The position numbers and the translations under genes were made by a program. Shown piece after piece: positions 1-64,000 of a stretch of DNA of 64,000 bases. Source of the stretch: Natronococcus occultus SP4. Lineage in GTDB: Archaea; Halobacteriota; Halobacteria; Halobacteriales; Natrialbaceae. How positions within the stretch are numbered: the stretch's first letter is position 1; each line of letters opens with the position of its first letter. The DNA lies in assembly GCF_000328685.1 (NCBI RefSeq), contig NC_019974.1, positions 3,029,001 to 3,093,000 of the forward strand. Direction: 5' to 3'. A model generated the notes under the pieces. That model saw only the letters and a program-made list of their open reading frames with translations, searched no databases and was not told where the DNA came from.

Positions 1-1185
1 AGGGAAGCTGCAGTGGGAGCAATACAGTACTCGTATTTTCACTGGGGACTCTCAGCATGGTCGGCATACGTCGTCACAGCGATTCCGATCGCTTACTTCG
101 CATATCGGTATGACGCACCAATGCGGATCTCAACGATAATCACACCGTGGGTAGGTATCGATCGTCTCAACAGCTTCTGGGCGAAGATCATAGATATCAT
201 TGCCGTGTTCGCGACTATTGGTGGTGTAGCCACCACACTTGGACTAGTTGGGAGCCAGTTCCTGGTTGGACTTGATTATGTAGCCGGTGTTGAGTTAGGT
301 GACGAAGGTACCGTAATCCTCATTACTGGTTTAACGGTCGCGTTTACATTATCTGTTGCCACGGGTATCAAAAAAGGAATTAGGCGGATATCATACTTTA
401 ATATGGGACTGTTTGCGGTGTTGACGGGTGTTGCCTTCATTGCAGGTCCAACGATGTATATTCTAGCGACAGGTACTGAAGCACTAGGAAACTACCTTAA
501 TCAGTTCGTTACCATGAGTCTCTACACGAATGCTGGTGGTGATCCGGGCTGGGTCGGGAACTGGACGATATTCTTTTGGGCGTGGTGGTTTTCCTGGGCA
601 CCGTTTGTCGGGCTATTTATTGCCCGTATTTCTCGTGGCCGTACAGTCCGACAAGTTACAATAACTGGTGTGATCGCCTCTACGGGAGTCACAATACCCT
701 GGTATGCTACAATGGGAGGATCAGCCATCTTTCTGCAAGATACTGATCGCGCCGATATTCTTGGCGTAATTAATCAATATGGTGGAGAAGAGGCTGCAGC
801 CGGCTATCCTCTCTTCGAAGCACTTCCACTCGGTGGCCTCTTAACAGCAATGTTTCTCGTACTAGTTACAACGTTCTTTATCACATCAGCAGACTCTTCG
901 ACGCTGGCGCTCGGTATGTTAACAACAGGTGGTAACGAAACGCCATCGACGATCAATCGTGTTATCTGGGGAGGTCTTATTGGACTACTTGCATCGGTTC
1001 TTATGGTTGTCGGTGGTGTTGAAGCCCTGCAAGCGGCAGCAATCATCACTGGTGGACCGTTCAGCATCGTCCTGCTAATCGCAATCGGATCGATGGCCTT
1101 GATGTTCAACAAACATCACGCCATCCTCACAAACAAAGAGGAAGATGTCCCATCAATTGATGAGATACCCAGTAACGACGATTAA
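1..1185 (+). CDS. BCCT-family betaine/carnitine/choline transporter, 3' part
   Basis: The reading frame is open from the first base, so the true start lies upstream; 394 residues are visible. It is an integral membrane protein of the BCCT family (Na+- or H+-coupled uptake of betaine, carnitine or choline). The family signature is visible around residues 180-195 (GNWTIFFWAWWFSW), followed by the conserved loop APFVGLFIARISRGRT and a late SADSSTLALG segment. Many hydrophobic stretches are separated by short loops, and the C-terminus is acidic. A universal stress protein lies nearby, a pairing often seen with haloarchaeal osmolyte transporters. The substrate cannot be told from sequence. The DNA is visibly more AT-rich than the genes after 3.9 kb. 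Confidence 0.93.
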   Translation, partial: REAAVGAIQYSYFHWGLSAWSAYVVTAIPIAYFAYRYDAPMRISTIITPWVGIDRLNSFWAKIIDIIAVFATIGGVATTLGLVGSQFLVGLDYVAGVELGDEGTVILITGLTVAFTLSVATGIKKGIRRISYFNMGLFAVLTGVAFIAGPTMYILATGTEALGNYLNQFVTMSLYTNAGGDPGWVGNWTIFFWAWWFSWAPFVGLFIARISRGRTVRQVTITGVIASTGVTIPWYATMGGSAIFLQDTDRADILGVINQYGGEEAAAGYPLFEALPLGGLLTAMFLVLVTTFFITSADSSTLALGMLTTGGNETPSTINRVIWGGLIGLLASVLMVVGGVEALQAAAIITGGPFSIVLLIAIGSMALMFNKHHAILTNKEEDVPSIDEIPSNDD

Positions 1186-1460
1186 TACTACTTGATATTC
1201 TAGAATTTAGTAACGAACCTCCATCACAAAATGGGTGTTGTCGTCTCTTTTGAGCAAGTATGGGAAACGCTCGAAGATAGAATCGGCCGTCTCGTAGACG
1301 CCTAGGAGGTTTCTGGACAAAGCCGATTCGTGTATGACACGTGATTAAACGAGAGGGAGATGCGGCTTTCAAGCGGATTACGCCGTTAGAACGAGGCTCA
1401 TCCTCACGCAGTTAGTAGCTAATCAGATAGTCAATCTCAGCGATATATCAGTGTGGGCCG

Positions 1461-2240
1461 TTAATTATCTAAACTCCATTCGTCGTGAATTCCCTGAGCT
1501 AGTGTCTCAAGAACATCATCGACGATCTTCTCTCCGATTTCTGCGGTGCCATACGACGCCTTACAGAACACACCGGAGTCAGTGATCGTATCCGCTGGTG
1601 CGGGTTTAATAATGTATGGTGGATCTCGGGTAGCCGAGTCATCGGGTACGCGATCCTCATCGACTAGATCTGGACGGAAATACAGCATCAACGACGTTTC
1701 AACGACACCAGCATGTTCCTTGGCCCATCCGGGAAACCCACCAGGAATATCTTGGAAAATATCATCGCGGAGCGATGGGGATAGCAAGTCCCACCAGCTG
1801 GCGATGATAAACTCTGATTCGGTCCCATTTTCGATCCGTTTATCAATTGCTTCTCTGATCGGATATTCGTTCTCGTAGTGCCCGTTGAATATGACGATTT
1901 TCTGCGCACCATCCCGCTCAAAATCAGCGGTAATATCCCGAATTTGCTGGCTCAAGGTACTTCCATGGACACTGGTAGTACCAACGAATTCTGAACCCCC
2001 TCCACTACCGGGCTGAGATTTTGCTCCGTAGTTTACGGTGGGAGCAACGATACCATTGACCCGATCAGCAGCCAGTTCAGAGAACTCGGTTGGAATCACT
2101 GAATCGACGTTCATCGGAAGTCCAGGACCATGTTGCTCCGTACTACCGACTGGAATAAATATGGGTACATCAGTTACATTTTGCTCGTACTCTTTCCACG
2201 TCATCTCTCCCATGCGAACGGATGACAGGCTATGTGCCAT
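1461..2240 (-). CDS. creatininase family protein
   Basis: This 259-residue protein has the length expected of the creatininase/creatinine amidohydrolase family, which are metal-dependent cyclic-amide hydrolases. Visible motifs are GSTEQHGPGLPMNVD near residues 32-46 (metal-binding E and H plus the D), FNGHYENE near residues 117-124, and KEHAGVVETSLML near residues 173-185 with the further metal/catalytic E. The family also includes enzymes acting on other small amides and peptide ends, so creatinine is not proven. It is a single gene facing the BCCT transporter. The start is the ATG at 2240, with AT-rich promoter-like DNA upstream. Family call firm, substrate open. Confidence 0.9.
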   Translation of the reverse strand: MAHSLSSVRMGEMTWKEYEQNVTDVPIFIPVGSTEQHGPGLPMNVDSVIPTEFSELAADRVNGIVAPTVNYGAKSQPGSGGGSEFVGTTSVHGSTLSQQIRDITADFERDGAQKIVIFNGHYENEYPIREAIDKRIENGTESEFIIASWWDLLSPSLRDDIFQDIPGGFPGWAKEHAGVVETSLMLYFRPDLVDEDRVPDDSATRDPPYIIKPAPADTITDSGVFCKASYGTAEIGEKIVDDVLETLAQGIHDEWSLDN

Positions 2241-2405
2241 AGCAAAATGAACACTGGGAAGTAATATAGTTTTTATCTAAATTTACAATTCCCAATGAAT
2301 GAAAATATATCCAATTAACTATATGAAAATCGAATAATCGAATATATTTGAACTAAATCGCTTGGTGGATATAGTGGTAAGTATCGAAGGGAATAGTATA
2401 GGTTT

Positions 2406-2843
2406 CTAATAGCGTGGTTTGATAGAACTCACAACAGGACATGTTGAGTTGAGTAAAATAGACTGAGCGGTACTCCCGAATAGAACTTTACCAGTTCGGG
2501 ACTGCTTCCGTGGACTAACTACGATATATCGTGCATCTTTTTTATCGGCATATTCGACTATTTTTTGGGCTGGTTCTCCAACTAGCCCGATGACTTCGTG
2601 CTGAACTGAGATGCTATTGGCAACCTCTTCAGCAGGTTTTTTTGCTTCTTCACGCAATCTTGAATCCGGCCGATCTGAGGGATCTACATCAGAGTCATCA
2701 GAAAAGGCAGAATCGATGACCGTTGATCGTTTTGCTGCGTGGACAACATGGATAGTATCACTGAATTTTTCAGCAAGCTTTTCTGATTCCTCAGCGACGA
2801 CTGCTGCTCGGTCAGATTTGTCAACTGCTGCCACGATGACCAT
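2406..2843 (-). CDS. universal stress protein (UspA family)
   Basis: A 145-residue single-domain USP. The N-terminus MVIVAAVDKSDRAAVV is the typical first beta-strand and loop, and the C-terminal part contains SPRKQSRTGKVLFGSTAQSI, matching the Gx2Gx9G(S/T) nucleotide-binding signature. USPs are cytoplasmic and in haloarchaea often sit beside transporters, as here next to the BCCT gene. The frame is open 17 codons further upstream, but those residues have no family counterpart, so the ATG at 2843 is preferred. Role is probably ATP-linked regulation or stress survival; no specific partner is shown. Confidence 0.9.
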   Translation of the reverse strand: MVIVAAVDKSDRAAVVAEESEKLAEKFSDTIHVVHAAKRSTVIDSAFSDDSDVDPSDRPDSRLREEAKKPAEEVANSISVQHEVIGLVGEPAQKIVEYADKKDARYIVVSPRKQSRTGKVLFGSTAQSILLNSTCPVVSSIKPRY

Positions 2844-2904
2844 ACATCTGTATTTTCCTTTATTGTATATTATTTTTTGGTACGGCAGCAACATCGTGTT
2901 CAGA

Positions 2905-3532
2905 TAGCTGATTCCATCCGAAGGCGATCGATCTGAGCCACTGATCAGCAGTTTCTACGGAAGCACTGCTAAACCAGTCTTCGAGCGATGAGGTCTAACG
3001 TTTTATCTCACGAAAGATACATTCGACACCGTTCCGATTTTCATGTCGGTTGTATCTGAAATCGAGACCCCGCCGGTGGCAGGCATAGCTTAACGTCTTA
3101 TTGCCATCGACGAGAAACACGGCATCATCGACGTCGTGTCTCTCGCGTAATTTTGTGAGGAACGAACTTTCAGTGATTCTGTTCTAGTCGTCTCAAGCTT
3201 TGTATGGAACAATTCGTCCGATTCCGGATCGACAGCAGCATACTGCTACCACTGTTCATCGTCGAGCCGGATCACCGTCTTATCAGCCGCGACGTAATCC
3301 GGATTTCGAAAGGAATCAGGCTGTAGATCCACCGACCCAGTTGTGAGCAGGCGACCGGGCCCGTTTAACACCGCCTATTTCGACTATCTGAACAGTATTC
3401 GAAAAGAGGATCAAGCAAGACGAATCTGGATACTGAGCTTCATCAACTGTGTTGGTGTTGCTTCGTGCTCCAGTGATATGGAGTTCTTTGAAAATATTAC
3501 TACTCATTTCTTCAGCCTGATCTGACACTACC
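2905..3532 (-). pseudogene. decayed IS6-family (haloarchaeal ISH type) transposase with one terminal repeat
   Basis: Reading the minus strand and switching frames recovers an IS6-type DDE transposase. The N-terminal HTH part contains FSNTVQIVEIGGVKRARSP and AHNWV; then comes ADKTVIRLDDEQW with a stop where Tyr is expected, then YAAVDPESDELFH; then, after a frameshift, DDAVFLVDGNKTLSYACHRR and GLDFRYNRHENRNGVECIF; then the tail TSSLEDWF and ETADQWLRSIAFGWNQL. At least three frameshifts (near 3440, 3337 and 3150) and two internal stops make it non-functional. The outer sequence GGTAGTGTC (complement of 3524-3532) looks like the terminal inverted repeat. No matching right end was found near 2880-2905, so the copy is probably truncated there. 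Confidence 0.82.
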
Positions 3533-3577
3533 CAAAAAGCACGAGAAATTTACTCTCCTTGATTACCGGGCTGCTAT

Positions 3578-3673
3578 CCGAGAGCATACCGAGGCGCTCC
3601 CCATCTTTGAACCATCGCGGCGAGAGGGAACGATGGCGGTGGCCCTTGACGACACCGAGAGCATACCGAGGCG
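3578..3673. repeat. 19-bp direct repeat pair in an otherwise empty interval
   Basis: The sequence CCGAGAGCATACCGAGGCG occurs at 3578-3596 and again at 3655-3673, a 77-bp period. It lies just outside the IS6 remnant, in the 3533-3935 interval where no supportable gene was seen. It may be a scar of insertion or recombination; function unknown. Confidence 0.7.
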
Positions 3674-3935
3674 AGACGTAGTCATATTGCCTTAACAAGA
3701 CACCACTGCCAGGGGTCGCGTTCGAGGACGCAGTATCGTCCTCGCCAGACCGATCGCCGTCCCCCCGTCACAGAGTTCCCTCCAGATTGTAACTCAACCA
3801 CAATAAACCCCCCCACCAATAGCACACTCACTAGTACGTCCTTGCAGACTTCGGACAACACTCGCCGCGAACCCGACGACTCGCCGTCCTCGAGAGTCCC
3901 GCACAGTTTACTCCTCGGAGTCGGCTACGGCAGGT

Positions 3936-5171
3936 ATGGAATTCAGCCTCAACGAGGAGCGGTTCGTCGAGACGATGCAGGCACAGGCCGAAATCGGCGG
4001 GACGGCAAACGGCGGGCTCCACCGACTGGCGCTCTCCGACGAGGACGCGGCGGTGCGTAACTGGTTCTACGAGCGGATGGATCGGGCGGGACTGGAGATC
4101 CGGATCGACGAGTTCGGCAATATGTTCGGCCGACGGGAGGGGAAACGCGACGCCGAACCGGTACTGATCGGCTCCCATCTGGACTCCCAGCCGTACGGCG
4201 GGATCTACGACGGGGCCCTGGGAACGATCGCGGCCCTGGAGTTCGTCCGGGAGCTCGACGACCGGGGGATCGAGACCGAGCGCCCCGTCGAGATCGTCAA
4301 CTGGACCAACGAGGAGGGGTCGCGGTTCCAGCCGACCCTGCAGGGAAGCGGCGTCTGGGCCGGCGCGCTCGACATCGAAGAACAGTACGCCGCGACCGAC
4401 GAGGACGGGACGCCCGTCGAGGCGGAGCTCGAACGGATCGGCTACAAGGGCGACCACCCCGCGGAGCCGGCCGCCGACTACGACTCCTACCTCGAGTTGC
4501 ACATCGAGCAGGGGCCGTTCCTGGAGGCCAACGGGAAAGACGTCGGCGTCGTGACGGGGATCGTCGGCCTGACGTGGGGCGAGTTCACGTTCTACGGCGA
4601 GGCCAACCACTCGGGGGCGACCCCGATGCACCACCGCGAGGACGCGATGGTCGCGGCGGCGGATCTGGTCACGCAGGTCAGGCGCATTCCCGGGCAGCTC
4701 GGCGAGCGGACGGTCGGCACCGTCGGCTCCGTCGACGTCGAGCCGGACTCGATCAACGTGATCCCGGAGGAGGTCTCGGTCACGTACGGCTTTCGCGATC
4801 CGGACGCCGAGACGCTCCGGGAGGCCGAACGGCGCGTGCGTCGGGAGGCGGCAGCCGCTGCCGAGCGCGAGGACGTCGCCGTCGAGCACGAGAACCGCGC
4901 CGACGCGACCCCGGTTGCCTTCGACGATCGGTGCGTGACTGCCGTCCAGCGGGCAGCCGACGACCGCGGGTACGACTCCATGGAGGTGTTCAGCGGGGGC
5001 GTCCACGACGCGACCCACGCCGCCGAAGTCTGCGATACGGGGATGGTGTTTGCCGTCAGCGAGGGCGGCAAGAGCCACACCGAAGCGGAGTACACCGACT
5101 GGGACGACTGCTACAGCGCCGGGGACACGCTCGCGGGGGCGGCGCTTGCGCTGGCCGACGACGGCCTGTAG
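3936..5171 (+). CDS. Zn-dependent hydantoinase/carbamoylase-family amidase (M20-like)
   Basis: This 411-residue protein has the usual length of the allantoate amidohydrolase / N-carbamoyl-amino-acid hydrolase family (peptidase M20 fold). Motifs are LIGSHLDSQPYGGIYDGALG near residues 72-91 (zinc ligands H and D), NEEGSRFQPTLQGSGVWAG near 121-139 (catalytic EE), LELHIEQGPFLE near 186-197, ANHSGATPMHHREDAM near 221-236 and SGGVHDATHAA near 350-360 (last zinc His). It probably hydrolyses a ureido or carbamoyl compound in the cytoplasm. It ends one base before the stop of the converging M20 gene. ATG 3936 begins where family similarity begins. The gene is very GC-rich, unlike the DNA to its left. 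A paralogue lies at 32397-33692. Confidence 0.93.
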   Translation: MEFSLNEERFVETMQAQAEIGGTANGGLHRLALSDEDAAVRNWFYERMDRAGLEIRIDEFGNMFGRREGKRDAEPVLIGSHLDSQPYGGIYDGALGTIAALEFVRELDDRGIETERPVEIVNWTNEEGSRFQPTLQGSGVWAGALDIEEQYAATDEDGTPVEAELERIGYKGDHPAEPAADYDSYLELHIEQGPFLEANGKDVGVVTGIVGLTWGEFTFYGEANHSGATPMHHREDAMVAAADLVTQVRRIPGQLGERTVGTVGSVDVEPDSINVIPEEVSVTYGFRDPDAETLREAERRVRREAAAAAEREDVAVEHENRADATPVAFDDRCVTAVQRAADDRGYDSMEVFSGGVHDATHAAEVCDTGMVFAVSEGGKSHTEAEYTDWDDCYSAGDTLAGAALALADDGL

Positions 5172-6455
5172 CTACTCCAGTAGCTCCAGCACCGCCCGCG
5201 AGAGGACGTCGACTCCGATGGAGAGGCTCTCCTCGTCGACGTCGAACGTCGAGGTGTGGTGGCCGGTCGGATGGTCCGTGCCGATCCCGACGAACGCTCC
5301 GGTGCCCCCGCCGGCCTTGACCGCCTGCAGGAGGTGGGTGAAGTCCTCGCTCGCCCCCAGACTCCCCCGGCGAACGGTCGAGGAGACCGCCTCGCTGCCG
5401 TCGGCGATCGCCGCGACGAGGTCGACGACGTCCTCGTCGCCGTCCTCCCGGGGCGCCTGGCCCACGAGCGACGTCTCGACGGTACAGTCGTGCATCTCCG
5501 CGGCGGAGTTGAGGACGCGGACGGCCGACTCGCGCATGTACTCCATCTGGGCCGTCGTCTCGCCGCGAACTTCGGCGTCGGCCGACGCCCGGTCCGCGAC
5601 CACGTTCGAGGCGTTGTCGGAGCGGAGGTTCCCGAGGTTCACGCGCGTGTTCCCCTCGCCATGTCGCGGGATGGCGTACATGTTGCCCGCCGCCGCGACC
5701 AGCGCCTGGACCGCGTTGCGTCCCTGGTTTGGCGCCAGGCCCGCGTGGGCGGACTCGCCCTCGAACTCGACGTGAAGCTTGCTAAAGGCAAGGGCCTCGT
5801 CGACCCCCGCCACGACTTCGCCCGTCGGATGTCCCAGCCCGATGTGGACCCCGAGCAGGGCGTCGACGTCCTCAACGTGGGGTCCAGCCGCCATCGGCTT
5901 CCCGCCGCCCAGCACCTCCTCGGCCGGCTGGAAAAAGACCTTGAACGTCCCCGAAAAGTCGCTCTCGAGGACGGTCTCGAGCGTGCCGAGGCCGAAGGTG
6001 ATGTGGGCGTCGTGGCCGCAGGCGTGCATCGTGCCGTCGATCTCCGACCGGAACCCCTCCCGCGCGGGCGGGTGGCTCCCGTCGGTCGACTCCTCGATCG
6101 GCAGCGCGTCGATGTCGACCCGCAGCCCGACGGTCGGCCCCTCGCCGCGGTTGACGACCGCGACCGCGCCCGTGTTACCGCCCTCGAGGGCCTCGAGGAC
6201 GTCCGACCGATCCGTCCGTGACTGCGCCCGATCGAACCACTGTGAGCGTTCGTCCTCGTCGGGAACGCCCAGCCGCGCCGTCGGCTCGATCGCGTCGGGA
6301 CCGACGTGGATCTCGTCGACGCCGATCCGTTCGAGCTCTTCGACGATCCGCGCGGTGGTCCGGAACTCGCGCCAGGCGGGCTCCGGGTAGCGGTGGAACT
6401 CGCGGCGAAGCTCGATGAGATGGCGCTCGTCCGGGGCCGAACTGTCTGATACCAT
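5172..6455 (-). CDS. M20-family amidohydrolase (aminoacylase / IAA-amide hydrolase type)
   Basis: A 427-residue M20D-type metallo-amidohydrolase. The N-terminus has LIELRREFHRYPEPAWREF, the Zn site is MHACGHDAHITFGLGTLE, the catalytic segment is FFQPAEEVLGG, and SEDFTHLL supplies the late ligand region. The family hydrolyses N-acyl or amide-linked amino acids and related small amides in the cytoplasm. The open frame runs on to 7208 but that extension is low-complexity antisense of the DUF5058 gene; the ATG at 6455 gives the correct N-terminus (MVSDSSAPDER). About 70 codons between the first helix and the metal site form a longer, charged insert than usual. It is divergent from the membrane-protein pair at 6606-8061, which may import its substrate. 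Confidence 0.92.
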   Translation of the reverse strand: MVSDSSAPDERHLIELRREFHRYPEPAWREFRTTARIVEELERIGVDEIHVGPDAIEPTARLGVPDEDERSQWFDRAQSRTDRSDVLEALEGGNTGAVAVVNRGEGPTVGLRVDIDALPIEESTDGSHPPAREGFRSEIDGTMHACGHDAHITFGLGTLETVLESDFSGTFKVFFQPAEEVLGGGKPMAAGPHVEDVDALLGVHIGLGHPTGEVVAGVDEALAFSKLHVEFEGESAHAGLAPNQGRNAVQALVAAAGNMYAIPRHGEGNTRVNLGNLRSDNASNVVADRASADAEVRGETTAQMEYMRESAVRVLNSAAEMHDCTVETSLVGQAPREDGDEDVVDLVAAIADGSEAVSSTVRRGSLGASEDFTHLLQAVKAGGGTGAFVGIGTDHPTGHHTSTFDVDEESLSIGVDVLSRAVLELLE

Positions 6456-6605
6456 AACCCACGGTTGTCGGCTCCCGTATTTGAAGACGACGATCAGGTA
6501 CTGCAGCGAGCCCACTCGCTGCCGGGCGCGATCCAAAGAGCCAAGACGTTCGCTGGGCGGGTTTCGGCTGCTATGAGACAACACGGAGAACCGCTCGGAG
6601 CACCC

Positions 6606-7322
6606 ATGTACATGGATATCGCGAACAGCGTGTACATGTGGGCCGCTGCGGGCGTCGTCGTCCTGCTGGTGATCGCTCAAGCGGCGCTTTTCATGCGTCG
6701 TGCCTACCGATCCGGGAAGGAGATGGGAATGGACGAAGACCAGCTCAAGACGGGGCTGCGGGCCGGGATGATCTCGGCCGTCGGTCCCGCGATCGCGATC
6801 CTCATCGGGATGATGGCGCTGGTCGCGACCGTCGGCGGGGCGATCGCGTGGATGCGCCTCTCCGCGATCGGCTCCGTAATGTTCGAGCTCTCGGCGGCCG
6901 AGTTCGGGACCCAGCAGCTGGGGTACTCGCTGGGCGACGACGACCTGACCGAGGTCGCGTACGCCAACGCCGTGTGGGTGATGACGTTCGGTGCGGTCGG
7001 CTGGCTCGTGGTTTCGGGCCTGTTCACCCCGCAGATGGAGAACGTCAGACAGCGGATCGGCAGCGGCCGGGAGGCGCTGTTGCCCGTCGTCAGCGCCGCA
7101 GCGATGCTCGGGGCGTTCGGCTATCTCGCTACCAGTGAGGTGATGTCGGGCAGCCCCTTCACCGCCTCGGTCACCGTCGGCGGGCTCATGATGCTCGGTC
7201 TCCTCCACGTCGCGGACAGGTGGGAGCTCCAGTGGGTTCGTGAGTGGGCACTCGGCACGGCGATGATCGTCGGCCTGCTCGCGGGCGTCCTCACGGAGGT
7301 CACCCTCGGAGGGGTGTGGTAA
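6606..7322 (+). CDS. DUF5058-type integral membrane protein
   Basis: A 238-residue multi-spanning membrane protein starting MYMDIANSVYMWAAAG. The motif RAGMISAVGPAIAILIGMMA followed by GGAIAWMRLSAIGSVMFEL is what I recognise as DUF5058; function is uncharacterised. The frame is open back to 6465, but the family begins near this ATG and a GGAG ribosome-binding site sits at 6597-6600, six bases upstream. The next gene starts one base after its stop, so the two are translationally coupled. With M20-type amidases on the left, the pair is a candidate two-protein transporter for amide- or carbamoyl-compounds; this is inference from context only. Confidence 0.82.
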   Translation: MYMDIANSVYMWAAAGVVVLLVIAQAALFMRRAYRSGKEMGMDEDQLKTGLRAGMISAVGPAIAILIGMMALVATVGGAIAWMRLSAIGSVMFELSAAEFGTQQLGYSLGDDDLTEVAYANAVWVMTFGAVGWLVVSGLFTPQMENVRQRIGSGREALLPVVSAAAMLGAFGYLATSEVMSGSPFTASVTVGGLMMLGLLHVADRWELQWVREWALGTAMIVGLLAGVLTEVTLGGVW

Positions 7323-7323
7323 G

Positions 7324-8061
7324 ATGGCACAGCAGGAACAGCGACCCGCCGACGATCGCTCGAAAGAGGAGGTCTACGAGGAGGATTTCGTCCCGTACAT
7401 CCACAAGTGGGGACGGCGAACGAACCTGCTCGCCGTCGCGCTCTCTTTCGGCCCGGCGATGGTCCTGCTCAGCGTGTACGGGATCCTCCCGCCCGCGGGC
7501 GCGATCCTGGGCGGGTTCGTCTCCGTCCTCGGCGCCTGGGGGGCGTTCTGGCTGGTCGAGCCGATCTCGTACTACCCGGTGCTGGGCGTCTCGGGGACGT
7601 ACATGGCGTTTCTGTCGGGTAACATCTCCAACCTTCGGCTCCCGAGCTCCGCGGCAGCGCAGGAGGCCGCCGACGTCGAGATCGGCACCCCGGAGGGAGA
7701 CGTTATCTCCACGCTGGGGATCGCCGGCTCGATATTCGTGAACGTGACGATCCTTACCGTCGGCGTCATCGGGCTCGTCTCCGTGTTCCAGGCGTTACCG
7801 GAGCTGTGGCAAAGCGCCCTCGAGCTCTACCTCGTCCCGGCGATCTTCGGGGCCATCTTCGCGCAGTTCGGGCGGGACTTCCCCAAAGTCGCCGCCGTCG
7901 CCCTCGGGCTGGCGTTCGTCGCGAACCTACTGCTCGAACTCGGCTACTTTGCAGTGTTCCCCGGGGATCCGATCTACGTCGTCATCGTCGTCGCGGTCTT
8001 CGGGACGATGCTCGTCTCGAAGTGGATGCTGGACCACGGGCTGATCAGCCACGACCAGTAG
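7324..8061 (+). CDS. uncharacterised membrane protein, partner of the DUF5058 protein
   Basis: A 245-residue protein with a charged N-terminal tail of about 30 residues (many Glu/Asp) followed by hydrophobic segments: two or three near residues 35-100, a polar loop near 103-130, then three more near 135-235. I do not recognise a named family beyond its position behind DUF5058 genes. The start ATG lies one base after the preceding stop, so it is almost certainly co-translated. The segment GWGAFWLVEPISYYPVLGVSG... is better read as a membrane re-entry with conserved aromatic and Pro residues. Probable second subunit of a transporter; not demonstrated. Confidence 0.78.
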   Translation: MAQQEQRPADDRSKEEVYEEDFVPYIHKWGRRTNLLAVALSFGPAMVLLSVYGILPPAGAILGGFVSVLGAWGAFWLVEPISYYPVLGVSGTYMAFLSGNISNLRLPSSAAAQEAADVEIGTPEGDVISTLGIAGSIFVNVTILTVGVIGLVSVFQALPELWQSALELYLVPAIFGAIFAQFGRDFPKVAAVALGLAFVANLLLELGYFAVFPGDPIYVVIVVAVFGTMLVSKWMLDHGLISHDQ

Positions 8062-8205
8062 CTCGCGGGCCCGAGCGACCGTCACGGCCGATCGCGTCTG
8101 TCCGGACACGCTGCCTCCGGGCGCTGTCGAACTACCGAACACGACGCCGACGAGGACGTCCTCGCGAACGCCAGCTGTCGGTATCCGTTAGAACTTTCTG
8201 CCCGT

Positions 8206-8736
8206 ATGTCGTTGCCGAACACAGTGGATCACCTCGACGACCTCTCCCTCGAGGAACTGCAGGCTGCCCTCGAGGACGTGGAGGGAAGCAAGCCGACACA
8301 GCGGCTTCTGGCGGCGATCGCGTACAAAAACGGCGTCACACAGACCGAGCTGGCCGACTGGTACGGCGTACAGCGACGCACCATCTACAGCTGGCTCACG
8401 CGACTCGATACCGACGACCCGCTCGCGGACGCCGTCACCGACGCGCCTCGGCCCGGACGGAAGCGAAAGCTCTCGGAAGCGGAGCTCGAGGCGTTCCGGG
8501 AGACGGTTCGCGACCCGCCCACAGACGCCGGGATCGACGAGCCGGCGTGGACGCCGGCGCTCGCCCGGCAGTATCTCGCCGACACCTACGACGTCGAGTA
8601 CTCGATCCCGAGCTGTCGTCGGCTGCTCAAGGAGGCAGGATTGCAGTATCGGCCGTCCTCGGGTCCCGACGCCGACGAGCGAATCTCGTCCGCCGATGCC
8701 CGTCCTCGACGCGATGGCCGATGGACGCCGGAGTAG
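8206..8736 (+). CDS. HTH protein resembling the N-terminal ORF of IS630-type transposases
   Basis: A 176-residue protein with a helix-turn-helix region (TQTELADWYGVQRRTIYSWL, about residues 46-65), a basic linker (PRPGRKRKLSE) and a second winged-helix-like part (WTPALARQYLADTYDVEYSI, about 110-129) ending in SCRRLLKEAGLQYR. This is the layout of the DNA-binding half of IS630/Tc1-type transposases. No DDE catalytic half follows: the 320 bp downstream contain no matching reading frame. It is either a stranded transposase fragment or a domesticated DNA-binding protein. The start ATG 8206 follows an AT-richer stretch. Confidence 0.72.
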   Translation: MSLPNTVDHLDDLSLEELQAALEDVEGSKPTQRLLAAIAYKNGVTQTELADWYGVQRRTIYSWLTRLDTDDPLADAVTDAPRPGRKRKLSEAELEAFRETVRDPPTDAGIDEPAWTPALARQYLADTYDVEYSIPSCRRLLKEAGLQYRPSSGPDADERISSADARPRRDGRWTPE

Positions 8737-9056
8737 TTCGCGTCGCTCGATCCGGAGCCGATCGCGCTACGACGGGCGACTCGCTGTCGACGCCGTCGAA
8801 CGCTACCGACCGCTGCGGGGCATCCAGCGACCGGTCGTCGCAAGTCACCCCGATCGCTCTCGGGCGATACGCTCGAGAACGAGAGGTTAGTTCTGCCGCG
8901 GCCGAGCGCTCGCGGACGTCACACCGTTCGGAGACGGCCGCCAGGAGCGGAACGGTCCCGGATCCCATGACCGTTCTGGCCGTTTCCGCTTCGCCGCTCC
9001 GGAAAATATATGCTGCAACGACCATTCAACTGAGAGGAACCGTACGGTATGGAACC
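8737..9056. other. intergenic interval, no gene supported
   Basis: A 320-bp stretch between the HTH protein and the histidine kinase. It stays open in several frames only because of high GC. A TATA-like AAAATATATG at about 9003-9012 lies some 45 bp before the kinase start and is the likely promoter. No transposase catalytic motif was found. Confidence 0.55.
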
Positions 9057-10109
9057 ATGAGCCATCCACAGTCATCGGCCGACAAGTCGCTACCGGACCC
9101 ACACGTCGACGCGACCGACGAGTTCTACCGGCTGCTGGTTGCGAACACGTCCGAGGGACTGCTTACGCTCGACGAGACCAGCACGATCGTGTTCGCGAAC
9201 CCGGCTATCGAGGAGATACTGGGATACGCGCCCGAAACGCTCGTCGGACGCTCGAAACTCGACATCGTTCCGGATCGCCTCGAGGAGGCACACGAGCGCG
9301 GGTTCCAGACCTATCTCGAGACCGGGGAGAGAACCATCGACTGGGACGGGATCGAGCTCCCGGCGCTGCACAAGGACGGCCACGAGATCCCCGTTACGAT
9401 CAGCGTCTGCGAACACGAGTACGACGGGCAGCGACTGTTCACCGGCCTGTTCCGGGACGTCTCAGATCTGAAAGCACGGGAGCGACGGCTGGAGGAACAG
9501 AACGAACAGCTCGAGAGGTTCGCAAGGACGCTCACTCACGACCTCCGGAATCCGTTGAACGTCGTTCAGGGGTACGCCTCGCTCCCGGTCGACGAGGTCG
9601 GCCAGGACGAACTCGACGAGATCGCGTTCGCCGCCGCTCGGATGGAGACCCTTATCGAGAACGTGCTGGCGCTCACTCGGGAAGGTGAGACGATCGGGGC
9701 GACCGAGCCGGTCGAGCTCGAGGAGATCGCGACCGACTCCTGGCAGTGGGTGAACACCGACGACGCCGAACTGGTCGTCGAGAGCTCCGGGACCGTGCTG
9801 GCCGACCGGAGCCGGCTGGGATCGCTGTTCGAGAACTGCTACCGGAACGCCGTCGATCACGGCGGGTCGGCGGTGACGGTTACGGTCGGCGAACTCGGCG
9901 GGAAGCCGGGATTCTACGTCGAGGACGACGGCGACGGTCTCCCGGACGACGATCGGGATCCCTTCGAGCGGGGGGTCACGACGGCCGAGGACGGCACCGG
10001 GCTGGGACTCGCGATCGTCGAGCGGATCGCAACCGCACACGACTGGACCGTCGACGTCGGAGCCGGTACGGACGGTGGTGCACGTTTCGAGTTCGTGACG
10101 TCGCTATGA
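9057..10109 (+). CDS. PAS-domain sensor histidine kinase
   Basis: A 350-residue soluble kinase without membrane segments. Residues 20-135 form a PAS domain (EEILGYAPETLVGRSKLDIV and a PAS-associated C-terminal GLFRDVSDLKARE), then a short coiled coil, then the phosphoacceptor helix with LTHDLRNPLNVVQGYA (His161). The ATPase domain has the N box NCYRNAVDHGG, the G1 box EDDGDGLPDDD and the G2 box GTGLGLAIV. The protein would autophosphorylate in response to a cytoplasmic ligand or redox state sensed by PAS. No response regulator lies nearby, common for haloarchaeal orphan kinases. The frame is open far upstream, but ATG 9057 gives the natural N-terminus. Confidence 0.92.
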   Translation: MSHPQSSADKSLPDPHVDATDEFYRLLVANTSEGLLTLDETSTIVFANPAIEEILGYAPETLVGRSKLDIVPDRLEEAHERGFQTYLETGERTIDWDGIELPALHKDGHEIPVTISVCEHEYDGQRLFTGLFRDVSDLKARERRLEEQNEQLERFARTLTHDLRNPLNVVQGYASLPVDEVGQDELDEIAFAAARMETLIENVLALTREGETIGATEPVELEEIATDSWQWVNTDDAELVVESSGTVLADRSRLGSLFENCYRNAVDHGGSAVTVTVGELGGKPGFYVEDDGDGLPDDDRDPFERGVTTAEDGTGLGLAIVERIATAHDWTVDVGAGTDGGARFEFVTSL

Positions 10110-10371
10110 ATCCAAACAGCTGCGTGCAGCAGTTTGTGATAACTATGAAGTACAAATTCCGCCCCCACCAAATACACCTTCTGTAGCTATAAATACAACC
10201 GAAATAGCGTCGGAGAGGGCACAAATATATGTCTTTCACACCAAAATATCCTATATGACAAGCGTTCTTGAATCAGCCACCGACCCCGCCCATCATAAGA
10301 TTGTAATTTTTGCACACTACTACGACGCAGTTCGATAGTTACGGACCGCTCCTCTTGGTATCTTCTCCCAA

Positions 10372-10389
10372 GGCTATATATAGATAGCC
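10372..10389. promoter_or_regulatory. perfect 6+6 dyad over a TATA-like element
   Basis: GGCTAT-ATATAG-ATAGCC is an inverted repeat with a TATA-like centre, ending 17 bp before the ATG of the PAS-GAF gene. A repressor bound here would block the promoter. Confidence 0.5.
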
Positions 10390-10406
10390 GCTGTGAGTTA
10401 CGACAT

Positions 10407-11309
10407 ATGGAAACGCCGGGGGTGAACAATCGACCGCGACCTGCGTTCCAGAGGGGGAGCCGTGCCTGGGAGTTGCTGGAGAGTCTCCAACGGCTCACGG
10501 CGACCGGCGTCTGGTCGTACGACAGTGCTACCGATAACGTGTGGTGGAGCGAACAGGCAAAGCGGATCCTTCGTCTCGAGCCGGACGCCGAACCCGACAT
10601 CGAGACGATCGTCGCCTGTTTCGTTGACGCGGATCGATCGCAGACCCGCGATCGACTGATAGACGCGCTCGAGGACGGCGAGTCGTTCGAAACTGACGTC
10701 GGGCTTGCGGTCGAAGGAACGACCGAGCGTTACGTTCGGCTCCGTGCACAGCCCCAGCAGCGAAACGGCGGACTGGTCACGCTGTACGGGACGGTCGAGG
10801 ACGTCACCGACGCGAAACGCCAGGAAAAGCGGATCCAGGTGCTCCGACGAACGAGCCAGGAGCTTCGGGAGGCGAACTCCCAGCAGGCGGTGGCCGAAAT
10901 CATCGCCGAAACCTCGAAGAACATCCTCGGGTACGTCAACGCGACCGTCAGGCTGGCGGAGACATCGAGCGGAACGCTTCGGACCGTCGCCGCGACCGAG
11001 GAGTGTATCGAGCGGGCCGGCAAACGGCCCGATTACCCGATCAGCGAGAAAACACCCGCGGCCCGGACGTACCGAACCGGGGAGCCGGAGCTACACACCG
11101 ACCACCGCGCTACCGAGGACGATCGCGACCGCGGCGAGTTGCGGTCCGGCCTCTACGTTCCGATCGGCGATCACGGCGTTCTCAGCGCCGGTGACGTCGT
11201 CGTCGACGCGTTCGACGAACGGGATATCGAGGCTGCCAGTCTACTCGGCCAGCTCGGGGCAAAAGCCATCACGCGGATCGGCTGGACGAAGCGGTCGCGG
11301 GCGATATGA
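10407..11309 (+). CDS. PAS-GAF sensory protein without a visible output domain
   Basis: A 300-residue soluble protein. Residues 25-135 are PAS-like (TGVWSYDSATDNVWWSEQAK; LYGTVEDVTDAKRQEKRIQ), a coiled coil covers about 130-155, and residues 150-290 are GAF-like (AVAEIIAETSKNILGYVNAT ... GLYVPIGDHGVLSAGD). Many haloarchaeal proteins of this type end in a bacterio-opsin-activator HTH; here the chain stops after GAF, so no DNA-binding or kinase module is present. It may act as a bare sensor partner of the kinase just upstream or of the IclR regulator 58 bp downstream. Start ATG 10407 follows a promoter-like dyad. Confidence 0.82.
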   Translation: METPGVNNRPRPAFQRGSRAWELLESLQRLTATGVWSYDSATDNVWWSEQAKRILRLEPDAEPDIETIVACFVDADRSQTRDRLIDALEDGESFETDVGLAVEGTTERYVRLRAQPQQRNGGLVTLYGTVEDVTDAKRQEKRIQVLRRTSQELREANSQQAVAEIIAETSKNILGYVNATVRLAETSSGTLRTVAATEECIERAGKRPDYPISEKTPAARTYRTGEPELHTDHRATEDDRDRGELRSGLYVPIGDHGVLSAGDVVVDAFDERDIEAASLLGQLGAKAITRIGWTKRSRAI

Positions 11310-11367
11310 GCACACCGAACCGACACTCCGAGACGTTTCGAAACCAGAAGCGGCGATTGGAACACAC

Positions 11368-12132
11368 ATGTTCGACAACGACGGGCGGAAGCTGAAGACG
11401 ACCCGAACCTCGCTCCGGATCCTGGAGCTTGCACTGGAGTACGAGCGCGTGACGCTCGCCGAACTCGATCGGATGATCGACAAGCCAAAGAGCTCGCTAC
11501 ACAGCCACCTCAACACGCTCGTTGACTGTCGGTATCTCGTCAAGGACGGCGACGTGTACACGACGAGTTTCAGGTTCGCGCTGCTCGGCGAGCGGGCACG
11601 TCAACAGAACCGCCTGGCACCGGAGGCGATCCGAACCGTCGATCGGTTGGCGGCCACGGCCGGTGAGGAGGTAAACGTCACCGTCCTCGAGTACGGTCGC
11701 CTACTGATGGTGTACGGCTCTTCAGACTCCGAAACGAGCGAGGACGGATCGTTCCGGAGGGAGTACGATCTCCACAACACGGCCGCTGGAAAGGCCGTGC
11801 TCGCCGAGCTCGATCGGGACCGGGTCGAACGGATTCTCGACGAGTGGGGGATGCCCCGGGAGACCGAGGCCACGATTACGGATCGGGAACGGCTCTATGA
11901 CTGCCTCGACGAGATCGCCGACCAGGGGTACGCTATCGTCGACGAGGAGTTCGCACCCGGACTCGTCGCCGTCGGTGCGACAGTTCACGGACCCGACGGG
12001 GAGCCCATCGGCGGGCTCAGCGTCGGCGGACCGAAGTATCGGATCGACATGGATCGACTCCACGGCGACCTCGCCGAACAGCTCCTCGCTACCGTCGAAT
12101 CGCTGGAATCCGAGACGACCCTTCTCCGGTGA
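11368..12132 (+). CDS. IclR-family transcriptional regulator
   Basis: A 254-residue IclR protein. The N-terminal winged helix contains LAELDRMIDKPKSSLHSHLN (recognition helix about residues 31-50), followed by the effector-binding domain with REYDLHNTAAGKAVLAEL near 130-147, the ITDRERLYDCLDEIADQGYA segment near 170-189 and GLVAVGATVHGPDGEPIGGL near 198-217. It probably regulates the converging minus-strand operon (UPF0261, TIM barrel, propeller, ABC transporter), whose last gene ends 8 bp from its stop. The frame is open back to 10705 as an artefact of the GAF gene; ATG 11368 starts the family-specific N-terminus. Confidence 0.92.
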   Translation: MFDNDGRKLKTTRTSLRILELALEYERVTLAELDRMIDKPKSSLHSHLNTLVDCRYLVKDGDVYTTSFRFALLGERARQQNRLAPEAIRTVDRLAATAGEEVNVTVLEYGRLLMVYGSSDSETSEDGSFRREYDLHNTAAGKAVLAELDRDRVERILDEWGMPRETEATITDRERLYDCLDEIADQGYAIVDEEFAPGLVAVGATVHGPDGEPIGGLSVGGPKYRIDMDRLHGDLAEQLLATVESLESETTLLR

Positions 12133-12140
12133 GCTGCCGA

Positions 12141-13349
12141 TCACGCTCCGTCGCGTATGTATTCGTCCAGTCGCTCGGCCATCGCCAGTGCGAACGCCTC
12201 GTCGTTGATCGTGGCCTCCCGCTCGACCAGTTCGACGCCGTCGGCGCTGGCGCGAAGCGCGTCGAAAAGGGCGGCGTCTGCCTCGGGATCGCGGAACGGC
12301 TCGCCGTCGGTATCGAGCGCCGATACGCCCTCGAGCGGGAGAAAGAGCGCCGTCGGCCCGGAAGCACGCGAGAGTTTCTCGCCGATAATGCGGCCGAGTT
12401 CCGCGTTCTCTTCGGGCGTCGTTCGCATGAGCGTGACCTCCGGGTTGTGGACGTGAAACGTCCGTTCGTCGAACTCATCCGGGACGGTGTCTCGTGGTCC
12501 AAAGTTCACCATATCGAGCGCACCGGTCGAGACGACCTGGGGAGTTCCGGTCTCGGCTGCGGCATCGAGCCGTCCGGGGCCAGCGTTCAGGACGCCACCG
12601 ACGAGTTCGTCGGCCCACTCGGTGGTCGTCACGTCTAACACCCCGTCGACGAGCCCCTGACGAATGAGGTCCTCCATCGCTTGACCACCGGCACCGGTTG
12701 CGTGAAAGACGATCGTTTCGTACCCCTGCTCCTGGAGGTACTCGCGGGCGGTTTTGACGCAGGGAGTCGTGACTCCGAACATCGTGATCGCGACGGTCGG
12801 TCTGTCTTCGGTTTCGACGCCGGGATCGGTGGTGGCCATGCCGACCATCGCGAGCGCCGCGTTGCTGATCACCCGCTGGGTGAGCTGGTTGATCCCTTCG
12901 ATGTCCGCGACGGAGTACATCATCGTCACGTCCGTGGCCCCGACGTACGGCTCGACGTCGCCCGAGGCGACCGTCGAAACCATGAGCTTGGGAACGCCGA
13001 CCGGAAGCGCGCGCATGGCCGTCGTCGCGACGGACGTGTTCCCCGAGCCGCCGAGCCCGAGGACGCCGTCGAGACGATCCGCCTCGTGCAAGCGTCGGAC
13101 GATCGTCGCCGCACCCTCGCCCATCGCTTCCATCGCCGCACCGCGGTCACCCGCCTCTCGAAGCTGATCTAGCGTCGTGTCGGCCGCGTCGGCGACCTCG
13201 TCCGCGGACGTGTCGGGCTCGAACGCGGGCTCACCCACAACCCCGGTGTCGACGACGTGAACGTCGGCGCCCTGCGATTCGATGACGTCCCGTGCGAAAC
13301 CGATCTCCTCCCCTTTCGTATCGAGCGTCCCGACGATGATGACTGCCAT
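12141..13349 (-). CDS. UPF0261 / Tm-1-like ATP-binding protein
   Basis: A 402-residue protein of the UPF0261 family, homologous to the N-terminal half of the plant Tm-1 virus-resistance protein. Visible landmarks are VIIVGTLDTKGEEIGFARDV at the start, GVLGLGGSGNTSVATTAMRA near residues 100-119, GVPKLMVSTVASGDVEPYVG near 124-143 and FHATGAGGQAMEDLI near 231-245. The structural family binds ATP; its enzymatic role in prokaryotes is unknown. Its ATG lies one base after the stop of the TIM-barrel gene, so expression is tightly coupled, and it is the last gene of the Liv-type ABC operon. The upstream open frame to 13430 overlaps the previous gene and is not used. Confidence 0.92.
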   Translation of the reverse strand: MAVIIVGTLDTKGEEIGFARDVIESQGADVHVVDTGVVGEPAFEPDTSADEVADAADTTLDQLREAGDRGAAMEAMGEGAATIVRRLHEADRLDGVLGLGGSGNTSVATTAMRALPVGVPKLMVSTVASGDVEPYVGATDVTMMYSVADIEGINQLTQRVISNAALAMVGMATTDPGVETEDRPTVAITMFGVTTPCVKTAREYLQEQGYETIVFHATGAGGQAMEDLIRQGLVDGVLDVTTTEWADELVGGVLNAGPGRLDAAAETGTPQVVSTGALDMVNFGPRDTVPDEFDERTFHVHNPEVTLMRTTPEENAELGRIIGEKLSRASGPTALFLPLEGVSALDTDGEPFRDPEADAALFDALRASADGVELVEREATINDEAFALAMAERLDEYIRDGA

Positions 13350-13350
13350 C

Positions 13351-14184
13351 TCAGATCGTGATCTCCTTGAACTCCTGGGCTTGCCGCTCGATCGCTTCCT
13401 CGGTCGGCAGCCGTTCGACGCTGGACGCACCGAAGAAGCCGACGACGCCGTCGGTGTTCTCGAGAACGAACTCGGCGTCGTCCGGCCAGGCGATCGGACC
13501 GCCGTGACAGATCACGAGGACGTCCTCGTCGACGGCTTTGGCGGCGTCGTGGTGAGCCTGCACCCGCTCGGCGGCGTCCTCGAGCGAGAGTGCGGTCTCG
13601 GCACCGATGTCGCCGGAGGTCGTCAGCCCCATATGCGAGACGATCACGTCGGCGCCGGCTTCGGTCATCTCCCGGGCTTGCTCCCGGGTGAAGACGTACG
13701 GACAGGTCAACATCCCCTGCTCGGCGGCCTCCTGGATCATCGCTATTTCCTTGCCGTAGCCCATGCTCGTCTCTTCGATATTTCGCCGGAAGCGACTCTC
13801 TTCGTCGAACAGCCCGACGGTAGGGAAGTTCTGAACGCCCGAGAACCCGCGACGTTTGAGATCCGTGATGAAGACGTCCATCTCCCGAAACGGATCGGTC
13901 CCGTTGACGCCGGCCAGAACGGGCGTGTCCTCGACGACGGGCAGGACCTCCTGTCCCATCTCGAGGACGATTTCGTTGGCGTCGCCGTACGGAAGCAGAC
14001 CGGCAAGCGATCCGCGCCCGTTCATCCGATACCGACCCGAGTTGTAGATAATCAGGAGATCGACGCCGCCTCGTTCGGCGAACTTCGCCGAGATCCCGGT
14101 TCCCGCACCGGCACCGACGATCGGTTCGCCGCGCTCTACCACCGCTCGTAATCGTGAGAGGGACTCTTCCCTGGTGAAATGCAT
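13351..14184 (-). CDS. phosphoenolpyruvate hydrolase-like TIM-barrel protein
   Basis: A 277-residue single-domain TIM barrel of the family annotated as PEP hydrolase-like, which matches the C-terminal half of plant Tm-1. Landmarks are IVGAGAGTGISAKFAERGGV near residues 22-41, LIIYNSGRYRMNGRGSLAGL near 43-62, VLAGVNGTDPF near 88-98, TCPYVFTREQAREMTEAGAD near 160-179 and VICHGGPIAWPDD near 222-234. The reaction is not established. It is followed after one base by UPF0261 and preceded at 63 bp by the propeller lipoprotein gene, so it belongs to the ABC operon. In plants the two families are one protein, which supports physical cooperation here. Confidence 0.9.
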   Translation of the reverse strand: MHFTREESLSRLRAVVERGEPIVGAGAGTGISAKFAERGGVDLLIIYNSGRYRMNGRGSLAGLLPYGDANEIVLEMGQEVLPVVEDTPVLAGVNGTDPFREMDVFITDLKRRGFSGVQNFPTVGLFDEESRFRRNIEETSMGYGKEIAMIQEAAEQGMLTCPYVFTREQAREMTEAGADVIVSHMGLTTSGDIGAETALSLEDAAERVQAHHDAAKAVDEDVLVICHGGPIAWPDDAEFVLENTDGVVGFFGASSVERLPTEEAIERQAQEFKEITI

Positions 14185-14247
14185 AATCCGCGGTCTATAG
14201 ATGGTGGTATTGGGTAATGAAGCTTTGGGAGAGAATCAGTACCAACC

Positions 14248-15531
14248 TTATTCGACCGCGTAGACGCGACCGTCGGTACCACCGAAATACAGCGTTCCCT
14301 CGAGCAGCGCTGGACTGGAGCCGACGCCACGTCCGCCGGTTTCCAGAAACCACGCCTCGTCGCCGTCGGTCGACAGCGCGTGAACGCCCGCGTCCCCTCC
14401 CTCGGTCGGTCGATGGGTGCCGATATACAGCCGATCGTCCGTAACGACCGGACTGCTGCCGATCTCGGTAGTGGTAGTTTCGAACCGCCACTCCAGCTCG
14501 CCGTCGGTCCGATCGAACCGGTAGACGTTCGCGTAGTTCGGCTCGCCGGCGTCCATCGCGTTGAACGGCGTCTCGCCGACGTACACCGCCGTTTCGTCGA
14601 CGGCTACCGACCCGGAGATGTAGTATCCGCCCGTGTCGGTCGTCCACTCGACTTCGCTCGAAGCCGCGTCGACGGCGTGGATCACTCCGTCCCAGTCGCC
14701 GACATACACCGTTCCGAACGCGACCGCGGGGCTCGACCAGATCATCCCCCCGGTCTCGTAGGTCCACTCGACGTCCCCGGTTGCAGCCTCGAGCGCGTAG
14801 AGAACGCCGTCCGAGGCGCCGATGTAGATCGTTCCGCCGGCGATCGCCGGCGTGCTGACGACCTCGTTCCCGACCTCGTGGCGCCAGTTCGGCTCTCCGG
14901 ACGCCGCGTCGAGCGAGTACACCCACCCGGTCTCCGGAACGTCGGCGTCGTCGGCGTGCCACTCGCAGGCGAGGTTGTGACAGCCCACGCCGATGATAAC
15001 CGCGTCCTCGTGGACGATCGGACCGCCGCGAACGAGTCCACCGACCTCGCTCGCCCAGCGTTGCTCGCCCGTCTCCGCATCGATCGCGTAGACGTGCTCG
15101 TCGTAGGAGCCGACGTACACCGACCCCCGATCGGAGCCGTTCACCGACGTCCCAGCGGCGTACGCCGCTGTTCCCTCGACGCGATCTTCCGTCTCGAACG
15201 CCCACTCCCGTTCCCCCGTCGCCGCGTCGATCGCGTACACCGAGTGATCCGCGCTCCCGACGTACACCGACCCGTCGGCGACGATCGGGCTCGACCAGAC
15301 GGGGCCGTCAGTATCGAAAACCCATTCGACCGACGGCTCCTCCCCAGTCGACGCGACACCTTTCGCGTACCCGGTGTTGTGACGGTCACCGCGAAACGAC
15401 GGCCACGCGGTGACCGACTCCGTGATCGGGTGCTCCCCCTCGTCGTCCGTCGAGCCGACACACCCACCAACGAGTGCGAGAGCGGACAGAGACGCAGTCG
15501 TCAGAAACCGTCGCCGATTCGTGTTCCCCAT
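14248..15531 (-). CDS. PQQ-type beta-propeller lipoprotein
   Basis: A 427-residue exported protein. The N-terminus NRRRFLTTASLSALALVGGC is a Tat-like signal ending in a lipobox Cys at about residue 25, so it should be anchored outside the membrane. The rest consists of repeated blades of the form GSVYVGSADHSVYAIDAATG and variants (GTIYIGASDGVLYALEAATG, VYVGDWDGVIHAVDAAS), about seven or eight PQQ-like repeats. Such propellers in haloarchaea often have no demonstrated PQQ enzymology. It sits between the ABC ATPase and the TIM-barrel gene in one operon, suggesting a surface role in substrate capture or processing. The ATG at 15531 is chosen because it puts the twin arginines at residues 6-7. 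Confidence 0.88.
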   Translation of the reverse strand: MGNTNRRRFLTTASLSALALVGGCVGSTDDEGEHPITESVTAWPSFRGDRHNTGYAKGVASTGEEPSVEWVFDTDGPVWSSPIVADGSVYVGSADHSVYAIDAATGEREWAFETEDRVEGTAAYAAGTSVNGSDRGSVYVGSYDEHVYAIDAETGEQRWASEVGGLVRGGPIVHEDAVIIGVGCHNLACEWHADDADVPETGWVYSLDAASGEPNWRHEVGNEVVSTPAIAGGTIYIGASDGVLYALEAATGDVEWTYETGGMIWSSPAVAFGTVYVGDWDGVIHAVDAASSEVEWTTDTGGYYISGSVAVDETAVYVGETPFNAMDAGEPNYANVYRFDRTDGELEWRFETTTTEIGSSPVVTDDRLYIGTHRPTEGGDAGVHALSTDGDEAWFLETGGRGVGSSPALLEGTLYFGGTDGRVYAVE

Positions 15532-15647
15532 ACGCCACCCTGTACACAATTCGATAAATAAGCTTTGCCGGGACGCGGGGTCGAGAACGCTGATAGACGG
15601 CAGCTCCTGGAACCAGTTACTTCGCAGCGACTGCGACAGCCCCGCGA

Positions 15648-16391
15648 TCAGACGACGAGATACTCGTCCAAGTCCTCGTCCTTGAGCTGCGAGACCGTCC
15701 CCTCGTAGACGATCTCACCCTGATCCAACACGTACCCCCGATCGGCGAGCTTCAGCGATTCGTGGACGTTTTGCTCGATCAGCAGAATCGTCAGTCCGCG
15801 GTCGACGATCTCCTCGATCGCCTCCGATACCGATCGGACGATCTGGGGTGCCAGTCCCTCGGTCGGCTCGTCGAGCATCAACAGCTTCAGATCCGGAAGC
15901 CGCAACGTTCGTGCGATCGATAACATCTGTTGTTCCCCGCCGGACAGCGTCCCCGCCTTCTGCTCGCGGCGTTCTTCCAGCCGCGGAAACAGCTCGTACA
16001 GCTCCTCGAGCCCCATCGTACTCTCCTCGCCGCCGCGTACGCTACGACGAACGGTGTTCCACCACCCGCGGGTGATCCGCGACAGCTGGAGGTTTTCCTC
16101 GACAGACAGTTCGGCGAACAGGCGCCGTTCCTCCGGCACGATCCCGATCCCGTTCATCGTGATGTCGTCGGCCGGCCAGTCGGTAACGTCGGCTCCGTCG
16201 AACCGAACGGTTCCCGACCGGACCTCGGGTGGGTCGGCGCCGGCGATCGAACGGACCGTCGTGGTCTTTCCCGCTCCGTTTCGTCCCAACAGCGTGACGA
16301 TCTCCCCTTCGCCGATTTCCAGCGACACGCCTCTGAGGATATGGCTGGCGCCGTAGTACGAATGGACGTCCTCGAGTTCGAGAAGGCTCAC
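15648..16391 (-). CDS. livF: LivF-type ABC transporter ATP-binding protein
   Basis: A 247-residue ATPase of the branched-chain amino acid / HAAT ABC family. It has Walker A GRNGAGKTT near residues 34-42, the signature LSGGEQQML near 134-142, Walker B LKLLMLDEPTEGLAPQIV near 153-170 and the LivF-typical LIEQNVHESLKLADRGYVL near 190-208. It acts on the inner face of the membrane with LivG to energise uptake. Its ATG overlaps the end of livG by four bases. The real substrate is unknown and may not be an amino acid, given the enzymes in the operon. Confidence 0.93.
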   Translation of the reverse strand: MSLLELEDVHSYYGASHILRGVSLEIGEGEIVTLLGRNGAGKTTTVRSIAGADPPEVRSGTVRFDGADVTDWPADDITMNGIGIVPEERRLFAELSVEENLQLSRITRGWWNTVRRSVRGGEESTMGLEELYELFPRLEERREQKAGTLSGGEQQMLSIARTLRLPDLKLLMLDEPTEGLAPQIVRSVSEAIEEIVDRGLTILLIEQNVHESLKLADRGYVLDQGEIVYEGTVSQLKDEDLDEYLVV

Positions 16392-17146
16392 TCCGCTCCA
16401 CCTCCGAGATACGCCTCGCGGACCCGCGGGTCGTTTCTGATCTCCGCCGGCGTCCCCTCGGCGATGAGCTGTCCCTGGTGAAGCGTCAGAATCCGGTCGG
16501 AGATGTCGAAGACCACGTCCATATCGTGTTCGACGAGGAGGATCGTCATCTCCCAGTCCTCGAGCAGTTCGCGGATCAACTGCACCGTCATCTCCGTTTC
16601 GTGCGGTGACATCCCCGCGGTGGGCTCGTCCATAAACATCAGGTCGGGATCGGTCGCCAGACCGATCGCGATCTCGAGCCGGCGTTTCTCTCCGTACGGC
16701 AGCGACTTCGCCTCGGTATCGGCTTCGTCCTCGAGCGTGAGTGCCTCCAGAATTTCGCTCGTCCGCGTTTCGACCCCGCCGTACTCGTCTCGACGTCGGA
16801 AGAAGTTAACCCGAAACGAGCCGTGCTCGGTCGCAAACGACGCGATCGCGATGTTGTCCCGAACCGAGAGCTCCGGAAAGATCGAGGCCGTCTGCAGCGA
16901 TCGTCCGATACCGAGCTGGGTAATCTCGAAGGGCTCCATCCCGGAAATCTCCGTCCCGGCGTAGTGAACCGATCCCTCCGTCGGAGACAGCTGTCCCGTA
17001 ATCGTGTTGATCAGGGTCGATTTCCCCGCGCCGTTTGGCCCAATGAGCGAGACGAGCTCGCCCCGCTCGATCGCTAACCCCACCCCGTTGAGAGCGGTTA
17101 TTCCACCGAACCTCTTCGTCAAATTCTGGGTTTTCAGTAGTGTCAT
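16388..17146 (-). CDS. livG: LivG-type ABC transporter ATP-binding protein
   Basis: A 252-residue ATPase with Walker A GPNGAGKSTLINTITG near residues 35-50, the LivG-typical long insert between Walker A and the signature (SVRDNIAIASFATEHGSF...), LPYGEKRRLEIAIGLA in place of the classical signature, and Walker B DLMFMDEPTAGMSPHE. A GTG one codon upstream (17149) is an alternative start; GAGGG upstream fits either. It is co-translated with livF. A 340-bp gap separates it from livM, longer than any other gap in this operon. Confidence 0.92.
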   Translation of the reverse strand: MTLLKTQNLTKRFGGITALNGVGLAIERGELVSLIGPNGAGKSTLINTITGQLSPTEGSVHYAGTEISGMEPFEITQLGIGRSLQTASIFPELSVRDNIAIASFATEHGSFRVNFFRRRDEYGGVETRTSEILEALTLEDEADTEAKSLPYGEKRRLEIAIGLATDPDLMFMDEPTAGMSPHETEMTVQLIRELLEDWEMTILLVEHDMDVVFDISDRILTLHQGQLIAEGTPAEIRNDPRVREAYLGGGAE

Positions 17147-17486
17147 CACCGGTTCCCTCCCTCGGTCTCGCTGTGTCCGTGGCTCGGTCGCTGCCGACGA
17201 AACGTCCAGGGCTCGCTCGGCAAAGCGGCGATCGATCCGAGGACGGACTCGCAGAGTGTCTCGGAATCACTGAACGGGACGGTTACAGCGACGCGACCGT
17301 GGTCCGGACCCGTGACGCGTCTGTCCGTTCCGTGCGCTATCGTCTGTCGCATGACTCGTACGCATAGTATGCGATCCGTTCCCAATTCAATCTTACGCCC
17401 GTCGGCCCGAAGTCCTCGCCGAGAACACCCGCTGTTGAGCTACCCCTTCGGACTGCAGAGAACGGTTCGCTCGATCGAGGCCCGAC
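17147..17486. other. 340-bp gap inside the ABC operon, no gene supported
   Basis: The interval between livM and livG has several short open frames in both strands but none has a recognisable domain or a convincing start. It could hold an internal promoter or be the remains of a deleted gene. No clear TATA element was found. Confidence 0.5.
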
Positions 17487-18635
17487 CTATCGGTCCCTCG
17501 TTGCGGCTTCGAGCTTCGAGCGAACCGTTCCAGCGAGCTGCTTGAGCAGTCCCACGATCCCCTGTGGGCTCCACGCGACGACGACGGTGAAAAGAGCCGT
17601 AAGGATCAACAGCCAGTACTGTCCGACCGGTCCAGTAATGTCACCGATGAGCGGGGGTGCCCACGCGATCCCGTCGAAGACGCGATCGAAATACAGGAAG
17701 ACTCCCGCTCCGATAACGGGTCCGAACACCGAGCCGGCACCGCCGAGTATCGCCATAACGACGACCTCGCCGCTTGTGAGCCAGTACAGCGAGGACAGCA
17801 GCGACGATTGTGACTCGATCGTCAGGAGCGCACCGGCGAGCCCGGTGATGGCGCCCGACATGAGGTATGCGGCAAACTTGTAGCGCCACACGTCGACGCC
17901 CACTAGCGCCGCGCGCCGTTCGTTCTCTCTGATCGCTTTGAAGATGAGCCCGTACGGCGATCGGCGCACTCGATTGACGAACGCCACGACCGCGACGAAC
18001 ACGACGGCGATGAGCAGGTACTGGTAGTCTTGCCAGAGCGTATGGAAGACACCGGGGAGGGGGGTTTGAAGGTAGAAGTTACCGACGCCGAAGAACAACG
18101 GTTCGACCGGGACCCCGGTGAGCCCGTCGTCGCCACCGGTGAGCCCGTCCAGCGGGGACAGCGAGAGGTAGTACAGGATCTGTGCCATCGCGAGCGTGAC
18201 GATCGAGAAGTAGACCGTGTGGAGACGAAGCGCGATGAGCCCGGTTATCGCCGCGAGCAGGACGGCGACACCCGTCCCGACGGACAACATCAGGAGCGGA
18301 TCCCCGTAGACGTGTATCGCAAGCAGTGCGGCGGCGTAACTCCCGACACCCCAGAACATCGCGTGTCCGAACGAGAGATACCCCGTCTGGTGTAACAACA
18401 GATTGAATCCGATAGCGAAGATCGACCAGACGAGAATCGTCGTCGCGAGCGAGTGGTACCCGCGAAGAACGTCGCTAATAATCGGTGATCGGGCGAAAAA
18501 CCACGACCAGAGCGATACGAACCCGATCGCAACCACGATCGGGAACCGTTCGGTCGTTTTGATTCGATCCCATCGCTCCCAGAGACCGATCGAGGCCTTT
18601 TCGTCGGTCACTTGTGTAACGGACTCTTCACTCAT
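17487..18635 (-). CDS. livM: LivM-type ABC transporter permease
   Basis: A 382-residue multi-spanning permease of the branched-chain amino acid family. It has an extended hydrophilic N-terminus, then TILVWSIFAIGFNLLLHQTG and YLSFGHAMFWGVGSYAAALL near residues 70-115 (the family hallmark), the cytoplasmic loop AIRENERRAALVGVDVWRYK near 240-259 and GAITGLAGALLTIESQSSL. Its ATG overlaps the stop of livH (ATGA at 18632-18635), proving translational coupling. The open frame extends to 18722 inside livH and is not used. Confidence 0.92.
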   Translation of the reverse strand: MSEESVTQVTDEKASIGLWERWDRIKTTERFPIVVAIGFVSLWSWFFARSPIISDVLRGYHSLATTILVWSIFAIGFNLLLHQTGYLSFGHAMFWGVGSYAAALLAIHVYGDPLLMLSVGTGVAVLLAAITGLIALRLHTVYFSIVTLAMAQILYYLSLSPLDGLTGGDDGLTGVPVEPLFFGVGNFYLQTPLPGVFHTLWQDYQYLLIAVVFVAVVAFVNRVRRSPYGLIFKAIRENERRAALVGVDVWRYKFAAYLMSGAITGLAGALLTIESQSSLLSSLYWLTSGEVVVMAILGGAGSVFGPVIGAGVFLYFDRVFDGIAWAPPLIGDITGPVGQYWLLILTALFTVVVAWSPQGIVGLLKQLAGTVRSKLEAATRDR

Positions 18636-19558
18636 GTCGTGATCTCCTCCGGTCCGAAGAGACCAGTCGGCTTGATCGTCAGAACGACGACGGCGAGAGT
18701 GAATATACCGATTCTCGCCCACGTTCCAGTCAGGAGCGCGTCGACGCTAACGAAGACGAATCCGAACAGCAACCCGGCGACGACAGTTCCGGTGATACTC
18801 CCGACCCCGCCGACGATGACGACGAGTAATGCGGGAATGAGTACCTCCGTAATACCGATTTCTGGATTTACGGTGAATATGGGTCCAGCCAGAATACCGC
18901 CTAACCCTGCGTACGCGGCACCGATAGCAAAGATCAGCATGAACGCCCGGCCGACCCTGATGCCGAGTAGTTCGACCATTTCGTCGTCTTCTGTGCCGGC
19001 ACGAACCGCCAGTCCAATATCGGTGAACTTGTAAAACGCGTACAAAAGCAACAGCGTGAGGACGGTGAGAACGATAACGTACACTCGCCATCGGTTCAGA
19101 CTGGTCACACCCGACACCGAAATCGCTCCGGACGCCCAGCCGGGACGGTCGTACGTGTACCCGCGCCGTCCGAAGAGGATCGCGATCAACTCCTGGACGA
19201 CAATCAGGATCCCGAACGTAACGAGCAGCTGGTCCAGCATGCTGCGATCGTACATCGGCTTCGCGATCAGTCGTTCCATGACGATCCCGATGGCAAACAG
19301 CGCCACCGGGACGAGGAGCAACGCGGCAGCGAATCCCCATCCGAGCCCGATCGGCGACCAGGCTTCGGCGATCCCTCCGACCTCCATCTCGAACGCGACG
19401 AACAGCCCGAGATACGCACCGATGAGATACAGCGCGCCGTGAGCCAGGTTGACGAACCTGAGCGAGCCGAACGCGATCGAAAAGCCGATCGCGACCAGGA
19501 TAAAGACGGACGCGTAACTCAGGACCAGGTAGGTGAAACTGATCGCCCAATCTATCAT
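18632..19558 (-). CDS. livH: LivH-type ABC transporter permease
   Basis: A 308-residue permease with about eight hydrophobic segments. The N-terminus carries the family motif SIAFGSLRFVNLAHGALYLI near residues 27-46, the middle part DQLLVTFGILIVVQELIAIL near 127-146, the loop RAGTEDDEMVELLGIRVGRA near 211-230 and GIFTLAVVVLTIKPTGLFG at the end. It forms the membrane channel with LivM. It follows the binding-protein gene at 59 bp and overlaps livM by four bases. Confidence 0.92.
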   Translation of the reverse strand: MIDWAISFTYLVLSYASVFILVAIGFSIAFGSLRFVNLAHGALYLIGAYLGLFVAFEMEVGGIAEAWSPIGLGWGFAAALLLVPVALFAIGIVMERLIAKPMYDRSMLDQLLVTFGILIVVQELIAILFGRRGYTYDRPGWASGAISVSGVTSLNRWRVYVIVLTVLTLLLLYAFYKFTDIGLAVRAGTEDDEMVELLGIRVGRAFMLIFAIGAAYAGLGGILAGPIFTVNPEIGITEVLIPALLVVIVGGVGSITGTVVAGLLFGFVFVSVDALLTGTWARIGIFTLAVVVLTIKPTGLFGPEEITT

Positions 19559-19617
19559 CGGTACTCTCCCCGTTTGAGCGGTTTTGGTCGGCGGTCGTGA
19601 ACGGAGCTCACGGTATC

Positions 19618-20940
19618 TCAGTCCTCTCTGGCTGGCATCTCGCAGTTGGAAGCGGGCTCCTCGTCACAGCTGTACTCCGTTTCGGAACCCGGGATCTCCT
19701 CGACGAGATCGAGCCAGATGCCGGTGTCCTCGTACGTTTCCTCGTCGACACCCTCGACCACGTACGCGGGACGGGTTGCCTGGTGGTCACATTCCCTGTA
19801 CCCCATCTCTCCCATCGCGTACTCCCACTCGAACGTTTCGAGCGTTTCAGCGACCTCCTCCGGGTGGAACGATCCGTTCTCTTCGACGGCCGCGGAGTAA
19901 TGCAGACACGCATCGTACACTTCCATCGCCGCCTGTCCCGGCGTGTACCCGTACTCGTCCTCGAACGCCTCGGTGAAGTCGTCGCTCCAGTCGGTTCCAC
20001 CCGAGGGATGCCAGTTGGCCGTTCCGACGACACCTTCCGCGGCCTCTCCAGCGGGCTCCATCGAGAAGGCGCTGAGAAGCGGCACGACGACGTCCAAGTC
20101 CTCGAACCCCCTGTCAGCCAGCTGGGAGAGGCCGCTGGCCATCGCGTCACCCATCGACGTAAACACGAGCACGTCCGGCTCCTCGCTCGCCAGATCGTTG
20201 ATCTGCGTCTCGTGATCGGTCTCACCGTAGGCGATCGCGCTGGTACCGACCTGCGTCCACCCTTCGTCTTCCATCAGTGCCTGCATGTGATCCCGATTCG
20301 ATTGTCCGTAGGCGTAATCCAGGTAGATCTGGAAGAACTCCTGGTCCTCGCCGAAGAGCTCCGGAAGCACTTCGGCGAGCGCCTCTGCGCTCGTTCGGGC
20401 GCTCATCGCCGATCGGAAGGTGTACGGTCCACAGTCCGTTCCCGTTATCTCGCCGGTGTGAGAGAAGACGGCACCGTGAACGACGTGGTTATCGGCCGCG
20501 ATCGGAATCGACGCGACTTCGACCGAACTCGAGATACCGCCCGTAAAGAACATGATCTCGTCCCGGTCGATCATCCGCTCGAGCGTGTCGGTTGCGACGT
20601 TCTCGTCGCCTTCGGTGTCTCCCGTGTACCCTTCGACCTCGTAATCGAGGACGCCGTCCCCGGACAGGTCGTCGATGTGATCGACCAATCCACCACCGTT
20701 GTTCAGGTGATCGATAGCGAGCTCGAAGCCGTCTCGTTGTTGCTCTCCGTCCGCCGCAAGAATGCCGGACAGTGGTCCGTTGAACCCGTATCCGACGGTA
20801 TCCCCGTCGATGGGATAGTTGCCGAGTGGCTGTTCCTGATCACCAGCACAGCCGGCCATTGCAGCGAGCCCTGCCGTTCCAACAGCACCGCCTGCTCTCA
20901 GGATGTTCCGTCGACTGGTACGATCTAGTTGGCGTGCCAT
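19618..20940 (-). CDS. Liv-type ABC transporter substrate-binding lipoprotein
   Basis: A 440-residue exported binding protein, first gene of the operon. The N-terminus has TSRRNILRAGGAVGTAGLAA followed by MAGC: a Tat signal with a lipobox Cys, giving an externally anchored protein. The mature part shows the periplasmic-binding fold of the LivK/amide family (TVGYGFNGPLSGILAADGEQ near 60; IPIAADNHVVHGAVF; YAYGQSNRDHMQALM). Family members bind amino acids, short amides or urea. The ligand here is unknown; the operon's TIM barrel and UPF0261 suggest a ligand that is then modified inside. The open frame reaches 21036 but the Tat motif fixes the ATG at 20940. Confidence 0.92.
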   Translation of the reverse strand: MARQLDRTSRRNILRAGGAVGTAGLAAMAGCAGDQEQPLGNYPIDGDTVGYGFNGPLSGILAADGEQQRDGFELAIDHLNNGGGLVDHIDDLSGDGVLDYEVEGYTGDTEGDENVATDTLERMIDRDEIMFFTGGISSSVEVASIPIAADNHVVHGAVFSHTGEITGTDCGPYTFRSAMSARTSAEALAEVLPELFGEDQEFFQIYLDYAYGQSNRDHMQALMEDEGWTQVGTSAIAYGETDHETQINDLASEEPDVLVFTSMGDAMASGLSQLADRGFEDLDVVVPLLSAFSMEPAGEAAEGVVGTANWHPSGGTDWSDDFTEAFEDEYGYTPGQAAMEVYDACLHYSAAVEENGSFHPEEVAETLETFEWEYAMGEMGYRECDHQATRPAYVVEGVDEETYEDTGIWLDLVEEIPGSETEYSCDEEPASNCEMPARED

Positions 20941-21085
20941 ACTTTGGATGTTGGAATCATACCACATAACTGTAACGGCAAATTGTGGAGATCGTCGTAT
21001 AAGATTACGAAAGCAACGGCCTGCGTTCATACCCAAGAGACCGGTCTTTCGCTGCCTCAGCGAGTGTCGACCGAAGATGGATTCC

Positions 21086-21405
21086 CATTATGTGAATGAA
21101 CGGGCTGGAGGCGTAAGGAGAGACGCTCTTCTATCGGGACAGAACGATCGAAAGGCGTCTCAGAGGGATTGCCAGTCGGGCCTTCCGTTCGGAAAATGAG
21201 AATAGGTTCTCACCGGGGGCCTCCAAACCACGGTCCGGTATTTCCGAAAAATGAACCGCTTATATGTATACACCCGTACTATTGTAATACTATAAGCGTG
21301 GCTACTGGAGGAGCCGTCCGCATTACGGCAGTGATCTCGGCAGGTTGTTAAATCGCGATCGGAGCGCCAATACGGCTGCTCGTCTTGTTCACATTATGTG
21401 AATGA
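21086..21405. repeat. repeated CATTATGTGAATGA, one copy inside a perfect palindrome
   Basis: The 14-mer occurs at 21086-21099 and 21392-21405. The second copy overlaps the perfect palindrome TTCACAT-T-ATGTGAA at 21388-21402. The spacing (306 bp) and the dyad suggest operator half-sites upstream of the ABC binding-protein gene. Confidence 0.5.
21267..21288. promoter_or_regulatory. 22-bp palindrome family, copy 1 (degenerate)
   Basis: Fits TTTACA-N2-AGTACT-N2-TGTAAA with mismatches: TATACA-CC-CGTACT-AT-TGTAAT. It lies 450 bp before the next copy in the same gene-free interval. Confidence 0.45.
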
Positions 21406-21716
21406 GAGACTACCTGAAAGCCAAAAAAGGACGCGAGTGATGGCCTCTGGTTGGTCCGTGGCAAAACGGGAGCACGTTTTTAGCGCAGATCAGCGGTGAA
21501 ACAGGATCCCATTACCCGTTTTTCGAAAGAACTGCCAGCGAAGATACTCAGAAAGACGGCAGGAATCGGTCTCTGAACCGTTTCGATGCACCCATTACGC
21601 GATTCACGGCAGCGAGTCGGAGGCCTCTGGAAGCCGAGAGCTGCCGAGGAGAGTAGCTCTCTCGCAGGACCGTCCCGAGCACGATTTTGCCGTCGTACTA
21701 TATTCGCGCCCCATGT

Positions 21717-21738
21717 ATTACAAAAGTACTTTTGTAAC
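21717..21738. promoter_or_regulatory. 22-bp palindrome family, copy 2
   Basis: ATTACA-AA-AGTACT-TT-TGTAAC. The central 20 bases form a perfect palindrome. It is about 0.8 kb upstream of the ABC operon and downstream of the MocA-like gene, so its target gene is not obvious. Confidence 0.6.
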
Positions 21739-21963
21739 TATAGACCAACTCAGCACCCATATATCCATATAAGGCACTACGAGACGGCTATATATTTGAC
21801 GTCAGAACGAGAAAGAATACTCTGTTCGGGCGGGATTGCTTTTTGCGTGCTTCGTTCGCTGATCGAGGCGTGAAAACGTAACGGCGAGTTCCGACCCTCG
21901 CGGAGAAACAGTCGGTGTCGACCGGCTGAGTTCGGTCTCTCGGGATCAACCGTTGGATGCTAG

Positions 21964-22632
21964 CTACTCGAACCGATCAGTCTCCCACTGATCGAGCGTC
22001 TCGAGATCGGCAGCCGTATTTAGATCCTGGACGGTACCCGGATCTTCCGTCTCGATAAGAGCGGAAGCGTCGTCCTCGAGTAGAACACGTCTCCCGCCGG
22101 TGTCACCTGAAACGGTGAGTAGCGCCGGGAAGTGGCGACTATCGAACAAGACCGGGTTGCCACGATCACCGTCGTACGCCGCTGCGAGTGCGTCGCCGAC
22201 GCCGGCGTGGTAGGCGTCGGTGAGGAGATCGATCGTGTCAGGTGTAACTGCCGGCAAATCGCCTAGCATGAATACGACGGCGTCAACGGATTGCTGAACG
22301 GCACGAAGACCGGTCCGCATCGACGTCGCCTGTCCTCGGTCGTACGCCGGGTTCTCGACGATACTGACGTCACGTCCTCGGAGTGCCTCCCGGACTCGAT
22401 CAGCCTCGAAGCCGACGACGACCGTCGTTGAATCGAGCGTTGACGCGAGCAGCGTCTTTGCTGCCTGTCTGATCACCGGTTCGCCATCTAACCGAGCGAG
22501 AAGTTTGTTCGCGGAGCCAAAGCGCGAACTCGTTCCCGCAGCTAACAGGATCCCTGCGATGGTGGTATCGCTGGATGCGGTGTCGAAATCGTCGGGTGCT
22601 ATCAGCGGAAGAGTCGTATCGGTGTGAGTCAT
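21964..22632 (-). CDS. MocA-like molybdopterin nucleotidyltransferase
   Basis: A 222-residue NTP transferase. It has LAAGTSSRFGSANKLLARLD near residues 30-49 (the nucleotide-binding loop), VVGFEADRVREAL near 73-85, NPAYDRGQATSMRTGL near 98-113 and VFMLGDLPAVTPDTIDLL near 121-138 (metal-binding D). Family members add CMP or GMP to molybdopterin. Next to a three-subunit xanthine dehydrogenase and XdhC, the likely job is to make the cytidine form of the cofactor for that enzyme. It follows the HTH regulator gene after 88 bp on the same strand. Confidence 0.87.
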   Translation of the reverse strand: MTHTDTTLPLIAPDDFDTASSDTTIAGILLAAGTSSRFGSANKLLARLDGEPVIRQAAKTLLASTLDSTTVVVGFEADRVREALRGRDVSIVENPAYDRGQATSMRTGLRAVQQSVDAVVFMLGDLPAVTPDTIDLLTDAYHAGVGDALAAAYDGDRGNPVLFDSRHFPALLTVSGDTGGRRVLLEDDASALIETEDPGTVQDLNTAADLETLDQWETDRFE

Positions 22633-22720
22633 TGAGCGAGGAATCGCGGCGGTGTTCGGAGCGTACGGTTTGAACGCATCGCACGGTCCCGGGCTGTGTG
22701 AGTGGAACTCCCCCTGCCGA

Positions 22721-23251
22721 TCACGCCGATTCGTTCTGTACCGGTGCTTCGAGTTGGACGGTATCGACGATCGCTACGTTGGAAAGCGTATCGAGAGCCA
22801 CGATCTCGCCACCGACAACCAACCCCGAGTGTGGGGTCGGACCGACCAGAATCGCATCCCCCTCTTCGAGATGCTGAATTGAGTGCTGGAAGTGGATCTG
22901 GGCCCGACACAGTTCCGGATGATGGACGTTCGTGAAATCGATATCGTCCACAGTCGCACTGACACGCTCGTAATCGCTAGCGAGAGTGATCGTTTCAGTG
23001 CCGTCGACGTGCTGCCGATCGAGTAACGTTAAAGCGGCTTCGGTCGGTTTGTACCCTCCCTTCGGGCCGGCTACGCTTTCCACGAGTCCGGTCGTTGCAA
23101 GCATTCGCATCTGATTGCGAATCGTCCCTGGTGCGCGATCGATCTCGTTAGCAATGACTCGAGCGCTTACCGGAGAGCCGTTCGATTGATGCTTGTTGAT
23201 TAGCGTAGTCAGGATCAGTTTCTGGCTGCTATTCAAGCTGATCTGGTCCAT
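22721..23251 (-). CDS. winged-HTH regulator (Rrf2-like N-terminal domain)
   Basis: A 176-residue protein. Residues 1-75 form a winged helix (QKLILTTLINKHQSNGSPVS; RVIANEIDRAPGTIRNQMRM; GLVESVAGPKGGYKPTEAAL), of the type called Rrf2/HTH in haloarchaea, without the iron-sulfur cysteines of IscR. Residues 90-170 form a second, unrecognised domain rich in beta-like segments (DIDFTNVHHPELCRAQIHFQ; GDAILVGPTPHSGLVVGGEI), possibly a ligand sensor. It lies between the MocA-like gene and the NCS2 permease, so purine- or molybdenum-linked control is plausible. Its promoter carries a 12-bp direct repeat. Confidence 0.8.
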   Translation of the reverse strand: MDQISLNSSQKLILTTLINKHQSNGSPVSARVIANEIDRAPGTIRNQMRMLATTGLVESVAGPKGGYKPTEAALTLLDRQHVDGTETITLASDYERVSATVDDIDFTNVHHPELCRAQIHFQHSIQHLEEGDAILVGPTPHSGLVVGGEIVALDTLSNVAIVDTVQLEAPVQNESA

Positions 23252-23592
23252 AGTAGACGAGTAGGAGCTGAAGTATACAATTTATAGCCATCGTTTAGAT
23301 ATTGCCGATAAAATACAATTTATATAGGATCAGTAATCCCAGGCCAGTACGATCGCGCGTCTTGCTGGACCCCGTTCCGACAAATGGGTATGGACGGCAG
23401 TAAACAATATGAATACTCGTAACATCCCGATATGTTGTACAGTCGGTTACAGGTGGGAAAAGATGCGAGCCTGGAGAACGGTTGGTCCGAAAGACGAAGC
23501 GCGTCAGATACCGATCGATCCTCGAGACGCCGAGACGCTACTGGCGATGGATGACGTCTTCCCAGAGACGAGATATCGTTTCACTGATTGGG
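23252..23592. other. intergenic interval between regulator and permease
   Basis: 341 bp. It holds the regulator promoter repeats (23277-23326). The rest, including a short open frame at 23409-23621, has no recognisable gene. Confidence 0.5.
23277..23326. promoter_or_regulatory. duplicated ATACAATTTATA in the regulator promoter
   Basis: The 12-mer ATACAATTTATA occurs at 23277-23288 and 23315-23326. On the minus strand the first copy supplies a TATA box (TATAAATT) about 30 bp before the regulator ATG at 23251. This suggests autoregulation or tandem promoters. Confidence 0.5.
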
Positions 23593-24990
23593 TTAGTCGT
23601 CTTCTGTCACCGACCCGTTGATCGGTTCTTCGATCGCTACGTCCGTGTCCGGATCGTCGAACAGTGGGCTCTGTTCACCGGGCACAAACGTATTCAGAAG
23701 CAGTGCAGTGAGACCGACCATGATGACGGGTTCGCCGAAGAACATCTCGGCCGCACCGGGGAGTCCCTGTAGCGCTTCCGGGACGACTTCAACCCCGAGA
23801 CCGAGACCGAGCGCGGTCGCGATAATAACCATGTTCCGGCGGTCCATCTCGATGTTCAGGAACAGCAGCCGCATTCCGCTGGCTGCGACCATACCGACCA
23901 TCACGAGCACCGCACCGCCGAACACTGCGTCGGGCGTCGCCGCGACCGTCGCACCGACCTTCGGAATGAGTCCGAGCCCGACAAGCAGGACACCACCGAT
24001 TCCGACGACGTGACGGCTCATCACGCCGGTGAAGTTGACAATCCCGACGTTCTGTGAGAAGGAAGTCGTCGGAAACGCGCTAAACAGGGCACCGATCGAA
24101 CTCATGAAGCCGTCCGCGAAGATCCCACCGCGCAGTTCACGGTTCGTCGGGTTCCGCCCTTCGGCCGCCGTAATACCGGTCATATCCCCGACCGTTTCCA
24201 TCGCAGAGACCAGAAACAGGAATCCGAAGGTGAGGATCGCTACCGGTTCGAATTCGTATCCGAACTCACCGGGCGTCGGGATCTCGATCCAGTTAGCCTC
24301 CACGACTGGGCTGAAGTCCACCATGCCCATCGCAACTGCGAGGACGTAGCCGACGCTGATACCGAGAATGATGCTCAGAACCCGTGCGGTGCCGCGAAGA
24401 AACAGGTTACAGAGGACTGCGATTCCCATAACGGATGCCGCGAGGCCGAGGTTCTGAAGCGACCCGAAGTCCGGCGAGCCGACGCCGCCGGCCGAGTACT
24501 CCATTCCGACCGGAATGAGGTAGAGCCCGATGATGACTACGATGAGGCCGGTGACAAGCGGCGGGAAGTAGGGTTTAATGCGTTTGAACTGCCAGCCGAT
24601 GACACCCTCGACGAGGAAGCCGGAAAGAGCGAGTGCACCGAAGACGGCCGCTAGTCCGTACTCTGCACCGATTGCACCCGCCGCTCCGACGAACGCGAAG
24701 CTGGTCCCCATTACGATCGGGAGTTTCGCTCCGACGGGGCCGACAGTATACGCCTGAACGATCGTCGCTAACCCCGAAAAGAGCAACACCATCTGCACCA
24801 GATAGCCAGTCTCACCAGCACCGAGTCCGACGTCGCCGGCGACGATGAACGCGACCGCCGTCGTCGGAACGATCATCACCGCAACGTGTTGTATTGCGAG
24901 TGCAATGGCTGTGGGTAATGGGGGTTTGTCCTCGAGACCGTACGATAAACTAATCTCTCCGCCGGTATCGCTTGACATTCTATGACGCAT
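23593..24990 (-). CDS. NCS2-family nucleobase (xanthine/uracil) permease
   Basis: A 465-residue membrane protein with about 12-14 hydrophobic segments. The N-terminal part has LAIQHVAVMIVPTTAVAFIV (the conserved QH motif) and the centre has SAMETVGDMTGITAAEGRNP followed by DGFMSSIGALFSAFPTTSFSQNVG (split motif carrying the substrate-binding E and the NxGxxxxT-like segment). It imports xanthine, urate or uracil with protons or Na+. It is divergent from xanthine dehydrogenase, which fixes its role as purine uptake. A TATA element at 25006-25018 predicts transcription near 24986, so the ATG at 24990 (leaderless) is chosen; ATG 24978 is the alternative. Confidence 0.93.
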   Translation of the reverse strand: MRHRMSSDTGGEISLSYGLEDKPPLPTAIALAIQHVAVMIVPTTAVAFIVAGDVGLGAGETGYLVQMVLLFSGLATIVQAYTVGPVGAKLPIVMGTSFAFVGAAGAIGAEYGLAAVFGALALSGFLVEGVIGWQFKRIKPYFPPLVTGLIVVIIGLYLIPVGMEYSAGGVGSPDFGSLQNLGLAASVMGIAVLCNLFLRGTARVLSIILGISVGYVLAVAMGMVDFSPVVEANWIEIPTPGEFGYEFEPVAILTFGFLFLVSAMETVGDMTGITAAEGRNPTNRELRGGIFADGFMSSIGALFSAFPTTSFSQNVGIVNFTGVMSRHVVGIGGVLLVGLGLIPKVGATVAATPDAVFGGAVLVMVGMVAASGMRLLFLNIEMDRRNMVIIATALGLGLGVEVVPEALQGLPGAAEMFFGEPVIMVGLTALLLNTFVPGEQSPLFDDPDTDVAIEEPINGSVTEDD

Positions 24991-25005
24991 CCTACTACAT
25001 CTGTG

Positions 25006-25018
25006 TTTATATTTAAAA
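25006..25018 (-). promoter_or_regulatory. TATA box of the NCS2 permease
   Basis: The minus strand reads TTTTAAATATAAA, a good archaeal TATA element centred about 22-26 bp before the ATG at 24990, fitting a leaderless transcript. Confidence 0.55.
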
Positions 25019-25166
25019 TTTCCTCTTACCCCAATATTCGTTCGACCGCAGGGAGCAATCACCCGTCAACCAACACGCCGGACCGACAGGTCGTGTCGAA
25101 CCGGGCTGGCGGAATTAGTGTACGATCCCAAAGCTTAATTCGCCGTGAGCCTCCATATCAGGAAGT

Positions 25167-25682
25167 ATGCCACGAGAAGATACAGTAACTAGTATTCAAG
25201 TCTGCATAAACGGAGAGGACGAACGGCTCGAAATCGGTCGTGATGAGACGCTCATGGAAAGCCTTCGAAATGCGGGCTACTACGGCGTCAAAAATGGCTG
25301 CGACGAAGGAGTGTGCGGAGCCTGTAACGTCATCCTCGGAGACGGTCGCATCACTCGGTCCTGTCTCGTACCGGCGGCAAACTGCGACGGCGAGGACGTG
25401 ATGACAGTCAAGGGATTGCTCGACGACGACGGGGAGCTCCACCCGCTTCAGCAGGAGTTCCTCGACCGGGGTGCCGCCCAGTGTGGATTCTGCATTCCCG
25501 GCGTGTTGCTAGCGGCGTACCACCTCCTCGAACGAAACGACGATCCGACCGAAGCGGAGGTCGCCGATGCACTGAGCGGGAATATTTGCCGATGCACGGG
25601 GTACGTCCAACAGATCGAGGCGGTACAGGCCGCGGCCGACCGGCTGTCCGGTTCGGAGGTCTCGGCAGGAGGGGAGAAATAG
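25167..25682 (+). CDS. xanthine dehydrogenase, [2Fe-2S] small subunit
   Basis: A 171-residue CoxS/XdhS-type protein. The plant-ferredoxin cluster ligands are in CDEGVCGACNVILGDGR near residues 46-62 with a further Cys in RSCLVPAA, and the second cluster is in GAAQCGFCIPGVLLAAYHLL near 105-124 and NICRCTGYVQQIEAV near 144-158. It passes electrons from the Mo centre to FAD. An AGGA ribosome-binding site precedes the ATG. The large subunit starts one base after its stop, so the three subunit genes form an operon. Confidence 0.95.
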   Translation: MPREDTVTSIQVCINGEDERLEIGRDETLMESLRNAGYYGVKNGCDEGVCGACNVILGDGRITRSCLVPAANCDGEDVMTVKGLLDDDGELHPLQQEFLDRGAAQCGFCIPGVLLAAYHLLERNDDPTEAEVADALSGNICRCTGYVQQIEAVQAAADRLSGSEVSAGGEK

Positions 25683-25683
25683 G

Positions 25684-28026
25684 ATGACGCGACCGGAGCC
25701 GGAATCACCCCCGCGAACCGCCGCAGCCGAAACGAAGCCACCCGTCGGAGAATCCGTCGACAAAGTCGACGGCTGGGGGCTCGTTACCGGTAACGCCCGA
25801 TACACCGACGACGTCCCGACTCCCGACACCCTCGCTGTCCGAATCCTCCGGAGTCCGCACGCCCACGCTCGCATCCGAGCGATCGACACGGAGGCGGCAG
25901 CGTCGCTCGACGGCGTGCGCGCGGTTCTCACTCACGAGGACGTTCCCGACGAGCGCTTTACCCGGACCGGGTTCCCCTATCCCGCTCCCGCTCCGTTCGA
26001 CGAGCGCGTCCTGAACGAGACGGTCCGGTTCGTCGGCGAGCCCGTCGCGGCCGTCGCCGCACGAACTGCGGACGCCGCGGAGCGCGCGGTCGACGCCATC
26101 GAGGTTGATTACGACGTCCACGAACACGTCCTCGACGCTCGATCCGCGATGGAACCCGGGGCGCCGACACTTCACCCTGAAGCGTACGAGAATCCACAGG
26201 AGAACGCGGACCCGAAGCGCAATATCGTCTGTGAAACCAGCCACGAAGAAGGCGATGTCGAGGCGGGCTTCGAGAACGCGGACGCGGTCGTCGAAGGCGA
26301 GTACGAAACCCAGGTCGTCCAACACCTTCCGATGGAAGTGAACACGACGATCGCGTGGATCGACGACCGTGAGCGGTTGGTTCTGCGGACCACGACGCAG
26401 GTCTCTCATATCTGTCGAGACAAGATCGCCCGCGCGTTCGATCTGAACCGAACCGACGTGCGAGTGATCAAACCTCGCGTCGGTGGCGGGTTCGGCGTCA
26501 GACAGGATACGGTACCGGGTCAGTTCATCGCGGCGGCGCTGGCCCTCGAGACCGGCGAGAAAGTTCGGCTGCGTAACGAGCGAAAGGAAGACCTCCACGT
26601 TTCCCAGACCCGTCACGCCCAAACACTGCGTATCAAAACGGGAGTCCGCGAGGACGGAACGATCACGGGCATGCACGTCGATATCACCTCGAACACGGGC
26701 GCCTACGGCTGCCACGCGTTCGCAGTGCTCGCAAACGCCGCCCACGAACCGATGTCGGTGTACCCCTGCGAGAACCGTCTGTTCACCGGACGGGCAGTGT
26801 ACACGAACCGTCCGCCCGGCGGCGCGATGCGGGGATACGGCGCAGTACAGGGAACGTTCGGTCTCGAGAGTCACGTCGACGAAGTCGCCGCGGCGATCGG
26901 GATGGATCCCGTCGAATTCCGCCGTCGGAACACGATCGAGGCGGGAGAGGGAAGCTTCGAACCGGCGTACAGCGAGAGCGAAAAAACGCTCTCGACCGTC
27001 GGGGTCACCGACTGTCTCGAGCGCGCTGCCGAGACCATCGGGTGGACGGAGGGGCCGGCCGAACCCGAGGACGACCGGTACCGACGCGGATACGGCGTCG
27101 CGCTCACGATGGCCAAGTCCGGCGTCCCGAGCAGCGAGTTCTCCCGCTGTGACATGACGCTCGAAGACGACGGGACACTTACCATCCGGGTCGGGGTCGG
27201 CGACACCGGACAGGGTTCAGAGACGGTGATGGGGCAGATCGCGGCGGGCGTCCTCGGCCTCGATACCGAGTCGGTGTACGTGAAGGCAGACGACACCGAC
27301 GCGACGCCGTGGGACAACGGCGCGTACGCGAGCAGTACGACCTACATCAGCGGGAACGCGACCGAAAAAGCCGCTCGCGACCTCGCGGCGAGCGTCCGGG
27401 AGCTCGCCGGCGAGTGGTTCGAGGTCGCCCCGGAGTCGGTCGAGATCGCCGACGGGGAGGTACGGATCCCCGGCGAGGACGCGATGACCCTCGAGCAGTT
27501 CGCTGCGACGGCGTTCGAGGGCACGCGCGGTCCGAAGCGTCGCCTGACGGGACACGGCAAGCATTTCACGGCGCTCTCGCCGAAACCCTTCGCCGCGCAG
27601 CTCGCGGCGGTCGAGGTCGACACCGAAACCGGCGAGTTCGAGGTGCTTCGTCTCGTCAACGCCGTCGACTGCGGACGGGCGGTCAATCCGGCCAACGTGC
27701 GCGGACAAATCATCGGCGGGGCGGTGATGGGGCTCGGACAGACCCTCTCCGAAGAGCTCTCGTTCGACGACAGCGGTGCGCCGGAGCTCCGCGGTCTGCG
27801 GGACTACGACGTGATGCACGCACCGGATCTCCCAGAAATCGACACGGAGCTGGTCGAAACGTACGAGCCGACGGGCCCATTCGGCGCGAAAAGTGTCGGC
27901 GAAGTGACGGCCCTTGGGCCGCCAGCGGCGGTCGCAAACGCGATCCGAGACGCTGTTGACGTCCGGGTCGCCGAACTACCGATCACCTCATCGAGAGTCT
28001 GGGACGGACTCCAGGAGGGTCGCTGA
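25684..28026 (+). CDS. xanthine dehydrogenase, molybdopterin-binding large subunit
   Basis: A 780-residue Mo-hydroxylase. Landmarks are the N-terminal ARYTDDVPTPDTLAVRILRS (a/b hammerhead), RVGGGFGVRQDTVPGQF near residues 266-282, PPGGAMRGYGAVQGTF near 376-391, GDTGQGSETVMGQIAAGVLG near 505-524, VNAVDCGRAVNPANVRGQII and finally GAKSVGEVTALGPPAAVANA near 738-757 with the catalytic Glu. The active-site loop reads AMRGYG, the xanthine dehydrogenase type, and lacks the AYRCSFR of CO dehydrogenase. It should oxidise hypoxanthine/xanthine to urate. It is coupled to both neighbours (1 and 0 bases). Confidence 0.95.
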   Translation: MTRPEPESPPRTAAAETKPPVGESVDKVDGWGLVTGNARYTDDVPTPDTLAVRILRSPHAHARIRAIDTEAAASLDGVRAVLTHEDVPDERFTRTGFPYPAPAPFDERVLNETVRFVGEPVAAVAARTADAAERAVDAIEVDYDVHEHVLDARSAMEPGAPTLHPEAYENPQENADPKRNIVCETSHEEGDVEAGFENADAVVEGEYETQVVQHLPMEVNTTIAWIDDRERLVLRTTTQVSHICRDKIARAFDLNRTDVRVIKPRVGGGFGVRQDTVPGQFIAAALALETGEKVRLRNERKEDLHVSQTRHAQTLRIKTGVREDGTITGMHVDITSNTGAYGCHAFAVLANAAHEPMSVYPCENRLFTGRAVYTNRPPGGAMRGYGAVQGTFGLESHVDEVAAAIGMDPVEFRRRNTIEAGEGSFEPAYSESEKTLSTVGVTDCLERAAETIGWTEGPAEPEDDRYRRGYGVALTMAKSGVPSSEFSRCDMTLEDDGTLTIRVGVGDTGQGSETVMGQIAAGVLGLDTESVYVKADDTDATPWDNGAYASSTTYISGNATEKAARDLAASVRELAGEWFEVAPESVEIADGEVRIPGEDAMTLEQFAATAFEGTRGPKRRLTGHGKHFTALSPKPFAAQLAAVEVDTETGEFEVLRLVNAVDCGRAVNPANVRGQIIGGAVMGLGQTLSEELSFDDSGAPELRGLRDYDVMHAPDLPEIDTELVETYEPTGPFGAKSVGEVTALGPPAAVANAIRDAVDVRVAELPITSSRVWDGLQEGR

Positions 28027-28884
28027 ATGTCGATCCGCCACCAGACCGAGTGCGTTTGCGTCGAGAGCGTCGACGAGGCACTCGCGCTCCTCAGCGAGGA
28101 CACCGACACACGCGTGCTCGGCGGCGGCTACAGCCTGGTCCCGCTGTTGAAAGACGGGATCGAAACGCCGGACCGTCTCGTCGACATCACCGCCGTTCCC
28201 TCCCTTCGCGGCATCACGCGCGAGAAAGCGACGCTTCGTATCGGCGCGGTAACGACACACGACCGGATTGCTGCGTCGACCGCCGTTCGAGAGCGCGCCC
28301 GCGCGCTTGCGGACGCAACCGACTCCGTAGGCGACTTTCAGGCGAAACACCGAGGGACGATCGCGGGAAATCTCGTGTTCGCCGACCCGAAATACGATGC
28401 TCCGGCTGCCTTCCTCGCTCTCGACGGTCGGCTCGTCGTCCGCGGTCCGGACGGCGAACGGACGATCGACGCCGACGACTGGTTCCGCGGACCGGGCGAG
28501 ACCGCGTGTCACTCCGACGAGCTCGTCACCGAAATCGTCGTCCCGAACGCCCAGCGAAGCGGCTACGTGCGAACCTCTGAGTACTCCGGCTACGCCATCG
28601 TCGGCGCTGCCGCCGTCCTCGAGACGGACGGCGACGCCGTGACGAGAGCGCGTGTCGCCGTAAACGGCGCGAAGCCGTACCCGATTCGATTGCCGAGCGT
28701 CGAGCGAACGCTCGTGGGCGGTCCCATCGACGACGAGTCGCTGACAGCAGCCGCGGACGCTGCTTCTGAAGACATCGATCCAGCGGCGCTGATCGCTACC
28801 GACACGGCCGCCGGTCAGCACCGGCTGCGTCTCGTTCAATCCTACTGCCGACGGGCGATCGCTCGGGCGATTGCGGATCACTGA
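28027..28884 (+). CDS. xanthine dehydrogenase, FAD-binding medium subunit
   Basis: A 285-residue CoxM/XdhB-type flavoprotein. FAD-binding motifs are VLGGGYSLVPLLKDGIETPD near residues 31-50 and RGTIAGNLVFADPKYDAPAA near 109-128. The C-terminal CO-dehydrogenase flavoprotein domain has RTSEYSGYAIVGAAAVLE near 181-198 and RVAVNGAKPYPIRLPSVE. It accepts electrons from the iron-sulfur subunit and passes them on to NAD+ or another acceptor. Its ATG follows the large-subunit stop directly. Confidence 0.94.
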   Translation: MSIRHQTECVCVESVDEALALLSEDTDTRVLGGGYSLVPLLKDGIETPDRLVDITAVPSLRGITREKATLRIGAVTTHDRIAASTAVRERARALADATDSVGDFQAKHRGTIAGNLVFADPKYDAPAAFLALDGRLVVRGPDGERTIDADDWFRGPGETACHSDELVTEIVVPNAQRSGYVRTSEYSGYAIVGAAAVLETDGDAVTRARVAVNGAKPYPIRLPSVERTLVGGPIDDESLTAAADAASEDIDPAALIATDTAAGQHRLRLVQSYCRRAIARAIADH

Positions 28885-29044
28885 TTGTTAGTGATCCGTT
28901 CGAAAGGCAGTATCGAACCGAGGACTACGGTTCGGACAGCACTCCGACGGCGAAAACGGAATCGTCGCAGTCGAGCGCGCTACCCCTCGCTGTCGACTGA
29001 CAGCTGCGGAGCCGACTCCGTTCGTGAGTGACCCCAGCCGAGCG

Positions 29045-30463
29045 CTACTCGATCCCGACACGCTTGACGACGGCTTCGGCGGCCGTTGCTGCATCACTCG
29101 TGATCTCGTCGAGCGGCTCGTCGAACGATAGAACGTCGCGGCCGTCCATCACGAGAGTACCGGCACAGATCACGGTGTCGATTTCGAACCCCTGCGCCGC
29201 GTACACCAGTGTGGAGACGGGATCTGAACACGGTGTAAGGTGTGGGTGATCGAGATCCACGATCGCGATATCCGCCTGCTTGCCGGGCTCGATAGAGCCG
29301 AGCTCGTCCTCGCGTCCGATAGCACGCGCTCCGTCGATCGTCACCATATCGAAGGCGGTCTGTGCCGGAACGACGCTTGGATCGCGGTGATAGCCCTTGT
29401 GCGCGCTCGCGACCGCCCGAACGTCCGAAAGTGGGTTCACCGTATCGTTCAGGTTCGCGTTGTCCGTCCCCAGCCCGACGGTGACGCCACAGTCCAGCAT
29501 CGCCACAATCGGGGCAAACCCAGTCGCGAGTCGCATGTTCGCCATAAAGTTGTGTGCGACCGCGGTCCCCGTTCGCGCCAGCAGCCGTACGTCGGCCGGA
29601 TCGAGCTGCACGCAGTGACCGAGCAGTGCGCGATCACCGAGATATCCGATATTCCGCAGATAACCGACGCTCGAGAGGGCGATCCCCTGCTCTTCGACCT
29701 CGGCTTCGGCGACGTGGGCCGTCGTCATGACGTCGTACTCCTCGGCCAGGCGATAGGCCTCCTGAAATCCCCGCGTCGTCGTGGACTCGAGGACGATCGG
29801 TGTCGGCCAGACCGACTGGCGCCCCTCCGCACTCCCGTGGTAGGTCTCGATGAGCGCCGTCGTCTCCGCGATCGCCTGGTCGGTATCGACCGCGAAGCGA
29901 TCGGAGGGAGGACGACTCACGTCCGGATTCCGAGCCTGGATGTCCGCGAGCAGGGCGGCCATCGTCTCGTCCGGCGGACAGTCCGCGAACCCGGCGCCGT
30001 AAACGTTTCGAATACCCGATGCTTCGTACACGCCGAGTTTGGCGTCGATCGTCTCGGTCCGGTCCCAGATGATCTCGGTATCGTTCTCCACGAACGTCGT
30101 CACGCCGGCCTGGATGGCCTCCAGACAGTAGAGTCTCGCAGCGATCGCGTGTTCTTCGGGGGTCATCGCGACCGAGCCGGGCCGTTTGACGTTGTACAGC
30201 CAATCGTACAGTCCGCGGTCCGCGGCGAACGCACCGCGAAAAAGGATATCCGAAACGTGCGTGTGGGCGTTGATCAACCCGGGAACGATCGCTCCGCCCT
30301 CGGCGTCGATACGGCGATCTGCGTCGTATTCGGCCTCGATAGTAGCAGTCTCGCCAACGGCCGTGATACGATCATCGGTGATTGCAACTGCTCCGTCCTT
30401 GATGATCTCGCGGTCGGCGTTCTGGGTAACGATCTGCCCGTTCGTAACGAGCAGAGCAGTCAT
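29045..30463 (-). CDS. amidohydrolase of the guanine / 8-oxoguanine deaminase (TRZ/ATZ) type
   Basis: A 472-residue cytosolic metallo-hydrolase. The HxH site is GLINAHTHVSDILFRG near residues 61-76; other metal and substrate ligands are in MTTAHVAEAE (His), LLGHCVQLDPADV (His) and GVTVGLGTDNANLNDTVNPL (Asp). The C-terminus has GSIEPGKQADIAIVDLDHPH, the usual composite-barrel closure. In this family are guanine, 8-oxoguanine, cytosine and triazine deaminases. The context (xanthine dehydrogenase before, XdhC after) makes guanine-to-xanthine deamination the best guess; 8-oxoguanine is an alternative. The gene converges on the FAD subunit and diverges from xdhC. Confidence 0.88.
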   Translation of the reverse strand: MTALLVTNGQIVTQNADREIIKDGAVAITDDRITAVGETATIEAEYDADRRIDAEGGAIVPGLINAHTHVSDILFRGAFAADRGLYDWLYNVKRPGSVAMTPEEHAIAARLYCLEAIQAGVTTFVENDTEIIWDRTETIDAKLGVYEASGIRNVYGAGFADCPPDETMAALLADIQARNPDVSRPPSDRFAVDTDQAIAETTALIETYHGSAEGRQSVWPTPIVLESTTTRGFQEAYRLAEEYDVMTTAHVAEAEVEEQGIALSSVGYLRNIGYLGDRALLGHCVQLDPADVRLLARTGTAVAHNFMANMRLATGFAPIVAMLDCGVTVGLGTDNANLNDTVNPLSDVRAVASAHKGYHRDPSVVPAQTAFDMVTIDGARAIGREDELGSIEPGKQADIAIVDLDHPHLTPCSDPVSTLVYAAQGFEIDTVICAGTLVMDGRDVLSFDEPLDEITSDAATAAEAVVKRVGIE

Positions 30464-30718
30464 TGCTCCCCTCGACGATTACCCGCTGGAAACCTTGTTG
30501 TGGTGGAAACGCTCTCGTAGAGTCCAGTACGGACGCCGTATTCTCTCATCGACATTCACACGCATGGTTTGTGTACGATCGGATAAACGTTTCTTTCAGT
30601 CTACAGTTCTGAACCGATCACGGGTACTCCGGAGCTATATTTCGATTGGACCAGCAGTTGACGAGATACTTGCCAAGAGCAGATAGGTTAACACCTGGTG
30701 CTGTGATCTTATACCACA

Positions 30719-31855
30719 ATGACCTATTCACCTGCGCAGCCCTGGAATGCGACTAGCAGGGACGTCCGGCGGTCGATGCGAAGGCATCTGCGCGAGGAGT
30801 CAACGGCGATCGTTGCGACCGTTGTGAGCGTCGACGGATCGGGCTACCGACGGCCGGGTGCAAGAACAGTCGTCGAGCCGACCGGCGAAAGCACGGGAGC
30901 CGTCACCGCTGGGTGTCTGAAAGAGTCGGTGATCGATGCTGCTCGGAAAATCGTTGCGGACGGGGAGCCACAGTTACGAACGTTCGACCTTCAAGACGAC
31001 GACGATGCATGGGGGCTTGGACTGGGTTGTAACGGCGTGATCGATATCCTTTTCGAACCCCTCGACGCGAGTTTCCGTCCCGCTCTCGACGAGTTACGAG
31101 AGAATCTCCCTGTGACGGTTCTGACTGCCGTCGAATCGACAGCTTCGACCGTCAGCGCTGGGGACCGAACCGTCCTCACGTCGGACGGGTGGTCTTCGAC
31201 GGAGCGCAATTCGCTGCCGGAGCCGGTCGTAACCTCGATCGAGAACCGACTCGATGCGACGGCTTCGAAAGCGACTGGCAGTCTCTCTGTGACGACGAAC
31301 GCCGGAACGATACGTGTGTTCGTGAACCGCCTTACACCGACGCCGACCCTCCTGCTGTTTGGTGGCCAGGAGGACGTCAATCCAGTCACGTCGTTAGCTT
31401 CTCGGGCCGGCTTCCGCGTTCACGTCGTCACGGCACGAAGCGGTCACGCCGACGCCGACCGGTTCCCCGACGCCACTGATGTGTCCTCGATACGCCCGCC
31501 ACAACTCGGTGATCTCGTCGAGGCTCCAAGCAGTACCTTCGCTGTCTTGATGTCACACAATTTCATCGACGATCAGCTCGCACTGGACAGCCTTCTCGAA
31601 ACCGCAGTTCCGTACATCGGGGTCATGGGACCGCGGAAGCGGTTTCGGGAGTTACGAGAGTCGATGGATCGCACGCTCGATACGGCCGATTTGGACCGGA
31701 TCGCAGCGCCCTGTGGCCTTGCTCTCGGCAGCGATAGCCCGACGGAGATCGGCTTCAGTATCGTGAGCGAGGTCCTGGCGGTCCACAATGATCGGAGTGG
31801 GGGTCGACTAACCGAACTCGAAGGTCCGATCCACAACCGTTCCGAAATCGGCTAA
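30719..31855 (+). CDS. xdhC: XdhC/CoxI-family molybdenum enzyme maturation factor
   Basis: A 378-residue two-domain protein. The N-terminal XdhC_CoxI domain shows ATVVSVDGSGYRRPGARTVV near residues 33-52 and GAVTAGCLKESVIDAARKI near 60-78 with LGCNGVIDILFEPL near 101-114. The C-terminal Rossmann domain has TLLLFGGQEDVNPVTSLASR near 210-229 and YIGVMGPRKRFRELRESMD near 299-317, then CGLALGSDSPTEIGFSI. XdhC binds and sulfurates the Mo cofactor before insertion into xanthine dehydrogenase. It lies 3 kb after the subunit genes, in its own transcript. Confidence 0.93.
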   Translation: MTYSPAQPWNATSRDVRRSMRRHLREESTAIVATVVSVDGSGYRRPGARTVVEPTGESTGAVTAGCLKESVIDAARKIVADGEPQLRTFDLQDDDDAWGLGLGCNGVIDILFEPLDASFRPALDELRENLPVTVLTAVESTASTVSAGDRTVLTSDGWSSTERNSLPEPVVTSIENRLDATASKATGSLSVTTNAGTIRVFVNRLTPTPTLLLFGGQEDVNPVTSLASRAGFRVHVVTARSGHADADRFPDATDVSSIRPPQLGDLVEAPSSTFAVLMSHNFIDDQLALDSLLETAVPYIGVMGPRKRFRELRESMDRTLDTADLDRIAAPCGLALGSDSPTEIGFSIVSEVLAVHNDRSGGRLTELEGPIHNRSEIG

Positions 31856-31928
31856 CTATACGAAGGTACTTCTATCGCCAAAACGGGCCGTAGCGGTGTT
31901 ACTCCCCGGTGGTCTGTATTTTGGCACG

Positions 31929-32345
31929 TCACCTCATCGATAGCGTGACGTCGAACGCACCCTCGTGAAGCGTTCGCTCCTCCAGTTCTTTGAGCGTCTC
32001 TGCGGATGCGTCGATCGTCGCAACGTGGTTTCCGGCGAGTTCTCCGGCGGGACTGCTGAAACGGGTCGGACCGCACGCGACGAGGATCTCCTGTTCGTTC
32101 CGATACCCCGGGTAGAGCAACACGTCTCCACGGGACGGGTACGCCGTGTGGTTCTCTCGAGGGAGGTTCGGAAGCTCAATCTCGTCGATGTTGATCCACG
32201 TCGCGATACCGCTGTAGCGAACGTGCATCAGCGTGGATTCGAGGGGTAAAAACTCCCGCATCGCCTCGACCGACTCGGGTGCTTTCTCCTCGAACACGTC
32301 CGCTTCGAACGCGTAATCGGCAACGTCAATAGTCAACTGTGTCAT
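31929..32345 (-). CDS. DUF3830 family protein
   Basis: A 138-residue single-domain protein that I recognise as DUF3830, a predicted cyclophilin-like beta-barrel family of unknown function. Visible segments are ATWINIDEIELPNLPRENHT and SRGDVLLYPGYRNEQEILVA, followed by GPTRFSSPAGELAGNHVATI. It lies 51 bp downstream of the hydantoinase/carbamoylase gene on the same strand and between XdhC and the uricase genes, so a role in ureide or purine breakdown is likely. The chemistry (an isomerase, aminohydrolase or regulator) is not known. No signal peptide or membrane segment. Confidence 0.85.
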   Translation of the reverse strand: MTQLTIDVADYAFEADVFEEKAPESVEAMREFLPLESTLMHVRYSGIATWINIDEIELPNLPRENHTAYPSRGDVLLYPGYRNEQEILVACGPTRFSSPAGELAGNHVATIDASAETLKELEERTLHEGAFDVTLSMR

Positions 32346-32396
32346 GGAAGCTCCGTCCGAATATTTCGAGTCCGTTCTCTTAACTGTACGGGTCCG

Positions 32397-33692
32397 CTAC
32401 CGCTCGTCTTGTACTGCCAACCGTACGATCGCCCCTGCAAGGACTTCGACGCCGGTGTGACAGATCGACCAGTCGGTCCACTCCCGGGGAGTGTGCGAAA
32501 CACCGTCTTCAGACGGGACGAACAGTAGACCCGCGTCGGTTTTGCGAGCGATCTGCATCGTATCATGACCGGCTCCGGAATGTAACTCACCGGCTTCGAC
32601 TCCGATCCGATCTGCCGACGTCCGTAACGCCTTCTGACATCGACCGCTCATCGGTGTCGGTTCGATATCGTAATTGGATTGGTACGTGGTTTCGACGCCG
32701 CGTTCTCTCTCTAGTCGAGCGAGATTCGATTCGATCCGATCCACGATATCGATCATTTTCGCGTAGTTCGTACTCCGGATATCGATCGGGAACGTAACTT
32801 TCCCGGGGATAACATTAGTGGCACCCGGCTCGACGTTCACGTCGCCGACCGTCGCCACGGTAGTTCCGTCGGCGTCGGAGTGCTCTCGAGCGACCTCCGC
32901 TATCTCCCCGATCAGTTCGGTAGCGGGCACTAACGCGTCGACGCGGTCCGCCATCGACGTCGTTCCCGAGTGGTTCGACTCGCCGTGCACCGTAATGTGG
33001 CATCGTATCGTCCCGACGATATCGGTGACGACGCCCACCGGCAGGTCGGCCTTTTCGAGCGTCCGCCCTTGCTCGATGTGTAACTCGAGCCAAGAGTCCC
33101 AGTCCGCTGCGCTGATCGTATCGGTACCGGAGAACCCGATGTCCTCGAACGCGGTTCGTAACGTTGTTCCGTCGCTATCCGTCAGTTCGAGCGCTTCTTC
33201 GGGTGAAAGTGATCCTGCAGCGACGGACGAACCAAGCACACCATCAGTGAAACGGCCCCCTTCTTCCGCCGTGAACGATACCACGTCGATCGGATGGGCC
33301 AACTCGACGTCCGCTTCATCGATCGCACGGACGGCTTCAAGTGCACCGTAGACACCGAGTGGACCGTCGAAGATACCACCTTCGGGTACGGAGTCCAGAT
33401 GGCTCCCGGCGGCAACCGGCGGCGTAGACCTCGGTACGTCCGCTGGGCGATATCGACCGAGGACGTTTCCTACTGGATCGACGTGGACCGTTAGACCGAC
33501 GTCGGAAAACCGGTCTAAGAGGTATTCCCGGGCGCGTTTGTTCTCCTCGGTTCCGGGTAAGAGGGTCCGTCCGCTTCCGACAGCCGTTTCCACTCGGCCG
33601 AATTCGGCGTTCGTTTCAATATCTGCTTTCAGGCGATCGATATTAACGTTCGAGATAGCGGGGTCGATCGGGTCGTGTATGTTATCTGTCAT
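32397..33692 (-). CDS. hydantoinase/carbamoylase-family amidase, probable allantoate amidohydrolase
   Basis: A 431-residue M20-type enzyme. Zinc and catalytic motifs are AAGSHLDSVPEGGIFDGPLG near residues 90-109, TAEEGGRFTDGVLGSSVAAG near 141-160, WLELHIEQGRTLE near 206-218, ESNHSGTTSMADRVDAL near 240-256 and LHSGAGHDTMQIAR near 375-388. Located between uricase/allantoinase genes and xanthine dehydrogenase, it most likely converts allantoate to ureidoglycine, NH3 and CO2. It is a paralogue of the amidase at 3936-5171. The upstream GTG at 33710 is possible but ATG 33692 is preferred. DUF3830 follows in the same operon. Confidence 0.91.
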   Translation of the reverse strand: MTDNIHDPIDPAISNVNIDRLKADIETNAEFGRVETAVGSGRTLLPGTEENKRAREYLLDRFSDVGLTVHVDPVGNVLGRYRPADVPRSTPPVAAGSHLDSVPEGGIFDGPLGVYGALEAVRAIDEADVELAHPIDVVSFTAEEGGRFTDGVLGSSVAAGSLSPEEALELTDSDGTTLRTAFEDIGFSGTDTISAADWDSWLELHIEQGRTLEKADLPVGVVTDIVGTIRCHITVHGESNHSGTTSMADRVDALVPATELIGEIAEVAREHSDADGTTVATVGDVNVEPGATNVIPGKVTFPIDIRSTNYAKMIDIVDRIESNLARLERERGVETTYQSNYDIEPTPMSGRCQKALRTSADRIGVEAGELHSGAGHDTMQIARKTDAGLLFVPSEDGVSHTPREWTDWSICHTGVEVLAGAIVRLAVQDER

Positions 33693-33987
33693 ATTCGTAG
33701 GGCCGGACACGAAGTCCAGACAGCAGTCGAACGCTGAGCTCGGGTCATCGGTCCGGTTGTTGGGGGGACTCCAACTGACGTATTAGTCTTCCGCTACATA
33801 AATGTACATGGCTCCCAGAGTGGCGGTTTGCCCCGGGAAGATGACCACTGCTCTCGGAGTAGGTACCTGATCGCGGTTGGGTGGTCCCGTTGTCGCGTCG
33901 TCCGAGCCGCTAGATCCTGCGAACGGTAGCTCTCGATATGTTTGCATAATACAAAACGGTTATACGCGCTTGCGGAGAACGTTCGCT

Positions 33988-34797
33988 ATGAGCGAGTCGG
34001 ATTCACCACGAACGCTAAAAACGCTCAGTAGAGCAGTCAAGATACTCAATACCTTGATGCGGCTAGACGGGGCGCAAATAACTGAGCTCGCGGAAATTAT
34101 GGACATGAATCGGGGAACGATCTATACGTATCTCAGAACGCTCGAACAGGAAGAAATGGTTGTACAGAACGGAAATCAGTACGAGCTGGCGTACACGATG
34201 CTGGTGTACGGAGAGTACGTCCGGAATCAGAGCACGCTCTATCGGGCAGGGAAAGAGTACATCGACGAACTGGCAGCGAAGACGGGGCAGTACTCACATA
34301 TTGTCGTGGAAGAAAAAGGTCGGGGAGTCAATCTCTACAAATCGCGAGGAGAGGAAGCGGTCGGCAGCGAGTATCAATCTGCCAAATTTCAGCAACGCGA
34401 CTTTTTGCATATCACTGCGTCAGGGAAGGCGATACTGGCGTCCCTCGCCACCGAACGTGTCGATGAGATAATCGACGAGCACGGGCTCCCGAAGCGGACG
34501 GAACACACGATAACGAACCGACAGGAGCTTTTCGACGAACTCGCCGACATCCGGGAGAGAGGGTATTCGATCAACGACGAAGAGGAGATCGAAGGGTTTC
34601 GAGCAGTCGGTGCACCGATTACCGATCGATCCGGTGACGTTATCGGTTCGTTGAGCGTTTCCGGCCCCACGAGTATTTTCGACGGTGATCGGGTTCACAA
34701 TGAGATCCCCGAATTAGTAATACGCACCGCTAACCTCGTCGAGCTAAACATGAATATGGCCGACCGAAGCGAGGAGATCACCGAACAGATACCGTAG
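33988..34797 (+). CDS. IclR-family regulator of the purine island
   Basis: A 269-residue IclR protein. The winged helix is at residues 10-75 (TELAEIMDMNRGTIYTYLRT, QEEMVVQNGNQYELAYTM); the ligand domain has HITASGKAILASLATERVDE near 137-156 and EGFRAVGAPITDRSGDVIGS near 205-224. It sits between the divergent amidase gene and the uraD-uricase-uraH set, so control of ureide genes, with allantoin or a related ligand, is likely. Its promoter region contains an ATACAAAACGG element resembling the repeats found just downstream of its own stop. The frame is open to 33877 but ATG 33988 is the family start. Confidence 0.92.
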   Translation: MSESDSPRTLKTLSRAVKILNTLMRLDGAQITELAEIMDMNRGTIYTYLRTLEQEEMVVQNGNQYELAYTMLVYGEYVRNQSTLYRAGKEYIDELAAKTGQYSHIVVEEKGRGVNLYKSRGEEAVGSEYQSAKFQQRDFLHITASGKAILASLATERVDEIIDEHGLPKRTEHTITNRQELFDELADIRERGYSINDEEEIEGFRAVGAPITDRSGDVIGSLSVSGPTSIFDGDRVHNEIPELVIRTANLVELNMNMADRSEEITEQIP

Positions 34798-35205
34798 TAG
34801 TCGAATATATACAAACATCGGTATACAAACATCGGAGTTATCGGCGCGTCGAAAGCAGTGATCCAGGCGCCCGGACAACTGATCGAGCACTCCTCGAGTA
34901 GCATTCCAGGATTGTTCGCCTCTTTGTGAATATTGTGGCTGAATGTGGTAGAAATCCCAGCTATGGAGTATAAACAAAACATCTGTATTCATTTACGAGA
35001 GTATGGATGTAACGGAATAGCGGAGCTCAGAAAGAAGGGCCGCAGTAGCGGTCAGAAATGTGAGCTCCGAGCGTTCCTTGTCAAGAGGCGGAGAGAGCTT
35101 TGTTGTGATATACAAACATAGAGTCGGGATTGTGACCACTTACTACGGGGCAGTTTTCGGACTAAGAAGGAATTTTAAGTTGTAGCGGACAAGCTTTTTA
35201 CCGTA
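34798..35205. other. intergenic region between iclR and uraD
   Basis: 408 bp, AT-rich, no gene. It contains a tandem 14-bp repeat (34808-34835), a related copy at 35109-35120 and a TATA-like TTTTAAG near 35173-35179, some 30 bp before uraD. Likely the control region for the ureide genes. Confidence 0.55.
34808..34835. repeat. tandem 14-bp repeat TATACAAACATCGG
   Basis: Two perfect head-to-tail copies at 34808-34821 and 34822-34835, just after the iclR stop. A third partial copy (TATACAAACATA) is at 35109-35120. The IclR promoter upstream has a related ATACAAAACGG. These could be operator half-sites. Confidence 0.5.
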
Positions 35206-35712
35206 ATGAGCAAGGTAACTATTTCGGAAGTAAACCGAATGGATCGGGAAACATTCGTCGAAGCCTTTGGAGACATATACGAAACGTCGCCCTGGGTGGC
35301 CGAAGAGACATATTCTGAACGGCCATTTTCATCGCTGGAAGAGCTACAGAGCTCGCTGGAACTGTGCGTTCGAGAAGCCCCACGTGAGAAAACAATGGAA
35401 CTGCTGCGGGCACACCCCGATCTGGGGGAGAAAACCGAGATGACCGAGGCCTCACAGAAAGAACAAGCGTCTGCTGGACTCGACCAGTTGAGTCGAAGTC
35501 AGTACGAAGCGTTTCAGGAATTGAACGAGCGATACCGGGAAAAGTTCGGATTTCCGTTTATCATGGCCGTGAAGGGGGAATCGCCCGACGCAATCAGAGC
35601 AAGGATGGAAGAGCGTGTCGAACACTCGAAACCGACAGAGTTCGAGACCGCTCTAACCGAAGTCCACAAAATCGCGCGACTCCGTCTCGAGGAACGGTTC
35701 GCGTCCCGATAG
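35206..35712 (+). CDS. uraD: OHCU decarboxylase
   Basis: A 168-residue protein of the 2-oxo-4-hydroxy-4-carboxy-5-ureidoimidazoline decarboxylase family. The catalytic His is in LLRAHPDLGEK near residues 64-74; substrate contacts are expected in SQYEAFQELNERYREKFGFP and FIMAVKGESPDAIRARMEER near 103-136. The enzyme makes S-allantoin, the third step from urate. Length is typical. It precedes the uricase gene by 231 bp on the same strand. Upstream is the repeat-rich control region. Confidence 0.94.
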   Translation: MSKVTISEVNRMDRETFVEAFGDIYETSPWVAEETYSERPFSSLEELQSSLELCVREAPREKTMELLRAHPDLGEKTEMTEASQKEQASAGLDQLSRSQYEAFQELNERYREKFGFPFIMAVKGESPDAIRARMEERVEHSKPTEFETALTEVHKIARLRLEERFASR

Positions 35713-35767
35713 AACGTCCATGTCGGCCACCAGACGCGTAAATCGGTGTTTCCCACAGAGCCAGCTC

Positions 35768-35788
35768 TTGCAGTACCATATACTGTAA
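35768..35788. promoter_or_regulatory. near-perfect dyad between uraD and uricase
   Basis: TTGCAGTA-CCATA-TACTGTAA: 8-bp arms with one mismatch. It is followed at 35798-35806 by an AT-rich TATA-like stretch (ATATTTTTA), so it may be an operator over a uricase promoter. Confidence 0.45.
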
Positions 35789-35943
35789 TAGACACAATAT
35801 TTTTATAGAATCCGTGGATTAGAACTACTGAACAGAGATGGCCTAACACGGACCTACCACCGACATCAGAATACGGATTACGACAACACCTGAACGAGTG
35901 TAGTGAAACAACCGATACCAGCGAATGATCGCTAACTACGAAA

Positions 35944-36915
35944 ATGACAAACGATACCAACTCGGAGTGCGGCAGTGACCGAACGATGAACTACGGGAAA
36001 GAGAAGGTAGCAGTGTACCGAACGTACGCGACTCCACTGGAGGATGTACGTCCCATTCCGGAATCCTCCTTCGAAGGGCGTGACAACACGATTCTCGGGC
36101 TAGACGTCCGGGTACAGGTCGATGGCGAGGCGTTTTTGCCCTCGTTCAGTGAGGGTGATAACAGTATGGTGGTCGCGACCGACTCAATGAAGAATTTCGT
36201 TCTCCATCAGGCCGGGGAGTACGAAGGTGCCACCGTCGAGGGTTTTCTCCATTTTGTGGGAAGCGAGTTTCTCGACACTTATTCGCAGATGGAGACTGTC
36301 CGGATCTCGGCTGAGGAACTTCCGTTCGATGCGCGGCCTGTTCCCGGAGACGACGGATTCGAATCAAGCGATCTCGTCTTTCGCGTCTCCGACAATGAGT
36401 CGGCGTTCGGAGAGTTTCGTCTCGGTCGCACCGAGGACGGACCGCTCGTCGAGGAGCAGACGAGCGGTGTAACCGGACTCGAACTCGTCAAAGTAAAAGG
36501 GAGCTCGTTCACCGGCTACGTCCAAGACGAGTACACGACGTTGCCGGAGCGAGAGGACCGAACGCTCTACATCTCGCTCGATATCTTTTGGACGTACGAC
36601 GATCCGGAAGACGCGCTCGGCGATGAGCCCCAGCGATACGTACCGGCCGAGCAAGTACGCGATATCGCACACGTCGTCTTTCACGAGGCCGATTCGAACT
36701 CGATCCAGGATCTGATTTACCAGATCGGTCTGCGAGTCCTCGAGCGGTTCCCACAGCTCGAATCGGTTAGCTTCGAGGCCAACAACCGGACCTGGATACG
36801 GGAGCGCGACGACCTCGAGGGCGACGCAAAGGTGCTGCGAGAACCGCCCCGACCGACCGGATTCCAGCAGTTTTCGATGGACCGCAGCGATCTCGAAGGT
36901 GAGGCGTCACGATGA
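35944..36915 (+). CDS. pucL: cofactor-independent urate oxidase (uricase)
   Basis: A 323-residue uricase (two tunnelling-fold halves). The first half starts MNYGKEKVAVYRTYATPLED, with the Lys of the catalytic pair; the Thr side is in SMVVATDSMKNFVLHQAGEY near residues 75-94. The second half has LVKVKGSSFTGYVQDEYTTL near 181-200, typical of uricases, and FPQLESVSFEANNRTWI near 275-291. It converts urate and O2 to 5-hydroxyisourate and H2O2. The start may be 15 codons later (ATG 35986), where family similarity begins. Its stop overlaps the uraH ATG by four bases. Confidence 0.94.
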   Translation: MTNDTNSECGSDRTMNYGKEKVAVYRTYATPLEDVRPIPESSFEGRDNTILGLDVRVQVDGEAFLPSFSEGDNSMVVATDSMKNFVLHQAGEYEGATVEGFLHFVGSEFLDTYSQMETVRISAEELPFDARPVPGDDGFESSDLVFRVSDNESAFGEFRLGRTEDGPLVEEQTSGVTGLELVKVKGSSFTGYVQDEYTTLPEREDRTLYISLDIFWTYDDPEDALGDEPQRYVPAEQVRDIAHVVFHEADSNSIQDLIYQIGLRVLERFPQLESVSFEANNRTWIRERDDLEGDAKVLREPPRPTGFQQFSMDRSDLEGEASR

Positions 36916-37262
36916 GTTCCGGACTGACGACCCACGTCCTCGATACGGGTCGGGAGGGGCCTGCCACCGGGGTAGACGTCGAACTGCAGCGATTGGATTC
37001 GACGGGTGAATCGGAGACGATCGCTCGCGGAACGACCAACGACGACGGCCGGCTCGACGAGCCGCTTCTGACCCCGGATCAGATGGAGTCAGGCACGTAT
37101 CAGCTGGTTTTCGACGTCGAGAGCTACTACCGAAAGGGGCCATCGGAGTCGACGTTTCTGGAGATCGTTCCCGTCCGATTCGTGATCGACGATCCGGAAG
37201 AACACTACCACGTCCCGCTGCTGTTATCGCCCGGTGGCTACACGACTTATCGGGGTAGCTGA
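36912..37262 (+). CDS. uraH: hydroxyisourate hydrolase (transthyretin-like)
   Basis: A 116-residue protein. N-terminal SGLTTHVLDTGREGPATGVD matches the first family block with the active-site His; TTNDDGRLDEPLLTPDQM contains the middle block; the C-terminus HYHVPLLLSPGGYTTYRGS is the diagnostic end. It hydrolyses 5-hydroxyisourate to OHCU, the step between uricase and UraD. ATG overlaps the uricase stop (ATGA), so the two enzymes are co-translated. Confidence 0.95.
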   Translation: MSSGLTTHVLDTGREGPATGVDVELQRLDSTGESETIARGTTNDDGRLDEPLLTPDQMESGTYQLVFDVESYYRKGPSESTFLEIVPVRFVIDDPEEHYHVPLLLSPGGYTTYRGS

Positions 37263-37527
37263 CTGCGTGACCGGCCAGTAGGCTGTTCCCGTACGTTTCG
37301 AAGCTCTGACGTCCAGGATACATACTGAGTGAAAGCTCGATAACCCCTTCACACATTCACCCAATTATACTCTAGCTGAGTAAAAGTTAAGACCCGCTGT
37401 TGAGTAGGAAATCAGTATGTTACACCTCAAGAGAGGGCCGACGAACTCTCATACCGACGCGGTGACGGGCGTTGACCGTCGTGAAACGCACGAGGATCCC
37501 CACGCCGCGGGTCGGAAGTAGTAACCG

Positions 37528-38907
37528 ATGTCGCGTCTCGATACGCTCATAACCGGCGGAACGGTTGTCACGGCTGACTCGACGTTCGATGCTGCTATCG
37601 GCATCGACGACGGAACGATTATCGGTGTCGGCGATGAACGAGCGTTTCCAGCAGCCGAGCAACGGATCGACGTCAACGGGAACCTTGTGCTCCCAGGAGT
37701 CGTCGATCCACACGTTCATCTTGCCGGATACAACTCGATCGATTCGTACGAAACGGGTACGGCAGCGGCTGCTGCCGGTGGGGTAACCAGTCTTGTGACG
37801 TTCGCCTGGCAGGGCTGGGACGATGGAGAGTGGGATGAAAACGGATCGATAGCCGATGCTGTCGAACGACACCGATCGCAAGCATCGCCGTTGATCGATT
37901 ACGGACTCCACCCCGTTATTACACGCGAATCACCCACCGTTTTCGAGGAGCTCCCCGGCCTCGTCGAAGACGGGATTACGTCGTTCAAAATGTTCACCAC
38001 CGATGACATTCGCTTATCGAACGGGTTCATCGGCGACGTGTTCCGACGGCTTGCAGATCTCGGTGCCGTCGGGATGGTTCACACCGAGGACTACTCAGTG
38101 TGCCAGTCCCGAACGGACGAACTGAAATCGAGTCCGACCACAGCGTCCGCAACGATGTATCCACAGTCACGGCCGGATTACGCCGAGGCGATGGCAGTGG
38201 ATTCGATCGCGAGGCTCGCCGTTGCGGCCGATGCAAAGTACTACGCCGTACACGTTACGTCGAAAGCCGCCGCCGAGACAGTCGACACCGTTCAGACGGA
38301 CGGTTCGAACGTTCGGGCAGAGACGTGCACGCATTACACCGTACTCGATGAGACCGCTTACGAACAGTTCGGAAACCTCGCAATTATGTCTCCGCCGCTT
38401 CGAAAAGCGGAAGACGTCGATGCGTTGTTCGATTGGCTCCGCGATCGGACGCTCTCGGTCGTCTCGACGGACCACGTTCCGCTACCCAGGAAACGAAAGA
38501 GCGAAGGGCCGTGGTGGGAAAGCGCGTTCGGTGTTAACAGTCTCCAGACGAGTCTTCCGGTTTTCCACGATGAGGCCGTAAACAAACGGGGGCTTTCCTA
38601 CCAGTCTCTCGTCCAGCTTCTATCTCGCAATCCGGCTCGGACGTTCGGGTTATCATCGAAAGGGCGGATCGAAACCGGTGCCGACGCTGACCTCGTTGTC
38701 TTCGATCCCGACGAGACGTATACGATAACTGCCGCCCGGAACCACTCGAACGCAGACTATTCGGTCTACGAGGACCGTACGGTTACCGGGAGAGTAAAGA
38801 AGACGCTTGTTCGGGGAGAGCTCGTCGCCGAGGACGGAACGATCGTCGCCGAGCCGGGATACGGCCAGTTCGTGGCCCGCGACGTGCCGACATGGAGCCA
38901 GTCATAA
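37528..38907 (+). CDS. allB: allantoinase (cyclic amidohydrolase family)
   Basis: A 459-residue hydantoinase/dihydroorotase-type enzyme. The binuclear metal site is GVVDPHVHLAGYNSIDSYET near residues 58-77 (HxH), the carbamylated Lys in GITSFKMFTTDDIRLS near 150-165, His ligands in MVHTEDYS near 185 and YAVHVTSKAAAETV near 238-251, and Asp in STDHVPLPRKRK near 313-324. It should open allantoin to allantoate, completing the path from urate in this island. D-hydantoinase activity is the alternative. Last gene of the purine island. Confidence 0.9.
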   Translation: MSRLDTLITGGTVVTADSTFDAAIGIDDGTIIGVGDERAFPAAEQRIDVNGNLVLPGVVDPHVHLAGYNSIDSYETGTAAAAAGGVTSLVTFAWQGWDDGEWDENGSIADAVERHRSQASPLIDYGLHPVITRESPTVFEELPGLVEDGITSFKMFTTDDIRLSNGFIGDVFRRLADLGAVGMVHTEDYSVCQSRTDELKSSPTTASATMYPQSRPDYAEAMAVDSIARLAVAADAKYYAVHVTSKAAAETVDTVQTDGSNVRAETCTHYTVLDETAYEQFGNLAIMSPPLRKAEDVDALFDWLRDRTLSVVSTDHVPLPRKRKSEGPWWESAFGVNSLQTSLPVFHDEAVNKRGLSYQSLVQLLSRNPARTFGLSSKGRIETGADADLVVFDPDETYTITAARNHSNADYSVYEDRTVTGRVKKTLVRGELVAEDGTIVAEPGYGQFVARDVPTWSQS

Positions 38908-39321
38908 GTCATGCAAGAACAGAAGTGGTGATTCTAGAGTCAATAGTAGTGGCCACATAGGGAACACTCATTAAAAGATGGATCAGACTCGACTAATTCG
39001 AAAGATCGTTCTCTGTATACAGACGGTGGGGTATATTAATGAGCAGGAGGAGGATACACCTCCGTTGGCGTCTGGCCGCCGAATGACTGACGAAGTCATC
39101 GTGTGCTATAGTAGTGCATAATTTATCCAATATCTATTACGACCGTTCGACTGCCATCTTATCTGTTAGAGAAGCGGTTGACTCGTATTTTGAGCTATGA
39201 ACCACTTTTTGCGATGGCTTCGGTCAATATAGTCGTAGTGGCCGCTCAACACCAATTGAGAGAGAAAGCCGAACATTCAAATATAGAGGTGAAAAATCAG
39301 AATTGAAAACATCATACTTTT
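38908..39321. other. gene-poor AT-rich interval after allantoinase
   Basis: No gene is supported. A 47-codon frame (38978-39121, starting MDQTRLIRKIVLC) is open but has no recognisable relative and no clear signals. The interval leads into the second IS6 remnant. Confidence 0.45.
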
Positions 39322-39749
39322 CTAATAACCAGTACAGAAATATAGCAACTGAATCGGTGTCCCCCACCCAAGGAGCCGGATCTCAAAACGAATTTGTATT
39401 GTATAAATCACCCAAGTCCGATAGCTAGTAACCCTGATGGCAGGTTCATCAACCGCGACCCGCGACGGTGAATCCGTCGGCGAGTCTGAAACACTGTCAG
39501 CCAACCGAGTACCTAGTTTTAGGTTGTTTAGTGAGTACATTCAACACCGAGTGAGCGAAGGTTGGATGTCTCCCTCGAAACGAGCAACCGGTTGCGCGAA
39601 GCTGGACGGCGAATGTTCTGACGAGCGTCGCCGTCCGTTCGTGCGCCCGACATTCTTCAAATTCCACTGTGCAACTCTCGCTGAGCAGATCTGCGGGCAT
39701 TAGTCCAAACAAACTCGACGATCTGCTCACGGCCTAACTAGACACTACC
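39322..39749 (-). pseudogene. second decayed IS6-family transposase with terminal repeat
   Basis: Minus-strand reading recovers the N-terminal half of a different IS6 lineage: MPADLLSESCTVEFEECRAH then ERTATLVRTFAVQLRATGCS from ATG 39700; a frameshift and stop in the HTH region; then LADSVSDSPTDSPSRVAVDE and PAIRV (start of the DDE domain), after which similarity fades. The catalytic centre and C-terminus are missing. The outer end GGTAGTGTC (complement of 39741-39749) is the same nonamer as at the other IS6 remnant (3524-3532). Confidence 0.75.
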
Positions 39750-39841
39750 AGTATAGTCGAACACCGATCTCCCATCGGTTGCTGCTGTATGCCCCATTTC
39801 AAATTCCTAGCCTGTCTCCTCTCACACTTACCAAATCAGCG

Positions 39842-40152
39842 ATTTCATAACTGGGCGATAACAGAGTGTCGATCCCAAAATAGGAAGGCGGGATTTGTGC
39901 TTACCGAAGCAACGCCGGTTGATGCGCAGCAGTAGTACCCCTGTTCTGAAAGGGGCCGCTACCGTCACTGGAGGATGCGTTAGAACGAGGGAAAATCAAT
40001 TCGTTTCGGCGTTATTTACAATAGTACTTTTGTAAAGACATCGGTTTCTTATACATGAATTGCTGACAGGTACAGCGGTCGCTCTGGAACTAGACGGAAT
40101 CTGGAAGCGATGCGGACCATCCTTGCCTATTTCATAACTGGGCGATAACAGA
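39842..40152. repeat. 311-bp segment bounded by 24-bp perfect direct repeats
   Basis: ATTTCATAACTGGGCGATAA followed by CAGA is found at 39842-39865 and again at 40129-40152. The enclosed DNA has no gene but contains a perfect copy of the 22-bp palindrome (40015-40036). It could be a miniature mobile element, or a duplication left by insertion and excision. No gene is seen from 39750 to 40558. Confidence 0.6.
40015..40036. promoter_or_regulatory. 22-bp palindrome family, copy 3 (best arms)
   Basis: TTTACA-AT-AGTACT-TT-TGTAAA, with perfect outer arms and centre. It is in the gene-free region about 0.5 kb from the end of the IclR gene and inside the repeat-bounded segment. Confidence 0.6.
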
Positions 40153-40558
40153 TCTCGAGACAATACGTTCTCACGGATGACAACTGCCTCCTAGAGCGAC
40201 AGAACCTGTATTCAACTGTAGCACAAGCATGTTTTGTTCAAGAGAACAGCCGTCAGTTTTGGAGTCACTCCTTGGACGATTCTGCTTAAGTAGTCCGTCT
40301 CTTTCGCCGAATCGAGACAAACGTCGGCGGAGATGGAACATCTATTTCGAATACCGTTCAGAGTGAGAGAACAGGCGACCAGCAATACTTCCGAACTTCG
40401 TTCGACAGCTGCTCCCCGAGGACGGGCCGATCACCGACCGCGGTTCGGCGCGCCTCGTGCTATCCGTCTTGAAAGCTATCGCAACCGCTGAAAGTCGAGT
40501 CGAACCCGATCGGACGACCGTGTGGTCGATACGGAGCTCGTTCCAGGAGAGACGATCA

Positions 40559-41320
40559 CTACGAGTAGTTGTACTCGAGTTCGATGACGTTCGCCGTTCC
40601 GAGAACGGAATCGGGCAACCGCTCCTGGAACCGTTCCTCGCCGACCCTGTGGAGCGGACAGGCGACGCTAATAGCGCCGATACTAGTGTCTTGGTCGTCG
40701 GTGATCGGTGCGGCGACACAACAGAGTCCCGTGAGCCGTTCCTCACGATCGGTTGCGTATTTCTGTTCGCGGATCCGGTCGAGCTCCTCGAAGAACTCCT
40801 CTCGGTCGGTGATGGTGTGGCTGGTTATCTGGGGCATCCCGTGTCTGTCGAGGATTTCCTCTACCCGCTCGCGCGGTCGGAACGCGAGGATCGCTTTCCC
40901 CAGTCCGGTACAGTGGAGTCCGACACGCTTCCCTTCGTAGGTGTCGAGCTCGACCGCGTTCTCACCCTTCGCCTGGTAGAGATAGATACCAGTTCCGTTG
41001 CGCTCGATCAGGAGGTTTGCGAGTTCACCGGTTTCGTCTGCGAGATTGTCGACCTCGTTTCGGGCGGTATTGTAGATTTCCGTTCGGTTTCTGGCGTACG
41101 CACCGAGTCCGAGAAAGGAGAGCCCGATGTGATACTCGTCGCCCCGTTTGGTCAGGTACTCCTTGTTGACCAGCGTGTTCAGGTGGTTGTGGACCGCGCT
41201 CTTGCCGATATCAACTCGTTCGGACACCTCCGATACGCCGGCTCCGTCTAGCTCCTGGACGATCTCGATAATCTCGAACGCCCTGTCGACCGTTCGCACC
41301 GGGTGTTTCGGTTCATCCAT
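40559..41320 (-). CDS. IclR-family regulator (XacR-like candidate)
   Basis: A 253-residue IclR protein. The winged helix has GVSEVSERVDIGKSAVHNHL near residues 26-45 and KEYLTKRGDEYHIGLSFLGL near 51-70. The effector domain has GLHCTGLGKAILAFRPRERV near 131-150 and RLTGLCCVAAPITDDQDTSI near 193-212. Located beside the XacE/XacF/XacD-like enzymes, it is the natural candidate for a pentose-responsive regulator like haloarchaeal XacR. The frame is open to 41407 but ATG 41320 gives the family N-terminus (MDEPKHPVRTVDRAFEIIE). Confidence 0.92.
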   Translation of the reverse strand: MDEPKHPVRTVDRAFEIIEIVQELDGAGVSEVSERVDIGKSAVHNHLNTLVNKEYLTKRGDEYHIGLSFLGLGAYARNRTEIYNTARNEVDNLADETGELANLLIERNGTGIYLYQAKGENAVELDTYEGKRVGLHCTGLGKAILAFRPRERVEEILDRHGMPQITSHTITDREEFFEELDRIREQKYATDREERLTGLCCVAAPITDDQDTSIGAISVACPLHRVGEERFQERLPDSVLGTANVIELEYNYS

Positions 41321-41489
41321 AGCCGTGTATTGTAATGAAAGTACATATAATTTTCTCATGCAGAACGATGCCTGCGTTCGGCAGAATACGGGACAACTAC
41401 TTCTCACCGAAAGACTGGCGCTCCTCGGAGGGCGTATCCACAGAAGTCGGTTGCGTATCCAGAAGGACGGTTCGGATAACTAGAGCCAG

Positions 41490-42353
41490 CTATACCGTCG
41501 TAACCGAGTTCGTTAGCGTACCGATATCGTCGATCTCGATGTCGACGACATCGCCCTCTCGAAGGGAGAAGCCGTCGTCAGGAACGAGGGACGTTCCCGT
41601 GAGCAACACTGAGAGCTCCGGAACGGCGTTGTGTTTCGTATAACAGTCCACGAGCTCCGGAACGGTGCGGACCATCTCTGCAGTACTGGTTTCTCCCTCG
41701 TAGAGAATTCGTTCGTCTCGCGAGATCTCCATGTTCATCTTCAGGTCGTGGGGATCCTCGAGCGAGTCCGCCGACCGAACGTACGGTCCGATCGAACAAC
41801 ACCGGTCGTAGACTTTAGCCTGCGGCAAGTACAGCGGGTTCTCTCCCTCGATAGAGCGGCTGCTCATATCGTTACCGATCGTGTATCCGACGATCTCTCC
41901 CTGATAGAGCACGACCGCCAGCTCGGGTTCGGGGACGTCCCAGTCGGAGTCGGACCGAATGCCGACGTCCTCGGTTGGACCAACGACTCGGCTGGGCGTC
42001 GCTTTGAAGAACACCTCCGGTCGGTTGCTGTCGTAGACGTTCAGGTACATGTCCGGCATCGAGCTTTCCTGTTCCCTCGCCTGCTCGCTGATCTGGTACG
42101 TGACGCCGGCGGCCCAAACCTCGTCGGCCACGAGCGGGAGACCCTCGATCTCCCCGTCCTCGTCGAGAGGATCGAGATTCTCGATCAATCGTTCCGTAAC
42201 CTCGTCGATAGTGAGGTCTGCGATCGACGACGCACGGAGGAGATCACGGAACTCACGTATGTTCTGGTTCGCCGATGTGAGATCGTATGCGTTACCGCCA
42301 GTTTTGACACAGAGCCGGCTGTCATCACCCGCTGAGGGCTGATAATACCGCAT
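41490..42353 (-). CDS. xacE: FAH-family 2-keto-3-deoxy-pentonate dehydratase (XacE-like)
   Basis: A 287-residue protein of the fumarylacetoacetate hydrolase fold. It has VWAAGVTYQISEQAREQESS near residues 79-98, the metal site PEPELAVVLYQGEIVGYTIG near 140-159 with the conserved E-x-E pattern, and NDMSSRSIEGENPLYLPQAK near 160-179. Next to ALDH and xylonate-dehydratase genes, it most likely dehydrates 2-keto-3-deoxyxylonate (or arabinonate) to alpha-ketoglutarate semialdehyde. It is divergent from the ALDH gene. The start ATG 42353 is leaderless by TATA position and is overlapped by a dyad operator. Confidence 0.88.
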   Translation of the reverse strand: MRYYQPSAGDDSRLCVKTGGNAYDLTSANQNIREFRDLLRASSIADLTIDEVTERLIENLDPLDEDGEIEGLPLVADEVWAAGVTYQISEQAREQESSMPDMYLNVYDSNRPEVFFKATPSRVVGPTEDVGIRSDSDWDVPEPELAVVLYQGEIVGYTIGNDMSSRSIEGENPLYLPQAKVYDRCCSIGPYVRSADSLEDPHDLKMNMEISRDERILYEGETSTAEMVRTVPELVDCYTKHNAVPELSVLLTGTSLVPDDGFSLREGDVVDIEIDDIGTLTNSVTTV

Positions 42354-42382
42354 ATCATTCTATGATAGCACCTTTTTATATA
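42353..42382 (-). promoter_or_regulatory. TATA box plus 15-bp palindrome at the xacE-like start
   Basis: TATCAT-TCT-ATGATA (42353-42367) is a perfect inverted repeat ending exactly at the start codon. On the minus strand TATATAAAAA (42373-42382) is a TATA box about 25 bp before the ATG. A repressor at the dyad would cover the transcription start. Confidence 0.55.
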
Positions 42383-42456
42383 GTTCTTTGGACTCGACTG
42401 CAGCTCAAAATCTCCGGATCGTTTTCGTCGGAACCAAAACAATGGTGTAGGAGGAC

Positions 42457-43920
42457 GTGTACGGTATAGTTGTGAGCGACAGTAAGCAAAACTACATCGA
42501 CGGAGAGTGGAGAGATGCGTCAACCGGTGAAACCATCGAAACGACCAACCCTGCAGCCCCCTCGGAATCCGTTGCTCGCTATCAGCAGTCGAACGCCGAG
42601 GACGCGGAGGAGGCGGTCGCTGCAGCAGCGAGCGCTCGCGATGACTGGGCGGCGACCCCCGGACCGAAGCGCGGCGCGATCCTGCGCGAGGCGGCGTCGA
42701 TTCTCAAGGACCGCAAGGAGGAGTTGACCGAACTCCTCACGCGCGAGGAAGGCAAGACCCACGCCGAAGCCGGCGGCGAAGTACAGCGGGCCGTCGATAT
42801 CTTCTACTACTTCGCTGAAAAGACGCGAGATCTCGGCGGGACCGTCAAGGCCGCCAGCGGGTCGCAGACGAACCTCTACACGGTGAACCAGCCTGTCGGC
42901 GTCGCCGCGCTGATCACGCCGTGGAACTATCCGATCGCGATCCCCGCCTGGAAGATCGCCCCCGCACTCGCCGCGGGGAACACGCTCGTGCTCAAACCGG
43001 CGACGGTCGCGGCCGGCACCGCAGTCGCGATCTTCGAGGCACTCGACGAGGCGGGGCTCCCCGACGGCGTCGCGAATATCGTTACGGGTCCGGGGAGCAC
43101 GGTCGGCGAAACGCTCGTCTCCCACGATGATGTCGACGCCGTCTCTTTCACCGGTAGTAGCGAAGTCGGCGAGATGGTGTACTCGAAGGCCACCGACGAC
43201 GGGAAACGCGTTCAGACGGAGCTCGGCGGGAAGAACCCGACCGTCGTTTCCGATAGCGTTGACGTCGACGAGGCCGCCGAAATCGTCGCTAACGGCGCTT
43301 TCGGCGTTACCGGTCAGGCCTGTACCGCCTGTTCGCGCGCGATCGTCCATGCGGACGTTCGCGACGAGTTCGTCGATCGGGTCGTCGAACACGCCGACGC
43401 GATCGAGATCGGTCCCGGTGACGAGTACGATATGGGACCGCAGGTCACCGAAAGCGAGCTCGAGGGGACCCTCGAGTACATCGATATCGCAGCCGACGAG
43501 GGCGCCACTCTCGAAACGGGCGGCGGCCGTCCCGAAGGGGAGCGCTTCGAGGAGGGGTACTACGTCGAGCCGACCGTCTTTACCGACGTCGAACCCGATT
43601 ACCGTATCGCCCAGGAGGAGGTCTTCGGTCCCGTCCTCGCCGTAATCGAGGTCGAGGACTTCGAGACAGGGCTTCGAGTTGCTAACGACGTCGATTACGG
43701 CCTTGCAGCTAGTATCATCACGGAGAACCACACGGAGGCTGAACGGTTCGTCGACGAAATCGAAGCGGGCGTCGCGAAGGTAAACGACGGAACAACCGGT
43801 CTCGAGCTCCACGTTCCCTTCGGCGGGTTCAAGCGCTCCTCGAGCGAAACGTGGCGCGAGCAGGGCGATGCGGGGCTCGATTTCTACACGATCGAGAAGA
43901 CCGTCTACGATAGCTTCTGA
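42457..43920 (+). CDS. xacF: alpha-ketoglutarate semialdehyde dehydrogenase-type ALDH (XacF-like)
   Basis: A 487-residue NAD(P)-dependent aldehyde dehydrogenase. Catalytic residues are Glu255 in TELGGKNPTV and Cys289 in TGQACTACSR; the cofactor site has ITPWNYPIAIPAWKIAPALA and FTGSSEVG. The N-terminal QNYIDGEWRDASTGE and C-terminal PFGGFKRSSSETWREQG are typical of the semialdehyde group. With XacE- and XacD-like genes it should oxidise alpha-ketoglutarate semialdehyde to alpha-ketoglutarate. It starts with GTG at 42457 or the in-frame GTG at 42472; a GGAGG lies directly before the first. Confidence 0.92.
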   Translation: MYGIVVSDSKQNYIDGEWRDASTGETIETTNPAAPSESVARYQQSNAEDAEEAVAAAASARDDWAATPGPKRGAILREAASILKDRKEELTELLTREEGKTHAEAGGEVQRAVDIFYYFAEKTRDLGGTVKAASGSQTNLYTVNQPVGVAALITPWNYPIAIPAWKIAPALAAGNTLVLKPATVAAGTAVAIFEALDEAGLPDGVANIVTGPGSTVGETLVSHDDVDAVSFTGSSEVGEMVYSKATDDGKRVQTELGGKNPTVVSDSVDVDEAAEIVANGAFGVTGQACTACSRAIVHADVRDEFVDRVVEHADAIEIGPGDEYDMGPQVTESELEGTLEYIDIAADEGATLETGGGRPEGERFEEGYYVEPTVFTDVEPDYRIAQEEVFGPVLAVIEVEDFETGLRVANDVDYGLAASIITENHTEAERFVDEIEAGVAKVNDGTTGLELHVPFGGFKRSSSETWREQGDAGLDFYTIEKTVYDSF

Positions 43921-44100
43921 ATCGTTCGAACGGATCGGAATCGACGCTCGGTACGACCGGTGGCGTATTCGGTTCGAACTGTGCCGTCCTCCCGTTTTCG
44001 TCCCGTTGAGCTGGCGAGCACGGACTCTGACACGTCGAGCGGTTCCGAAGCGTCCCCCGATAACAAACATGAAATACCTTGCTGTAGATACTTCGATCGC

Positions 44101-45339
44101 ATGCTGAACTATCGGGAACTCCACGATCCCAACGCAGAGTACACGATGCGCGACCTCTCCGCCGAAACGATGGGGTTAACCGCTGACCGCGGCCCCCGTG
44201 ACGTCGAGATCACGGACGTGCAGACGACGATGGTCGACGGAAACTACCCCTGGATTCTCGTTCGCGTGTATACCGACGCGGGAGTCACCGGCAACGGCGA
44301 GTGCTACTGGGGAGGCGGTGATGCCGAGATCATCGAACGGATGGCACCCTTCATCGTCGGCGAGAACCCGATGGATATCGATCGCCTGTACGAGCACCTG
44401 ATCCAGAAGATGTCCGGCGAGGGGTCGATTTCCGGAAAGACCATTTCGGCCATCTCGGGAATCGAAATCGCCCTCCACGACATCGTGGGCAAGCTCCTCG
44501 ACGTTCCCGCCTACCAGCTCGTCGGCGGAAAGTACCGCGACGAGGTTCGGATTTACTGCGACTGCCACGCCGGCGACGAATCGGAACCCGAATCGAACGC
44601 CGACGAAGCCGAGCGCGTCGTCGAAGAGCTGGGGTACGATGCCATCAAGTTCGACCTCGACGTCTCGTCGGGACACGAAAAGGACCGTGCGAACCGTCAC
44701 CTTCGCGGTCCGGAGATCGACCACAAGGTCGACATCGTTCAGGCGGTGCTCGAGCGCGTCGGCGATACCGCCGACGTCGCGTTCGACTGCCACTGGTCGT
44801 TCTCTTCGGGGTCGGCGAAGCGACTCGTCACGGCGCTCGAGCCGTACGACGTCTGGTGGCTCGAGGACCCGGTTCCCCCGGAAAACCACGACGTACAGCG
44901 CGAAATAACGCAGTTCACCTCGACGCCTGTCACCGTCGGAGAGAACGAATACCGGGCCCACGGCCAGCGCCGATTGCTCGAGGAGCAGGCCGTCGACATC
45001 CTCGCGCCGGACCTCCCACGGGTCGGCGGCATGCGCGAGACGATGAAAATAGCAAATCTCGCCGATCTGTACTACATTCCGATCGCGATGCACAACGTCT
45101 CCTCGCCGATCGGGACGATGGCGAGCGCACAGGTCGCTGCCGCGATCCCCAACTCGCTGGCGGTAGAGTACCACTCCTATCAGTTAGGGTGGTGGGAGGA
45201 CCTCATCGAAGAGGACGACCTCATCGAAAACGGTCGGATGGAAGTGCCCGAGAAACCGGGACTCGGCCTGACACTCGACTTCGACGCCGTCGAGGAACGC
45301 ATGGTCGACGGCGAGGAACTGTTCGACGAAGAGTGGTGA
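44101..45339 (+). CDS. xacD: xylonate dehydratase (enolase superfamily, XacD-like)
   Basis: A 412-residue member of the mandelate racemase/muconate lactonizing group. The N-terminus LNYRELHDPNAEYTMRDLSA is as in haloarchaeal xylonate dehydratases. Metal ligands are in DVAFDCHWSFSSG (Asp, near residue 226), VWWLEDPVPPENH (Glu, near 260) and VTVGENEYRAHG (Glu, near 281); the acid/base Lys is in AIKFDLDV and the His in IAMHNVSSPIGT. It converts pentonate to 2-keto-3-deoxypentonate. Arabinonate or gluconate are possible alternatives. ATG 44101 begins at the conserved N-terminus; earlier codons in the open frame do not match. Confidence 0.9.
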   Translation: MLNYRELHDPNAEYTMRDLSAETMGLTADRGPRDVEITDVQTTMVDGNYPWILVRVYTDAGVTGNGECYWGGGDAEIIERMAPFIVGENPMDIDRLYEHLIQKMSGEGSISGKTISAISGIEIALHDIVGKLLDVPAYQLVGGKYRDEVRIYCDCHAGDESEPESNADEAERVVEELGYDAIKFDLDVSSGHEKDRANRHLRGPEIDHKVDIVQAVLERVGDTADVAFDCHWSFSSGSAKRLVTALEPYDVWWLEDPVPPENHDVQREITQFTSTPVTVGENEYRAHGQRRLLEEQAVDILAPDLPRVGGMRETMKIANLADLYYIPIAMHNVSSPIGTMASAQVAAAIPNSLAVEYHSYQLGWWEDLIEEDDLIENGRMEVPEKPGLGLTLDFDAVEERMVDGEELFDEEW

Positions 45340-45529
45340 GCTCTAGGTAACCGGGTTCTCGAGTTTGCCAGTTCCCGATCCGTCCTGTCGGCCGGTCGGA
45401 AGTCGGGAGTTCGGTTACGGTTCCATAGCCCGCTCGATCCCGTTCGCGAGAAAGTGCCATTCCGGCTCTCGAGAGGCGAGATCCACACTGCCCGGGTTCG
45501 GCAGTGACCGACTAATTCTCAATATTCAT

Positions 45530-45545
45530 TATAAAATGTTTTATA
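45530..45545. promoter_or_regulatory. AT-rich palindrome with TATA box before the xylanase
   Basis: TATAAAA-TG-TTTTATA is a perfect inverted repeat overlapping the TATA box (TTTATATA, 45540-45547) of the GH10 gene, about 30 bp before its ATG. It may be a promoter-overlapping operator or just symmetric promoter DNA. Confidence 0.45.
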
Positions 45546-45575
45546 TAGCGATAAAAGGTATTGTTTCTCGGAGTC

Positions 45576-47306
45576 ATGACAGGCGATAACACAAGCAGAC
45601 GAACGGATAGTAACACGACTCGATCCGCACTGGACCGACGACTGTTTCTGGGATCCATGAGCACTCTCGCTCTCGGTGCCGGCTTCAGCCAGCTCGGAGG
45701 CGCTACCGAGAACACCGGCGACGACGCCGTTGCTACCGAATGGGAAGAGGCGGCCGACGACCGGATTCACAAGTATCGCACGTCGGACCTCGACGTCGCG
45801 GTTTCCGATGCCGACGGAGCGGCCGTCGAGAGCAGCGTCGCCGTCGAGATGGTCGAACACGCGTTTACCTTCGGAACGGCGATCGATGCGCCGCGTCTGC
45901 TCTCGGACAGCGAGGACGCGGCACGGTATCGAGAGCACATTCCGGAGCTCTTCAACACGGCCGTCCTCGAGAACCAACACAAATGGCGCTTCTGGGAGGC
46001 GAACCAGGCCGGCGCCGACAGGGAGTGGGCTCTCGATCACAGCGGGGCCGAGAGCCTCGGGAGTGTCGAGAACCACTCCGATACGGCCACCGAGTGGATC
46101 CTCGACCACGGTCTCGATATCCGAGGACACGCGGCTCTCTGGGCGAATCGTGGCGTCGACGCAATTCCCGAGGACGTCCTGGAAGCGCTGGACGAACGGG
46201 ACGGCGAGCACGTTCGTGAGCGAAGCCACGACCACATCGAAACGATCATCGACTACTACGGGACGGACATGCTCCACTGGGACGTGGTCAACGAGGCTAT
46301 CCACGAGCCCGAGATGATCGAGGTGATCGACGGCGAGGACGTCGATCCAGTCGAAGCGCCGGTTCTGGCCGACTGGTATCGAACGGCGACCGACGCCGCT
46401 CCGGATGGCGTTTCGCTCGACGTGAACGACTACAACACGCTCGCGGGACCCTACGAGGAAACCCGCGACGAGTACGAGCGCCAAATCGAGTTTCTGGACG
46501 ACGCGGACGGGGTCGATCTCGGCGGCGTCGGCATGCAGTGTCACTTCAGCGAGGACGAAACCCTGACACCGAACCAGATCGTGGACGGACTCGACCGATA
46601 CGCCGGCTACGGGGCGGCGCTTCGGATCACCGAATTCGATATGGCCGATCCGGACTGGGACGAGGAGGAGAAAGCCGAATTCCTTCGACGATTCCTCAAG
46701 ACCGTCTTCAGCCACCCCGGGACGTCCGATTTCCTCATGTGGGGGTTCTGGGACGGCGAACACTGGCAGGGCGATGCACCGCTGTTCTACGAGGACTGGG
46801 AGAAAAAGCCGAGTTACCACGTCTACACGGAGCTCGTGTTCGAGGAGTGGTGGACCGACGAGTCGGGAACGACCGACGAGGGACGCTTCTCGACGCGGGC
46901 GTTCCTCGGCGAACACGAACTCACCGTCTCGCTCAAGGACGGGGAGTTCCGAACGGGGCTCTCGATCACCGAACCGAACGAGCGAAGCGTCGACGTGATC
47001 GTCGCCGACATCGACGTCCTCGGGGCAGCGAACGGTCGCCAGAAGGGAACGATCCCGGTCCGCCTGGCTGCCGGCAGTGCGTTCGATCCGACCACGCTCG
47101 ATCCCGATACCGTACGCTTCGGGACCCCCGAGGCGGTCAACGCGGACGACGGGGCTTCCCTCCGCTCTAACGAGCTCTCCGGTGGGCCTCGAGACGGCTG
47201 TACGCTCCACTTCGATGCCGAAGAGAGCGCTCTCGAGGACGGAGTTGCGATGCTGTCCGGTCGTACCGACGACGGGCAGTACGTCGTCGGCGTCGATCGC
47301 TACTGA
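45576..47306 (+). CDS. Tat-exported GH10 endo-1,4-beta-xylanase
   Basis: A 576-residue secreted enzyme. The signal LDRRLFLGSMSTLALGAGFS is of the Tat type, with no lipobox Cys, so it is probably released. Residues about 65-110 are the N-terminal strand region of plant-type GH10 (VEHAFTFGTAID). The catalytic acid/base is Glu240 in HWDVVNEAIHE and the nucleophile Glu353 in LRITEFDM; MWGFWDGEHWQG is the family's Trp-rich end of the barrel. About 150 residues follow the barrel (RFSTRAFLGEHELTVSLKDG...) and look like an extra beta domain of unknown role. It degrades xylan outside the cell. GGAG lies just before ATG 45576. Confidence 0.93.
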   Translation: MTGDNTSRRTDSNTTRSALDRRLFLGSMSTLALGAGFSQLGGATENTGDDAVATEWEEAADDRIHKYRTSDLDVAVSDADGAAVESSVAVEMVEHAFTFGTAIDAPRLLSDSEDAARYREHIPELFNTAVLENQHKWRFWEANQAGADREWALDHSGAESLGSVENHSDTATEWILDHGLDIRGHAALWANRGVDAIPEDVLEALDERDGEHVRERSHDHIETIIDYYGTDMLHWDVVNEAIHEPEMIEVIDGEDVDPVEAPVLADWYRTATDAAPDGVSLDVNDYNTLAGPYEETRDEYERQIEFLDDADGVDLGGVGMQCHFSEDETLTPNQIVDGLDRYAGYGAALRITEFDMADPDWDEEEKAEFLRRFLKTVFSHPGTSDFLMWGFWDGEHWQGDAPLFYEDWEKKPSYHVYTELVFEEWWTDESGTTDEGRFSTRAFLGEHELTVSLKDGEFRTGLSITEPNERSVDVIVADIDVLGAANGRQKGTIPVRLAAGSAFDPTTLDPDTVRFGTPEAVNADDGASLRSNELSGGPRDGCTLHFDAEESALEDGVAMLSGRTDDGQYVVGVDRY

Positions 47307-47352
47307 ACTCGGCCGATGATCGGGACCGTGACGGACCGTCAGAAACACTAAG

Positions 47353-49692
47353 GTGAACGACCCCGAGTATCGGGGTGTGAGACGAACGACTCAACGGGAG
47401 ACCGACGATCGGTCGATATCGACGGCGAATCGCGTCGAGGAACTCCTCGAGGAGATGACGCTCGAGGAGAAGGTCGCGCAGCTCGGCTCGGTCAACGCCG
47501 ACCGAGTCATCGACGACGGCGAGGTCGACCGCGAGGCGGCGACCGAACTGCTCGAATACGGTATCGGTCACCTGACACGGATCGGCGGCGAGGGAGGGCT
47601 GTCGCCGGCCGACGCTGCACGCGCGATCAACGAGCTGCAAGAGATCCTCGGCGAAACCCGCCTCGGAATCCCCGCGATACCTCACGAAGAGTGCCTGAGC
47701 GGCTATATGGGTCCGGAAGCCACGACGTTTCCCCAGATGATCGGGATGGCAAGCACCTGGGATCCGGAACTGCTCGAGGAGGTGACCGAGACGATCCGCG
47801 GCGAACTGGAGGCGCTCGGAACGACCCACGCGCTCTCCCCGGTGCTCGATGTCGCCCGGGACCTGCGGTGGGGGCGCGTCGAAGAGACGTTCGGCGAGGA
47901 TCCGCTGCTCGTCGCGGCGATGGCCTGTGGATACGTTTCCGGCCTCCAGGGTGACGGCCGAGCGGACGGAGTTTCGGCGACGCTGAAACACTTCGTCGGG
48001 CACGGCGCTACTGACGGCGGGAAGAACCGCTCGTCGCTCAACGTCGGTCCCCGCGAGCTCCGCGAGGTCCACCTGTTCCCGTACGAGGCGGCGATCCGGA
48101 CCGCTGACGCGGAATCGGTGATGAACGCGTACCACGATATCGACGGGATCCCGTGTGCGAGCTCCGAGTGGTTGCTCACCGATCTTCTCCGGGGCGAGTT
48201 CGGGTTCGACGGGACCGTCGTTTCGGACTACTACAGCGTCAGACATCTGGTAACCGAACACGGGACGGCAAACACGAAGCCCGAAGCCGCGACCGCGGCG
48301 CTCGAGGCGGGTCTCGACGTCGAGCTCCCGTACACCGATTACTACGGCGAACACCTCATCACAGCCGTCGAGAACGGCGAGCTCTCCGAGAAAACGCTCG
48401 ACGAGTCCGTCCGACGCGTACTTCGGGAGAAAGCCCGCAAGGGCCTCCTTGATGATCCAAGCGTCGACGCCGAGGCGGCCGCCGACGCGTTCCGGACCGA
48501 CGAGGCAGCGGCGCTCAACCGGCGTGCCGCGCGTCGATCGATGACGCTGCTAAAAAACGAGAACGAACTCCTCCCGTTGACGGCCGACTCCGTAGCGGTC
48601 ATCGGTCCGAAGGCCGACGCGAAGAAGGAACTGCTCGGCGACTACGCGTACGCCGCTCACTATCCCGAAGAAGAGTACGCCTCCGATGCTACGACGCCGC
48701 TGGCGGCCCTCGAGTCCCGCGACGGTCTCGAGGTGAGTTACGAGCAGGGGTGTACGGTCTCCGGTCCCTCGACTGACGGGTTCGAACCGGCCGCCCAGGT
48801 AGCAGAGGACGCCGACGTCGCGCTCGCGTTCGTCGGTGCCCGATCAGCGGTCGACTTCTCGGACGGCGACGCTTCGAAGGAAGAGAAGCCGAGCGTTCCG
48901 ACGAGCGGCGAGGGATGTGACGTCACCGATCTCGGGCTGCCGGGCGTCCAAGAGGAGTTGATCGATCGGCTCCAGGAAACCGGGACGCCGTTAGCTGTCG
49001 TGATCGTTAGCGGGAGGCCACACTCGATCGAACGAATCACAGCGGACGTCCCCGCGGTACTGTACGCGTGGCTTCCCGGAGACGAGGGCGGGTCCGCGAT
49101 CGTAGATGTACTCTTCGGCGAGCACAACCCCAGCGGTCGGCTTCCCGTTTCTCTGCCGAAATCGGTCGGCCAGCTTCCGGTCTACTACAATCGGAAAGCC
49201 AATACCGCAAACAAGAGTTACGTGTACACCGACGGCGAGCCGGTCTACCCGTTCGGTCACGGGCTGAGCTACACCGAGTTCGAGTACGGGACGCTTTCGC
49301 TCTCCGAGAAACGCGTCTCTCCGCTGGAGACGGTCGTAGCCAGCGTCCCGGTCACGAACGAGGGCGACCGATCCGGCGCCGAGGTCGTCCAGCTGTACGC
49401 CCACGCAGCGAACCCGAGCCAAGCGCGGCCCGTTCAGGAACTGATCGGCTTCGAGCGCGTTCCGCTCGAGGCCGGCGAAACCAAACGCGTCTCCTTCGAA
49501 CTCTCGCCCACGCAACTCGCCTTCCACGACGAGTCGATGACGCTCACCGTCGAAGAGGGGCCCTACGAGATCCGAGTCGGTCGTTCCGCGAGCGACATCG
49601 TCGCGACCGACGACCTCGAGGTGAACGCGTCCAAGTCGGTACCGAAGTCCGCCCGGACCTACTTCGCCGAAACGACCGTCGGGACCGAGTAA
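47353..49692 (+). CDS. GH3-family beta-glycosidase (probable beta-xylosidase)
   Basis: A 779-residue enzyme without a signal peptide, so cytoplasmic. Start region: LLEEMTLEEKVAQLGSV. Substrate residues: GRVEETFGEDPLLVAAMA and LKHFVGHGATDGG. The nucleophile is Asp292 in TVVSDYYSVRHLV. The second domain has LLKNENELLPL and the C-terminal fibronectin-like domain has GEPVYPFGHGLSYTEFEYG. It probably removes xylose from imported xylo-oligosaccharides; a beta-glucosidase is the alternative. GTG 47353 is the likely start; another in-frame GTG follows at 47377. It lies 46 bp after the xylanase, likely the same transcript. Confidence 0.93.
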   Translation: MNDPEYRGVRRTTQRETDDRSISTANRVEELLEEMTLEEKVAQLGSVNADRVIDDGEVDREAATELLEYGIGHLTRIGGEGGLSPADAARAINELQEILGETRLGIPAIPHEECLSGYMGPEATTFPQMIGMASTWDPELLEEVTETIRGELEALGTTHALSPVLDVARDLRWGRVEETFGEDPLLVAAMACGYVSGLQGDGRADGVSATLKHFVGHGATDGGKNRSSLNVGPRELREVHLFPYEAAIRTADAESVMNAYHDIDGIPCASSEWLLTDLLRGEFGFDGTVVSDYYSVRHLVTEHGTANTKPEAATAALEAGLDVELPYTDYYGEHLITAVENGELSEKTLDESVRRVLREKARKGLLDDPSVDAEAAADAFRTDEAAALNRRAARRSMTLLKNENELLPLTADSVAVIGPKADAKKELLGDYAYAAHYPEEEYASDATTPLAALESRDGLEVSYEQGCTVSGPSTDGFEPAAQVAEDADVALAFVGARSAVDFSDGDASKEEKPSVPTSGEGCDVTDLGLPGVQEELIDRLQETGTPLAVVIVSGRPHSIERITADVPAVLYAWLPGDEGGSAIVDVLFGEHNPSGRLPVSLPKSVGQLPVYYNRKANTANKSYVYTDGEPVYPFGHGLSYTEFEYGTLSLSEKRVSPLETVVASVPVTNEGDRSGAEVVQLYAHAANPSQARPVQELIGFERVPLEAGETKRVSFELSPTQLAFHDESMTLTVEEGPYEIRVGRSASDIVATDDLEVNASKSVPKSARTYFAETTVGTE

Positions 49693-49695
49693 CTG

Positions 49696-50775
49696 CTACA
49701 CCTCGACTCGCTCGCCACTGTCGGCGCTCTCGTAGATCGCCGCGAGCGTCCGCATGTCGACCAGTCCGTGTGCGGGCGTCCCTTCGGGCTCGCGTCCCGA
49801 GAGAACACAGTCCGCGAAGTAATCGAACTCCTCTTCCATCTGGTCGACTTCCGGACCGTCTCCGGCGACCGACGCGTCGTCGACCGCGAGTTCGAGGCGA
49901 CTCTCCCCGTGGAACGCGGGCTCGATCAGGATCGTCCCCTCGCTTCCGGTGATTCGCAAGTGGCTGTCTTGAGCCGCGTTCTGGCTCGCGGTACAGGTCG
50001 CGTAGACACCGTCCTCGAAAGCGACGGTAAACGCCGCGACCTCGTCGGGAACCTCCGAAAAGAACTCGTGGTCGCTGTGCATCATCGACTGTACCGTGGT
50101 CGGATCGCGGTCCAAGACGAATCGAGCGGTGTTGATCGAGTATATCCCGAGATCCATTACGCTCGTTCCGTACCCCGCGAGTTCGGGATCGAGACGCCAC
50201 TGGTCGGCACCCCAGTCGACGATCGATTGAGACATGTCGCCGTGAACGTGGACCGGTTCGCCGATCACGCCTGCCCGAACGAGCTCCCGCGCCCGTCTGA
50301 CTGCCGGTTCGGTGTGCATTCGGTACGCGATCATCGCGGTTGCGGCACCGTCCTCGCAGGCGTCGACGATCTCTTCCGCCCGCTCGACGGTCGCCTCCAT
50401 CGGTTTCTCGCAAAGGACCGCCTTCTCGTGGTTGGCGGCCGCTTCGACGTGCTCGAGGTGTTTCGCGTTCGGAGTGCAGATGTAGACCGCATCGTAGGCG
50501 TCGCGCCTCTCTCCCGCCCGGAACTCGTCGTAGGTCAACCCGGCCTCGACTATTTCGTGCTCCGCGGCGACTTCTTCGGCCTTCTCGGCGGAGCCGCTGA
50601 CGACGACGGTCGTCTCACAGAACGTCGAGCGGTCCACTGCGGGCATCGCCTCGTCCCGAGTCCACCAACCCAGTCCGACCATCGCGAACCGAACCGGGCC
50701 CGCGTCCTCGTCCGATTCCTGCCAGTCGCGGTACGAAAACGAATCGAGATACGAGCGGATACTTCCGGGCTCCAT
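49696..50775 (-). CDS. gfo6: Gfo/Idh/MocA oxidoreductase, D-xylose 1-dehydrogenase type
   Basis: A 359-residue NAD(P)-dependent enzyme. The N-terminal Rossmann fold has RFAMVGLGWWTRDEAMPAVD near residues 29-48, YICTPNAKHLEHVEAA near 97-112 and the hallmark CEKPME near 121-126. The C-terminal domain contains MDLGIYSINTARFVLDRDPT near 207-226 and RITGSEGTILIEP near 268-280. The extended N-terminus (SIRSYLDSFSYRDW) is as in haloarchaeal Gfo6 xylose dehydrogenases. It would make xylonolactone, the first step before xylonate dehydratase. It converges on the GH3 gene with 3 bp between stops. Confidence 0.9.
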   Translation of the reverse strand: MEPGSIRSYLDSFSYRDWQESDEDAGPVRFAMVGLGWWTRDEAMPAVDRSTFCETTVVVSGSAEKAEEVAAEHEIVEAGLTYDEFRAGERRDAYDAVYICTPNAKHLEHVEAAANHEKAVLCEKPMEATVERAEEIVDACEDGAATAMIAYRMHTEPAVRRARELVRAGVIGEPVHVHGDMSQSIVDWGADQWRLDPELAGYGTSVMDLGIYSINTARFVLDRDPTTVQSMMHSDHEFFSEVPDEVAAFTVAFEDGVYATCTASQNAAQDSHLRITGSEGTILIEPAFHGESRLELAVDDASVAGDGPEVDQMEEEFDYFADCVLSGREPEGTPAHGLVDMRTLAAIYESADSGERVEV

Positions 50776-51025
50776 ACGCTCCCGTTACGGAAGCGTGCTA
50801 ATAAATCACGGTGATAGTCGGTGTCCCGGGGGTCTAACCGACCGGCTCCGATATCGATCGACCGTCGTCGGTTCGGGTGGGTAGTGTCAGCGTTCGCGCC
50901 GAGACCCGTGGTGGTAAATCGCACCACAGTCTGATGCTTCAGAACGCGATTCAGTATAGCAGACTGGTTTCGGAGTGTTGATAAGGAACCATACTGGTGC
51001 ACAGAAAGAGGTTCTCTCTGATAGT

Positions 51026-51047
51026 TTTACACCAGTACTGCTGTATT
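51026..51047. promoter_or_regulatory. 22-bp palindrome family, copy 4
   Basis: TTTACA-CC-AGTACT-GC-TGTATT. It is 299 bp upstream of the sugar-binding protein gene. Confidence 0.5.
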
Positions 51048-51227
51048 TCAGATATACCGCTTTCTCAGATCGCGGCTACGACGATTCTCTGTGTGTTTTG
51101 CGAACAACTGTCGCTCTCCTCTTTCCTGATCGTCCGAGCAGCATTCTGTAATAAAGAACCGAATCGATATGGTAGAAAACGCTATTGGTATTCGTAGAAC
51201 CAGTGCCGTTAGATCAGGGATCTAGTG

Positions 51228-51253
51228 TTTTAGGACGATAGTCGTTCCTAAAA
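51228..51253. promoter_or_regulatory. 26-bp interrupted palindrome upstream of the sugar ABC operon
   Basis: Arms TTTTAGGA and TCCTAAAA flank CGATAGTCGT. It is centred about 105 bp before the ATG at 51346. A smaller ACGAT-T-ATCGT dyad (51321-51331) shares the ACGA...TCGT core, suggesting two operators for one regulator. Confidence 0.6.
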
Positions 51254-51320
51254 GGTAGAGTTTCTATCCAGGAGAGGCCATCAAGGGGAAGCGTTGTTTC
51301 ACAAGGTTATTTATGTGAGA

Positions 51321-51331
51321 ACGATTATCGT
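51321..51331. promoter_or_regulatory. ACGAT-T-ATCGT dyad between TATA element and start
   Basis: A perfect 11-bp palindrome located 15 bp before the ATG of the binding-protein gene and just after a TATA-like TTATTTATG (51308-51316). Good position for repression. Confidence 0.5.
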
Positions 51332-51345
51332 CTAAGTGAAGTCCA

Positions 51346-52908
51346 ATGTCAGGGACGAACATGGCACAAGCCGACACATCCGGAGAGACCGATACCGACA
51401 GCTACGGACGGGAGTCACCGGCGAGCGACACGGACGGTGAGTACTCGCGACGCGGGTTTATGGAAAAAGCGGGTACAATGAGCGCTGCAGGAGCGACCGC
51501 CGGACTGGCAGGCTGTATCGGAGGCGATGGTACGCAGGGAACGGGCGAGGGTGATTTCCTCTGGTGGACGATGCGAGGATACATTCCCGAGGAAACCGAG
51601 GCGATTCAAAACGCCGCGGAAGGGTTCGAAGATTGGGCCGACGAAGAGGTCAACGTCACCACAAACGTCGTGACGTGGGATCAAGTGTTCGAGGAGTGGA
51701 CGGCCGCTATTCAGGGCCAGAACACTCCGAACGTTAGCGAAATGGCCAACGAGCATGCGGTCGATTATGGAGTGTCCGGCGTTGTACAGCCGAATACGGA
51801 ACTGTTCGAACAGTACGACGACTGGTACGAGGTCCCCTCCTACTGGGGTGATTACGACGGTGAGGTGTGGGGTTTCCCGTGGTTCATCGAGGTCCGGAGC
51901 TTCTACTCGAATATGGGACTCCTCGAGGACGCCGGCCACGACAGTCCGCCCGAAACCTGGGAGGAGTTGATCGAGATGGCGATGGACGTCGAAGACGAAA
52001 CTGGAGAGACCGGTTTCGTCTCCGGTGGGGCACAAGACACCGGGACCGGACAGGTGGTCTACGGCATAACCGCCCAGTCCGGTGGTGACTTCTTCGATCG
52101 CGATGGAGATGAGTGGTCGGTCGAGTTGGACTCACCAACGTCGCTGTTCGCTCATCTCTGGATGGCGAGCTTCCAGGAGGAGTGGGACATCGCCCCGGGT
52201 GGGTGGGCAGGTATGGATAGTACCGACGCCGAACAGCTGTATCGGGAGGGCAACGCCGCCTTCATGATCAACTCCGGTGACGCGGCAAACGAGATGATCA
52301 ACGAAGACGAGGACGTCGCCGACCGAACCGAACTGTCGCTGATTCCGGAGGGTCCCATGGGAACGAACACCTCCTTCATGGGTGGAAGCTGTCTTTCGGC
52401 GTTCGAACCCGAGTACGCTCAGCACGACGTCGATGACGAGATCTCCATGTCGTTTATCGAGTACATGACGCTTCCCGAAACGATGGAGGAGTATCTCACG
52501 GAAGCGACGCCGAATTTCCTGCCGGTCCGGGATGCCCAGGAGGAAATACCACCCTTCACCGATAATCCAACGAATATCCCCGACGAATGGATCGATTCCC
52601 GGCTCGAACAGGCCGAGGACGTCGCCCGCTACGGGATCACCGGCCCCGAACAGAACGCACCGTTCCTCGGCGACGTCGAGGGCGCAACGGACGCGTATTC
52701 GACCGCCATCTCGGGTATTCTCGGAGGAGGGGAGGATCCACGCGAAGCGGTCGTTGCCCAGGCAAACCAGGTCCGAGAGGGCGTCGACGGCGAGGCGGGC
52801 CAGGAAATCGAACAAAACACTGATCTCCCGGATCTCGACGACGCACCTGACGAACTCCAGCCCTGGATCCAAGGCGACGGGGATACGCCCCAGATCTGGA
52901 ACCCGTAA
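51346..52908 (+). CDS. ABC transporter sugar-binding lipoprotein
   Basis: A 520-residue exported binding protein, first gene of the carbohydrate ABC operon (cf. XacG of the haloarchaeal pentose transporter). The Tat-type signal SRRGFMEKAGTMSAAGATAG is followed by LAGC, a lipobox, so it is anchored on the outer face. The mature protein has the family-1 extracellular solute-binding fold (EWTAAIQGQNTPNVSEMANE; WGFPWFIEVRSFYSNMGLLE). The C-terminus is Asp/Glu-rich. Ligand is probably xylose or xylo-oligosaccharide, from context. An alternative ATG is at 51361. Confidence 0.92.
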   Translation: MSGTNMAQADTSGETDTDSYGRESPASDTDGEYSRRGFMEKAGTMSAAGATAGLAGCIGGDGTQGTGEGDFLWWTMRGYIPEETEAIQNAAEGFEDWADEEVNVTTNVVTWDQVFEEWTAAIQGQNTPNVSEMANEHAVDYGVSGVVQPNTELFEQYDDWYEVPSYWGDYDGEVWGFPWFIEVRSFYSNMGLLEDAGHDSPPETWEELIEMAMDVEDETGETGFVSGGAQDTGTGQVVYGITAQSGGDFFDRDGDEWSVELDSPTSLFAHLWMASFQEEWDIAPGGWAGMDSTDAEQLYREGNAAFMINSGDAANEMINEDEDVADRTELSLIPEGPMGTNTSFMGGSCLSAFEPEYAQHDVDDEISMSFIEYMTLPETMEEYLTEATPNFLPVRDAQEEIPPFTDNPTNIPDEWIDSRLEQAEDVARYGITGPEQNAPFLGDVEGATDAYSTAISGILGGGEDPREAVVAQANQVREGVDGEAGQEIEQNTDLPDLDDAPDELQPWIQGDGDTPQIWNP

Positions 52909-52932
52909 CGATCTCTCACAAAAACTGATAAG

Positions 52933-53862
52933 ATGTCGACGAAAATCCAAGATATTCGTAACTTCGAGATACCGCGCGAGTACTATCACTGGCTCTCGAA
53001 AGAGGGCGTCTGGGGATGGCTGTTCCTCCTCCCGTCGCTGTTAGCGCTGGGAACCGTCAGCGTCTATCCGCTTCTCCGTGGAGTGTACCTGAGCTTCTTC
53101 GAGTACGACGGGATCGGCGACCCCGAATGGGTTGGTCTCGATCATTACGCCTACATTTTTGGCTGGACGGAGTTCTGGATCGTTATGCGGAACACGCTAG
53201 TGTGGGCGTTTGCGTCGGTCGTGGTCATGGCCTTGGTCGGGCTCGGGTTCGCGATTCTGCTCAATCGAGATTTCCGCGGCCGATCAGTGGCGACGACGCT
53301 GTTGTTGCTTCCGTGGGCGATCCCGTTTATCTCCATCGCCCTGAACTGGCGGCTGATGTATAGTTTCGAGCTGGGCCCACTGAACGGCTTCCTCCGGCTC
53401 GCCGGAATTAGCGAGGGGCTGCCGTGGATCTCGAGTTCGCGGTACGCACTGTTCTCGATTATGATCGCGTGGGTCTGGCGGAACTTCCCCTTCTTCATGC
53501 TCACGTTCCTCGCAGGGATGAAGGGGATCCCGAGCGATCTCTACGAGGCGGCCCACGTCGACGGATCCTCACGGCTCGATTCGTTCCGGCACATCACCCT
53601 CCCGTTCCTTCAGCCGATCGCGATCGTGATGACGCTGCTGATGAGCCTCTGGTCGCTCAATCACTTCACACTGATCTACGTGATGACCGGTGGCGGACCC
53701 GGGAACTCCTCGATGGTCTTACCGGTCTATATCTACGAACGGGCGTTCCACCTCGGTGAGATGGGTCTAGCAAGCGCGATTGCAGTCGTCATGTTGCTGG
53801 TTATGCTGAGCTACGGCCTGATCTACCTGCGGCTCTATCGTGACGACGTCGGAGGGAAATGA
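52933..53862 (+). CDS. sugar ABC transporter permease (MalF type)
   Basis: A 309-residue permease with about six membrane helices. N-terminal WGWLFLLPSLLALGTVSVYP is typical; the ATPase-coupling EAA loop is MKGIPSDLYEAAHVDGSSRL near residues 196-215, followed by DSFRHITLPFLQPIAIVMTL. It forms the channel with the next gene. Its stop overlaps the next ATG (ATGA at 53859-53862). Confidence 0.94.
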   Translation: MSTKIQDIRNFEIPREYYHWLSKEGVWGWLFLLPSLLALGTVSVYPLLRGVYLSFFEYDGIGDPEWVGLDHYAYIFGWTEFWIVMRNTLVWAFASVVVMALVGLGFAILLNRDFRGRSVATTLLLLPWAIPFISIALNWRLMYSFELGPLNGFLRLAGISEGLPWISSSRYALFSIMIAWVWRNFPFFMLTFLAGMKGIPSDLYEAAHVDGSSRLDSFRHITLPFLQPIAIVMTLLMSLWSLNHFTLIYVMTGGGPGNSSMVLPVYIYERAFHLGEMGLASAIAVVMLLVMLSYGLIYLRLYRDDVGGK

Positions 53863-54758
53863 CCATGGCAACTGACACACAGACGACTCCGAACGAAGAA
53901 TCGAACACGAGCGTTCTGAGTGACCGGCAACGCGAACGCGCAAAACGGGTCGGATTTCACGGGCTGTTGTGGTCGCTGATCGCGATCGTCCTGTCTCCGG
54001 TTCTCTGGATGTTTGTCGTGTCGGTCAATCAGATCGGGTTTGAGGCGTTTATCGGTGATCCTGTTGGCTGGGCGGCAAACGCGGACCTGTCCGGATACTA
54101 CGAGGTCTGGACCGAATCGGACTTCCCGTACTGGTTCCGCAACAGCCTGATCGTCAGCGTCGGTGCGACAGTCCTGAGCATCATCGTTTGTACGTTCGGT
54201 GCGTACAGCATCGGTCGTCTTCGATTCCGGGGACGAAAGGCGATGGCGACGTTCCTGTTGGTCACGCAAATGTTCCCGCTGATCCTCATCGCGATTCCGC
54301 TGTTTATCGTCTTTCGCGATCTCGGGCTAGTTAACACCTTGACCGGTCTCATGATCGCGTACGTTGCGTTCACGCTTCCGTTCGCGATCTGGATGCTACG
54401 GGGGTTCTACGAAAACTTACCCGAGTCCCTCGAAGAGGCGGCGATGATCGACGGCAGTACTCGATTCGGGGCGGTGCTTCGGGTTATTCTCCCGCTATCG
54501 GCGCCGGCAATCGCGACGACGGCGATCTTTACGTGGGTGTTGGCGTGGAACGAGTTCGTGTTCGCGCTGGTTTTGATCAACGATTCGGAACGCCAGACGC
54601 TTCCGCCGGGCATGAGCGAGTGGGTCGGTCAGTTCGCGCTCAATTGGGATATGCTGATGGCGGGTGCAATCAGCGCGACGATTCCACTCCTGGTCGTGTT
54701 CTTCCTGCTCCAGAGCTACATCGTCAAAGGATTGGCTGAAGGAGCGGTCAAGTCGTAA
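53859..54758 (+). CDS. sugar ABC transporter permease (MalG type)
   Basis: A 299-residue permease with six predicted helices. The N-terminal tail is hydrophilic (to about residue 35), then WSLIAIVLSPVLWMFVVSVN. The EAA loop is YENLPESLEEAAMIDGSTRF near residues 184-203, followed by GAVLRVILPLSAPAIATTAI. It pairs with the MalF-type permease and is co-translated with it. A 140-bp gap separates it from the ATPase gene. Confidence 0.94.
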   Translation: MTMATDTQTTPNEESNTSVLSDRQRERAKRVGFHGLLWSLIAIVLSPVLWMFVVSVNQIGFEAFIGDPVGWAANADLSGYYEVWTESDFPYWFRNSLIVSVGATVLSIIVCTFGAYSIGRLRFRGRKAMATFLLVTQMFPLILIAIPLFIVFRDLGLVNTLTGLMIAYVAFTLPFAIWMLRGFYENLPESLEEAAMIDGSTRFGAVLRVILPLSAPAIATTAIFTWVLAWNEFVFALVLINDSERQTLPPGMSEWVGQFALNWDMLMAGAISATIPLLVVFFLLQSYIVKGLAEGAVKS

Positions 54759-54898
54759 TTCGTCTCGTTCCGTCTCTTTCGGTTCCCAGCCGTCTCTTGG
54801 TGTTTCGACTTTCGGTGTAGTGTGTCGGATGCGCTTTCGACCCGTCTGTGGTATAGCATCCCAAAAGATATTAACCACCGTTACGTATCTTTCTAGCG

Positions 54899-56104
54899 AT
54901 GAGTTCGATCGAGTTCGAGGGAGTGACGAAGGTGTACGATGAGAATATCGTCGCGGTAGACGACTTCAACCTGGATATCGAGGCGGGTGAATTCCTCACA
55001 CTGGTTGGCCCGAGCGGATCAGGAAAGTCGACGTTGCTTCGAATGGTAGCCGGACTGGAAGAGATCACCGAGGGGACGATCTCGATCGGCGAAGAGACGG
55101 TCAACAAACTTCCTCCACGGCATCGGGATATCGCGATGGTGTTCCAGAGTTACGCCTTGTACCCTCATCTCAGCGTCCGTGAGAACATGGCGTTCGGGCT
55201 CAAACGCTCGACCGATTTAGCCGACGAGGAAATCTACGAGCGCGTCGAGGAGGCCGCCACGCTGATGGGTATCGAGGAACTTCTAGACGATCGGCCGAAA
55301 CAGCTCTCGGGCGGGCAGCAACAACGCGTCGCGACCGGACGTGCGATCGTTCGTGAACCCGCCGTCTTCCTGTTCGACGAACCGCTATCCAACCTCGACG
55401 CGAAGCTCCGAAAACACATGCGAACCGAGCTGCAACGTATTCAACAGGAGCTCGAAACGACGGCGATGTACGTCACCCACGATCAGGAGGAAGCGATGAC
55501 GATGAGCGACCGGATCGCCATCCTCAATCACGGAAATCTCCAACAAGTCGGGACTCCCCGCGAGGTCTACAACCGTCCTCGAAACCTCTTCGTCGCACAG
55601 TTTATCGGAAGCCCCTCCATGAATGTCTTCGACGTCTCCTACGAACCCACCAACACTGGCGGACGGCTCACCGGCGACGTCGAGATCGAGATCGGGCAGG
55701 ACCGGGCCGAACGGATCGAATCACTGGACACGAACGAACTGAAGCTAGGGGTTCGTCCGGAACACATCAGCGTCGGGCAAACGGAAACTGAAGGGACTAT
55801 TGACGCGTATATCGACATCATCGAACCGCTGGGCGCACGGGATCTACTGTACTTCGATCTCGAGAGCGAGGACGAAGGTCCCGTTACCAAGGATATTCCA
55901 ACGTCGGACGAGGCCGACGAAACCGCTCCCGACAGCGATATCGACGAACACAAAGCGTTCATCGATCCCGAAGCGATCACGGAAGACGTCCACAACGTCT
56001 TTCTCACCCTCGACACCGACCAGATGCATATTTTTGACGCGTCCACCGGCCTCAGTCTCGCGTATCTTGACGAGCAAGAATCGGCGGCTGCTCCACCCGC
56101 CTGA
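54899..56104 (+). CDS. sugar ABC transporter ATPase (UgpC/MalK type)
   Basis: A 401-residue ATPase. Walker [17 protein letters not shown] near residues 38-53, Q-loop [20 protein letters not shown] near 78-97, signature [16 protein letters not shown] near 136-151, Walker [21 protein letters not shown] near 156-175 and H-loop [16 protein letters not shown]. The C-terminal TOBE/OB domain carries an acidic insertion around residues 325-350 ([16 protein letters not shown]), probably a haloarchaeal surface adaptation. Haloferax has two ATPases for its xylose transporter; only one is seen here. Possible own promoter before ATG 54899. Confidence 0.94.
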
Positions 56105-56129
56105 GCTCGTTCGACGGCCGGACGCAACC

Positions 56130-56135
56130 TTTTTT
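56130..56135 (+). terminator. oligo-T tract after the ABC ATPase
   Basis: A run of six T 26 bases after the ATPase stop could act as an archaeal terminator. It also sits about 26 bp before ATG 56159 and may be part of the promoter of the next gene. Confidence 0.35.
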
Positions 56136-56158
56136 ACTAATTGGCAACAGCATTGACT

Positions 56159-56851
56159 ATGAGTTCAATGGTAAACCCTGACCATCAAGCGTCCGGGTGG
56201 ACGGTCCTCCGACCGTGGCGCGAGCTTCTGCAGGCGAACGACGTCGAGAGGATGATCGGCGTGGTCCGCCAGTACGGGTGGCTTCCGGCACTGTTCGGTC
56301 TCGCACTTCACTCGCTGTCCCGTGGCGCGTTCGAGTACATGAGCGAACCGTTCATCGTCACGGAGGGGTATATTTTTTCAGGCTGGCCAGCAGCCCTCAT
56401 TATTAACGTCCTGTTCGGAACGTTCGTGGTTCTGTTTTCCTGGTTCATCTACTTCGGTCTCATCGGCGTAATCGCCGGCTATCTCTCCGAGGACCACGTT
56501 ATGGAAAGCGACGTGTTCAAATTCGGCGGCTATCTGACCGTGGTATTCGTTCCGGTGTTTGTCCTCGGCTCCGTTCTTATCTCCACCGTTACGGTCCCGG
56601 ACGGTGCGAGCGCCGAGGCTGTGGCTCAAAACGGCGGTGGAACCGTCGAGTTCGCCATGTCGGCGTATTCGTTCGTATACGAAACGCCACAGATGCACGC
56701 CGTTCGCGCGTTCAAGGCCGCGGCCTGGATCCTCGTCGGCTTCCTGATGTTGCCGATCGTTCAACGACTGTACGAGATCGATCAGAAGCGAAGCGTCGCG
56801 AGCGTTCTTCCTCTCACCCTCGGAGGGGTACTTACCGCGTTCCTGTTCTGA
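56159..56851 (+). CDS. uncharacterised multi-spanning membrane protein (YIP1-like)
   Basis: A 230-residue protein with about five hydrophobic segments: near residues 45-60, 73-110 (LIINVLFGTFVVLFSWFIYF GLIGVIAGY), 125-145 (LTVVFVPVFVLGSVLISTVT), 185-200 and 215-230. An amphipathic N-terminus (RPWRELLQANDVERMIGVVR) precedes. This layout resembles YIP1-type proteins, but the resemblance is weak. It follows the ABC ATPase and its end overlaps the converging chaperonin gene by 20 bp. Role unknown. Confidence 0.75.
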   Translation: MSSMVNPDHQASGWTVLRPWRELLQANDVERMIGVVRQYGWLPALFGLALHSLSRGAFEYMSEPFIVTEGYIFSGWPAALIINVLFGTFVVLFSWFIYFGLIGVIAGYLSEDHVMESDVFKFGGYLTVVFVPVFVLGSVLISTVTVPDGASAEAVAQNGGGTVEFAMSAYSFVYETPQMHAVRAFKAAAWILVGFLMLPIVQRLYEIDQKRSVASVLPLTLGGVLTAFLF

Positions 56852-58466
56852 TCTCTTCGGGATTGATCGGGGGAGTCGTATCCAACACGACGTTGTCGAC
56901 GGTAAGCAGCGAGTTTGCAAACTCGACGCTTCGGACCAAACTGCTGGATCGGACGAGTTGCGCATCGAGAGCATCGCTAGCGGAGACGACGTCGTCGACG
57001 ATCCGCCCGGAAGCATCGATCCCCGCCCGTTGATTGTTTCCAGCGTGACGAGTACGGAGCTCGGGTATCGAATCGAGCGGTCGGTGACCGGCATTGCGTG
57101 CCAGCGTTCGCGGGAGCGATTCGAGCACGTCGGCGAACTCTTCGACGGCCAGCTGCTCGCGACCGTCAAATCGGGGTGCCAGTTTCCGAACAGCAAGCGC
57201 TGCCTCGACGTCGGCCGCACCACCCCCTGGAAGCGCCGTCGGCTGCTTGACGGCGGCGCGGACCGCGTTGAGACCGTCTTTGATTCGTCTTCTCGCTTCG
57301 TCCGCCGCGCTTTCGGTACCGCCGCGGACGACGAACCCGACGCTTCGTGGTTCGGTCCCTTTCGGAGCTGTGACCTCTAGCCACGTTTTCTCGTCCTGCG
57401 CAGCGCGCACGTTGACCGTCCCGTACCCGAGGTCGTTGCTCGAAGCGGGTTCGCCGGGTGTCACGGGCCCCCGTATCGCAGCGCCGGTGACGCGTGACAG
57501 AACGTCTACGTCGGACCGTTTTACGTTTCTGAAACAGACGGCGTTCCGCCTGGCCAGCTGCTCACCGATCTCGCTACTGACGTCGCCGGTGACGAATACC
57601 GCCCCGACGTTCGCCTCGGCGATTGCCTCGGCTATCTTCCTGCTATCTCTTCGGTTGTTGCCACCGCCGGTCACGTACTCACCGCTAACCGAGAGAGAGT
57701 TGGTAGAGACATCGCGTGGTTGGAGAGAGCCCTCGACAAGGAGAATGCCTGCGTCGATCGGAAGCAGGCGTTCGGCACACATCGGTTCGTACGGCAACAA
57801 CGTCCCGTTGATCAGTTCGCTTGAGGTGACGTTTCGACCGGGGAAAACCTCTATCGCGACGTACCCGAGATGGACGGTTCCCCGCCGTGGTTCCCACACC
57901 CGGAGGACGGCGTCGACGATATCCTCGCTGAGCTGCTCGAGCGGCCACGCGCCGGTACGGTTGTTCGTCGTTCCGCCGTGTGCGATCTGCTCAAGTTGGC
58001 CACGATCGAATTCGGTTGGCGAAGTAGGGCGATCGGTACTTGCAACGGGGATTCCGATCTCGTCCCAGACTTCGAGCGTACGTTGGGCCCCGATAGAGAA
58101 CCCCTCGATAACGTCGGTCGGTGGAACACCCCGTTCGATCAATCTGGTGCCGGCAGTCAGTAGTTCGCTCGCCAGCAGGGTCGTCGTAGTCGTCCCGTCG
58201 CCGAGTTCGTTTTCGTGGCTCTCCACCAGCCGAATCAGTTGGTTCGCGATCGGATGATCCGTCTCTCCCTCGAACTCCTCTAAAATCGCCACGCCGTCGT
58301 TGCTAATAAACGTGCGTACGGTATCGTCCTGCATTCGACGGACGATCATCTTGTCGGCCCCCAACGGTCCAAACGTAGTCCGGACCAAACTTCCCATCTC
58401 CTTTGCTGCCTGCCGTATTCCTCGTCTCGTTTCTTCCGGCGACAGTTGATTCCAGCTCACGCTCAT
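56832..58466 (-). CDS. divergent group II chaperonin-like protein (thermosome/TCP-1 family)
   Basis: A 544-residue protein of the cpn60/TCP-1 family. Conserved ATPase parts are SLVRTTFGPLGADKMIVRRM near residues 26-45, FISNDGVAILEEFEGETDHP near 53-72 and NELGDGTTTTTLLASELL near 86-103; later parts are PGGGAADVEAALAVRKLAPR near 424-443 and AGIDASGRIVDDVVSA near 497-512. Compared with true thermosomes it has lost the Met-Gly-rich C-terminal tail and has diverged apical sequences, so substrate range probably differs. Haloarchaea have several normal thermosome subunits elsewhere; this is an extra paralogue. A 64-residue membrane protein lies just upstream on the same strand. Confidence 0.85.
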   Translation of the reverse strand: MSVSWNQLSPEETRRGIRQAAKEMGSLVRTTFGPLGADKMIVRRMQDDTVRTFISNDGVAILEEFEGETDHPIANQLIRLVESHENELGDGTTTTTLLASELLTAGTRLIERGVPPTDVIEGFSIGAQRTLEVWDEIGIPVASTDRPTSPTEFDRGQLEQIAHGGTTNNRTGAWPLEQLSEDIVDAVLRVWEPRRGTVHLGYVAIEVFPGRNVTSSELINGTLLPYEPMCAERLLPIDAGILLVEGSLQPRDVSTNSLSVSGEYVTGGGNNRRDSRKIAEAIAEANVGAVFVTGDVSSEIGEQLARRNAVCFRNVKRSDVDVLSRVTGAAIRGPVTPGEPASSNDLGYGTVNVRAAQDEKTWLEVTAPKGTEPRSVGFVVRGGTESAADEARRRIKDGLNAVRAAVKQPTALPGGGAADVEAALAVRKLAPRFDGREQLAVEEFADVLESLPRTLARNAGHRPLDSIPELRTRHAGNNQRAGIDASGRIVDDVVSASDALDAQLVRSSSLVRSVEFANSLLTVDNVVLDTTPPINPEEIRTGTR

Positions 58467-58553
58467 CGTTCTACCGGCATTGGCCGTTCCCGCGGCGGTA
58501 GTCCGCTCGATTCGAGGACTGAAGCGTCAGTTCGTCGTCGAGATCGAACCCTT

Positions 58554-58748
58554 TCATCGGATGAACAGTCGGTCGCTGACGATTGCAAACACGATCAGGA
58601 GCACCAACAAGTACGTTACTTCGAATATCAGCCCCCAGCCTTGAGCGAGGATATACTGGACCCCGAAATACGCGAGGGCAACAAACGAAACCACGACTAT
58701 CCCGGCGATACTCCCCGTTCGTGACAGACTCTTTGCTACTGCCATCAT
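58554..58748 (-). CDS. small two-helix membrane protein next to the chaperonin
   Basis: A 64-residue protein with two hydrophobic segments (SIAGIVVVSFVALAYFGVQY near 13-32 and LIFEVTYLLVLLIVFAIVSD near 40-59) and a short basic N-terminus. No family is recognised. It is on the same strand, 87 bp upstream of the chaperonin-like gene, so the two may share a transcript. The reading frame has normal codon use and a clear ATG. Confidence 0.65.
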   Translation of the reverse strand: MMAVAKSLSRTGSIAGIVVVSFVALAYFGVQYILAQGWGLIFEVTYLLVLLIVFAIVSDRLFIR

Positions 58749-58971
58749 CGTTTATCATACTGACCTGAAGGGTAATAAACGGTTGCCATAGGACAGGGGA
58801 CGAGCGGTCCCTCTCTCGGCCGCACGTCCCGACTCGGCGTAGCTGCCCGCAAATCGTTCGCACCGCCGTGGCGAATCGCCACGGTGACCGCCTACTGTAC
58901 GGTGACGACGCCGTAGCGATCTCGAGAGTTCCCACGGCAACGTTTAGGGGTCCGGTCCGTGACGTGGTCGT

Positions 58972-60990
58972 ATGACCATTGGCGTCTGTTACTTCCCCGA
59001 GCACTGGCCGCGAGAACGGTGGGAAACCGATATTGAAGCGATGGCCGACGCCGGATTCGAGTACGTCCGCATGGCGGAGTTCTCGTGGGCCGTCCTCGAA
59101 CCCGAACGCGGGCAGTTCGACTTCGAATGGCTCGACGAGGCTGTCGAGCTGATCGGCGAGCACGGGATGCAGGCCGTGCTTTGTACGCCGACGGCGACGC
59201 CACCAAAGTGGCTCGTCGACGAGCGACCCGGGATTCTCCAGGAAGACTCCGACGGTACCGTACGAGAACACGGGAGCCGGCGTCACTACTGTTTCAACTC
59301 AACCGCCTACCGCGAGGAAACCGAGCGCATCGTCTCCCGAGTGGCCGATCGGTACGCCGACGATCCCCATGTCGCGGGGTGGCAGACCGATAACGAGTTC
59401 GGCTGTCACGGTACCGTCCGTTGCTACTGTGCGGACTGTGCGGACGCTTTTCGCGAGTACCTCGCAGAGAAGTACGACTCGATCGAAGCGCTCAACGACG
59501 CCTGGGGTACGACGTTCTGGAGCCAGCGCTATCCGAGTTTCGAAGCGATCGACCCGCCCGGCCCGACGCCGAGTGACCACCACCCGTCGCGGCTCCTCGA
59601 GTACGCACGCTTCTCGAGTAACGCCGTCGTCGAGTACAACCGGTTGCACGTCGATCTCCTTCGGGAAGCGAATTCCGAGTGGTTCGTTACGCACAATTTC
59701 ATGGGTCGATTTTCGAACCTGGACGCGTACGCCGTCAGCGAGGATCTCGATCTCGTTTCGTGGGACTCGTACCCCACCGGATTCGTCCAGGATCGGCTCG
59801 CCGGCGAGCCGACGCCCGCCCAGCTCCGCGCCGGGGATCCCGATCAGATCGGAATGGACCACGATCTCTACCGGAGTGCCCTCGATCGACCGTTCTGGGT
59901 GATGGAACAGCAACCCGGCGACATCAACTGGCCGCCGTACGCGCCCCAGCCCGGCGACGGAGCGATGCGACTCTGGGCCCACCACGCGACGGCCCACGGC
60001 GCCGATGCGGTGTTGTACTTCCGCTGGCGTCGCTGTCTCGAAGGCCAGGAACAGTACCACGCCGGACTGCGCAAACAGGATGGATCACCCGACCGCGGGT
60101 ATCACGGCGCGAAGCAAGCTGCCGCGGAGTTGGCCGAAGTCGGCGAGGACGACCACGTCGAGGCACCCGTCGCGGTGCTGTTCGACTTCGAGAACCTGTG
60201 GGCGCTTACCGAACAGCCACATTCGCCCGACTTCGACTACTGGGAACTCCTCGAACGCTTCTACGGCGCGGCTCGTGCCCGCGGAACCCAGGTCGACGTC
60301 GTTCATCCGACGACACCCCTCGAGGAGTACGACGCTGTCGTTGCACCGGCGCTCCACCTCGTCGACGACGTCCTCGCAACCCGGCTGACAGCCTACGTCG
60401 AGAACGGCGGAGAACTCCTGCTGGGCCCACGGACGGGTGTCAAAGACGCGTACAACAAGCTTCGTCCGGTCCCGCAGCCGGGACCGCTCGCCGACCTCGT
60501 CGGCGCGACCGTCGACCGACACGAGTCACTCCCCTCACAACTCGACACCCGAGTCCGGAACGTAAACGGGGAGAACACGTATCAGTTCCAGGTGTGGGCC
60601 GAATGGCTCGAGACCGCTACCGCGACGCCGCTGTTCGTATACGACGCTGACGGCGTCGAAAACGACCGAGCCGCGATTACGCGACGGGATGTCGGCGACG
60701 GGACCGTCGTTTACTGCGGCGTGTGGCCGAGCGAATCGTTGGCAGACGAACTCATCGAGCCGTTGCTCGCTCGCGCGGACGTCCCCTCCAGCGATCGGCT
60801 TCCAGACGGGGTCCGGGTCAACGTGCGAGGAGGGAGAACGTGGATAACGAACTTCTCGAGCGACCGGATTCGAATCAAGCCTGCAACGGACGTCACGTGG
60901 CTGATCGGCACGGCAACGATTGACGCCTACGATGTCGCGGTCGCGGAGCAACGCGTCCTCGACGGGTTATCGATCGAGCCGCTCGGCTAA
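58972..60990 (+). CDS. GH42 beta-galactosidase / arabinosidase-type glycosidase
   Basis: A 672-residue cytoplasmic enzyme. The N-terminus IGVCYFPEHWPRERWETDIE is typical of GH42. The acid/base is Glu142 in GWQTDNEFGC and the nucleophile Glu312 in VMEQQPGDINW. The Zn-type cysteines of GH42 are visible around GCHGTVRCYCADCADAFREY near residues 144-163. The middle domain is trimerisation-like (VAVLFDFENLWALTEQ near 401-416) and a C-terminal beta domain ends the chain. GH42 enzymes act on beta-galactosides or alpha-arabinosides; in a xylan locus it may trim side groups from xylo-oligomers. ATG 58972 begins with the family motif. Confidence 0.93.
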   Translation: MTIGVCYFPEHWPRERWETDIEAMADAGFEYVRMAEFSWAVLEPERGQFDFEWLDEAVELIGEHGMQAVLCTPTATPPKWLVDERPGILQEDSDGTVREHGSRRHYCFNSTAYREETERIVSRVADRYADDPHVAGWQTDNEFGCHGTVRCYCADCADAFREYLAEKYDSIEALNDAWGTTFWSQRYPSFEAIDPPGPTPSDHHPSRLLEYARFSSNAVVEYNRLHVDLLREANSEWFVTHNFMGRFSNLDAYAVSEDLDLVSWDSYPTGFVQDRLAGEPTPAQLRAGDPDQIGMDHDLYRSALDRPFWVMEQQPGDINWPPYAPQPGDGAMRLWAHHATAHGADAVLYFRWRRCLEGQEQYHAGLRKQDGSPDRGYHGAKQAAAELAEVGEDDHVEAPVAVLFDFENLWALTEQPHSPDFDYWELLERFYGAARARGTQVDVVHPTTPLEEYDAVVAPALHLVDDVLATRLTAYVENGGELLLGPRTGVKDAYNKLRPVPQPGPLADLVGATVDRHESLPSQLDTRVRNVNGENTYQFQVWAEWLETATATPLFVYDADGVENDRAAITRRDVGDGTVVYCGVWPSESLADELIEPLLARADVPSSDRLPDGVRVNVRGGRTWITNFSSDRIRIKPATDVTWLIGTATIDAYDVAVAEQRVLDGLSIEPLG

Positions 60991-61758
60991 GACCCCACAC
61001 TGGAATCGCTGACTTACCGATCTCGTCGCCGAAACTCCGAACGTTCGTCGCGAGAGGGAGTAAGAACGAGGACGTAACGACGACCGCGACGAGTACGACT
61101 CCGGTCGTACAGCCACTACGTCACGATCATGAGTTTCGATCGGGTGTGTAGTGGTATTCAGCAGGGGACAGCTCGTCGGATTGATTCGGACTCGGTTTGG
61201 TGAGCGGATGCGTGAAACATTAGAAGAGACTGCTCACACTTCGTGTGGAAATCTGGTCGATAGCGATGCCGAGCGTCCAACCGTGCGTCGTCGGCGGTAC
61301 GTCCTCGTTGGACCGAGAAAACCGATCACCGTCCTCGGTGGTCCACCTGGTGGACACGATCAGTCGCGTTGTTCGGGCGATTCGACAGACGGCCCGTCCC
61401 GGACGGAAACCCACGCACACAACGTGGACGAACTCTCTGGTTCGTTCGATACGGCCGTTGGAGAGCCAATTTTCCGCCGGCTTTTTATCCCCGAAGAGTG
61501 GCTCTGCTCGGTACCGCTCCTTCGAGCAACCGCTGGTAGTTCGGAGTTGTGATTCAATGTTGTCAGTCCCATCAAAATTCGACTGACCGAGCGCCGACGA
61601 ATCAAGCCGTCCTCTTCGGACGAGTCGGGGCGGGTGCCTTCGAACTCTTTCATTCAGTTCTGGGCTTCCTTTCTCCCTCTCAATGAGGACCTTCGCAGCA
61701 CTCTATCGACCTCCAGTCACTGAGACCGGCTTCAAATAGTTCGTCGCTGAGCGTCGTA
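60991..61758. other. intergenic region after the GH42 gene
   Basis: No supported gene. Open frames on both strands (for example 61151-61552) have no recognisable domain. The composition shifts to AT-richer toward 61700. Confidence 0.5.
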
Positions 61759-61966
61759 CTACCCGGCGTATCGCTTCTGTTTCTCTTTCTCAATCGGGTT
61801 GTACAGTTTTTCGACAGGATAGTCGAGGTGATTCGCGACAGCTAACAGCAGGTCTGAGCAAAGATATCTAACGGGCAGCACAGCGGGAGATGCGAGCAGA
61901 GAAGCTGCTACTGCTAGTCTCCTGTCTTCATTATCGTCTGGAAAGGTATAATTTCTGTAGTGTAAT
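61759..61966 (-). pseudogene. possible 3' fragment of an unknown gene
   Basis: The minus-strand frame ending at 61759 reads RNYTFPDDNEDRRLAVAASL and later DYPVEKLYNPIEKEKQKRYA, with composition more like a real protein than the neighbouring open frames. It has no usable start before the IclR gene, so it would be a truncated C-terminal remnant. I do not recognise the family. Confidence 0.35.
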
Positions 61967-62740
61967 TTACCCCGAATTCGACGAAAGCTCGAGCTCCAGC
62001 GCGTTAGCGGCGCCCGATACGATCTCGGGAATCGTTTCCGAGAACTGCTCTCCGCGCAGTCGGTTTTTCGGTCCGGAGACAACGATCGCTCCGACCTGGC
62101 CATCCGGTGCCGAAACCGGACTGGCAACCGCGCGGAACCCCTCGATCGATTCCTCGTCGTTGAACGCCACGTTTCGCTCGCGGACCGTCTCGATCTCTTC
62201 CAGCAGTTCGTCGAGATCCGTAATCGTGTTCGGAGTTCGGTCCTGTAATCCGTTCTTCTCGGCTATCTCTCTTATTTGTGGCTCGGTAAACTGGGAGAGA
62301 ATCGACTTCCCGGCTGCAGTGTCGTGTAGCGTGATCCGCTTGCCGATCTGTTTGTACGGCTGGACGGCTAGTTCCCCTTTCTCCTTTCGCAGACAGACTC
62401 CCTCGCCGTACTCCTCTACCACAAGCCAGACGATCTCCTCCGTCTGCCGTGCCACCTGCCGAAGAAACTCGCCGGATTTCTGATAGAGAGCGTTCCGCTT
62501 TTGGACTTTCGTCCCGTGACAAAGAAACGTCATTCCCAGCCGATACTCGTTTTCCTCCTTGACGAGTAGTTCTTGTTCGACGAGCGTCGACAGGTGTACG
62601 TGAAGCGTGCTCCGAGGCATGTCCAGCGCGGCGGCGAGTTCGGTAAGCGACGCTCGCTCGAGTTCACTCAGCGTTTCGATAATGTCGACGACGGTCTCGG
62701 CGGTTTTCACGGTCCGTTGCCCCGTATTATCCCCGGTCAT
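61967..62740 (-). CDS. IclR-family regulator near the terminal dehydrogenase
   Basis: A 257-residue IclR protein. The winged helix has LTELAAALDMPRSTLHVHLS near residues 32-51 and EQELLVKEENEYRLGMTFLC near 55-74. The ligand domain has RITLHDTAAGKSILSQFTEP near 134-153 and EGFRAVASPVSAPDGQVGAI near 203-222. It is divergent from the dehydrogenase at 63105, with a copy of the 22-bp palindrome in the shared intergenic region. ATG 62740 is the family start; the frame is open further to 62794. Confidence 0.92.
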   Translation of the reverse strand: MTGDNTGQRTVKTAETVVDIIETLSELERASLTELAAALDMPRSTLHVHLSTLVEQELLVKEENEYRLGMTFLCHGTKVQKRNALYQKSGEFLRQVARQTEEIVWLVVEEYGEGVCLRKEKGELAVQPYKQIGKRITLHDTAAGKSILSQFTEPQIREIAEKNGLQDRTPNTITDLDELLEEIETVRERNVAFNDEESIEGFRAVASPVSAPDGQVGAIVVSGPKNRLRGEQFSETIPEIVSGAANALELELSSNSG

Positions 62741-63104
62741 GGTACACACTCTCGCTCCGTTATCGCATATAACTTCCGCTCGCAGCCCGAACACCGAAAA
62801 GCGGCCGAGCCGAATTCGTTACCGCCGGGAGATACGTCTCCCATGAACTGATTCAGCATGTGCAAAAGAGAGGCAGACCGGGAGTATAGAGCTTCGTGTC
62901 GGAGGTCTGCTGTGAGAATACCTGGGCGGAGGGTTCGAAGAGATAATTATATCGCCCTCTAATTACACAAGTACCTCTGTAAACACCATCGGAACAGAGA
63001 GGAGACTGGCCTTATCCAAATCCGGAGTCTTTTGGCAATCCTGAAAGGCGGACACCACCCTGCCGACCGAAACAGTTATTTCGAGCCGGCTTATGGTACG
63101 ATTC
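62741..63104. other. divergent promoter region of iclR and the dehydrogenase
   Basis: 364 bp, no gene. It contains a 22-bp palindrome copy (62962-62983) and a TATA-like TAATTATAT at 62944-62952. Likely control region for both genes. Confidence 0.55.
62962..62983. promoter_or_regulatory. 22-bp palindrome family, copy 5
   Basis: ATTACA-CA-AGTACC-TC-TGTAAA, between the divergent iclR and dehydrogenase genes. It sits in the position expected of an operator for one or both. Confidence 0.55.
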
Positions 63105-64000
63105 ATGGTTCAGTTAGAGACGCTTCCGGACAGCGGCGAAGTACAGAACTATGTTGGTGGGAGTTGGCACACGCCAGAGAGCGACGAGGGACGCGACGTC
63201 ATCAACCCCGCAACGACGGAACGGCTCGCCCACGTCTCGTTCAGCTCCGAGCACGATATCGACCGTGCCGTCGAAACGGCCACTGAAGCGTTCGAGGACT
63301 GGTCCGCCCGGCCCGTCGAAGACCGGATTCAACCCCTCTTCGAGCTGAAGCAGCTCCTCGAGGAACACCAGAACGAGCTCGCGGAAATAGTCGCTCAGGA
63401 GCACGGAAAGACGGTCGACGAAGCCGCTGGCGAGATCCGCCGAGGTATCGAGAACGTGGAGGTCGCGTGCGGAATACCGACGATGATGCAGGGGGGGACG
63501 CTTCTCAACGCTGCTCCCGAAATCGACGAGAGCGCCGTTCGAAAACCGCTGGGAGTGTTCACCGCGATCACCCCGTTCAATTTCCCGGCGATGATTCCCC
63601 TGTGGTTCCTTCCGTACGCCGTTGCGACCGGAAACAGCTTTATTCTGAAGCCAAGCGAACAGGATCCGCTGGTAGCTCAGCGAATGTTCGAGCTCATCGA
63701 CCAGGCCGGATTCCCTGACGGGGTCGTCCAGCTCGTTAACGGCGGTGTCGATACCGTCAACTCGCTGTTAGACCACGACGAAATCGTCGGCGCGTCTTTC
63801 GTCGGGAGTACGCCTGTCGCGAAGACAATCTACGAACGGGCCGCTCAGAACGGCAAACGCGTCCAGGCCCAGGGTGGTGCGAAAAACCATATTATCGTCA
63901 CGGAGACGGCCGACCTGGATTTCGCAGCCGAAAAAACGGTGGGTTCGGCGTTCGCCTGTGCTGGTGAGCGGTGTCTGGCAAACGACGTCGTCGTCGTCGA
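63105..64000 (+). CDS. CoA-acylating methylmalonate-semialdehyde dehydrogenase type ALDH, 5' part
   Basis: The gene runs off the window; 298 residues are visible. It begins MVQLETLPDSGEVQNYVGGS. The segment ITPFNFPAMIPLWFLPYAVA near residues 156-175, FILKPSEQDPLVAQRMFELI and ASFVGSTPVAKTIYERA are characteristic of the MmsA branch. The catalytic Cys is at about residue 290 in CAGERCLAND. MmsA enzymes convert malonate or methylmalonate semialdehyde to acetyl- or propionyl-CoA. Another possible start is ATG 63093, four codons upstream. Link to the pentose pathway is not clear; it may belong to inositol or amino acid breakdown. Confidence 0.9.
   Translation, partial: MVQLETLPDSGEVQNYVGGSWHTPESDEGRDVINPATTERLAHVSFSSEHDIDRAVETATEAFEDWSARPVEDRIQPLFELKQLLEEHQNELAEIVAQEHGKTVDEAAGEIRRGIENVEVACGIPTMMQGGTLLNAAPEIDESAVRKPLGVFTAITPFNFPAMIPLWFLPYAVATGNSFILKPSEQDPLVAQRMFELIDQAGFPDGVVQLVNGGVDTVNSLLDHDEIVGASFVGSTPVAKTIYERAAQNGKRVQAQGGAKNHIIVTETADLDFAAEKTVGSAFACAGERCLANDVVVV

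Follow-up and report, generated by a model that had tools for sequence, protein, structure and literature searches.

AbgT is a carrier whose gene adjoins that of an M20 amidohydrolase cleaving the imported N-acyl amino acid, and together with AbgA/AbgB it makes up a system of p-aminobenzoyl-glutamate carrier and M20 hydrolase. A comparable arrangement is the YfcC-M20D operon of C. difficile, in which a carrier and an M20D amidohydrolase stand under a lysine riboswitch, as set out in a passage of PMC11477304. A further point of comparison is the glycine riboswitch regulon, with its gcv genes and AGCS carriers: the published survey covers glycine metabolism, glycine transporters and serine metabolism, and its main text makes no mention of an amidohydrolase (PMC3766115).

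The module described here shares something with each of these. It joins a DUF5058 family membrane protein to a second membrane protein without a named family (hereafter PART) and, as a rule, to an amide hydrolase. Like AbgT, the pair stands beside an M20 enzyme, whose closest solved relative at our locus is the aminobenzoyl-glutamate utilization protein 3io1 (E 1e-81); however, AbgT is one protein, whereas DUF5058 and PART are two. The likeness to the YfcC-M20D operon lies in the combination of a carrier with an M20 enzyme under an amino-acid riboswitch, but the riboswitch described in that passage of PMC11477304 responds to lysine rather than glycine, and YfcC is one protein from an established carrier family. 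As in the glycine regulons, tandem RF00504 aptamers head the DUF5058 operon in some actinobacteria; unlike the regulons in the main text of PMC3766115, the operon includes an amidohydrolase. By analogy, DUF5058/PART is best read as working like AbgT with AbgAB.

We analyzed a window of 64,000 nucleotides from Natronococcus occultus SP4, part of C1, the chromosome-sized member of the three contigs in this haloarchaeal genome (Table 1). A first-pass annotation of this DNA had described two coupled membrane proteins with a gap of 1 bp between their genes, divergent from an M20 amidohydrolase and 1.4 kb from a hydantoinase/carbamoylase (HYD), and the open reading frames bear this out. The stop codon of DUF5058, TAA, is followed by a single base, G, and then by the ATG of PART; the starts of the divergent M20 and DUF5058 genes are ~150 bp apart; and HYD, recognized by its TIGR01879 match, lies 1.43 kb from DUF5058 and tail to tail with M20, the two stops abutting with 0 bases between them. 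The same block of four genes was found again in the Natrialbaceae genomes L027 and N. jeotgali (Natronococcus jeotgali; L041/L054) at 62-88% protein identity to the window, the 88% being reached by a window gene against N. jeotgali, its nearest named relative; this arrangement is not due to chance. Because the four genes are conserved and the outer neighbors (a creatininase and a universal stress protein) are not conserved at those two loci, positions 3936-8061 enclose exactly the conserved unit.

Table 1. Features of the locus, with positions in the window and the basis of each assignment
Feature	Positions	Strand	Basis
Creatininase	1461..2240		
HYD, hydantoinase/carbamoylase family amidase; a lineage-specific member of the unit	3936..5171	+	TIGR01879
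M20 amidohydrolase, 427 aa, without signal peptide; proposed hydrolase of the imported amide	5172..6455	-	TIGR01891, PF01546
Intergenic region M20/DUF5058, 150 bp; presumed shared control region of both genes	6456..6605	.	sequence
DUF5058 family membrane protein, 238 aa; proposed importer subunit A	6606..7322	+	PF16481
PART, membrane protein without named family, 245 aa; proposed importer subunit B	7324..8061	+	adjacency to and co-occurrence with DUF5058

The window DUF5058 protein is a full-length member of PF16481, a family without a described function (E 5e-76; 255.5 bits against a cut-off of 28.2; positions 1-222 of the 222 in the model). M20 scored 251 bits against TIGR01891 (cut-off 153.75) and also matched PF01546, while HYD reached 391 bits against TIGR01879 (cut-off 204). 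PART belongs to no Pfam or NCBIfam family, and searching the same collections with 45 of its homologues returned stray weak matches only. In Pfam and NCBIfam, neither protein matched a named carrier family, AbgT included, in agreement with the first-pass statement that neither resembles a known transporter; sequence-profile searches for relatives with a solved structure found none for either, and the two show no homology to each other (hhalign probability 1%). Our literature search found no paper naming DUF5058 or PF16481, and the pair is not mentioned in the passages it covered of the glycine-riboswitch papers.

DUF5058 occurs in 17 of 292 haloarchaeal genomes, and an independent profile search located PART in 15 of the 292, every one of which also has DUF5058; in the two left over (G097 and G133), DUF5058 is present as frameshifted or fragmentary copies only. 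When 120 archaeal and bacterial loci were compared, 117 had PART no more than 400 bp from DUF5058 and in the same orientation, and the order DUF5058-PART-hydrolase recurs from archaea to Bacillota. No fusion of the two genes was seen among 104 loci. Given this strict co-occurrence, DUF5058 and PART are obligate partners, and the module is widespread across two domains of life, in scattered archaea and bacteria.

The hydrolase is the third partner. Our locus sample comprised 23 non-redundant haloarchaeal loci and ~75 loci from actinobacteria, Paracoccus, Salinicoccus and a Vibrio plasmid, drawn from a genome scan plus plasmid records. For Bacillota, an even draw of 398 genomes contained 33 with the DUF5058 family and supplied a further 19 usable loci. 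The scan used the WLREW motif and is rich in Arthrobacter, and is thus biased; the even haloarchaeal and Bacillota draws agree with it. The first-pass annotation was to be given up if such pairs occurred mostly without amidases; the neighborhood survey it suggested gave the opposite result, with an amide hydrolase alongside the pair in 112 of 117 non-redundant loci, usually as DUF5058-PART-M20. Profile searches placed an M20 within 2.5 kb of the pair at 99 of 120 loci; of 922 genes lying over 4 kb away, none was an M20 of that kind. An M20, an amidase-signature protein or HYD was present within 2.5 kb in 101 of the 117 non-redundant loci, and 11 of the remaining 16 pairs were followed directly by another amide or peptide hydrolase: an M20 of PRK08262 type, anchored in the membrane through its N-terminus (L164, L171, L174, L180 and, by similarity to L171, L172), other M20 (L173, L179), a C45 autoproteolytic acyltransferase/hydrolase (L166), a D-aminoacylase-like amidohydrolase (L178), Amidohydro_1 (L181) and M42 (L183). 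The five loci without a hydrolase were those of Halorubrum aquaticum, a broken Vibrio plasmid copy flanked by IS elements, a small Paenarthrobacter plasmid, a contig end and Corynebacterium otitidis. In some Bacillota, then, M20 is replaced by unrelated hydrolases of like chemistry, and the swapping of unrelated families at the same place suggests that the reaction matters rather than a specific protein contact.

Membrane proteins steadily linked to a cytosolic amide hydrolase are the trait of an importer-plus-hydrolase module of AbgT/AbgAB type, and DUF5058 and PART show it. A strongly hydrophobic N-terminus is absent from all 107 M20 partners, and in the anchored M20 of Bacillota positive residues are located after the anchor, which, by the positive-inside rule, would place that enzyme in the cytosol as well. 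Since the M20 partners lack a signal peptide, their substrate must enter the cell, and because DUF5058 and PART are the sole membrane proteins of the unit, this argues for reading them as the importer.

A recurrent link to glycine offers a hint at the substrate. At 16 of the 23 haloarchaeal loci, at least two of gcvT, gcvH, gcvPA, gcvPB, lpd, glyA and lipA lie near the pair, and a PF03458 Gly_transporter gene accompanies it at 10. In the genome of the window, gcvT exceeds the cut-off twice, elsewhere on C1 and on contig C3, where a same-strand run gcvT-gcvH-gcvPA-gcvPB-lpd-DUF5058-PART-M20 includes a paralogous pair. In bacteria, RF00504 glycine riboswitches, mostly tandem, immediately precede DUF5058 in the same orientation in Rhodococcus (L073, L079) and Microbacterium (L101, L122, L124), where further divergent aptamers face the neighboring gcv genes; a model built from these aptamers detected a same-strand upstream aptamer also in Nocardioides (L071) and in another genome (L184), making seven bacterial loci in total. 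As there are six RF00504 matches in the 9.7 Mb of R. jostii, chance placement upstream of DUF5058 is no serious option. The gcv clusters and the riboswitches, unrelated kinds of evidence from two domains of life, thus both link the module with glycine; in many members, glycine is probably what the amides release. If so, the module would be an addition to the published glycine regulon as it stands in the main text of PMC3766115. The first-pass annotation had not foreseen a link to glycine. The window locus has no gcv genes, and no glycine aptamer was found within the window; the glycine signature is likewise missing from the sampled Bacillota loci and from most Arthrobacter loci, where an amidase and AsnC/Lrp accompany the pair. 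The substrate therefore probably differs between branches.

Two-protein amino-acid exporters exist, namely AzlCD/BrnFE, and the pair might instead be an exporter or exchanger that expels glycine or the released acid, or swaps amide for product, the amide entering by another carrier. Riboswitches and gcv genes would suit a relief valve for glycine, an excess of which is toxic according to a passage of PMC11477304. The same passages have glycine riboswitches governing catabolic genes (ON) as well as importers (OFF), and because both types occur, the gene neighborhood gives no direction of transport (PMC11477304); nor did folds of the riboswitch leader decide between ON and OFF. However, a bare glycine exporter would need neither an amide hydrolase as its most constant neighbor nor the exchange of one hydrolase family for another of like chemistry, and genes of the PF03458 Gly_transporter family are already present at 10 of the 23 haloarchaeal loci. 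We regard an exporter or exchanger as unlikely.

The kinds of hydrolase bear on what is imported. Most partners fall into an M20 cluster of TIGR01891 type, and the Rhodococcus partner has the N-alpha-acyl-glutamine aminoacylase 6slf as its closest solved relative (E 1e-79). HYD stands next to the pair at three loci of Natrialbaceae and also in a distinct group of Actinomycetota that has LacI and an amidase; it appears by sequence to be of N-carbamoyl amino acid or allantoate amidohydrolase type, and the solved relatives of the window copy include N-carbamoyl-L-amino-acid hydrolases (E 6e-85) and related amidases. The first-pass idea that the pair imports what the neighboring enzymes cleave thus holds in part: strict co-occurrence and the hydrolase at nearly every locus make it the best reading, in which the pair would be an importer, whereas the hydantoinase/carbamoylase is confined to some lineages and the steady partner is a hydrolase of N-acyl-amino-acid type. 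Some partners (M42, M20 resembling peptidases, the D-aminoacylase-like enzyme) would fit a pair that takes up short peptides or D-amino-acid amides instead of N-acyl or N-carbamoyl amino acids; this is quite unlikely, as most partners are M20 of the TIGR01891 type, two of them have a closest solved relative whose name refers to N-acyl amino acids, and the hydantoinase/carbamoylases and C45 proteins are not peptidases. The 6slf match also raised a link to the axillary N-acyl-glutamine aminoacylase of Corynebacterium, which we set aside, only 4 of 161 genomes of that genus having DUF5058. A prevalence figure for Pseudomonadota was dropped as well: its sample repeats genomes of the sample of the Rhodococcus phylum, and L088, the genome at the center of that sample, labelled Vibrio cholerae 35D, has 69% G+C and is probably a mislabelled actinobacterium.

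We propose, with rather better than even confidence, that DUF5058 and PART are a two-subunit importer of N-acyl (or N-carbamoyl) amino acids coupled to cytosolic hydrolysis; from the patterns above we infer the complex, its transport activity, its direction and its substrate. The two proteins, each with about six or seven transmembrane helices, would assemble into one membrane importer that brings in N-acyl amino acids and, in some lineages, probably N-carbamoyl ones. The hydrolase encoded next to them, usually M20, would cut the imported amide inside the cell and so trap the products; the freed amino acid, in many members probably glycine, could then pass to the glycine-cleavage system or to serine hydroxymethyltransferase. 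Neither an ABC ATPase nor a binding protein is a steady neighbor of the pair, which makes secondary transport the likeliest mode. Gene order thus yields a proposed role for a family that had none assigned and for a protein in no family, naming the pair, its enzyme and a first class of substrate, which the riboswitches and gcv linkage narrow to N-acylglycines such as hippurate. A membrane family with no assigned function is thereby made directly testable, for instance in the non-pathogens Rhodococcus jostii and Haloterrigena turkmenica.

Predicted structures add candidate sites. The AlphaFold2 monomer models are all-helical and of moderate pTM (pLDDT 86.7 and pTM 0.66 for PART, 83.9 and 0.62 for DUF5058). 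In PART, a 41-residue helix (58-98) carries the invariant E79 and the nearly invariant P80 together with Y83, P85, L87, G88 and Y93, and is followed by G99-N100, P107 and Q113, invariant or nearly so, leading into the next helix. DUF5058 has R84, S90, W133, T141 and W210-x-R212-E213-W214 (WxREW) invariant across 46 homologues. Polar invariants around prolines and glycines in modeled membrane helices would be expected of a substrate or ion path, and the region of E79, Y83, N100 and Q113 in PART and R84, R212 and E213 in DUF5058 are candidate substrate or ion sites. Foldseek searches of the PDB with the monomer models gave nothing significant (best E 4.2 for PART, 0.51 for DUF5058), and a second fold comparison with the same models matched short helical pieces (best Z 5.9 and 6.5, respectively); as these models are monomers, a known fold may be one that only the expected heteromeric complex would form. 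It is possible, though we hold this only tentatively, that the pair is the first of a new class of heteromeric secondary transporters, has a fold that no solved carrier shares, serves N-acylglycines and related amides in archaea and bacteria and is wired to glycine breakdown. That the pair is instead a membrane scaffold, sensor or membrane enzyme, for example tethering the hydrolase to act on lipidic N-acyl amino acids, would suit the lack of a known carrier fold and the membrane anchor of some Bacillota hydrolases but is highly unlikely, since polytopic proteins that come as a pair of similar size and keep conserved polar residues in their helical segments look like carriers, and since a scaffold for specific docking would hardly suit partner enzymes that are mostly soluble and belong to several unrelated kinds.

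Within the proposed importer family, the window copy stands somewhat apart. In a tree of concatenated DUF5058 and PART sequences, the window, L041 and L027 appear as basal branches of the haloarchaeal clade and fall outside its gcv-linked group, where the paralogue on C3 seems to belong. Given the hydantoinase/carbamoylase added in this branch, a substrate of ureido or N-methylglycine type may apply, and, as a guess from one genome, an amide such as N-carbamoylglycine or N-carbamoylsarcosine would connect the window module with the genes on its left. A BCCT carrier gene straddles the left edge of the window, followed by that of the creatininase, and upstream, just beyond that edge, the genome encodes a flavoprotein that combines DAO and GCV_T domains (dimethylglycine/sarcosine dehydrogenase type), a PLP enzyme of the serine/threonine dehydratase kind, serine hydroxymethyltransferase and an M19 dipeptidase.

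Within the genus, the window-type pair of DUF5058 and its unnamed membrane partner is decaying, as indicated by the partner gene of Natronococcus jeotgali (L041 10592-12743), which is interrupted by ~1.4 kb of inserted sequence, and by G247, another genome of this genus, where DUF5058 is present as a fragment. On the small contig C3 of the window's own genome, a second glycine-cleavage gene set leads directly into paralogous DUF5058, partner and M20 amidohydrolase genes (L038 4014-13030). Among the sampled loci, the one labelled Vibrio cholerae strain 35D (L088) is Arthrobacter-like, has 69% G+C and clusters with actinobacteria; this record is probably mislabelled.

The window also carries a near-complete purine breakdown gene cluster (23593-38907), inside which lies its second hydantoinase/carbamoylase.

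Genes of the purine breakdown cluster (window positions)
Feature	Position	Family evidence
Second hydantoinase/carbamoylase	32397-33710	above PRK09290.1-5 allantoate amidohydrolase cut-off
Xanthine permease	within 23593-38907	
Xanthine dehydrogenase-type subunits	within 23593-38907	
XdhC-like protein	within 23593-38907	
Deaminase-type amidohydrolase	within 23593-38907	
168-aa ORF, reads like OHCU decarboxylase	within 23593-38907	
Uricase	within 23593-38907	TIGR03383
Short ORF, reads like HIU hydrolase	within 23593-38907	
Allantoinase/dihydropyrimidinase-type enzyme	within 23593-38907	

Elsewhere in the window, at 12141-14184, a PRK02399-type (UPF0261/Tm-1-like) gene adjoins a 277-aa gene, and both lie upstream of an ABC transporter of the branched-chain amino acid type (15.6-21 kb). 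The 277-aa gene, which had no match in an NCBIfam search, reads from its sequence like a TIM-barrel protein. At 45561-49692, two large genes are followed by a sugar-type ABC transporter; judged from their sequences, the first, also without an NCBIfam match, reads like a GH10 endoxylanase with a signal sequence, and the second like a GH3 glycosidase.
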